The notes under the pieces are model-generated. The model had not been told where the DNA came from. It searched no databases and saw only the letters and a program-made list of their open reading frames with translations. Positions 1 to 40,593 of a stretch of 40,593 bases of DNA are shown here, piece by piece. The position numbers and the translations under genes are program-made. The stretch is from Candidatus Brocadiia bacterium (GTDB taxonomy: Bacteria > Planctomycetota > Uabimicrobiia > Uabimicrobiales > JABWCH01): contig JABWCH010000019.1 of assembly GCA_013359215.1 (NCBI GenBank), positions 1-40,593 on the forward strand, written 5' to 3'. Every line of letters starts with the position of its first letter. Within the stretch, counting starts at the first letter, position 1.

Positions 1-99
1 CGGGGTATCAACAGAAGAACGCTCGCACCATCAATGCAGGGCGTTTTTTGCGTTTCCAGGCATAAAGTCCTCAAGTAGGCCACAACGGAATAATCCTCT
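1..99. repeat. Terminal overlap, left copy
   Basis: Identical to 40495-40593 in every base. It falls within the recombinase coding frame, so it marks circular assembly overlap rather than a biological terminal repeat. Confidence 0.95.
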
Positions 100-1469
100 T
101 GTATATCAACTCTCTCTACAAAGCGTCGAATAACCTTCTTTTGATCTGCCATTGGCATTTTTGTAAATTCATCCGAAAGAAATTTGGCCAAATTTTTAGC
201 GTCTTTTGGGTCTACTTGTTCATTGGGGATAGATTCAAGTTCTTGCAGCCTGGCAAGTAGTTGCGATTTTCTTTCTCCCAGATCGTCAAACCTGGGGGCG
301 ATTATGCTTTTGATGTGCTGCTCTCCAAACAAATAAATTTTCTTAGAAAGCTCAAGTGTTTCCAGGGAAATGCTTTCTATTTCTTTTTTTATTGCAATCA
401 GCTCGCCTTCTCTTTTCCCCCAGTCAGCGCAAAGCCTTTTTGCTATTCCTTCATTTACCATTTGTATAAGCTCAGGGTCATCTAAATATCTTGCTATCTC
501 GCAACATAGTTCTTCGTCAATTTCTTTTGCGGGAAGGCTTCCAAGAGAACAAAGTTTTTTCCCCTTGCTTGGGTGACGATAGTAATAGTATTGTTTCCCT
601 TTCCTTCCAAGACTCCATGAGGATTCGAGAAAGCAACTACAGGAAACGCAATAAAGAAGACCACCAAAACGATATGTGGATGTCTCGTAGAAATTTCCAC
701 GTATAAGATGGTTTCCATCCATTAATCCCTGCACTGCGTTCCATTTTTCGCCAGTTATCAGCCCAGGGAAGGCAGAGGGAACAATCTTTCCATCCGCCTT
801 TGTCTTGCCAATGTAAACAGGATTTCTCAGCATTCTATAGATTGGACTTTTTGCCCACTTCTTTCCTTTTCTTGTTCTATATCCTTTGTTGTTGAGATAA
901 TCTACGACCTGGCAATAAGAGCCAATTTCGAGATATTTTTCATATATCATGCAGACAATGCGGGCTTCATCTTCGTCTATATCGAGAATACCCTTTCTGT
1001 CTGCGTATCCACCATTAAAAAGTCCTCTTCTTGCCCTTGCCCGCATGTTCAATGATGTTCGTTCGGATATTTGCTCTCTTTCAAATTGGGCAAGGCACGC
1101 AGAAATAGAGAACATAAATTTTCCTATTGGTGTACTCGTGTTGAAGTTTTCTTTCAGGGACACAAAATTTACAGAGTTTTCTTGAAGTGCTTCCAAAAAA
1201 TAATGAAAATCGATTATGCTCCTGCTGATCCTGGAAATCTCCGTGCATATCACGGCATGAATCTTTTTGGCGCGAATATCGCTCAAAAGCCTTTGGTATT
1301 CTGGTCGGTTCGTGTCCTTTCCTGATCTTTCTTCCTTATATATCAAAATAGGAAGGTTTTCCCCTTTATAGCGCAAGTATTCGTTAAGCCTTTGAAGCTG
1401 TGACACGATAGAACCAGATTGCTCTTCTGTGCTTACTCGCGCATATAGAGCAAAAAATTTAGTCTCCAT
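1..1469 (-). CDS. Large serine recombinase (phage integrase), 5' part; continues across the circular junction
   Basis: Site-specific DNA integrase/excisionase of the large serine recombinase class. The N-terminal resolvase domain shows ARVST with the presumed nucleophile Ser13, Arg11, an EISRISR segment (about 78-84) and the FEREQISERT helix near 129-138. A recombinase domain follows (GYRTRKGKKW, then IYRMLRNPVYIGK), then a zinc-ribbon with a C-x2-C-x-C start and a distal Cys, then a coiled-coil stretch near the C-terminus. The ATG at 1467-1469 has a GGAAAG Shine-Dalgarno. The frame stays open to base 1 and resumes in the terminal copy, ending at 40425, for 512 residues in total on the circle, normal for the family. 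It is the last gene of the leftward operon. This gene indicates a temperate lifestyle without a tyrosine integrase. Confidence 0.95.
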   Translation of the reverse strand, partial: METKFFALYARVSTEEQSGSIVSQLQRLNEYLRYKGENLPILIYKEERSGKDTNRPEYQRLLSDIRAKKIHAVICTEISRISRSIIDFHYFLEALQENSVNFVSLKENFNTSTPIGKFMFSISACLAQFEREQISERTSLNMRARARRGLFNGGYADRKGILDIDEDEARIVCMIYEKYLEIGSYCQVVDYLNNKGYRTRKGKKWAKSPIYRMLRNPVYIGKTKADGKIVPSAFPGLITGEKWNAVQGLMDGNHLIRGNFYETSTYRFGGLLYCVSCSCFLESSWSLGRKGKQYYYYRHPSKGKKLCSLGSLPAKEIDEELCCEIARYLDDPELIQMVNEGIAKRLCADWGKREGELIAIKKEIESISLETLELSKKIYLFGEQHIKSIIAPRFDDLGERKSQLLARLQELESIPNEQVDPKDAKNLAKFLSDEFTKMPMADQKKVIRRFVERVDIQEDYSVVAYLRTLCLETQKTPCIDGASVLLLIP

Positions 1470-1584
1470 TGCTATTCGCTTTCCGAACAAAATATTCTAT
1501 GAAAATTTCTGCCAATTCTCTTTTGTCTACGCATTCTTCACTTAAAACAATTTTTATATTGTTTTGCAATAGTTTTTTTTCCAT
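1459..1584 (-). CDS. 41-residue protein overlapping the integrase start
   Basis: A short frame with an ATG at 1582-1584 and a GGAGAG ribosome site 5-7 bases upstream. It encodes 41 residues rich in Lys and Glu (starts MEKKLLQNN, ends RKANSNGD). Its stop overlaps the first codons of the recombinase by 11 bases, so it could couple translation of the two. I recognise no family. It lies where recombination directionality factors or small leader peptides sometimes sit, but nothing in the residues proves either. It may simply be a translational leader. Confidence 0.5.
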   Translation of the reverse strand: MEKKLLQNNIKIVLSEECVDKRELAEIFIEYFVRKANSNGD

Positions 1585-1608
1585 TTTTGCTCTCCATAAA
1601 ATAAACAA

Positions 1609-1622
1609 GAGGCCGAAGCCTC
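1609..1622 (-). terminator. Possible attenuator hairpin between ruvC and the integrase genes
   Basis: On the minus strand a GAGGC/GCCTC stem closes a TTCG tetraloop (cUUCGg type, very stable) and is followed by TTGTTTATTTT. It begins a few bases after the RuvC stop codon and ends before the ribosome site of the 41-residue gene. The stem is only 5 bp, so partial termination is the likely effect. It would lower integrase expression relative to the rest of the leftward operon. Confidence 0.45.
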
Positions 1623-1626
1623 CTAT

Positions 1627-2100
1627 TTATACTGTTCTTTCGATATACGCCAAGGCTACACTGACAGAGTCGGCAGCGTTATGGTCTATTTCAGAAAGAC
1701 CAAAAACGGCCTTTATCTTTTCTACAGTCTCTTCTTTGCTTGCATTGCCTTTGTTCAGAAGATTTTTTTTGGCCTCTGTGTGGGGAATTTCGTAAGAAAA
1801 AATATTAAGCATGTAGCATACTCCCATAATCATTCCGCGAATTTTTTCTAGTCTCATGGCCTGGCGTGGATTCTTTCCTATGAATCCGCCTTCGTATGCC
1901 AGCGCAGCTATCATGCCAGTCTTTTCTATCAAAAGATTATGCAGTCTGGCAGCAAGCATCAGGATTCTATCATCGTAATGAATTTTCCCTTTACTTGTGT
2001 CCATCCATGTTCCAAAAGAAACGAGGGTTTTTTGGTTGTTTTCAAAGTCTATAATGCAAAAACCCATGTCCCTTCCTGGGTCTATTCCTATTATCAACAT
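1627..2100 (-). CDS. ruvC: RuvC-family Holliday junction resolvase
   Basis: Endonuclease that resolves four-way DNA junctions formed in phage recombination and replication. The RuvC/RNase H fold signature is clear over 157 residues: LIIGIDPG with Asp7, an Ala-Tyr-Glu at 69-70 giving the second acidic residue, and DHNAADSVSVAL near 139-150 with the last catalytic Asp at 139 or 144. The length is close to bacterial RuvC (about 170). The start at 2098-2100 is chosen because an AGGAGA site lies 9 bases upstream and the GIDPG strand then begins at residue 5. A longer frame exists upstream, but those residues look unlike the family. The gene overlaps the zinc-ribbon gene upstream by 59 bases. Confidence 0.9.
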   Translation of the reverse strand: MLIIGIDPGRDMGFCIIDFENNQKTLVSFGTWMDTSKGKIHYDDRILMLAARLHNLLIEKTGMIAALAYEGGFIGKNPRQAMRLEKIRGMIMGVCYMLNIFSYEIPHTEAKKNLLNKGNASKEETVEKIKAVFGLSEIDHNAADSVSVALAYIERTV

Positions 2101-2215
2101 TTTTTGCTTTCTCCTGTAATGGGCAGTTATCTTCACATATCGGGCAATCCATGTCTTTGCCAACGATTACCCGATATTTCAAACCACACTTCGGACAAAT
2201 TTTCCAGAGACTCAT
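2042..2215 (-). CDS. Small zinc-ribbon protein
   Basis: 57 residues with two knuckles, CPKC at 7-10 and CPIC at 24-27, spaced as in a rubredoxin-like or ribbon zinc site, then a basic tail. The start lies 2 bases after the stop of the upstream 352-residue gene, so translation is probably coupled; no independent ribosome site is obvious. The 3' third overlaps the ruvC start in another frame. I infer a DNA- or protein-binding accessory role in the recombination operon. The Cys pattern is the only direct evidence. Confidence 0.6.
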   Translation of the reverse strand: MSLWKICPKCGLKYRVIVGKDMDCPICEDNCPLQEKAKNVDNRNRPRKGHGFLHYRL

Positions 2216-2217
2216 GG

Positions 2218-3276
2218 CTAGAATGGAGGATCGCCAAGTCCCCTGGCTTCCCATTCCCTGCCTAGCCTGATGGCTTCTTTTGCTATCACTTGTATATCTG
2301 GGAATTCTTCCCACGCTGATAACGCATGCAGATACGATCTTCCTGGCTTCCCGTCTGGCATGGGTTGATTTGTCATCAATTCATACCATGTCATATTCGC
2401 GGCCTTGCCGAATCTTACCTTGTCAGCCCACCATCCGTTTTGCTTGATATTTGGGAGCGCACATGGTAAAATAAATTCTTTTCCACTGTCTATTACAGAA
2501 TAATTTTTAATATCAGGAGGCATTCCAGCTATGACATTCTGGGGCGGATGGCAGCATATCGCAGGCTGTTCATCCTGGTATACTTTATCTACTATTTCTT
2601 CTTTTGCCTGGGTTATCGCCATAGCATTTCCCTTGTCAACCAGGAGCGGCATTATCTCTTTGATGTTTTCAAGCAGAAGTGCCTGCGTTTCCTTTTCGCT
2701 TTTGCTAACCAGGGCAATTGACGGAGTAAAGTATTCTTTTGACCCGAACAGGGCTGGCGACGATGTCATTCGCAATTTCATCCCCAAATTAATTGGGACA
2801 CCCTTTTCTGGGGCAAGCTTTAGACTATTGAATGTGATGAGCGTTTTTATTTTTTTGAGTGCAGCTATCCCCGTTCTTTTAAAATAAAAAATAAACGGGC
2901 AAAAATCGACCGTATCCCAGCCAAACATTGTATATATTTCCATGCAAACTGGGGGCCTATCTTTTTTCTCTCCGCGCCACTGAGAATTCCTGCATGTTAG
3001 ACATGGCCCTGGCAGCATTGCCTTTCCCCCTGTTGGTGTTGTAAAATTGTCAGACCTGCAAAGTGGGTCAGTGTTGTTTGGGTCGAATGGTATCTCGAAC
3101 ATGATTCTTTTCCTGTCCAGCGCAATCAATATAAAATCAATGTTTTCGACTATTCCGCTTGCCGTTTCGAACTTTCCACTATTTTCTCCATCCTGAATCA
3201 GGGCATATATATTGCTATTATTTCCAAGTCCATTCCATGCGTCATTCATGTTCAAATATGTATAGTTGCTTTCCAT
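2218..3276 (-). CDS. Cys-containing phage protein of DNA metabolism, function unknown
   Basis: 352 residues. The N-terminal half holds five cysteines (about positions 73, 92, 95, 111 and 126), including a CLTC knuckle, which suggests a structural zinc site. A basic and hydrophobic stretch (FKRTGIAALKKI) follows. The C-terminal part is Trp- and Pro-rich. The ATG at 3274-3276 overlaps the stop of the preceding gene (TGATG) and has an AGGGAG site; a TTG one codon earlier is less likely. Position next to RuvC and small zinc proteins suggests a single-strand DNA binding or annealing role, but I cannot identify a family and this is inference only. Confidence 0.7.
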   Translation of the reverse strand: MESNYTYLNMNDAWNGLGNNSNIYALIQDGENSGKFETASGIVENIDFILIALDRKRIMFEIPFDPNNTDPLCRSDNFTTPTGGKAMLPGPCLTCRNSQWRGEKKDRPPVCMEIYTMFGWDTVDFCPFIFYFKRTGIAALKKIKTLITFNSLKLAPEKGVPINLGMKLRMTSSPALFGSKEYFTPSIALVSKSEKETQALLLENIKEIMPLLVDKGNAMAITQAKEEIVDKVYQDEQPAICCHPPQNVIAGMPPDIKNYSVIDSGKEFILPCALPNIKQNGWWADKVRFGKAANMTWYELMTNQPMPDGKPGRSYLHALSAWEEFPDIQVIAKEAIRLGREWEARGLGDPPF

Positions 3277-3494
3277 CAATTCTCCCTTTCCTTTTGCAAA
3301 TCCTTTTCCTCTTTCTCTTCCATTTCTCTGAGATCATCTATGAATTCTTTCCAGGAAGATACAAAATCCTCCACATCTTCGATGTCTATGTCTGCATCGC
3401 ATGAATTGCAATGAAGATTTGTTGGCGCGCTAAGATCGGCAAAAATTTCGTCTTTTGTATCGCACTTGGGACATCTAAGGCTATATCGCTTCAT
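3276..3494 (-). CDS. Small zinc-knuckle protein with acidic tail
   Basis: 72 residues: CPKC at 8-11 and CNSC at 29-32 form a probable zinc ribbon. A strongly acidic and charged tail (many Glu, Asp and Lys after residue 36) follows. An AAAGGA site lies upstream of the ATG at 3492-3494, which is why this start is chosen over an upstream one adding 14 residues. The stop overlaps the start of the next gene. Likely a small nucleic-acid or protein-binding accessory; no named family recognised. Confidence 0.7.
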   Translation of the reverse strand: MKRYSLRCPKCDTKDEIFADLSAPTNLHCNSCDADIDIEDVEDFVSSWKEFIDDLREMEEKEEKDLQKEREN

Positions 3495-3507
3495 TGAATT
3501 ATCCTTT

Positions 3508-3783
3508 CTAAGAAATTTGTATTGCTTGATATACATTATCTTTCAATTTTTCCAGAGCATTGATTTTATCCTTTGCGACTTCCATCCATGCAGCTCTGAT
3601 TTTTTCGGGAAGTGCTGACCAATCAGGCATTTGTAAGCCTTGATAGTTTTTCCACTCAACCGCCTTTCCGTACACATCCCAATAAAGGGACTTAGCTTCT
3701 TGCTCTATCTCGCTGATCGCCTTTTCTTTCATGCTCGCAACGTGGTCAAGAATTTTGGCTTTTCCTGTCTTGTTTGATTCCAT
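3508..3783 (-). CDS. Hypothetical protein, 91 residues
   Basis: A mainly helical, charged protein with several Trp residues (positions about 34, 43, 55 and 66) and no Cys. The ATG at 3781-3783 has an AGGAGA site 11 bases upstream. The 5' end overlaps the preceding gene by 38 bases, typical of the tight packing here. No family recognised. Membership of the PL-driven operon suggests an early role. Confidence 0.7.
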   Translation of the reverse strand: MESNKTGKAKILDHVASMKEKAISEIEQEAKSLYWDVYGKAVEWKNYQGLQMPDWSALPEKIRAAWMEVAKDKINALEKLKDNVYQAIQIS

Positions 3784-3934
3784 CTTTCTTTATTTCTCCT
3801 AAAAGTTTTTTCGCCAATTCCGTCTTCCCCTGCTGCCTGCCAGTGGATAGGAAGTATTTTCTCAAATCCTCTCCTTTATCTGACTTCGCAATGACAACAA
3901 GCCCATCGGGCTTACTTTTCATTATTACTTTCAT
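3746..3934 (-). CDS. Hypothetical basic protein, 62 residues
   Basis: A Lys-rich small protein (starts MKVIMKSKPDG). The ATG at 3932-3934 is preferred because GGAG lies 7 bases upstream; a TTG four codons earlier lacks a site. It overlaps the gene before it by 23 bases and the gene after it by 38. The basic charge is compatible with nucleic-acid binding, but no motif supports that. No family recognised. Confidence 0.6.
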   Translation of the reverse strand: MKVIMKSKPDGLVVIAKSDKGEDLRKYFLSTGRQQGKTELAKKLLGEIKKDGIKQDRKSQNS

Positions 3935-4094
3935 TGCTATCTCCAATCATTTCTAAAAGCCTGGTTTGTTTTTCTTGTATGGAATCCCTGAGCGGCTTCA
4001 GTGATTCGTCTGATACTTCACAGTTCATGAAGTGCGCTAGCCGATGCTTCATGCCTAGAATCTCTTCGCTTAACGCCCTGATCTTGTTTTCCAT
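3912..4094 (-). CDS. Small coiled-coil protein, 60 residues
   Basis: A short protein with heptad-like spacing of Leu, Ile and Met through most of its length, predicted to be helical. The ATG at 4092-4094 overlaps the stop of the upstream gene by one base, and AAGGAAG precedes it. The EEILGMKHRLAHFMN and LRDSIQEKQTRLLEMIGD segments look like those of phage-encoded helix-forming accessory proteins. It is the third helical protein in a row in this operon; function unknown. Confidence 0.65.
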   Translation of the reverse strand: MENKIRALSEEILGMKHRLAHFMNCEVSDESLKPLRDSIQEKQTRLLEMIGDSNESNNEK

Positions 4095-4315
4095 TAGCTT
4101 CCTTTTGTATCCAAAAGCCTGTACATATCATATATAATGCGCTGTTTCTCTTCGCTCAGTATCGTGATTTGTAAGAGTTTTTGTCTTAGCTTCTCACAGG
4201 TTTTCTCTAATTCCATCCTTCGCTTTTGCTCCACTGCAAGTTTTTCTGACAAGCTTGCTATTCCTTCTCGTAGCTGCTCAGGAATAGCAGCTTCTAGTGT
4301 CTGAACCTGTGCCAT
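4094..4315 (-). CDS. Coiled-coil protein, copy 2 of a tandem pair
   Basis: 73 residues, helical throughout. It shares most residues with the protein encoded immediately upstream (4338-4562): both have LRE-I-SLSE-LA-EQKRRMELE, then CEKL, then I-YDMY or I-FDMY and a terminal LLDTK. The start at 4313-4315 lines up with the paralogue; an in-frame extension upstream would cross the spacer and is rejected. The ribosome site is weak, so coupling is likely. The pair arose by local duplication. Function unknown; two related helical subunits could form a heteromer. Confidence 0.75.
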   Translation of the reverse strand: MAQVQTLEAAIPEQLREGIASLSEKLAVEQKRRMELEKTCEKLRQKLLQITILSEEKQRIIYDMYRLLDTKGS

Positions 4316-4337
4316 TGTTATCAGCCTAAAAAAATAT

Positions 4338-4562
4338 TCAGAAGGCATCTTTCGTATCAAGCAGCTTGTACATATCAAATATTATCCTACTCTTTTCGTC
4401 ACTCAGTGCCATAATTTGCAAGCATTGTTGCTGCAATTTCTCGCACTTCTTTTCTAATTCCATTCTGCGTTTTTGCTCTAATGCTAATCTTTCTGAAAGG
4501 CTGGAGATGCTTTCTCTCAGATCGGCAGGGATTATCATTTGTATGGCAGGGTGGGTTTCCAT
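4338..4562 (-). CDS. Coiled-coil protein, copy 1 of a tandem pair
   Basis: 74 residues, paralogous to the next gene downstream (see 4094-4315). The shared block runs from residue about 16 to the end and includes EQKRRMELEKKCEKLQQQ and DMYKLLDTK. The N-terminal ten residues differ. The ATG at 4560-4562 lies just inside the end of the preceding gene. No enzymatic motif. Part of the PL operon. Confidence 0.75.
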   Translation of the reverse strand: METHPAIQMIIPADLRESISSLSERLALEQKRRMELEKKCEKLQQQCLQIMALSDEKSRIIFDMYKLLDTKDAF

Positions 4563-4563
4563 C

Positions 4564-4788
4564 TTATACCCTTCGGCTCCTTTCTAAAATAAACTCCATT
4601 ACTGCCTCTCTAATTTTCCTTTTCTTTTCGAGAAGCAGCGATATAAAATAATCACACTCTCCTAGCATTATATTCTTTTGTTTGCACTCCTTTTTTCTCA
4701 TTTCCCTAAATTCGTCATACTTCCTGTCTTTCGCTGCTGGATTCATTGCATGCTCGCTGTCCATCCAGCAATTTTTGCATTTTTCCAT
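4564..4788 (-). CDS. Small Cys-containing protein, first gene of the leftward operon
   Basis: 74 residues starting MEKCKNCWMD. It has a CKNC knuckle at 4-7 and one more Cys near the middle and another before DYF, so a zinc site is possible. The C-terminal half is helical and basic. The start at 4786-4788 has AAAGGGG directly upstream; the in-frame ATG at 4815 has none. It is the first open frame after the long leader of promoter PL. Function unknown. Confidence 0.65.
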   Translation of the reverse strand: MEKCKNCWMDSEHAMNPAAKDRKYDEFREMRKKECKQKNIMLGECDYFISLLLEKKRKIREAVMEFILERSRRV

Positions 4789-5118
4789 CTTTCCCCTTTC
4801 TGAAAAATTTGGCATTGCTCATCAGGCTGTTGCAGCAATGCCACTCCTCTCAACTTAGTTTTCACAGACTAAATAATATATACCCAGCTTCGCTACTACG
4901 CAGAGCCAAACCAATCTTGGGTTACTCTGCTTTCGCGTTTCGATATAGAATCCGCCAGCTTCTCCGTCGTTGGCGTTATTGCCTGATGGATTAGCCTTGC
5001 GGTTATTCTTTTTTTTTGCTTTCGCCGCTCGCCAAGCAAAGCCTACTAATTAAGCCCATCTATGGGGCTGGCACTTTGGCCTTACCAGCTTGCCTGGGCG
5101 AGAGGGGAAAGAAATAAA
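4789..5118 (-). other. Long structured untranslated leader of the leftward operon
   Basis: About 350 bases separate the predicted PL start point from the first gene (4788). No frame with a ribosome site is convincing; the best is an 18-codon frame without one. The stretch is less AT-rich than its surroundings and contains several short inverted repeats, the clearest at 4811-4842. A leader of this length in an early operon suits antitermination, attenuation or a small RNA, which is inference. Confidence 0.4.
4811..4842 (-). repeat. Perfect 9-bp inverted repeat in the PL leader
   Basis: GGCATTGCT at 4811-4819 pairs exactly with AGCAATGCC at 4834-4842 across a 14-base loop. It lies 22 bases before the first start codon, just ahead of its ribosome site. 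On the minus strand the stem is followed by AAATTTTTC, a poor U-tract, so attenuator or mRNA-stabilising stem are both possible. Confidence 0.6.
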
Positions 5119-5170
5119 GTAACATTTGTAATTATTTATTACTAAAGTTATATTATATTACAAGTGTTAC
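5119..5170. promoter_or_regulatory. Operator array OL (three sites)
   Basis: Three sites of form TTACNNNNGTTA: 5120-5131 (reverse orientation), 5139-5150 and 5158-5169. Their centres are exactly 19 bp apart. The middle site is the same 12-mer as the first site of array OR at 9794. One site sits between the -35 and -10 elements of PL, one overlaps the start region, and one lies just downstream. This is the layout expected for repression by the XRE proteins at 9354-9701 and 9876-10091. Confidence 0.85.
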
Positions 5171-5178
5171 TTTGTCAA
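5150..5178 (-). promoter_or_regulatory. Leftward early promoter PL
   Basis: On the minus strand TTGACA (5178-5173) is followed by a 17-bp spacer and TAATAT (5155-5150). This is the same architecture, with an operator starting 3 bases after the -35 hexamer, as PR at 9785-9813. It would transcribe the leader and then the operon from 4788 down to the recombinase. Confidence 0.8.
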
Positions 5179-5507
5179 CAAAAAAAATCCCCCGAAAATA
5201 AAAACACTGCAATCCATTATATCTAAACGGCTTATGTTAATTAATTTTTTGATGGAATGCGGGCGGCGTGGGATGGGTGGAGAAAGATGCGGGTTGGCTT
5301 GCTGCGGATAGGGTTGATTTTATTGGATGGCATAGAAAATCGTGCTTGTTGGACAACAAATAGAAAGATAGCAATTTTAATATATTAATAGTAATGATGT
5401 TATACAAATTTTATTATTTTATAGCAATATAGAACAAATTTGTTATAACATGGTATATAATAAAAAGTTTTGAAATAATCTGCCCGTGTCAACAAAAGGA
5501 ATAGATC
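5179..5507. other. Non-coding region upstream of the GHKL gene, with palindromes
   Basis: No supported gene. The first half is featureless. The second half holds an inverted repeat with arms 5397-5410 and 5437-5451 (ATGTTATA..CAAATT type, one base missing in the left arm). The right arm overlaps a perfect 12-bp palindrome, AACAAATTTGTT, at 5433-5444. A -10-like TATAAT lies at 5456-5461. These signals differ from the TTACNNNNGTTA operators, so the downstream gene is probably controlled by another factor. Confidence 0.5.
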
Positions 5508-7556
5508 ATGAACATTATAACCAATCTGTCTGGCAGGCTAAGGAATACTCCCCTTCCTGTGAACGATGGCCTTTTTCCTGTTTTTGAGGCCGTCATTAAC
5601 TCAATTCATTCTATTGAAGAGATAGATATGCCAATTACGGATGGGAATATTTGTGTAGAAATTATTCGAGACAAGCAACAGGAATTTTCTTTTGAAGAAA
5701 AAAAAAGAGGACCCGTTCCATGCAGGGAAATTATTGGTTTTAAAATTTCCGACAATGGCATTGGATTTAATGAAGACAATATGAATTCTTTCCTAACTCT
5801 GGACAGCGATTATAAATCATATAAAGGGTGTCGCGGAATTGGAAGGCTTTTATGGCTTAAGGCATTTGATATGGCCATTATTTCTAGCCTATACAAAGAT
5901 AAAAATAATCTTTTAAAATTAAAATCTTTCAAATTCACAGCAAAGGACGGAATATCGGAAGAAAAAATCCAAGATAGCGAAAAAGGCACGATAGAAACCA
6001 ATATACACCTAAGTGGTTTTTCTAAAAAATATCGCAATTGTTCTCGAAAAACAACAAAAGCTATTGCGTATAGCCTATTTGAGCATTGCCTATGGTATTT
6101 TATAAGAAAAGAAGGCGTGCCAAAAATTTTCGTAAAAGATGATGATGAAAAAATACTGCTAAACGATATGTATTCTGAATTTATAGTTTCTGCGAAAGAA
6201 TCAGAATTGCTAAAAATAAAAAATGAGACTTTTGAGCTTATACATATAAAAACAAGGACAAATATTTCTGGTTCACACGCAATAGCATTCTGCGCAGCCA
6301 ATCGCCTTGTTAAAGAAGAAAACATTTCAAATGCAATTCCTGGTTTATATAATAGACTTCATGATGATTCTGGAGAATTTACATATAAATGCTATGTAAT
6401 ATCTGATTTTTTAACAGATTCTGTCCGGGCCGATAGAACGGGTTTTGATATTTCAGAGTCTGAATCCGAAGATATGTTTTCTGGGACAGAAATATCATTA
6501 AAAGAAATCAGAAATGCCTTGATAAAACAAATTTCCATATACCTTTCTAAATATATAAAAGAAAATAAGGAGAAATCAGAAAATAGAATTCAAAATTTTG
6601 TATCACAAAAAGCTCCAAGATATAGGCCAATTCTGTCGAGAATTCCAGAAGAAAAATTATGCATTGACCCAAATATAAGCGATAAAGATCTTGAAGTTGT
6701 TCTTCACAAACATCTTGCAGAAATTGAAGAAAATTTTATCATTGATGGCCATAATATAATGGAAATAGAAATTGGTAAAGATGGCCTTGAAGATTATCAA
6801 AAAAGGATAAAAAAATATCTTAGTACTTTGGAAGATATAAAAAAATCTGATTTGGCGAATTATGTATCACATAGGAAAGTTATATTGGATATTTTCGAGA
6901 AAGCAATCAAGCTAGGGAAAAATGGAAAATATCAAAGAGAAGAGGTTATCCATAATTTGATATTCCCCATGGGACACGATTCTAATGAATTGACATTTGA
7001 TGAATTTAATTTGTGGATCATTGATGAAAGGCTTGCTTTCCATAATTACCTTGCATCTGATAAGGCGATAAAAGCAATGCCAATTAGTGATAGTAAAGAC
7101 ATAAAAAGGCCCGATATTTTAGCATTGAATATTTTTGACAATCCTATTCTTGTGGCAGAGGGTGAAAAAATTCCTATGGCATCTATTGTTATCGTTGAAA
7201 TTAAAAGGCCGATGAGGGATGATGCTTCTTATGGAGAAGAGCAAGACCCAATTAAGCAGACCATGGGATATTTAAAAAAAATAAGATCGGGAACAGTATT
7301 AACTTCATCAGGAAGACCTATCCTTGGCACTGAACAAATACCTGGATTTTGTTATATAATATGTGATATTACTCAAAGCATAAAAGACCTATGTGCCGAT
7401 TATGATGCCATAAAAACAAGCGATGGCATGGGCTATTTCTTTTTTCATAAATCTTATTCTGTCTATGTTGAGGTTATTTCTTTTGACAGGCTTCTTAATG
7501 CAGCAAAAGAAAGAAATAGGGCATTTTTCGACAAGCTTGGCTTGCCATCTACTTAA
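5508..7556 (+). CDS. GHKL ATPase fused to a PD-(D/E)XK nuclease-like domain; candidate defence protein
   Basis: 682 residues. The N-terminal ATPase has the GHKL boxes: an N-box FEAVINS (Glu27, Asn31), DNGIGF (Asp82, Gly84, Gly86) and GCRGIGR (107-113), as in HATPase_c_3 proteins related to MutL, Hsp90 and MORC. A helical middle follows. The C-terminal part has RPDIL (Asp536), VEIKRP (Glu564, Lys566) and a downstream Gln near 583, the layout of a PD-(D/E)XK nuclease. GHKL ATPases joined to nucleases are known from prokaryotic conflict systems; I cannot assign a named system. It has its own regulatory region and is followed by a convergent nuclease-like gene. The start at 5508 has an AAAGGA site. 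Composition is more AT-rich than its neighbours, suggesting separate acquisition. Confidence 0.85.
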   Translation: MNIITNLSGRLRNTPLPVNDGLFPVFEAVINSIHSIEEIDMPITDGNICVEIIRDKQQEFSFEEKKRGPVPCREIIGFKISDNGIGFNEDNMNSFLTLDSDYKSYKGCRGIGRLLWLKAFDMAIISSLYKDKNNLLKLKSFKFTAKDGISEEKIQDSEKGTIETNIHLSGFSKKYRNCSRKTTKAIAYSLFEHCLWYFIRKEGVPKIFVKDDDEKILLNDMYSEFIVSAKESELLKIKNETFELIHIKTRTNISGSHAIAFCAANRLVKEENISNAIPGLYNRLHDDSGEFTYKCYVISDFLTDSVRADRTGFDISESESEDMFSGTEISLKEIRNALIKQISIYLSKYIKENKEKSENRIQNFVSQKAPRYRPILSRIPEEKLCIDPNISDKDLEVVLHKHLAEIEENFIIDGHNIMEIEIGKDGLEDYQKRIKKYLSTLEDIKKSDLANYVSHRKVILDIFEKAIKLGKNGKYQREEVIHNLIFPMGHDSNELTFDEFNLWIIDERLAFHNYLASDKAIKAMPISDSKDIKRPDILALNIFDNPILVAEGEKIPMASIVIVEIKRPMRDDASYGEEQDPIKQTMGYLKKIRSGTVLTSSGRPILGTEQIPGFCYIICDITQSIKDLCADYDAIKTSDGMGYFFFHKSYSVYVEVISFDRLLNAAKERNRAFFDKLGLPST

Positions 7557-7583
7557 TTTCGGGTGACATTGGAAAAAATGAAC

Positions 7584-7605
7584 ATACTGCGCACAGGCGC
7601 AGTAT
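7584..7605. terminator. Possible bidirectional terminator hairpin
   Basis: ATACTGCGC and GCGCAGTAT form a perfect 9-bp stem with a 4-base loop in the 60-bp gap between two convergent genes. There is no strong T-tract on either side, so termination is inferred from position and stem stability. Confidence 0.55.
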
Positions 7606-7616
7606 CCCATAACATC

Positions 7617-8198
7617 CTACCAAAACACAGGCTTAAATTTTTTATCATTCTTGATAACCACATCTTCGCCTGCCTGCCCCAGGACGAATAGTCCCTTTTT
7701 ATAAGCATATCGGTCTGCCTTGCCAGTTATTTCTATGCCTGCTACTGCCCCTATAAGCTTTCTGTCTTTGTATTCAGGAAAGAAGAGCTTGAATTTTTGT
7801 AGCTCCTCCAGGAATTCGTTTACATCGTCAATGCCCAGGGTGCTTTTGACCTCTATAGCGATAACGTAATCGTGGTTAATGCCTAGAATATCAATCTCCA
7901 TATCGCCATGCTCTACAGAATGCGCCTGGGCTCTCTGATAAACTCGCTCGATAGGAATGCTTCTTTCCCTAAACACTCTTGATATGCCAGGAGCGATAAT
8001 ACACTCGACAAATTTCCCCCACTTATCCTTTATGCTCTCCAGCTCACGGGTTACTCTGTCTACGTTCTTCGTAGTATTCTCTATTTGGGCATCTGTCTTT
8101 GCTTGTTTTTTGCTTAGATCGTGGAACAATGCCCACACTTCGGCTATCTGCTTATTGTTCTGCTCTACCAATGCTTCTATGGTTGATAAGGGTGTCAT
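7617..8198 (-). CDS. Coiled-coil plus PD-(D/E)XK nuclease-like protein (DUF3782-like)
   Basis: 193 residues. Residues 1-60 form a coiled coil. From about 60 a restriction-endonuclease-like fold is suggested by WGKFVE, then MEIDILG with Asp103, then AIEVKST with Glu116 and Lys118, the D..E-x-K pattern. Proteins of this design are often annotated DUF3782 or hypothetical and are of unknown function. A strong AAAGGAG site precedes the ATG. The gene is convergent with the GHKL gene, so the two are not co-transcribed. Cleavage of foreign DNA is possible but unproven. Confidence 0.7.
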   Translation of the reverse strand: MTPLSTIEALVEQNNKQIAEVWALFHDLSKKQAKTDAQIENTTKNVDRVTRELESIKDKWGKFVECIIAPGISRVFRERSIPIERVYQRAQAHSVEHGDMEIDILGINHDYVIAIEVKSTLGIDDVNEFLEELQKFKLFFPEYKDRKLIGAVAGIEITGKADRYAYKKGLFVLGQAGEDVVIKNDKKFKPVFW

Positions 8199-8349
8199 GG
8201 GTAGCTCCTTTTTGTTTATGATTTTTTTTTTAAAAAAAATATATTATTTTTCCCTAACATATTTTATAATAATTCGTTATAATATTTATACTATGCATCA
8301 AAAGGACAAAATTTTTAAATGATTCAAATTAGAATAGAGAGGAAAAAAT
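8199..8349. promoter_or_regulatory. Divergent AT-rich intergenic region
   Basis: Lies between the genes at 7617-8198 (leftward) and 8350-8745 (rightward). It holds two TATAAT hexamers at 8265-8270 and 8278-8283 and a run of A and T on either side. No TTACNNNNGTTA operator is present. Either TATAAT could serve the rightward gene, although neither has a good -35. Confidence 0.35.
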
Positions 8350-8745
8350 ATGGAAGAAATAAGTACTCGTGATTTTCTTTTTTCCGTTTGCGTCTCTCCC
8401 AACAACACAAGAACCTTGACTGTATTTGAAGATGGTGAATCTTGCTCTATTGATCTTTCTCAAGAAATGGCAAAGACATTGGCTGATCTTCTTGCTGGCA
8501 AACCAGACATGGCAGACAAAGAACTTTTGGCCGAAATAGCATCTGGAATCAAAAAAACAAATGAGCATTTAGAGGCTGATCTTAAAATCAAGCTTGGCCT
8601 TTTGTCTTCGCACTCTAAGCCTCCTGAGAAAAATCCAGCCCAGATCAGAATTTTAAATGGTCTGGATTCAAAGCAAATGGAGCAATATTTTGAAAAAACG
8701 AGTGAGGCTTATCGTCATGAGCTAGGGAATATCTTTTTCCTTTAA
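8350..8745 (+). CDS. Hypothetical protein, 131 residues
   Basis: A soluble, mixed helical protein with no recognised domain. The N-terminal third looks beta-rich (FLFSVCVSP, LTVFEDG) and the rest helical. The start has an AGAGAGGA site 7 bases upstream. Its last 24 bases overlap the convergent gene at 8722-9015. It stands alone on the plus strand between leftward genes, and so appears to be an independent cargo gene. Confidence 0.65.
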   Translation: MEEISTRDFLFSVCVSPNNTRTLTVFEDGESCSIDLSQEMAKTLADLLAGKPDMADKELLAEIASGIKKTNEHLEADLKIKLGLLSSHSKPPEKNPAQIRILNGLDSKQMEQYFEKTSEAYRHELGNIFFL

Positions 8746-9015
8746 AACCTTTGGAATTCCATCATAAACATTTTTATAGAGATCGGCAATATCTCTATGC
8801 TCTAATTCGTTTAAACAAAAATTCATTACTTTCCAATTGTTTATAACTTCAAACCAAACGGTCTTGATGAAATCATTTGTTGCTGTTTCTCCTGGTGCTA
8901 TTTTAGATTGCAGCGCAGTATAATAAGCATTTATCAATTGCGCTGCAATCAATGGCCTTAATATTTTGTCTGTATCAACGGGCAAAATATTTTGATATAA
9001 TTTATCTAAATCCAT
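8722..9015 (-). CDS. Hypothetical helical protein, 97 residues
   Basis: Mostly alpha-helical by composition with conserved-looking aromatic residues (NAYYTALQ, VWFEVINNW) and no signal or membrane segment. AAAGGGG lies 9 bases before the ATG at 9013-9015. It follows the zinc-ribbon membrane gene by 22 bases in the same orientation, so it is probably co-transcribed from the repressor promoter. Function unknown; expression in the lysogen would fit an immunity or host-fitness role. Confidence 0.65.
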   Translation of the reverse strand: MDLDKLYQNILPVDTDKILRPLIAAQLINAYYTALQSKIAPGETATNDFIKTVWFEVINNWKVMNFCLNELEHRDIADLYKNVYDGIPKVLKEKDIP

Positions 9016-9037
9016 TTTTATAGCCCCTTTCTATATT

Positions 9038-9328
9038 TTATTTTGTTTGTGACAATATCCAAAGTATTATAATTATTATAATTATCAATATGCAGCCCTT
9101 TTGATCGCGGCCAAAAATATCCAATGGATTTTGAGTAAAGCAATTCGGGCATGGCATCCAATGGTGCGTCATTTGGCATTTTTTGCAATAAAACCATTCT
9201 GCTTTAATATCCCAATTCACATATCTTATCAATTTCGTGCTACCACAATTGGGACACTCTGCCCTGATAATCTGTTTGCACTTTACACATTTTCCTTCTT
9301 TATTGTATCCTCTGGTTTTGTCTCCCAC
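9038..9328 (-). CDS. Double zinc-ribbon protein with a C-terminal membrane anchor
   Basis: 96 residues. Four CxxC knuckles at 14-17, 25-28, 48-51 and 60-63 form two probable zinc ribbons. A run of Ile and Leu at 79-92 is a single membrane-spanning segment near the C-terminus. The best start is GTG at 9326-9328 with AGAAAGGG upstream; an ATG 3 bases further up is in another frame. The gene follows the repressor by 25 bases and is likely expressed in lysogens. A tail-anchored cytosolic zinc domain suits a sensor or superinfection-exclusion role, which is inference. Confidence 0.7.
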   Translation of the reverse strand: MGDKTRGYNKEGKCVKCKQIIRAECPNCGSTKLIRYVNWDIKAEWFYCKKCQMTHHWMPCPNCFTQNPLDIFGRDQKGCILIIIIIIILWILSQTK

Positions 9329-9353
9329 TGCATTCCCTTTCTAAAAAAAAATA

Positions 9354-9701
9354 TCATCCCTTCACCACAATTCCGTTTGCCTGGCGGTTGTTTGTTTGCG
9401 AGATATTGATGCCTGGCATGTTTAGCTTCTTTCCTATTTCTTGTATGAACGACTCTATTGTGTCTATCCTGGATTCTATAGAATTTCCGTTTCTTCTTTC
9501 TTTTTTTCTATCGGGGAATAGCTCGTCAACTATATCTAATTCTTTCGCGAGTTTTATCAAAATATCACCAGAGGGGATTTTTTTCCCTGCCTCCCACTGA
9601 GAAACAGCGGATGCGACAACCCCAATCTTTTGTGCCAAATCTGTTTGGCTTAGGCTTTTCCTTGCCCTTCCAACTCTGATTATGTCTTTTATTTGATTCA
9701 T
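9354..9701 (-). CDS. XRE-family phage repressor (CI-like, no peptidase domain)
   Basis: 115 residues. The helix-turn-helix occupies residues about 5-60, with SQTDLAQKIGVVASAVSQWEAGKKIPS as its core in two adjoining parts: the first helix SQTDLAQKIG and the recognition helix ASAVSQWEAG. The C-terminal half is short and charged, with a possible dimerising helix (IESFIQEIGKKL). There is no S24 LexA-like domain, so RecA-stimulated self-cleavage is not expected. An AAGGGG site precedes the ATG. It is divergent from the Cro-like gene and has operators in its own promoter, so it should be autoregulated. Confidence 0.88.
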   Translation of the reverse strand: MNQIKDIIRVGRARKSLSQTDLAQKIGVVASAVSQWEAGKKIPSGDILIKLAKELDIVDELFPDRKKERRNGNSIESRIDTIESFIQEIGKKLNMPGINISQTNNRQANGIVVKG

Positions 9702-9710
9702 TGTTTGCCC

Positions 9711-9761
9711 CTTACAAAAGTTATTTTATTTTACTATTGTTAATTATAATAACTTTTTTTC
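9711..9761. promoter_or_regulatory. Operator array at the repressor promoter
   Basis: Two full TTACNNNNGTTA sites at 9712-9723 and 9731-9742, centres 19 bp apart. A half-site (TAAC) sits at the next 19-bp position, 9750-9761, inside the promoter spacer. The full sites lie at and downstream of the repressor start point, fitting negative autoregulation. The weak half-site lies where the strongest repression would act, which would let the repressor keep being made at moderate levels. Confidence 0.75.
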
Positions 9762-9770
9762 TGATAACAA
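9743..9770 (-). promoter_or_regulatory. Repressor promoter PRM
   Basis: On the minus strand TTGTTA (9770-9765) is followed by 16 bases and TATAAT (9748-9743). The transcript would begin about 35 bases before the repressor start codon and could continue into the genes at 9328 and 9015. The -35 is weaker than those of PL and PR. Confidence 0.6.
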
Positions 9771-9784
9771 AAGAAAAAATATTC

Positions 9785-9813
9785 TTGACATTTTAACTTT
9801 AGTAATATAATAT
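9785..9813 (+). promoter_or_regulatory. Rightward early promoter PR
   Basis: TTGACA (9785-9790), a 17-bp spacer and TAATAT (9808-9813). It matches PL element for element, including an operator beginning 3 bases after the -35 hexamer and a second operator sharing the last T of the -10. It drives the Cro-like gene and the replication operon. Confidence 0.85.
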
Positions 9814-9843
9814 TACTTTTGTAACAAAAAATAACGAAAGAAA
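9794..9843. promoter_or_regulatory. Operator array OR
   Basis: Sites at 9794-9805 (the reverse complement of the middle OL site) and 9813-9824 (a fully palindromic TTACTTTTGTAA), centres 19 bp apart. A half-site follows at the next 19-bp step, 9832-9843. Occupancy of the first two would block RNA polymerase at PR. Confidence 0.8.
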
Positions 9844-9875
9844 AAAACAATTTGAAAGAAAGGTAGACAAGACGA

Positions 9876-10091
9876 ATGGAAAAAGAAAAAGAATGCGAAT
9901 TAAAAAAACTTGGCAAAGAAATAAAGCTTGCGAGAATAGCAAATGATTTAGATCAAAAAGAGCTTGGAGACAAGATAGGATATTCGGCTGCTGCTGTTTC
10001 TCATTGGGAGGCGGGGAAAAGAATTCCTTCTTATTTCGCAATAAAAAAAATAGAAGAAACTTTTAAAATAAAGCTTGGAGAAAAAAAATGA
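9876..10091 (+). CDS. Cro-like XRE regulator
   Basis: 71 residues, essentially one helix-turn-helix domain. Its recognition segment AAAVSHWEAGKRIPS is almost the same as that of the divergent repressor (ASAVSQWEAGKKIPS), which implies they bind the same operators. It is the first gene of the PR transcript. Its stop codon overlaps the start of the 1469-residue replication protein (ATGA). Expected role: shut off PRM and tune PL and PR during lytic growth. Confidence 0.88.
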   Translation: MEKEKECELKKLGKEIKLARIANDLDQKELGDKIGYSAAAVSHWEAGKRIPSYFAIKKIEETFKIKLGEKK

Positions 10092-13000
10092 ACCAAATCA
10101 AATACATTTCGATTAGCGACCTTAAGCCTCATCCATTAAACGCAAGCATATACAGCGATGGTTGCGATCAAGAATTGCTGGACGATATTAAAGAAAGAGG
10201 CATCAGGTCGCCCATTGAGGCAACTAAATCTCTCTTGATTGTTTCTGGGCATCGCAGATTTAATGCGGCTCAGATGCTAAAGCTTTCTGAGGTGCCAGTC
10301 ATTTTCTCCGATGTGGACGAAAATGATGAGCTGGCTGTTGAAGAGGCGTTGATCAAAGCGAATATACAGCGTCAAAAAACAGCCGAACAGGTAGCAAGAG
10401 AATATGCCAGGCTAAAGGAAATCGAAAAAGAAAAGGCTAGAAGAAGGATGTTGGAGGCTGGAAAGAGCAATTCTGGCTTAAAAAGCTTAAATGGCCCTAC
10501 GGTAAATTTACCGCAGGGTATCGAAACAGGAGAATCTCGCGAAATCGCTGCCAAAAAATTAGGCATATCCGCAAGCAACGCCGAGCGTTCAGCCAAAGTA
10601 ATAGCCCAAATAGACACCCTAAAACAACAAGGCCAGATCGAGAAGGCTGAACAGTTGCGAAAAACCCTAAACGAAAAATCGGTAAACGCGGCCTGGCAGC
10701 AAATCAAGCCAAAGAATGAAGAGCAAGAGCCAGAAAAGCCCGAAGAAAAAAAGAGGGAGGAGTCCCCTCGTCCGTTAAAGTGTCTATGCCCTGACTGGTA
10801 TATGGAAAATGTACCAGCACACATAAAAGAGTTTTTTATCAACCCCATTCTAAAAAAAAGATATTGGATCGAGGCTCAAACAGCGAGAAAAGAATTTCCA
10901 ATACCTGGAATAGAATGGAAAGACCTCGAAAAATTCTACGGAAATGTAGAAGCTGCAAGATTTTTCGAGGTAAAATATTGTTCAGGAAAAGCAGGAATCC
11001 CCGAAACGTGCTATTATTCCCCAGACATAAACCAAACAAAAACCTATCTTTCGGCGAAAATAAAAGAATCAAAATTGAGAAAGGTAATCGTTGAAAAAAA
11101 CGAAACAGGCCGTCATCCTTTTTGGGGGGAAGATGAAAAGCCTGAAAGCGTAAACGCCAATGCTGACAGCGAAGAAGAATTGCTCCTTTCTTATATGCAA
11201 CAGGTAGCAACAATAAAAAAAGATGAGGAAGGGCCAGAATCCCAGGAATCCATAGACACCCTTCGTGACGCAAAGCTTAAATCCTGCCAGGAGGAAAACA
11301 AGGCACTAAGGGAGCAGGCAAAGCGCGATCATGACGATTACGAAAAATTTTGTGAAGAATTCAACGCTCTCGCAAAGAAACTAAAACAATACCAAGACGA
11401 AAACATAACCCTGGACAAAAGATGTGCCACGCTAGAAGAGGAGAAAAAAGCCCTTGAAGTAAAAATTCTCGAACTTGTAAAAGAAAGCGAGACAGGAAAA
11501 GCCGAACCAGTTTTTTCTCCTATTCCTCCGCTGGTATACAAGAAGGTATGCGAAGAAAACACAAAACTGAAAGACCAGATTGCCAGCATGAAAAAGAAAT
11601 ATCCCCAGGAAGGATATAACCAGGCAACAATGGATGAAATTATCGCTGTTAAAAATGAAAATGAAAAGCTACAAGAAGAGAACGCAAGGCTCAAAGCAGA
11701 GATGCCAGCCCCTGCGGTATCGCAAGAAAGCGAAACAATCAAAAAATTAGAATTCGACAACATGGTATTGAAACGCCAGGTAGAAGACTTGACACTAAAG
11801 TGCGAAGAGCAAAGAATAACGATGTCCGAAGTGATGGAAAGAAATGTAGAGCTAAACGAAAAGGAGGAGATAGCCGTGCTATTCATGGAATTTTTATCAT
11901 TATTCCAGGGTGTAAAAAAAGGCAATGATGGCAATTTTTCTGCAATTTGCCCTGCGCATGAAGACAAAACACAGTCTCTGTCTGCAAAGGAAGAGGACGG
12001 GAAGATCATTTTGAACTGTTTTGCGGGCTGTACCTGTAAGCAAATTTGCCAGGCAATAGGAATAAAAGAAAGTGATCTTTTTGACCAAAAACAAGATTTT
12101 AGCGAGGGGCTTACGGTTGCATCTCTGGCAACTGATAAAAAAATTCCAGAAGAATTTTTAAGGGCTATCGGGCTGGTTGATATGGATAGAGAAAGGGTTT
12201 ATTCCTCTTTTGGAAAAATAGGAATGGGCGGGGCAAGCAGTGCTGTTCATATTCCTTATTGGGACATAAGGGGAAATCCTTCCAAAAGGCAGCGCATCCG
12301 CTATGACAAAAAGGCAAAAGACGGATCCAAATGGAGCTTTAGCGATGCTGCAATAGATGCCTATGGGGAATGGTATATTGCTGGCTATTCCCCTGATATA
12401 CTTATAATCGTAGAAGGCGAAAGCGACTGCTGGACGCTTTGGTATCATGGATACCAGGCGATAGGCATTCCTGGTGCCACTATGAAAAATTGCGTCAAAG
12501 AAGATGTGAAAAAATTCAAGAGAATATACCTTTCTTACGAGAAAGACAAGGCTGGCAAAAAATTCGTGCAGGATATTTCCAAAAAGCTTTCTGATATTGG
12601 GTATTCGGGAGAAATTTTTTTCTTTAAAATGCCAGAGGGGGCGAAAGACCCAAATGACCTTCATAAGATCAGCAAGGACTTCAGGGCAGATTTCCAAAGA
12701 ATTTTAGAGGCAGCAATGCCATCCAAGGAAATCGAAAAAGAAAAAGAGGCAAAAAAACCAGAGGAAATCCAGGAAGAAAATGAAGTCGAGGAAAGCGAGA
12801 TCGAGACGGGGGAGGTGGAAAGAGAAATTTTTTCAGACACAAACCCGCTCATTTCTTTTTTGATAGCAGAAAGGGGTATTTTCAGAAAAGAGACCATTCG
12901 CAAAAGAAAGAAAACTTTCGAAGAAATCAGACTTGTATGCGCAGACAAGGTTAAGATTACGAAGAGGCTAACGGATATTTTTGGAGAAGAAGCCTTTGTC

Positions 13001-19117: not shown

Positions 19118-20632
19118 ATGAAAAATAACGTTTTTCAAGAAAAAGTAGAAATCAGAAATTCTATTCTTGAAAACTGCATTAACTATATTTCTCCATCTTG
19201 GGCTTTACGTCGAGAAATAGCAAGGCTAAGCATAGATAATGTTCGTTCTTATAATGCTGCCTCTTCTGCAAAACGTTTAGAAAACTGGAACGCAACTGGG
19301 GCAAGTGCTAATTCTGAAATAATTCCAGCTCTTCTGAAGCTCATATATAGAAGCAGAGAACTAATGAGAAACGAACCTCTTGCTGTTCGCCTTGTAAACT
19401 CTGTTGTTGGCCATACGGTTGGAACGGGAATAAGACCCAATTCGAATGGAAATTCTAAACGCGCTGAAATGCTTGATGTTCTTTGGGAAGGGGAAAATGA
19501 AAACGGGTGGTGTAAATACGCGGACTTCGACGAATTGACAACCGTTTACGGCCTTATGGCTCTGGCTTTTCGCACTGTTTTTGAATCTGGCTCGTGTTTT
19601 TTGAAAAAAGAAAGAATCAATAGAAATAGCTATATACCACTATCCATAAGGGTTTTGGAGCCTGATTTTTTGGATATTACAAAAGACCAAGTTTTGTTGG
19701 GCGGAGGAAGGATAAAAAAAGGAATTGAATTTGACAAAAATGGTCATCGTGTTGCTTACTGGCTGTGGGATTCCCATCCAGGAGAAAGCTTTTTTTACGA
19801 TACTCGTAGATTGAAATCAATAAGAATTCCCACTAGCGAAATAAAGCATGTATTTTGGAGAACTAGACCAGGCCAGGATTATGGAGTTCCGTGGACTTAT
19901 GTTATTGCTACATTATTACACGAATTGGGTGACTTCGTAGACGCTCATCTTGTTAGACAAAAAATAGCAGCGTGCTATACAGCTTTTGAGCGCGATATGG
20001 AGGCCACAGAGTCGGAAAAGATGTCTGACAAACTCGACAAACTGATTCCTGGTAGGATTGAGAAATTGCCACCAGGAAAAACGGTAGAATTTTCAGATCC
20101 TCCAATACTTGATAATGCGGAGGTGTACGAGCGTTGCAGAAAGCAGGAAATAGCGGCTGGCGGTGGCACCACATATGAAAATCTCACCTGCGATTATCAG
20201 TATGCTACATTTTCCAATTCAAGAATGGCCCAGCAAGAAATGAATATAAGCGGGGTAGATCAATGGCAAAACTTTCTCGTTATTCCTTTAATTTGTGAAA
20301 CAATTTGGGATTGGTTTGAGGAGGCTTGTGATGTCGCCATGCTGATTCCTTCAGGTGACAATGTGGGGGCTTCTTGGACGGTACCAGGAAGACCATTTAT
20401 TCAGCCTGTTGACGAAACCGAAGCCACAAAAAATCAGGTTCGTATTGGGGCAAAGCTCCCATCCCAGATGGTAAGGGAGCTTTCTGGTGATCCAAATCGT
20501 CATTGGAAAAAGTACGCTGAAGAATTTAAAAAGCTGGATTCGCTAGGGATTTCGCTTGATTGCGACCCTAGAAAAAATATAAAAACTGGACAGCCAACAA
20601 ATTTAGCTGCTGGAGACAACAAAAATGCCTGA
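19118..20632 (+). CDS. Portal protein, lambda gpB family
   Basis: 504 residues. Forms the dodecameric ring at the head vertex for DNA entry and exit. Family features include RSYNAASSAKRLENWNA near the N-terminus, NEPLAVRLVNSVVGHTVGTGI, a central beta-rich wing (VLEPDFLD, GIEFDKNGHRVAYW), HVFWRTRPGQDYGVPW and a helical stem. The ATG at 19118 has AGGGG upstream; an upstream TTG adds six residues inside the previous gene. It overlaps the protease-capsid gene by 8 bases. Confidence 0.93.
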   Translation: MKNNVFQEKVEIRNSILENCINYISPSWALRREIARLSIDNVRSYNAASSAKRLENWNATGASANSEIIPALLKLIYRSRELMRNEPLAVRLVNSVVGHTVGTGIRPNSNGNSKRAEMLDVLWEGENENGWCKYADFDELTTVYGLMALAFRTVFESGSCFLKKERINRNSYIPLSIRVLEPDFLDITKDQVLLGGGRIKKGIEFDKNGHRVAYWLWDSHPGESFFYDTRRLKSIRIPTSEIKHVFWRTRPGQDYGVPWTYVIATLLHELGDFVDAHLVRQKIAACYTAFERDMEATESEKMSDKLDKLIPGRIEKLPPGKTVEFSDPPILDNAEVYERCRKQEIAAGGGTTYENLTCDYQYATFSNSRMAQQEMNISGVDQWQNFLVIPLICETIWDWFEEACDVAMLIPSGDNVGASWTVPGRPFIQPVDETEATKNQVRIGAKLPSQMVRELSGDPNRHWKKYAEEFKKLDSLGISLDCDPRKNIKTGQPTNLAAGDNKNA

Positions 20633-22568
20633 TATGTTAAAAATGCCAATGGTTTGTAGAGAAATGAGTATTGTCTCTAATAGTTTCAACGAAAAGGATA
20701 ATACTTTTGAGGTTGATTTTACTACTGGAGCAGAGGTAAGAAGGTATAGTTTTTGGAGAGATGAGGAATATTTTGAAAGCCTTTCTCTTGATCCAAGACA
20801 CGTGAGAATGGAGAGAATCGAAAAGGGAGTTGCTCCTTTTTTGGATCAGCATTATTCTAGTAGGTTAATAGGTGCTGTTTTGTCTGGTAGGCTAGAAAAA
20901 AATCGGGGTGTTGCAAAAATAAAACTTTCCTCCCGTGAGGAAGTAAAGGGCATCGCTCAAGATATAAAAGACGGAATACGAAAGGCTGTTTCGGTAGGAT
21001 ATGATGTATACGAGTATCAGGATATTTCTGAATATGACGAAAAAGGAAAAATGAAAAAAAGAAAACTTCTTGCTGTAGACTGGGAGCCAATTGAGATTTC
21101 TAGCGTAACAATGCCAGCTGATCCCGATGCAAAGGTAAGAAGTATCGAAAATTATAGAGAACATGAAGTGAAAGTCAATTTTTTGGAGAATAGAAACGTG
21201 CCAAAAGAACCAGAAAAAACAAAAGAACCAGAAAAAAAAGAGCCTGAAGTGGCTTCTCCTGGAAATCAAGAAGATTTACAAAGAGCAAAGACAGCAGGAA
21301 TAGAAGAAGAAAGGAAAAGACAAAGTGAAATTACTTTCGCTTGCCGAAAGGCAAAAATGACGGATGAATTTAAAGAAAAATTGATTTCTTCGGGTGTTTC
21401 CATTGACCAGGTCAGGGCGCAGATTATCGATGCATGGCAGCAAGATGGAGAAAAGAATAATGTGAGCAATCATGTAGAAATGACAGGCCAAGACGCTACA
21501 GTCACAAGGAAAGAAGCATTAAAAGAATATTTACTTTTCCGTGGAAACCCAAAGCAATATCAGATGACAGAGAAGGCAAGGGAATATAGGGGATTCACGC
21601 TAATTGACATAATTAAAGAATCCCTTGAAAACGCAGGCGTAAAGGTAAGAGGTCTGGACAAAAACGAAATCATCACAAGAGGACTTCAAGGTTCTTCTGA
21701 TTTTCCCGATTTGCTTTCTAACGTAGCAAGCAAAACCTTGTTAGACGGCTATCAAACATTTCCTCAAACCTTTCTTCCTTATGTTACCTGGGTGCCAGTA
21801 CCAGATTTTAAAAATGTAAGTATGGTAAGAATTTCCGAAGCACCACAATTCAAAAAAATTCCCGAAAATGGAGAAATGAAACGGGGAACTTTGAAGGATC
21901 ATGGGAAATCATGGAGAATATACAACTATGGTATCAACGTAGGATTAACTCGCGTAGCCATGATAAATGACGACCTAAACGCCTTTGCCCAGCTTCCCTT
22001 TGCATTTGGCGTGCAAGCAAACATGCTGGAAAGCGATATTTTTTGGGGCATCATCGTTGATAACGACGCTATGGAAGACGGTGTTGCATTATTTCATGCA
22101 AATCATGGAAATCTTGGAACAGCTGGGGCTATTTCCGTTACTACGCTTTCGCAAGCCTATGAAAAATTTATGGGACAAAAGGGTATTGATGGCGTTACTC
22201 CTCTCAATATTCCCCCTTATAACATTGCCTGTCCTGTTGCTCAATTTGCTACAGCGGCACAGTATAGTACTCCCGTTGTGAATCAGAATGCGAATGACCC
22301 AACAAAATATAATATATTTGGGAACATTCTTAAGCCACCTACGGCAGAAGCCAGGCTAGACGCTGTAAGCCGCTATAATTGGTATGTGTTTGGAGATGCC
22401 CGTTTTTGTCCTATCATTGCAATTGGTACGCTTGACGGGATACGTGGGCCATCTTTACGCACAAGCATTTTGCCGGGTTTTGACGGTATGCAGATTGATG
22501 CGATTTATGACGTTGGTGGCACGGCTCTTGACTATAGGGGCGTGTTCAAAAATCCGTATGCTGGCTAA
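20625..22568 (+). CDS. Prohead protease-scaffold-major capsid fusion
   Basis: 647 residues. Residues 1 to about 180 form an S78-type prohead protease with the expected triad: His76 (FLDQHYSSRLIG), Ser123 (RKAVSVGYDV) and Glu158 (IEISSVTMPADPDA). A Lys/Glu/Pro-rich linker (about 190-225) and a helical scaffold-like segment follow. From about 290 onward the HK97-fold capsid is evident (SDFPDLLSNVASK, SWRIYNYGINVGLTR, GVALFHANHGN, RYNWYVFGDARFCP). Self-cleavage would release mature capsid. Such fusions are known in some lambda- and Mu-like phages. There is no separate scaffold gene. Confidence 0.9.
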   Translation: MPDMLKMPMVCREMSIVSNSFNEKDNTFEVDFTTGAEVRRYSFWRDEEYFESLSLDPRHVRMERIEKGVAPFLDQHYSSRLIGAVLSGRLEKNRGVAKIKLSSREEVKGIAQDIKDGIRKAVSVGYDVYEYQDISEYDEKGKMKKRKLLAVDWEPIEISSVTMPADPDAKVRSIENYREHEVKVNFLENRNVPKEPEKTKEPEKKEPEVASPGNQEDLQRAKTAGIEEERKRQSEITFACRKAKMTDEFKEKLISSGVSIDQVRAQIIDAWQQDGEKNNVSNHVEMTGQDATVTRKEALKEYLLFRGNPKQYQMTEKAREYRGFTLIDIIKESLENAGVKVRGLDKNEIITRGLQGSSDFPDLLSNVASKTLLDGYQTFPQTFLPYVTWVPVPDFKNVSMVRISEAPQFKKIPENGEMKRGTLKDHGKSWRIYNYGINVGLTRVAMINDDLNAFAQLPFAFGVQANMLESDIFWGIIVDNDAMEDGVALFHANHGNLGTAGAISVTTLSQAYEKFMGQKGIDGVTPLNIPPYNIACPVAQFATAAQYSTPVVNQNANDPTKYNIFGNILKPPTAEARLDAVSRYNWYVFGDARFCPIIAIGTLDGIRGPSLRTSILPGFDGMQIDAIYDVGGTALDYRGVFKNPYAG

Positions 22569-22600
22569 AAATTTAAATTTAATTTTTAAGGTATTTATAC

Positions 22601-23098
22601 ATGGCAAGTACATATATTCAGGATGGAAAGACGATTGATTTTGAAGCAAGCGCAAATCAAGACGCTGGTGATGTCGCCGAGGTTGGCGACATTGTTGGAG
22701 TCGTTCAAGAGGATGTTGATTCTGGTGATACGGGTGCATTAGAAATTGAGCATGTCCAGGATTTGCCTAAGGCCGCAGTGACTGTTACAGCAGGACAAAA
22801 GGCATTTTGGGACTCTGCGAATGAAGAATTTACAAATGTTCGTGGTGCAAATAAATTTGCAGGGTTCTTTGTTGAGGGTGCAGCGAGCGGAGCAGCAACA
22901 GCAAAAATAAAACTCATGAACGTTTCTCATGCTCCTAAAAACAATTATGCTGCAACAGCAGCTCCTGGTGTTGGCGATGATGCAGCCGATGGGTACGAGA
23001 TCGGATCCTTGTGGTTTGATATTTCAGCGAAAAAACTTTATGTCTGTTTTTCTGCTGCCGCTGGAGCTGCCGATTGGAACGAAATAACACAGGCATAA
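22601..23098 (+). CDS. Capsid decoration/cement protein (DUF2190-like)
   Basis: 165 residues, Ala/Gly/Val-rich and beta-type. The N-terminal two thirds match the DUF2190 pattern (DGKTIDF, GDVVEVGDIVGV-like, VTAGQKAFWDSANEEFTN), a cement protein that sits on capsid hexamer joints. The last 50 residues (GSLWFDISAKKLYVCFSAAAGAADWNEI) resemble short extra domains found on phage structural proteins. Its location after the capsid gene supports the call. Confidence 0.8.
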   Translation: MASTYIQDGKTIDFEASANQDAGDVAEVGDIVGVVQEDVDSGDTGALEIEHVQDLPKAAVTVTAGQKAFWDSANEEFTNVRGANKFAGFFVEGAASGAATAKIKLMNVSHAPKNNYAATAAPGVGDDAADGYEIGSLWFDISAKKLYVCFSAAAGAADWNEITQA

Positions 23099-23116
23099 AA
23101 TTTTGGGAGAAAAAGC

Positions 23117-23773
23117 ATGTTTGGCCAGAGCGTAGAAAAGTTGCTTTTGTACCTGGCTCCGATCCAAGTAGACGATCTTGATGGGTATGGCTATACAGTG
23201 TCTTTCCTGGAGGATTTGCTGTCCGAAAAAGCAGATATAGTCTTTTCTTATTTGCCATACAGCTACAGGCGCGCATACGCCTCAAGAGTAAGGGGGCTTG
23301 TCTTGATTGAGTTTGCGAAATCTGGCCAAACTTCAATTGCGATGCCATTCCCAAGTATGTCCAATGTCATCGGTTTTTTGAATCCAACTGGAACGATTGA
23401 AGACCTGCGAGATGAATCTCCAGTACCAATAGCTGTCAATTCTCCTAATTTGTCTTTTTCTCCACTAAGCATGGGAGATAAATTGGTGATTGACTTTGAC
23501 AACGTTCTTAGCGGGAAATTCATAAAGCCCTTGATCTGGGCATGTAATGTTTTAGCAGCAATAGATATTCTTTCAATTATATCTGGGGATAGTAGAACTG
23601 GGACAGTAGTGGAAAGGGTCAAAACAGATGGCGAAAGAATATTTGCTTGGTTGTCGGCCTTGAACGCAAAAGATAAAAGAGACAGGCTTGTGATTAGAGA
23701 TCTTGAATTCGAATATTGGGATGGACATTATTCTCCATTAGAAAATTTTGAAAAATATATAGAGGAGACATAG
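23117..23773 (+). CDS. Probable head completion/neck protein
   Basis: 218 residues with no clear motif. The position between cement protein and tail-terminator-like protein is that of a head-tail connector. The middle contains repeated beta-like segments (IAVNSPNLSFSPLSMGDKLVIDF). A GGGAGA site precedes the start. The stop is directly adjacent to the next start. I recognise no specific family. Confidence 0.6.
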   Translation: MFGQSVEKLLLYLAPIQVDDLDGYGYTVSFLEDLLSEKADIVFSYLPYSYRRAYASRVRGLVLIEFAKSGQTSIAMPFPSMSNVIGFLNPTGTIEDLRDESPVPIAVNSPNLSFSPLSMGDKLVIDFDNVLSGKFIKPLIWACNVLAAIDILSIISGDSRTGTVVERVKTDGERIFAWLSALNAKDKRDRLVIRDLEFEYWDGHYSPLENFEKYIEET

Positions 23774-24226
23774 ATGTCAATCTTCACTATTTTTGATGCT
23801 TTAGAGGCAAAAATAAAAGCCAACACGGCTTTTGAAGATTTTAATTTTTTTCGCTTCGAAAGTGAAGCTAATTCCAATCAACAAAGCCTTGGCAGTGTAC
23901 CCTTTGTGAAAGTTTGGTGGTCACAAAATAGCTCTTTGCTTTCAGAGTATCCGTATAAGATAATATCCGATTGTGATTTTTCTGCGGAAATGCGATGGAA
24001 TTTAGAAAAAAGTGATACTTCTGCAATAGAAAAAATAAGAGAATATTCTTTATATGATAAGGCTTTCAAGGAATGCCTTATGCCTGATGAGGATTGCATT
24101 CTTGGTATGGAATCTGTGTTGTCTTGTCGAGTGATTTCTAGGCCAGGCGAAATTGCTGGAGCATCCGCCTTGAAACATGGAAGAATTTTGGTTGATGTTA
24201 CGATTCAATATATTGAAAATTTTTAA
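23774..24226 (+). CDS. Probable tail completion/terminator protein
   Basis: 150 residues. The N-terminal helix IFDALEAKIKANTAF and the C-terminal strand GRILVDVTIQYIENF match the general layout of lambda gpU/HK97 gp10-neighbour type tail-terminator proteins. Position immediately before the tail-tube gene supports this. Residue evidence is weak on its own. It starts right after the previous stop with GAGGAG as ribosome site. Confidence 0.6.
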   Translation: MSIFTIFDALEAKIKANTAFEDFNFFRFESEANSNQQSLGSVPFVKVWWSQNSSLLSEYPYKIISDCDFSAEMRWNLEKSDTSAIEKIREYSLYDKAFKECLMPDEDCILGMESVLSCRVISRPGEIAGASALKHGRILVDVTIQYIENF

Positions 24227-24238
24227 TGAGGGGAAAAT

Positions 24239-24862
24239 ATGGCACAGCAAATTTTACGAGGGTTTAGAGCTCTAAATATAAAAGATTTAACCGATCTTTC
24301 AAAGGCAGCCGTTGACATGGAGCAAGTAACCGAAATTGGCCATGACGGCGGGCAAGAAATTCTTGGAAGGCGCTATGGTGATAGTGATGTTGATAATATA
24401 AAAATTAGACAAAATTTCACTGGCAATATTACGATTAAGGGAGATATTATTCATTATGTATCTCCGTCTTATGCTGCTGGTTCTCGCACTGATCCACTTT
24501 TTGAGATAGATCATTATTATCTTATCCGATTCCTCGCCAACTCTGCCACTTCTGGTGTTGCTAAAATGCAATATTTTAGATGGATTGGACAGCTAACAGA
24601 CCTTCCAAAAATTTCTTTGACGCCTGGGGCTGTAAACGATTTGGAGGTTACACTGGCAATTGCGCTTTATCATGGGACGACAAGTGTATCAAGTGACACT
24701 GAAAAGCCATATCAGGCGGTTGCCGATGCAGACCCAGGCCCAGCAAGCGCAGATCCTGCTACTGATTATTGGCCTTTATTTCAGGCGGAGGTGGCCAATA
24801 CCACAAAGACGCTGGCAGCTGCTGAAGCGCTAATCGGAGCGAGCATCGTAAATCCAATGTAG
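24239..24862 (+). CDS. Probable major tail tube protein
   Basis: 207 residues, beta-rich, with features common to tube proteins: an N-terminal GFRALNIKDLTDL, a middle TGNITIKGDIIHYVSPSYA, and an Ala-rich C-terminus. It directly precedes the frameshifting tail chaperone gene, as the major tail gene does in lambda-like phages. GGGGAAAA is the ribosome site. Confidence 0.7.
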   Translation: MAQQILRGFRALNIKDLTDLSKAAVDMEQVTEIGHDGGQEILGRRYGDSDVDNIKIRQNFTGNITIKGDIIHYVSPSYAAGSRTDPLFEIDHYYLIRFLANSATSGVAKMQYFRWIGQLTDLPKISLTPGAVNDLEVTLAIALYHGTTSVSSDTEKPYQAVADADPGPASADPATDYWPLFQAEVANTTKTLAAAEALIGASIVNPM

Positions 24863-24896
24863 ACATAATGTAATATTTTTTTATAGAAAGGAATTT

Positions 24897-25397
24897 ATGT
24901 ATTTTTTTAAGCCAAAAAATTCTGAGTATATGTGTGGAACGCAAATCAAAACTATCAATCCGAATCACCGCAAGCTTTTTTTTATGAAACCTTGTCTTGG
25001 TTCTAAAGGGCTAGAGGCAAGAAGGGCACAAGAGAAATATGAGTTTTTACAAAAAAGAGGAAGGCTTGAGTCGCAAACAGATAAAGACTATCAAGCAGAA
25101 ATTGAGCATGCCGCAATAGAAATTCTCTGTGCATCTCTTCGGCAACAATATCTTTTGCTAAAAGAAGATCCCAAAAGTAGTGATGGCAAAAAATTAGAAG
25201 ACATGACAGAAGCCGAAGTAAATGCAGCATGGGCAGACACTATTTCTAATTATTTTGTAGAAGGCGATATAGAGCGCATTATTTTTTCCATGCGGCTAGA
25301 AAAAGAATTTTCTTACTCTGAAATGCTTGATGAAATTAAGCGCCAGCAGAAATATATTAAAGAGTCTATAGATATAGAGAACAAAGAAAAAAACTAA
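24897..25397 (+). CDS. Tail assembly chaperone, G-type (zero frame)
   Basis: 166 residues, helical, with a basic N-terminus and acidic centre. It follows the tube protein gene and precedes the tape measure gene, the lambda G position. The last codons before the stop contain an A AAA AAC slippery heptamer at 25388-25394 aligned with the reading frame. The start has AAAGGA. It should bind tape measure protein together with its frameshifted longer form and recruit tube subunits. Confidence 0.8.
   Translation: MYFFKPKNSEYMCGTQIKTINPNHRKLFFMKPCLGSKGLEARRAQEKYEFLQKRGRLESQTDKDYQAEIEHAAIEILCASLRQQYLLLKEDPKSSDGKKLEDMTEAEVNAAWADTISNYFVEGDIERIIFSMRLEKEFSYSEMLDEIKRQQKYIKESIDIENKEKN
25388..25394 (+). promoter_or_regulatory. 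-1 frameshift slippery site A AAA AAC
   Basis: The heptamer is in the correct phase (GAA AAA AAC TAA) one codon before the zero-frame stop. A -1 slip leads into a frame that stays open for 54 codons to the start of the next gene. This is the classic lambda G/GT signal. Confidence 0.85.
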
Positions 25398-25558
25398 GCA
25401 ATTGGGAAGAAATGGTTTGTTTGCTTTTAAGCATGGGCGTGTCTATGGAATCATTAGATGACCCGTTTTTTGAGGCAAATGATCTTCTTCCCAAAAAGAT
25501 AGAAAAAATTCAAGAAAATTATATTAAGAATCACGGCCTTTGGAGTGAAAAGAAATGA
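25394..25558 (+). CDS. Tail assembly chaperone, T extension in -1 frame (GT form)
   Basis: Read after a -1 slip from the chaperone gene, giving a 220-residue fusion (166 plus 54). The extension begins LSNWEEMVCLLLSMGVS and is rich in hydrophobic and acidic residues, as the T portion is in related phages. An internal ATG at 25412 lacks a good ribosome site, so independent translation is unlikely. Its stop overlaps the next start (ATGA). Confidence 0.8.
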   Translation, partial: LSNWEEMVCLLLSMGVSMESLDDPFFEANDLLPKKIEKIQENYIKNHGLWSEKK

Positions 25559-26031
25559 GCTGGAAAAGGCAAGTAAATCAATTTTCCGAGAACATTAAAA
25601 AGGGAATGCAATCTGATATTGATCAGCTTGTTTCTTCGCTCGCAACGCATATAGATGAAACGGTAATAGATCAAAAATTTCAAGATGGCTTCCCTGGTCA
25701 CAAGCTGACCCCAAGGACAATAAAGAAAAAAGGACATGATAGAGTGGGCGAGGATACTGGAGCGTTGAGAAAGGCAGCAACCCTTTGGACAAATTGGAGC
25801 ATCTGGCCAACTACCATTGGTGGGCATCGCCCAGCCATGGTAAAAAGAAGACATGGCCTTACAGCATACGCCAGCATGATAAAAACAAAAGAGGGCGGCC
25901 CCGTTGATTTTCTAGGGATAGAACCAGGCGATATTGTAAAAATGCAAGGTTTCATTCGCGCATATATGTCAAAAAAAGGATATAAGGGGGAATGGAAAAT
26001 AAGGCTACAAAAGAAAGAAACAGGAGAATAA
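25555..26031 (+). CDS. Minor virion/tail morphogenesis protein (HK97 gp10-like)
   Basis: 158 residues. A helical N-terminus is followed by HKLTPRTIKKKGHDRVGEDTGALRKAA, the Thr-Gly-x-Leu-Arg pattern of gp10-like and virion morphogenesis proteins, and a basic C-terminus. It lies between chaperone and tape measure genes, slightly later than such genes often lie. GGAG precedes the start. The name is a family-level guess. Confidence 0.6.
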   Translation: MSWKRQVNQFSENIKKGMQSDIDQLVSSLATHIDETVIDQKFQDGFPGHKLTPRTIKKKGHDRVGEDTGALRKAATLWTNWSIWPTTIGGHRPAMVKRRHGLTAYASMIKTKEGGPVDFLGIEPGDIVKMQGFIRAYMSKKGYKGEWKIRLQKKETGE

Positions 26032-26034
26032 AAA

Positions 26035-29000
26035 ATGACAATTAATGCTACAGCGGTTCTTTCTGCGGACATAGACAGCACTCAAATATTAAAAAAAGTA
26101 GCCGAGATAAATCAAAAATTATACTCTATTGCCACAACCAAAATTGCGCCTATTTTTGATTTTGTTGACGCGCAAAAATCAATAGATGTTGTTTTTGACA
26201 AATTAAAAAGCATTGCTGATATGGTCATAAAGCCTCGTGTAGACGCTCAGGCTATAGAAAATATAAGCAGCAATACAAAGGTTGTTTCTGCCTTCGAGGC
26301 ACAATTTAAGGGTGTTCTTGAAAAGGCATCCAATCTTTCTAAAGATATAAATGGTATTTTTTTATCGCTGGAAAGCACAGTTGCCAGTGGCGCGAAGGGG
26401 TATAAGACAAAGGGCTTAATGAAAGAAATGGATGCACTGTCTGGAGCAACAAGAGAAGCCAGGCGGGGCATTATTTCTGCCTTCGACGATATTGTAAAAA
26501 AAGCAAATGAGATAAAAGGCGTTGCGCCTGAAACAATCCAGGCAGCAAACGCAATATTCACAGGTGTGAAAGAAAGTCTTGGCAATACAGGCGGGGGAAA
26601 AGTGGCATTTAAAAGTTTTTTTGGGAAAGTGCCTGTTGATATTTTGCGAAATGCCATGAACGAATATAAAAGCACAATAAACAATATGTTTAAGGAGCTA
26701 TCTGGCGGAAACGATGCAAGCCAGGCAATCAATAGCATTTCTCTTGTGGGCAATCTTTCTAGGGCAGTAGACGCGGCCCAGGCCATTATCAAGCCAATCG
26801 AAATACCAATTGCAAAAACAGGATTCAATGTTTCTTCTGTTTCTTCTTCTCTTGTGCGAGGCATTACTTATGCAGTTGCCTCTGCAAAGTCCGCTTTTGG
26901 TGCGCTTGCTGCTGCCATTCCTGTTGGGGCCGTTACGGCTGGCCTTGATGCAATTTCTTTAAAGGTTGGCACTTGGGCAAAGGTTGATTTTCCTGCCGCA
27001 TTGGAATTGGGGCAAACAGCAAGGGCTATATCTTCAGAAGCAGAGGCGGCGTTTTCAAAAGAGGCAACAGGAAGAAAAATCTTTAATGCTCTTTTTTCTT
27101 CCAACAAAGTTAGTGGACTTGTCGGTTATCATGTTGGTCTATATACTAATGCGATTGTCGGTGGCCTACAAATATTAACAGATTCTATTTTAAAAATTCC
27201 ACAAGGCACTTTGGGTTTATTGGGAAAAATAACGGATGATACCACAAGTGCTTCAATTTTAAAAATAAAAAGCTCTATAGGAATAATAATTACGCCTATA
27301 AGGGCGGCTTTCGCTGGATTTTTTACAATCGTTAGCAAGATTATAAACAAATACACTTTTTCTGTTTTGACAAGTGTTTTTGTTGCAAGCAACATGTTGT
27401 TTATGAAAATTGGGCAAAAGATTGCACAGGGAATTAATGCGCTTTCCAAAAAGATTTCTTCCCTTTTTAAATCTATTATGGGCGGCTTTTTTAAAAATTT
27501 TGGTCTTGGTGGTGGCGGCGGTGGCGCATTGGGAGAGCTATCAGGATTTCAAATTTTTTCTGTTGCAGCGATTGGCGCATCAACCAAAATGGCTGCAAAT
27601 TTAGAAGAGGCAATGCTGAGAGTAACAACAATCACACTGCAAACAGGTGCTGCATTAAAAAATGTAACGGCCCAAGTCGTGGGACTATCTAATGAATTTG
27701 GAAAATCGGCTACCGATGTTTCTTCTAGTCTTTATGATATTTCTTCGGCAGGCTTTCAGGGCGCGGATGCCCTGGCGATTCTAAGAGCATCTATTCAAGC
27801 AGCATCTGCTGGCATGACAAGTACGTCTGTTTCATCAACTGCCATTTCTAGGGCATTACGAGCATTTAATTTGCCAGTCGAGAGCGCGACAACAGTTTCT
27901 GATGTTCTTTTTAATGTGGTCAAGCGCGGAATCACAACCTTTGATGGCTTGGCGCAACAAATTACAAGAGTCTTGACCGTTTCGAACGTATCGGGTGTTT
28001 CTTTGCAGGAGCTTGGTGCTGTTTTGGCCTTCCTTACAAGGAATGGGTTACAAACAGAACAAGCAATTTTAGGCGTGCAAGGTTTGTTGAAATCTCTTAT
28101 TTCACCAGCAGAAGAAGCAAAAGAGGCCGCAAAACAAATCGGGTTAGCTTGGGATGAGACAACCTTGAAACAAAAGGGATTTATAAAGCTTTTGCAGGAA
28201 TCAGCACCCAAAATTTTGGCAAATAAAGATGTATTCAAAAAGCTTGTCGGGGAAATGCAAGGCGTAACGGCAGCACTGAGTATTGCATCAAAGCCTTTTG
28301 AGCTAACAGAAGATCTTGCGGCAATGAATGAAAGAGGCGCAGCAGCAGAAGCAGCAGCCCAAGTTGCGCTTGGATTTAATTATCAAATGGAAAAATTTTG
28401 GACAAACTTCGTAAATATACTTCGGAATATTGGCCAAGTTGTCTTGCCTTATGTTCAACCACTTTTAGAGATGTCCACAGAAATGATTGCCAAGCTGGCA
28501 GAGTTCGCCAATAAAGACTTTAGCGGTTTTTGGGCAGGAATAAAGGCACAGATTGGAATGGTTTCATCATCATTATTGCAAATGATTGGTGAAACATCGC
28601 GCTATATAGGCGAAGAGCTTGTATCCGTAGGAGCAAAAATTTTACCCTACGTCACTGGATTAACGAATGCCCTTGGTGGATTATTATATTCTGTCGTGGT
28701 TGATGTTGGGCCCAAAATTTTTACTTTTTTAATAAAACAATTTTGGATGCGATTGCAATGGCTATGGGCACTTATAAAATTTTCAATCAGGTCCATAGAT
28801 GCGATTTTGCAAAATGAATTAGGCGCGGTGTATTCAAGCATAAAACATTTCTTGGTTGTTTTGGCTGCTCCATTCATAGGAATTTATAAGGTTGTTGCTG
28901 CTGCTGGAAGGGCCGTATCTTATTTGATAAGCCTGATACCAGGCTTTGGCGGCGATGATGAACAAAAGGTAGAAAAGCCTCCTGCACTGGCAGAAGCTCA

Positions 29001-30246
29001 AAGAGATTACACTAAATGGATAAAAGATTTTCAGACAGATTTCAATAAAGGCTTTGAGTCATTTAAATTTGATTTCAAAAAAAATGATAAATTGGCCGAT
29101 GATGTTTCAAAATCTTTTGAAAGTTTTAATGGAACAATCGCCAAGGCTGCAACAAATATTTTAAATACGTCTTCACAGGCATTACAAGATCAGGCTGAAA
29201 GCATGAATCAGGTTTTGCTTTCATTAGAGGCTCAGTACAAAAAAGAGGTGGCTGCTGGGCAAAAGGAACGCGCGGAAATAACACTAAAATTTATAGAAAA
29301 ACAAAAGACTCAAATTGGCAAGCTGGCAGACGATTTACAAAATTCAGAGCTAGGAGATGCCCTCAAAAAGCAGCAAGAATTATATCTGGCTTTAGCCAGG
29401 GCCAGGCGCGATGGGGAAAAAATATTACAGATTTCTCTTATAGAGAGCATAAAAGATAATGAGCTTTTCATTATGAAAATGGAAGCAGCAGCAAGAAACA
29501 AGGCCGTTCAGGCAAATCAGCAAGTTGTAAATCAGCAAGTAAATATGTTTGATCTTTTGAAAAACAAATCGCTTGAATTAATAAAGGCAGGAGAGAAGCT
29601 TGGAAGCGGCCTAGGGAACTTAAATCAGGTTCTTGATGATGTGTTTGGAAAGAATGTTGAGCGAATAGCGAAGCAATACGGTGTTGGGCAAGATATTGCA
29701 GATTCTCGTGAGCTTGCAAGAGATGTGATCGAAGCGCGAGCCGCAGGATTTGCTGTAAATGATATAAATACAATAGTAACGCGTGGGCTAATGCAACGTT
29801 CAAGCGCACTAACAAGCGTTCTTACAGCTTTCAAGAAATACCAAAGATCTTTATCAATTGAAGACGTAACAAAATTGGGGCTTTCGGGGGAAATCATAAG
29901 GTTGCTAGATCAAGCAGAGGCACTAGGGCTGGATGCAATAGGCAGAAAAGCATTACTTCAAAGTTCCTTAACAGAAGAAGCCTTTAAATTTTTAGATCAA
30001 CAGCTTTCAGGCGACAAGACAGTAAAATTTGTAGAGATGGCAAATAAACATTTTGAAGGTATTTCAGAGGAAAGAAGATTACAAGAAAGATTCAATGAGG
30101 CCCAGCTAAAAGTGGCAGATTTGACAAAGACTGCCGTTACGAGAAATCAAAAGCTTAAAGTATTGGTTGACGAGCTAGAAAAAAAGGTTGCAGAGCTTGA
30201 GCAGCTACAGAATCAGCAAGGCGCAATCATGGCGCAAAACCCATAA
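26035..30246 (+). CDS. Tail tape measure protein (TP901 type)
   Basis: 1403 residues. Determines tail length and is ejected with DNA. An N-terminal helical region of 500 residues contains a poly-Gly spot near 490. The TP901-type core occupies about 520-740, including LEEAMLRVTTITLQTG, GKSATDVSSSLYDISSAGF and QEIGAVLAF-like LQELGAVLAFLTRNGL. Several hydrophobic segments lie between about 860 and 970 (LLYSVVVDVGPKIFTFLI and others), then long coiled coils to the C-terminus. Start with AGGAGA. At roughly 1.5 Å per residue it predicts a tail near 200 nm; that ratio is a general rule, not measured here. Confidence 0.92.
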   Translation: MTINATAVLSADIDSTQILKKVAEINQKLYSIATTKIAPIFDFVDAQKSIDVVFDKLKSIADMVIKPRVDAQAIENISSNTKVVSAFEAQFKGVLEKASNLSKDINGIFLSLESTVASGAKGYKTKGLMKEMDALSGATREARRGIISAFDDIVKKANEIKGVAPETIQAANAIFTGVKESLGNTGGGKVAFKSFFGKVPVDILRNAMNEYKSTINNMFKELSGGNDASQAINSISLVGNLSRAVDAAQAIIKPIEIPIAKTGFNVSSVSSSLVRGITYAVASAKSAFGALAAAIPVGAVTAGLDAISLKVGTWAKVDFPAALELGQTARAISSEAEAAFSKEATGRKIFNALFSSNKVSGLVGYHVGLYTNAIVGGLQILTDSILKIPQGTLGLLGKITDDTTSASILKIKSSIGIIITPIRAAFAGFFTIVSKIINKYTFSVLTSVFVASNMLFMKIGQKIAQGINALSKKISSLFKSIMGGFFKNFGLGGGGGGALGELSGFQIFSVAAIGASTKMAANLEEAMLRVTTITLQTGAALKNVTAQVVGLSNEFGKSATDVSSSLYDISSAGFQGADALAILRASIQAASAGMTSTSVSSTAISRALRAFNLPVESATTVSDVLFNVVKRGITTFDGLAQQITRVLTVSNVSGVSLQELGAVLAFLTRNGLQTEQAILGVQGLLKSLISPAEEAKEAAKQIGLAWDETTLKQKGFIKLLQESAPKILANKDVFKKLVGEMQGVTAALSIASKPFELTEDLAAMNERGAAAEAAAQVALGFNYQMEKFWTNFVNILRNIGQVVLPYVQPLLEMSTEMIAKLAEFANKDFSGFWAGIKAQIGMVSSSLLQMIGETSRYIGEELVSVGAKILPYVTGLTNALGGLLYSVVVDVGPKIFTFLIKQFWMRLQWLWALIKFSIRSIDAILQNELGAVYSSIKHFLVVLAAPFIGIYKVVAAAGRAVSYLISLIPGFGGDDEQKVEKPPALAEAQRDYTKWIKDFQTDFNKGFESFKFDFKKNDKLADDVSKSFESFNGTIAKAATNILNTSSQALQDQAESMNQVLLSLEAQYKKEVAAGQKERAEITLKFIEKQKTQIGKLADDLQNSELGDALKKQQELYLALARARRDGEKILQISLIESIKDNELFIMKMEAAARNKAVQANQQVVNQQVNMFDLLKNKSLELIKAGEKLGSGLGNLNQVLDDVFGKNVERIAKQYGVGQDIADSRELARDVIEARAAGFAVNDINTIVTRGLMQRSSALTSVLTAFKKYQRSLSIEDVTKLGLSGEIIRLLDQAEALGLDAIGRKALLQSSLTEEAFKFLDQQLSGDKTVKFVEMANKHFEGISEERRLQERFNEAQLKVADLTKTAVTRNQKLKVLVDELEKKVAELEQLQNQQGAIMAQNP

Positions 30247-30262
30247 GCTAAAGGAAAATAAA

Positions 30263-30577
30263 ATGGCAATTCTTTTGATGAGTGGCGTTGATTGCGGACA
30301 AGTGCTAGAATTTAAGGACTCAAGCGAGTTTCCATGTATTGATTCAAATTATAGAGAGAGAACACTATCTTTCACAACACTAAAATATTTTGCATCTTAC
30401 AATGCAATGGTTAGCTTTGATAATACCACTATTCCAGGTTATTTTTCGTCAAGACAAAAAACAATTTCGTATTCTGGGATAACCGTTGCAAATGCTGTTT
30501 TGCAACGGTTTGAGAGAAAGGCGAAGCTAAATAATAACTATTCAGAATATGAAATTGTTTTCACGAAGGAAGGCTAA
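30263..30577 (+). CDS. Hypothetical tail protein, 104 residues
   Basis: A small, probably beta-rich protein (starts MAILLMSGVDCGQVLEF) placed right after the tape measure gene, where distal tail or tip components are encoded. ATG at 30263 is chosen because AAAGGA is 7 bases upstream; an upstream start within the tape measure gene is rejected. No family recognised. Confidence 0.65.
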   Translation: MAILLMSGVDCGQVLEFKDSSEFPCIDSNYRERTLSFTTLKYFASYNAMVSFDNTTIPGYFSSRQKTISYSGITVANAVLQRFERKAKLNNNYSEYEIVFTKEG

Positions 30578-30579
30578 AA

Positions 30580-32721
30580 GTGTTAGTAAAAATACAAGGG
30601 AAGGATGGAATAGTAAAGAAAATAACTAAGCCAATCATGGCGGGCGGGGCTTCTACTTGTTCTTTTGAAAGCATCGATGATTTGGCACTGGGAACTTTTG
30701 TAACAGCTAAGGAAGAATCAACTACCCGCTTTGAGGGCTATGTTATAAGTAAAAAACGCAGCAGAGACAAGAACAAAGCTATAATGCGAAGCTACGAAGC
30801 TATTTGCAGGGCCTTTTATGAGTATTCCCAACAAGATATAACAGTTACAGGAGTGGGGGACAAAGACGATGAGTTTTCTGGAAATGGCGTGGAATATCAA
30901 AATTGGCTAATAAGAGAAAATCCAAATAAGCATGTAATTTGGCCTCCTACAGGAGCAGAATTTGAAATATATGATGATACAAGCGAGCCTGTTGCAATGC
31001 CTGAAAATATCGTTTCCATTGGGGAAATAGAAGAAAACAAGTTGCCTTCTCATGTAAAAATCGAAGTGAGAAAATATAGGGAAAAACGCTTTCCCGTTGT
31101 CCCTGATTTTGATTTTTCCATCAAGCCAACCATGGAACAAATCAAAAAAGATCCATCCTTTGCGAAGTATGGCAGGGTTTTCAAGATCATGCAGATAGAA
31201 GACAAAACAAAGGAATACACAGAAAAAATTTTAGAAAATCCCTCTGTGGGGGGGTGTAAATTTTTCATCAAAGGACACCCGCAGGCAAATGCAAACACTC
31301 CTGAAAGAGACAATTTTAGCCTGTCAGCGTCAATCAATCAAAAGAAAGATAAAAAGACGCTTATTAAAAAGGGGGGTAACGGCGGGAACAATATTCCAGG
31401 CACAGAAACCGAAAAGAAAAATAGATGCCATGTTGACATGCACTTCGCGCATGGAATTCTTTTGCCGCGCGTTACTGGGGATTGGGGGCCAGAACCAAAA
31501 CAGCAAGAATGTTGGGTTCGGGCAAGGTATCTTGAAGAAATAAAGCCTTTCAGCGTTGAAGTTGGAGGAATTGCTGCGTGCCAACGGCTGTCAGCTATAA
31601 ACCATATAGAAATTGAAGTATCCTATGATGTTTTTGACCAAAAATATAGAGACATGACCTATGGCGGGGCTGAAGGAATGCTAGATCCAACCAAAGATGA
31701 GGGTAACGGTGTCTGGTCTCATGATCTTTCAGGAACGTACATAGATGAGGAAGGTGAAAGCAGAGCGACAGGGCTTTTAGAAAAAGCTCTTTTGCATTAT
31801 GATACATTGCGATTTGCTACAGATATAACGCTTGCTGGAAATAATTTTAGCAATATTAAAAAGGTTTCCCTTGAAGGAAAAACAATTCTTTTTGATTCTA
31901 TAGAATGGTCTTTTGGCCTACAACCATCTGAGAATAGAACACAATATAAAGGGGTTAGGCTTATTTCGGGCTTTTCTAAAAATCTCCTAGAAAAAAACAG
32001 ACTATTGCAAAGGCAAGAGGAACAAAGGAATTTAAAGAAAAATAAGGATAAAGCTATTGAATTTAAAGACCCAATAAATCAAATTGAATCTGTTAAAATT
32101 TACGCAAAAATCTTATGGGATTACAATATAGAAGATCTTTCTATATGTGAATTCTGCGAAAAACAAGCTGATGATTCATGGATTGGGACTTCAAAATTAG
32201 GCTGGATAGATCAAATAGCTTGTAGGGGATGTAGGGCTGACACCCTTGGGGATAATGCGATTTTTGAGGTCGAGAGAATTAAAAAAGATACTACAAGAAA
32301 TGGTGTTACAAGGGATTTATATAAGGCTGTTCGGGTTGTATATGATAGAGGCCAAAGAGTGGGTTTTTTTAAATTAGTGCAAAAATTAGCCTTTAATCAT
32401 TTGCTTGTAAAACCATTGGTTTCTGAGGATGTAGAAAAAAATCCTTGGGAAAATTTGCCTGATAATATAATAAAAACAGGAATTTCCAATGGCCAAGCGT
32501 CTATAGCTACAGAAAATATAATGATTGTAGAGGTCCCCAATGAATGGAATGTTTATGGAGATGGTAATTTTTTTTATACGAGAAAAACCCCTATAAAGGT
32601 TTCTTTCCCCTGGCAAGGCGTGCCAATTGAACCATGTCTGGAAAATAGTGCTACAAAATTATGGGCAAGCAATAGAAAAATAAGCGCGGCAAGCATTGCA
32701 ACTTATACGAGGGCCTATTAA
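30580..32721 (+). CDS. Large tail-tip/baseplate protein, function unresolved
   Basis: 713 residues, start codon GTG at 30580 with AAGGAAGG upstream. The N-terminal 170 residues look like a beta-rich domain (VKIQGKDGIVKKITKPI, GTFVTAKEESTTRFEGYVI) comparable in position to distal tail or gp27-like hub proteins. The centre holds many polar loops. Residues about 520-555 contain two Cys pairs (CEFC and CRGC), possibly a metal site. It precedes the paired tip genes. No named family. Confidence 0.65.
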   Translation: MLVKIQGKDGIVKKITKPIMAGGASTCSFESIDDLALGTFVTAKEESTTRFEGYVISKKRSRDKNKAIMRSYEAICRAFYEYSQQDITVTGVGDKDDEFSGNGVEYQNWLIRENPNKHVIWPPTGAEFEIYDDTSEPVAMPENIVSIGEIEENKLPSHVKIEVRKYREKRFPVVPDFDFSIKPTMEQIKKDPSFAKYGRVFKIMQIEDKTKEYTEKILENPSVGGCKFFIKGHPQANANTPERDNFSLSASINQKKDKKTLIKKGGNGGNNIPGTETEKKNRCHVDMHFAHGILLPRVTGDWGPEPKQQECWVRARYLEEIKPFSVEVGGIAACQRLSAINHIEIEVSYDVFDQKYRDMTYGGAEGMLDPTKDEGNGVWSHDLSGTYIDEEGESRATGLLEKALLHYDTLRFATDITLAGNNFSNIKKVSLEGKTILFDSIEWSFGLQPSENRTQYKGVRLISGFSKNLLEKNRLLQRQEEQRNLKKNKDKAIEFKDPINQIESVKIYAKILWDYNIEDLSICEFCEKQADDSWIGTSKLGWIDQIACRGCRADTLGDNAIFEVERIKKDTTRNGVTRDLYKAVRVVYDRGQRVGFFKLVQKLAFNHLLVKPLVSEDVEKNPWENLPDNIIKTGISNGQASIATENIMIVEVPNEWNVYGDGNFFYTRKTPIKVSFPWQGVPIEPCLENSATKLWASNRKISAASIATYTRAY

Positions 32722-33473
32722 TGTCTGAGCTAGAAAATATTTTCACCAAGGGAACGCAGGCATTGCAGCTTGACGATACCCTTGTTTTTGTGCCCATGAA
32801 TGAAGATTATTGTTTTGTGGCGGTTGTTATTTCTTATGATGAAGCCTACGGAAAAATTCTTTGCAGAAAAATTTTTGATACAGAAGCAACCAAGACGTTT
32901 TACGTTCGTGCCCTCTATTTTGGCCAACAAGGCACTCCTAGCACATCAGAAATTGAAATAGGACAAAATATACTAGTTCACCGCGTCGGTGATGGGAACA
33001 ATAGCTTTGCCGCTCTTTCTGAAACGCCACAATTGCACGATATAGAAAATAGCACTAATTTTTCTTTTGTATCTTTTTTTTTTCGCAGCTTAATTGATTT
33101 CCCCATAAGCGCCTTTCTGTCGGGGAATTTAGAAGGCTCTCAAGATGTTTTAAAAGTTGCCTGTGCTAGAAAATTAACAAATGGAGAAACCTGGAAAAGC
33201 ACCAATTTACAGCTTACCAGAACATTTGAGATAATATCGAATACGAACAAAGATATAAAGATATTAACTTCTGATGCAAGGCAAATAATAAGGCTTTCTA
33301 GCCTTTCTTTGGGTGTCTATAAAAATCTGAATGATTCTTGCGAAGGCACAGTAAGCGAAACTAATTTTTTTTATAGAGCTTCTCTTTTGGCCTGCAAAAT
33401 TGACGGTGTTGACGCTTTGGCTTGTGTTGATTTCTCTAATTTATCAATAGATATTGACTGTTGCGGGGAATAA
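32721..33473 (+). CDS. Tail-tip protein, short member of a tandem pair
   Basis: 250 residues. The first thirteen residues (MSELENIFTKGTQ) match those of the next protein except for one position. Further similarity continues through the NEDY-FVA segment and a DIE-TK-type strand. It ends with DCCGE, close to the CC of the paralogue near residue 224. Start overlaps the previous stop by one base. Likely a trimeric or ring tip component; function is inferred from position. Confidence 0.65.
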   Translation: MSELENIFTKGTQALQLDDTLVFVPMNEDYCFVAVVISYDEAYGKILCRKIFDTEATKTFYVRALYFGQQGTPSTSEIEIGQNILVHRVGDGNNSFAALSETPQLHDIENSTNFSFVSFFFRSLIDFPISAFLSGNLEGSQDVLKVACARKLTNGETWKSTNLQLTRTFEIISNTNKDIKILTSDARQIIRLSSLSLGVYKNLNDSCEGTVSETNFFYRASLLACKIDGVDALACVDFSNLSIDIDCCGE

Positions 33474-34844
33474 ATGAGCGAACTGGAAAACGTATTCACA
33501 AAGGGAACACAAGGTTTTATTCCTTCTGAAAATCTTGTCTTAAAACCTTTAAACGAAGATTATAAATTTGTGGCAAAAATTAAATCTGTTTCTCCACTAA
33601 CAATCAATAAAATATGGGATATTGAGAAGACACAAGATTTTTCTGCAAGCATAAAACATTTTGACGGAACAAATATAAATAACGATGAATTGCAAGAAAA
33701 TCAATTGATTCATATATCAAGAATACCAGATAATCAATTTTTAGGATTAATGAAAAATACAAGCTCTTTTTCTGGCATTGGTGCTTATGTTTATTCTCTT
33801 GGGGAAGCTTTTGAAAAAACAGAATACACAGGATTTTTTTATTGTGGCGTATATAGCAAGATATGGAGAAAGACAAATTTAAAGTTTATAACTTATTATA
33901 AACTTATAAAAAATGAATCAAATAGGATTTCTATTGTATCAGAGGCAGAAACAGCAATATTTATTGATAACTCTTTAGACATAATAGCATCTAGGGGCGT
34001 TGTTTCTGGGTGCTCTGGTGGAGAAATAGGAAAGGCGTACTCAGTAAGCATGCTCCCTGCAATCTGGGAGCATGACGGAATTAAGGAAAATTGCTATTGT
34101 ATTATAAATCAATCGGTATTGGCAGTAGGATATATTTGTTGTTCGCAGGAACCAGAAGAACCAACTTCATGTCACGATGGCATAGTTATAACGCAAACAG
34201 GCCTTTCTTGGGATGTTATGCATGATACAGCATGGTTGTACATGCATAACAATAATGTTTGGCCTAATGGGCGATGGAGCAGACCGCGCAGCTTTTCTTG
34301 GTGGATAGAATCGACATTGCCAGAAGGGGAATCTTGGGTTTACCCGCCTTTGCTTGTCGGCAATGAGCCAATAGCATCAAGAACCAGGATAGGCCGCGTT
34401 AATTGCTTTCGCGCTATAAAAAATAAATCTTTTTATAATGCGGCCTGGGGACAAAACCTAAGCGATGAAGAATATAACACTTTTTACGCCCAATATTTTC
34501 CTAGTGGCCTTGGTGGCTTTAAGGTGGCTATCCAGCTTGTTTCTTGCTTGCGATGGAATGGCTCTTGGATATGGCCTATATATTGGACGCTATATTTCGA
34601 ACAGACATCGCAAAACTTTGCTGGAAGCCAAAATATAGACTATATCGGCTATATCGGGACATACGCGTATGCATCTATTTTTAGGAGTCATTATTATGAT
34701 CCTATATATCAGGTGGAAGAACCCGCGTTATGGGCTCAATTAGAGGCTGACGCACAGGAAATACTAGAAATGATTGGAAACTCTTTAACGGTAACAGATG
34801 CAGCATGTTTTGAATCTGCATCAGGCGTATATTTTGCAATATAG
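33474..34844 (+). CDS. Tail-tip/adhesin protein, long member of the tandem pair
   Basis: 456 residues. Residues 1 to about 225 are a paralogue of the preceding protein. The remaining 230 residues are an additional Trp- and Tyr-rich domain (WLYMHNNNVWPNGRWS, SFSWWIEST, WNGSWIWPIYW), of the type seen in receptor-binding proteins. The start follows the previous stop directly. The architecture suggests duplication followed by gain of a binding domain. Carbohydrate binding is an inference from aromatic content. Confidence 0.65.
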   Translation: MSELENVFTKGTQGFIPSENLVLKPLNEDYKFVAKIKSVSPLTINKIWDIEKTQDFSASIKHFDGTNINNDELQENQLIHISRIPDNQFLGLMKNTSSFSGIGAYVYSLGEAFEKTEYTGFFYCGVYSKIWRKTNLKFITYYKLIKNESNRISIVSEAETAIFIDNSLDIIASRGVVSGCSGGEIGKAYSVSMLPAIWEHDGIKENCYCIINQSVLAVGYICCSQEPEEPTSCHDGIVITQTGLSWDVMHDTAWLYMHNNNVWPNGRWSRPRSFSWWIESTLPEGESWVYPPLLVGNEPIASRTRIGRVNCFRAIKNKSFYNAAWGQNLSDEEYNTFYAQYFPSGLGGFKVAIQLVSCLRWNGSWIWPIYWTLYFEQTSQNFAGSQNIDYIGYIGTYAYASIFRSHYYDPIYQVEEPALWAQLEADAQEILEMIGNSLTVTDAACFESASGVYFAI

Positions 34845-34856
34845 AAAGGCTAGCTT

Positions 34857-35111
34857 ATGATAACGAAAGAAGGGGAATTCGAACTAGATGGGGAATTGCA
34901 GAATTTAGGAATTACAAACTATAAATTTTTAGAAATAGAAAATACATCAGGTAGTAACATAGAAATTTCTATTAATGATGGAGTAGCAAGAACATACGAG
35001 CCTGGAGCGCTATATAGATCTCCAAGCATAGAGATAAATCATCTCTATGAGGACGAGATAAAGATTAGAGGAACGAATGGAACAAAAATAAATTATAGCT
35101 ACGTTATTTAG
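34857..35111 (+). CDS. Hypothetical small virion protein, 84 residues
   Basis: A beta-rich small protein with alternating polar and hydrophobic residues (YKFLEIENTSGSNIEISIND, then GALYRSPSIEIN, in parts). Starts 12 bases after the adhesin-like gene. Such short beta proteins accompany fibre genes in many phages. No named family. Confidence 0.6.
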   Translation: MITKEGEFELDGELQNLGITNYKFLEIENTSGSNIEISINDGVARTYEPGALYRSPSIEINHLYEDEIKIRGTNGTKINYSYVI

Positions 35112-35152
35112 GAGTACTTAGTGGAAACTGGCCAGGCAAGGAGGCAAAAAAT

Positions 35153-35794
35153 ATGCGTGTGAATTCGTGCGAGAAAAGAATTAAGGCATTAAAGAAGCAA
35201 ATGCCCTGGCTCAAAGTAGATCGAAAAAAAGAAGATGAATGGGAAATCGCCTGTGAAAAGCAGGAATGTAAGAAAGAAATTGAAAAAATTTTAGGAGATT
35301 TACCCTTGGAAAATCAAGCGATGCAAACAAAAGCGGCGCAGATAATGCCTGATGTCGTAGACCCTATTGCGCGGCCCATATCTGATATCTCAAGTGCGTT
35401 CAATAGCCTATCACAAATTGTTTTGATGCAGGCTAATGAAAAAATAGAAGCCTTGCGGCAAGAAGTAAATGGCGTAAAGCAAAAGAACGAAGAGGTTACG
35501 GCGAAACACATAGAAAAGTTGCAAGAAATATGTGACACGCTCACAAAGCAAGTAAACACGGCCACCACGAAACAGGTAGAAAGGCTAGATGATATATGCA
35601 ATACGCTATCCAGTCAATTTAGCTCTTCCATGAGCGGATATGAAGAGAAATTGCTCGATCTATCGCGCATGATTGACGAAATGCAGCGTGATAAAGAAAT
35701 AGAACTTGTTTCAGAAAAAGAAAAAATTGACAAGAAAATAGAAGAGCTTAAAAAGAAGCAAGAAAAAAATATCAATTTTCCTACTAAAGAATAG
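35153..35794 (+). CDS. Coiled-coil protein, first gene of the kinase cassette
   Basis: 213 residues. A Cys-containing N-terminal 60 residues (Cys at 5, 34 and 39) are followed by a long coiled coil from about 75 to the end. Two similar segments, IEKLQEICDTLTKQV and VERLDDICNTLSSQF, form an internal repeat 24 residues apart. No signal peptide or membrane segment. AAGGAGG, the best ribosome site in the region, precedes it. It may be a fibre-associated coiled coil or the partner of the membrane protein encoded next. Confidence 0.65.
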   Translation: MRVNSCEKRIKALKKQMPWLKVDRKKEDEWEIACEKQECKKEIEKILGDLPLENQAMQTKAAQIMPDVVDPIARPISDISSAFNSLSQIVLMQANEKIEALRQEVNGVKQKNEEVTAKHIEKLQEICDTLTKQVNTATTKQVERLDDICNTLSSQFSSSMSGYEEKLLDLSRMIDEMQRDKEIELVSEKEKIDKKIEELKKKQEKNINFPTKE

Positions 35795-35805
35795 GAGATT
35801 GAGAA

Positions 35806-36648
35806 ATGGAAGCTATTGAATGTAAATATGTTATAACTCCTAAAGACATTCTTTTGAAAGAGCAAGAATCAGTGCAATTGGGAGTAAAGAAAATCAATCC
35901 TGATGGCACGCTTGAAGCTGTTAGAAATCTTAAGTTTTTTGAGTACTCAGGAGCAGGTTTTATTGATGAATATGGACAGCTTACAGCATTGCGCGCTGGA
36001 GAGCATCAATTCTCTGTTTTGTTTGAAAACGAAGTCCAAGATGAAATTCAGATAGATGGAAAATATACGGTGCTACCTGCAAATGGTCCGTCCCTGTCAA
36101 AGATGGCTGATGGTGTCCTGGAAAAAACGGCGAAAGAAGAATCATCTGAGCGCAATCCGTACGATTCAAAAATCCAAAAGGCAACAATAAAAAGGGTTAC
36201 CATTGATGAATTGAGGGCAAAAACAGAAGAGAAGAAAGTGAGTAAGGGTCTTATGGCGCACACAAGGGCGATCACTCGCACGATTGGAGCGAATAAAGAT
36301 TTAGTATGGTTGGGCTTTATTCTGATCTTTGCTGTTGTCTTTGGATGCTCTGTAGTGCTTCTAATGTATGGGTTCTCAATTGAAAAAATTGGTGCATTCT
36401 TGACCATGCTAGGCGGGCTGGTCATTTCATTTTTTGGGAAGATATATTCCCCCCCTGGCGAGGTTTCCCAAGAAATTGAGGAAAAAATGCTAGGGACAAA
36501 TGACAATGAACGCCTCGCTGCTCTCATGAAAAAGAAAGAATCCTTGGATTTTAGAATTAGGGGATTGACTACAAAAATAAGGGCTTCGGACACAGGGGAA
36601 AAACAACAGTCAAAAACGTTTTACAAGATGACGATGGATGAAAGGTAA
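35806..36648 (+). CDS. Membrane protein with a BIG2-like domain and two transmembrane helices
   Basis: 280 residues. Residues about 5-90 resemble a bacterial Ig-like (BIG2) domain, with GFIDEYGQLTALRAGEHQFSV as the characteristic strand pair (split at about 51-71). A charged linker follows. Two hydrophobic helices (about 166-190 and 194-214) form a hairpin, leaving both ends on one side, and a charged helical tail completes the protein. No signal peptide. It lies between a coiled-coil gene and a kinase gene, 11 and 33 bases from them, suggesting one transcription unit and possibly one complex. Confidence 0.7.
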   Translation: MEAIECKYVITPKDILLKEQESVQLGVKKINPDGTLEAVRNLKFFEYSGAGFIDEYGQLTALRAGEHQFSVLFENEVQDEIQIDGKYTVLPANGPSLSKMADGVLEKTAKEESSERNPYDSKIQKATIKRVTIDELRAKTEEKKVSKGLMAHTRAITRTIGANKDLVWLGFILIFAVVFGCSVVLLMYGFSIEKIGAFLTMLGGLVISFFGKIYSPPGEVSQEIEEKMLGTNDNERLAALMKKKESLDFRIRGLTTKIRASDTGEKQQSKTFYKMTMDER

Positions 36649-36681
36649 TAAAATCAAGGTTTTCAGGAAAGAGGTTGAAAA

Positions 36682-38040
36682 ATGGCAAAAGAAAAAATAG
36701 CAAAGGAATCTCTGAAAACCTTGTTACATCGGGTTTGCGGGTATAGCAACGCAAAGGGTTCTTGCCCTATTTCGCTCATTCAGGAGATATTATCTTTTTT
36801 CCCAGAAAAAATAGGTCTTCATCTTTCAGAAAGACAGCTTACGACAGGGTATAATGGCTTGGCTGGCATTGGCGGCCAGGGAATAGTAATTTGTTGCCAT
36901 GACATAGGCAACAAAAAAGTAGCACTAAAAATCGTTAGGCCAGTGCTTCAGCAGGCTTATCGCATATCTGAAAACATGCGGGACTACACGCCCAGTCTTA
37001 TTATTCCTGACCATAGATTTATTGAATCCGCTAAGCTTCAATATTCCGTAGAAGAAGAGGCCGTAAAAGAAATTAGAACTTTTGTAATTCCGCGCGTTTA
37101 TTTCGTAGAAGAAGCGCCAATCCCATATATGCTCATGGCATGGGTTGATGGGCTTAGCGCGTTAGCAACTATAAATTCTCAGAATGATTTTATATATTCG
37201 CTTGAATCCTTTAAAAAGGTTTTAGATGCTGCAATATTTTTGCATTCCTACAATCTCGTTTACCGAGATTTTAAGCATGCAAATTTAATGATTACGGATG
37301 AAGAAAAGATAGGTCTATTGGATTTTGGACTAGCGAAAGAAATAGACTCAAGGAATCTAACAATGACAGGCACGGCGTTAGGAACAATGCCCTATGCCTC
37401 CATAGACATGATGAGAGGAGCAGAGCGCGCAGACCAAAGCAGCGATATTCACGCGCTTGGCTTCGTGTTTTGGGAATTCGTGACCATGTCGGAATGCCCA
37501 GATTATGAGGGAGTGGCAACAAAGGCTGACGATAGAGAAAAATACAGATTTAAAATCGCAAGGAAATTGCCTGATTACTGCAAAAAAATATTTTTCGATG
37601 CAACGTCTAACGATGATTCCAGGAGATTCCCAACCGCAGAGGACTTTAAAAACGCGGTTGAGAATCTCATCAATAGGGCAAGGTCCGAGTCTAAAAGACA
37701 AAATTTTATAGCTACAGAAATCAGCCAAGGCAATTTGGCCGTTCCTGAGCCACCCAGGCCGCTCGCTCCACCGCCAAAGGCAAAAGAGCCTGGAAAGAAA
37801 TTCAAAGGGCTTACAAGCAAGTTTTTGCCTGCATCCTTTGAGCCTGCGACTGAGCCTGCTGCAGCAAAAGAAACAGATAGCGAAATTTTCAAGAGGGCAA
37901 TTGCCGAGAAGAAAAAAGCGATTGGAGCATTTAATTGTTCAAAAGTTTGCGCTTTCCCTGGTGGCTGTAATGGCTCAGGAATGTGCAAAAAACTTCTCAT
38001 TGCACAAATAGATACATTTGAAGACATTTTTTTAAATTAA
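36682..38040 (+). CDS. Hanks-type Ser/Thr protein kinase
   Basis: 452 residues. Kinase motifs in order: glycine loop GIGGQGIV (62-69), VALK with Lys83, a variant HRD loop VYRDFKHANLM (Asp196, Lys198, Asn201), DFG at 214-216, GTMPYASID (234-242) in place of GT..YMAPE, and DIHALG (255-260). All catalytic residues are present, so activity is expected. A Pro-rich linker (about 354-395) leads to a four-Cys tail at 419, 423, 429 and 435, probably metal-binding. No membrane segment. Phage kinases are known, for example the Stk of 933W used against other phages and T7 gp0.7, but this architecture is not one I recognise. It lies inside the late region next to a membrane protein and a lipoprotein. Confidence 0.9.
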   Translation: MAKEKIAKESLKTLLHRVCGYSNAKGSCPISLIQEILSFFPEKIGLHLSERQLTTGYNGLAGIGGQGIVICCHDIGNKKVALKIVRPVLQQAYRISENMRDYTPSLIIPDHRFIESAKLQYSVEEEAVKEIRTFVIPRVYFVEEAPIPYMLMAWVDGLSALATINSQNDFIYSLESFKKVLDAAIFLHSYNLVYRDFKHANLMITDEEKIGLLDFGLAKEIDSRNLTMTGTALGTMPYASIDMMRGAERADQSSDIHALGFVFWEFVTMSECPDYEGVATKADDREKYRFKIARKLPDYCKKIFFDATSNDDSRRFPTAEDFKNAVENLINRARSESKRQNFIATEISQGNLAVPEPPRPLAPPPKAKEPGKKFKGLTSKFLPASFEPATEPAAAKETDSEIFKRAIAEKKKAIGAFNCSKVCAFPGGCNGSGMCKKLLIAQIDTFEDIFLN

Positions 38041-38062
38041 TAAATATTTTAAGGATTTATAT

Positions 38063-38371
38063 ATGAGAAATATTATATTTTTGGCTTTTTTGGTATTATG
38101 CCTTTCTGTGATTTCTTGCACTGGAAAGCATTGCCTAAAGGTTGGGGGAAATTACGAAGGCGTAAACGCTGATCTAGAATATTGCTTTGACGCTGGCAGT
38201 ACCAGCGCGATAGGCTCTCCTGTTGTGGTCGATAATTCAGGAATGAAATATATAGGAATATCCGAAAAAGAAGTAGCTGAAATTATGAAAGAAGATACAG
38301 AAGTAATGGACACAAAGCAACCACAGCCCACAGGGGTTCAAAAAAAACTAGTTCTATTCCTGAAGAAATAG
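38063..38371 (+). CDS. Small lipoprotein
   Basis: 102 residues. A signal peptide (MRNII, then hydrophobic 5-18) ends in a lipobox V-I-S-Cys19, so it should be lipid-anchored outside the inner membrane. The mature part is polar, with two further Cys early on. AAGGA precedes the start and the gene follows the kinase by 22 bases. Candidates are superinfection-exclusion lipoprotein or spanin-like lysis protein; it lacks an obvious Rz-type partner. Confidence 0.75.
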   Translation: MRNIIFLAFLVLCLSVISCTGKHCLKVGGNYEGVNADLEYCFDAGSTSAIGSPVVVDNSGMKYIGISEKEVAEIMKEDTEVMDTKQPQPTGVQKKLVLFLKK

Positions 38372-38383
38372 GTAGGTGAAACG

Positions 38384-39595
38384 ATGAAAATAATAAGCGG
38401 AATTACTAGAGCCGTGCTTGATTCGTATGCAACAATTGCATCGCTAGCAAGCTACGCGACACAAGCCTGGACAACCTCATTTGTGCAGACCACAATAGCT
38501 GATACGTTTGTGGCCTTCAACCTGAAGGACAATGTCCAGTACATAGTAAACTACAAACAAGCTACTATTCCAGATGGTACAGAGGCCTTAGATGGTGAAC
38601 TGTGCTTGGTCACTGGGGAAGCACCCGCCATCTATCAGTTTACCACATCCTGGGCCAAGTTGGCAGATCTTGAAGAGGACGATAGAGTAGTCTTCTTTGA
38701 GGATGGTGCTGACGAGACAGAAACAGGATTTGAGGCTACCTTGAAGATTTACACTTGGGAGCTAGGAGAACTGAATGAGTACCCCTTAGCAACAAATGAC
38801 ATCTTCTATAGTGACAGGGATAACGAGCAATTTAGGTTCAACGGAACTACCTGCGTTAGCTATCCTACTCCAGCCACAAACCTTTTGAGTAACGTACAAA
38901 AGGGAGCTATAGATGCTGCTGACTTCCAAGAAGGGGACGTTGTAGCCAAGACTTCCGACCTGGGAAGCATAGAAGTACAAAATAAGAGGCTATTCAAAGA
39001 AAGCATTACTGTTGGTGCTGGTTTGGTTTCTTTGCCTAATCCTGGTTCTGGCAATACTTGGAAAATAAAGAGCCTCAAGATTGTCTCTACGGTAGCATCT
39101 GGCGATACTATTTTTAATCTTAAGATCACAGATGGTTCTACCGCTAAATATCTTTGTTATCTATCTACCATACAATTGGGGGATACAATAGGACTGGATA
39201 ATTTCATAAGCTTGCCAACAGGTTGGTTTCTCCAAATTCAATGCACGCAAGGTTCTCTTGATGTAATAGGGGTTGGGCAAGATGGAGCAACGGACACAGT
39301 GCTTGCTATGGGTTCAAAAGCAGTAGAGGATTATGTCGCAATATCTGCTCCTGCCAGCGGAAAGAGATGGTCATATAAATTATGCACGTGTCCTACAGGA
39401 GCAGGAAATTCTGTGGTATCGGGGAAGAACAACGGTGGTTCGTATACCGTTCAACTTTTAAATTCTTGTGCGCTAAAGGTTGGAGAAACGTTACTTTTTG
39501 AAGACTGTGTTCTTGAAAACCCTGAGACATTAGATTTGAAAGCAGTTGGGTATGGATTTGACTATGTTCTATTTGGTGTGGAAGGAGATATATAA
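38384..39595 (+). CDS. Tail fibre-like protein with two repeated C-terminal modules
   Basis: 403 residues. The N-terminal segment (SYATIASLASYATQAW) resembles fibre shaft starts. Two C-terminal modules of about 80 residues each begin with SGNTWKIKSLKI or SGKRWSYKLCTC and end with LDVIGVGQDG or DYVLFGVEGD, indicating an internal duplication. Codon usage in the N-terminal part is less AT-biased than neighbouring genes, consistent with fibre exchange. Probable host-recognition component. Confidence 0.65.
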   Translation: MKIISGITRAVLDSYATIASLASYATQAWTTSFVQTTIADTFVAFNLKDNVQYIVNYKQATIPDGTEALDGELCLVTGEAPAIYQFTTSWAKLADLEEDDRVVFFEDGADETETGFEATLKIYTWELGELNEYPLATNDIFYSDRDNEQFRFNGTTCVSYPTPATNLLSNVQKGAIDAADFQEGDVVAKTSDLGSIEVQNKRLFKESITVGAGLVSLPNPGSGNTWKIKSLKIVSTVASGDTIFNLKITDGSTAKYLCYLSTIQLGDTIGLDNFISLPTGWFLQIQCTQGSLDVIGVGQDGATDTVLAMGSKAVEDYVAISAPASGKRWSYKLCTCPTGAGNSVVSGKNNGGSYTVQLLNSCALKVGETLLFEDCVLENPETLDLKAVGYGFDYVLFGVEGDI

Positions 39596-40257
39596 TGCTA
39601 GTGCCTACGATAGCAAATAGGATAATAACAAAGGATTGCAAGATCTATGGCAGATCTTCTCTGGCATGGTTAGATCTCAGATTTGATGGTTCAAATTTAA
39701 GTACAGTAATAGAAAACACAGGAGAAGCCCTAATATCGGCGCAGACAGTTTCTGCCCAGAAAATTATTCAGACTGATTCAAAATATGGCCTTGGCTGCTG
39801 GGATTGTGGCAGTAATGCTGAATATTCTACGCTTACAATACCCAATTGTTTCAAGCCTTCATTCGGAAATTTCAAGATTGAGTTTTGGTTCAAGATCCCG
39901 ACCAGGACGACAGGAGCGGCTAGAAGCCTATTAAGATTTCAGTATAAAAAATCAAACGTGGACAAATTGATTCATATCTATATGGAGTATTTTTCAGGAC
40001 ATAAATTATCAATAAACATTCCTGATACTGCGATTACGTATGGTATTCCAGATTGGGACGTAAATAGGTGGTACAAGTTCACTATGATCTATGCTTCTAC
40101 GCTAGAGGTTCTAATAGACGATGTCTCTTTGAGAACATCGAACACGATACCAGATGCTACTGAGGTCGCAGAAACAACTACATTTAGATTTGGGCCCGGG
40201 GAAGCGGCGGCGGGCAGGCAATTTTATATTGATAATTTCAAGATTATCAAAATATAA
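39595..40257 (+). CDS. Concanavalin/LamG-like domain virion protein
   Basis: 220 residues. The pattern YGLGCWDCGSNAEYSTL, GNFKIEFWFKIP, HKLSINIP, WDVNRWYKFTMIY and VLIDDVS is typical of a LamG/concanavalin A-like jelly roll, as found in carbohydrate-binding tail proteins. Its start shares a base with the preceding stop (TAATG). It is the last gene of the late region and is followed by a strong terminator. Confidence 0.75.
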   Translation: MLVPTIANRIITKDCKIYGRSSLAWLDLRFDGSNLSTVIENTGEALISAQTVSAQKIIQTDSKYGLGCWDCGSNAEYSTLTIPNCFKPSFGNFKIEFWFKIPTRTTGAARSLLRFQYKKSNVDKLIHIYMEYFSGHKLSINIPDTAITYGIPDWDVNRWYKFTMIYASTLEVLIDDVSLRTSNTIPDATEVAETTTFRFGPGEAAAGRQFYIDNFKIIKI

Positions 40258-40294
40258 GTCTTATGCCTGTTAGATTTGAAGATTTGAAAAAAAA

Positions 40295-40319
40295 GAGCCT
40301 GGCGCGTAATGCTAGGCTC
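40295..40319. terminator. Bidirectional terminator at the end of the late region
   Basis: GAGCCTGGC pairs with GCTAGGCTC (one G-T pair) across a 7-base loop. A run of A precedes it and a run of T follows, so it can stop transcripts from both the late genes and the leftward integrase gene. Confidence 0.85.
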
Positions 40320-40337
40320 TTTTTTTTCTCCAGAAAA

Positions 40338-40355
40338 ACCAGACTAACCAGACTA
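40338..40355 (+). repeat. Tandem 9-bp repeat near the integrase 3' end
   Basis: ACCAGACTA occurs twice in direct tandem (40338-40346 and 40347-40355) in the 100-bp gap between the late terminator and the integrase stop. A further TTCCTAT direct repeat lies about 20 bases on. The gap has no gene and is one of the few places where an attP site could lie. Confidence 0.5.
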
Positions 40356-40424
40356 ATTTTTTAGTAGATAATTTCCTATAACTTCCTATTAAAATTTATG
40401 TTTAGCCTGATTATGCCTACCTTT

Positions 40425-40593
40425 TTATTTATGTTTGAAAATTTTTTGATTCACCTTTAGTCTTATTCCTGGAAGATTTGATATATTCTTCTTTCGGGGT
40501 ATCAACAGAAGAACGCTCGCACCATCAATGCAGGGCGTTTTTTGCGTTTCCAGGCATAAAGTCCTCAAGTAGGCCACAACGGAATAATCCTCT
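40425..40593 (-). CDS. Large serine recombinase, 3' end (same gene as at 1-1469)
   Basis: The frame from 1-1469 continues here: bases 40495-40593 repeat 1-99, and 40425-40494 add the final residues, ending at a TAA at 40425-40427. The last residues are basic and Lys-rich (ending IFKHK). Together the two segments give 512 residues. It proves that the window ends join. Confidence 0.9.
   Translation of the reverse strand, partial: EDYSVVAYLRTLCLETQKTPCIDGASVLLLIPRKKNISNLPGIRLKVNQKIFKHK
40495..40593. repeat. Terminal overlap, right copy
   Basis: Exact second copy of bases 1-99. Removing one copy leaves a 40,494-bp circle in which the integrase gene is intact. Confidence 0.95.

Follow-up and report, generated by a model that had tools for sequence, protein, structure and literature searches.

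What are four closely spaced genes, one of them encoding a serine/threonine protein kinase, doing among the tail genes of a phage from a planctomycete, and do the four work together? The window (the whole stretch of DNA analyzed, 40,593 bp) is one whole contig of a 6.39-Mb assembly in 576 contigs. Its two ends are identical over 99 bp (1-99 and 40495-40593) and the reading frame of the serine integrase (3-1490) recurs at the right end, so the contig most likely represents an entire phage genome, circular and ~40,494 bp long. From the serine integrase, the phage is probably temperate. The standard head genes are present (terminase, portal, capsid-protease fusion and cement protein), and the capsid-protease fusion shares 33% identity with its counterparts in Rhodobacter phage RcMamaDuck and related phages. 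The four genes and the landmarks around them are as follows.

9354-10091: two repressor-like HTH genes, far from the kinase
26035-30246, + strand: tail tape measure protein (PF10145, 4e-26; phrog_991, 6e-41), on the same strand and in the same gene run as the cassette
35153-35794, + strand: helical protein, 213 aa (ORF)
35806-36648, + strand: membrane protein, 280 aa (ORF)
36682-38040, + strand: Hanks-type Ser/Thr protein kinase, 452 aa (ORF and Pkinase match)
38063-38371, + strand: predicted lipoprotein, 102 aa (ORF and lipobox)
38384-39595, + strand: late gene downstream of the cassette, 403 aa, fibre-like by position
39595-40257, + strand: concanavalin/laminin-G-like lectin, 220 aa, probable tail adhesin (PF13385, E=3.9e-4, below the curated cut-off)

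As the initial annotation had described, the four genes are tightly packed (gaps of 11-33 bp) among tail genes, with the tape measure gene upstream and the lectin-like gene downstream. They sit in one unbroken run of tail genes, the late operon, and the cassette region has no excess of promoter-like sites. A purine-rich, plausible ribosome-binding site precedes each of the four ATG codons. Scored by codon log-odds trained on other phage genes, the four ORFs are positive only in the frame given above, and the shifted frames come out strongly negative. Antisense ORFs across the region were rejected, as they score below the sense frames. The codon use of the kinase (+0.025) and of the membrane protein (+0.023) is phage-like and not host-like (mean of sampled host genes -0.037, sd 0.019), so these two genes have probably been long resident in the phage. 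The helical protein and the lipoprotein are intermediate between phage and host. The earlier view that the genes do not match structural roles also held, in that the three non-kinase proteins have no structural PHROG, Pfam or NCBIfam match.

Elsewhere in the tail region, no overlapping frame for a frameshifted tail chaperone was found before the tape measure gene, and no phage relatives were found for the 403-aa downstream protein. The adjacent tail genes at 32721-33473 and 33474-34844 encode proteins whose N-termini are paralogous (26% identity, each starting with MSELEN.FTKGTQ), which suggests the duplication of a tail-tip or fibre gene.

The kinase matches the Pkinase family with E=4.7e-19 and 69.2 bits, against a curated cut-off of 31.7, over a domain at residues ~60-335. 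In an alignment with eight other kinases, K83, E124, D196, K198, N201, D214FG and R315 are all in place. By family score and by the full set of catalytic residues, the protein is a divergent Hanks-type kinase, and because these residues are conserved it is apparently active. Its best matches among solved structures are bacterial PknB-type kinases. The catalytic residues are those of PrkC/PknB-like kinases, but the window kinase differs from these enzymes by a 24-residue insertion that precedes helix C, by SID in place of the APE motif, and by a Pro-rich linker followed by a C-terminal tail with four cysteines (Cys 419, 423, 429 and 435). It also differs in having no predicted membrane helix and no PASTA repeats, and identity to this group is about 30% at most. 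The complete catalytic set, the linker and the four-Cys tail had been noted from the start, and all are seen in the alignment and the sequence. Searches with the four-Cys tail returned chance-level matches only. In a quick tree of 80 kinases, the kinase has a very long branch (2.81) and no supported grouping, and it falls outside the well-supported clades of paired kinases.

The 280-aa membrane protein is composed of a BIG2-like domain (~5-92), a linker, a two-helix hairpin (169-213) and a charged C-terminal tail. The two hydrophobic helices of the initial annotation are predicted at ~169-187 and 195-213. The BIG2-like assignment stands in part: aligned with one host Big_2 domain (L108) it scores 72, beyond the maximum of 56 in 2000 shuffles, but the Pfam Big_2 HMM (PF02368) has no match in the protein, and the score of 36 against a second host Big_2 domain (L109) is reached by 56 of 2000 shuffles. 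Beta-trefoil matches of this part in the PDB were judged to be chance, as they trace back to a single stretch of 28 residues that recurs within designed proteins. The protein has no signal peptide, a stretch of net charge +3 before helix 1, and an inter-helix loop of only ~5 residues; because of these three features, we infer that the cytoplasm is the most likely location of both the BIG2-like domain and the C-terminus (N-in/C-in). In another genome of the phylum, a two-helix protein that by eye is DUF2335-like lies near a tail-like gene (L026:4536-5075), and its hairpin bears a weak resemblance to the one in the window membrane protein. DUF2335 was rejected for the membrane protein, as the hairpin match is weak and the family search found nothing in the assembly of the window.

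The 213-aa helical protein has a Cys-containing N-terminal part followed by a long amphipathic helix or coiled coil, with no predicted membrane segment. Its hydrophobic periodicity of 3.65, above that of all 1000 shuffles, is better fitted by an 11-residue repeat than by a heptad. Two weak matches were obtained, to Apolipoprotein (1.5e-4, below the cut-off) and to the ZorA coiled coil. The 102-aa protein carries a hydrophobic signal helix (3-21) and a lipobox, VISC, at residues 16-19. It is thus a predicted bacterial lipoprotein, in agreement with the initial annotation.

Next to the set as a whole, the initial annotation had placed the remark that no such system was described. None was found in our comparison with protein families, defence models and the literature. 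Searches of IMG/VR, GenBank phages and GTDB contigs gave no relative of the membrane protein, and 392 genomes from the phylum gave marginal matches at most; for the helical protein, GenBank phages likewise yielded no relative. None of 63 IMG/VR kinase loci has cassette-like neighbours (the kinase ORF was recovered at 58). Their recurrent layouts are pairs of kinases of ~354 and 353 aa, or a kinase of 250-260 aa followed by a protein of 234-263 aa; a single locus (L091) has a two-helix protein after the kinase, with no similarity to the window membrane protein. In 80 phages with related capsid genes, no relative of the cassette was detectable in the DNA covered, which extends no more than 10 kb beyond the capsid gene and so often stops short of the cassette position, 12.6 kb downstream of the capsid gene in the window. 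The four genes were therefore never seen together elsewhere in the data searched, which the initial annotation would have held against a system. However, the tail genes of the window phage that were tested are likewise without relatives, so the absence of the set says little. Apparent phage relatives of the kinase in GenBank were set aside: those opened were unannotated, unverified contigs. For instance, the kinases of "Listeria phage LM" (OR846xxx-OR848xxx) match a PASTA kinase of the Listeria chromosome, at the same identity and over the same range of the query, and these contigs are probably chromosomal DNA of the Listeria host.

The host has a large kinase repertoire. Its assembly holds at least 148 kinase matches (150 candidates scored), and sampled host DNA has 40% G+C, like the phage. 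Another planctomycete, 'Ca. Uabimicrobium amorphum', is kinase-rich with 525 kinases (PMC11032199).

We tentatively favour the reading that the cassette is an accessory (moron-like) kinase module that a temperate tailed phage carries in its late operon, with a membrane partner that faces the cytoplasm. The kinase would be made late, together with the tail proteins, and would phosphorylate host proteins, and possibly phage ones too, at the inner membrane. The two-helix protein may hold its BIG2-like domain at the cytoplasmic side of that membrane as an anchor or adaptor, and the helical protein may be a membrane-surface or scaffold partner. The Pro-rich linker and the four-Cys tail could serve in partner binding, and the lipoprotein would act on its own in the envelope. 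The phage would probably benefit by re-tuning the signalling of its host, which has a very large kinome, at a late stage of infection. Intact genes, conserved catalytic residues, a membrane hairpin, a lipobox and a late-operon position can all be read from the DNA itself, and the module reading draws on most of them: the catalytic residues are kept, the other three proteins lack a structural family role, and the genes share one strand, short gaps, their own ribosome sites and coding statistics. The phage-like codon use of the kinase and membrane protein, the many kinases of the host, and the long, ungrouped branch of the kinase point the same way. Against it, no second copy of the set was found in our searches, the late-operon position would suit a virion or lysis role equally well, and the intermediate codon use of the helical protein and lipoprotein could mark them as unrelated neighbours.

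Nearly equal in standing to the module, and itself doubtful, is the possibility that there is no module: the four would be unrelated genes, accessory or tail, that have collected towards the end of the late operon and each work alone. The end of the late operon is a usual site for acquired genes. The lack of co-occurrence elsewhere, the differences in codon use among the members and the orphan status of the adjoining tail genes all agree with this. The tight spacing on a common strand and the phage-like codon use of both kinase and membrane protein speak against it, but weakly, as these traits are common to other genes of the operon.

A role in prophage defence, with the kinase aborting the infections of competing phages, we consider unlikely. 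The phage is probably temperate, and prophage kinases in such a role are known (PMC3564112, PMC3681748, PMC11341870): Stk of phage 933W, a eukaryotic-like kinase of a temperate phage, aborts HK97 infection (PMC3564112, PMC3681748), and KKP, a module of two kinases (CSD and FHA) and a PP2C phosphatase, acts against lytic phages (PMC11341870). The window kinase resembles Stk in being carried by a temperate phage. However, 933W stk is cotranscribed with cI (PMC3564112), whereas the window kinase lies in the late operon with genes for a membrane protein and a lipoprotein and far from the repressor-like genes, and on gene position only it was rejected as a kinase of the Stk type. The superinfection blocking suggested by the initial annotation is unsupported in its 933W-like form, because it would need expression in the lysogen, yet these are late-operon genes with no promoter-like excess. 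With KKP the window shares a prophage-borne Hanks kinase that would act on host proteins, but it differs in having one kinase with no CSD or FHA match; a PP2C search of the whole assembly gave no match in the window contig and a kinase search gave a single kinase there, on which ground KKP identity was rejected. The match of the kinase to the PADLOC PD-T4-6 model (7e-31, 106 bits) is non-specific and its label uninformative, because these models give ordinary kinases much higher scores (~280-480 bits). The 102-aa protein is, like the superinfection-exclusion lipoprotein Ltp of TP-J34 (PMC3952083), a small phage-encoded lipoprotein, but it matches no family and has a late-operon position.

Slightly less likely again is the stronger form of the module reading, in which all four proteins make up a membrane-tethered signalling complex, a late kinase with its anchor, scaffold and envelope lipoprotein, that redirects a kinome-reliant host. 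The envelope sensing that the initial annotation had added to such a system is weakened, because the membrane protein lacks a signal peptide and its BIG2-like domain is probably cytoplasmic, and because no membrane segment is predicted in the kinase.

We consider it improbable that the four are virion components or injected proteins, with tail parts and a particle-borne kinase delivered at entry. Phage virion proteins often carry BIG2-like domains and the genes lie between tail genes, but it is unusual for a virion protein to have a hydrophobic hairpin or a lipoprotein signal, and no structural PHROG was matched. Least probable of all is a lysis cassette with the two-helix protein as a holin-like pore and the lipoprotein as an outer-membrane spanin: no endolysin or holin was recognized among the genes scanned across the window (Pfam, PHROG) and RcMamaDuck, which shares the capsid-protease fusion, has its holin and endolysin after the tail genes, but the cassette includes no endolysin and no inner-membrane spanin partner, no protein scanned has a lysis PHROG or Pfam match, and the 165-residue N-terminal extension and the kinase are foreign to lysis cassettes.

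The kinase thus belongs to a familiar kind of enzyme, here in an unusual setting and beside genes for which no relatives were found. Most phage kinases described so far are defence or lysogeny switches expressed from the prophage, or early takeover enzymes. If the module reading is true, a kinase timed with the tail genes and accompanied by membrane components would be a case of a phage using the signalling language of its host late in infection, and the kinases of that host number about 150 or more.

Two further regions of the phage genome deserve mention. An AT-rich gene (33% GC) at 5508-7556 encodes a 682-aa protein that by eye resembles a GHKL/Hsp90-type ATPase with a nuclease-like C-terminus, and beside it lies a gene for a 193-aa protein with nuclease-like motifs (7617-8198). 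The 682-aa protein has no informative family match and PADLOC reported nothing for the two genes, which are possibly a defence pair (5508-8198). At 10088-14497, a single gene encodes a 1469-aa fusion of a ParB-like N-terminal domain, a coiled coil, a primase/Toprim part and a DUF927 helicase.
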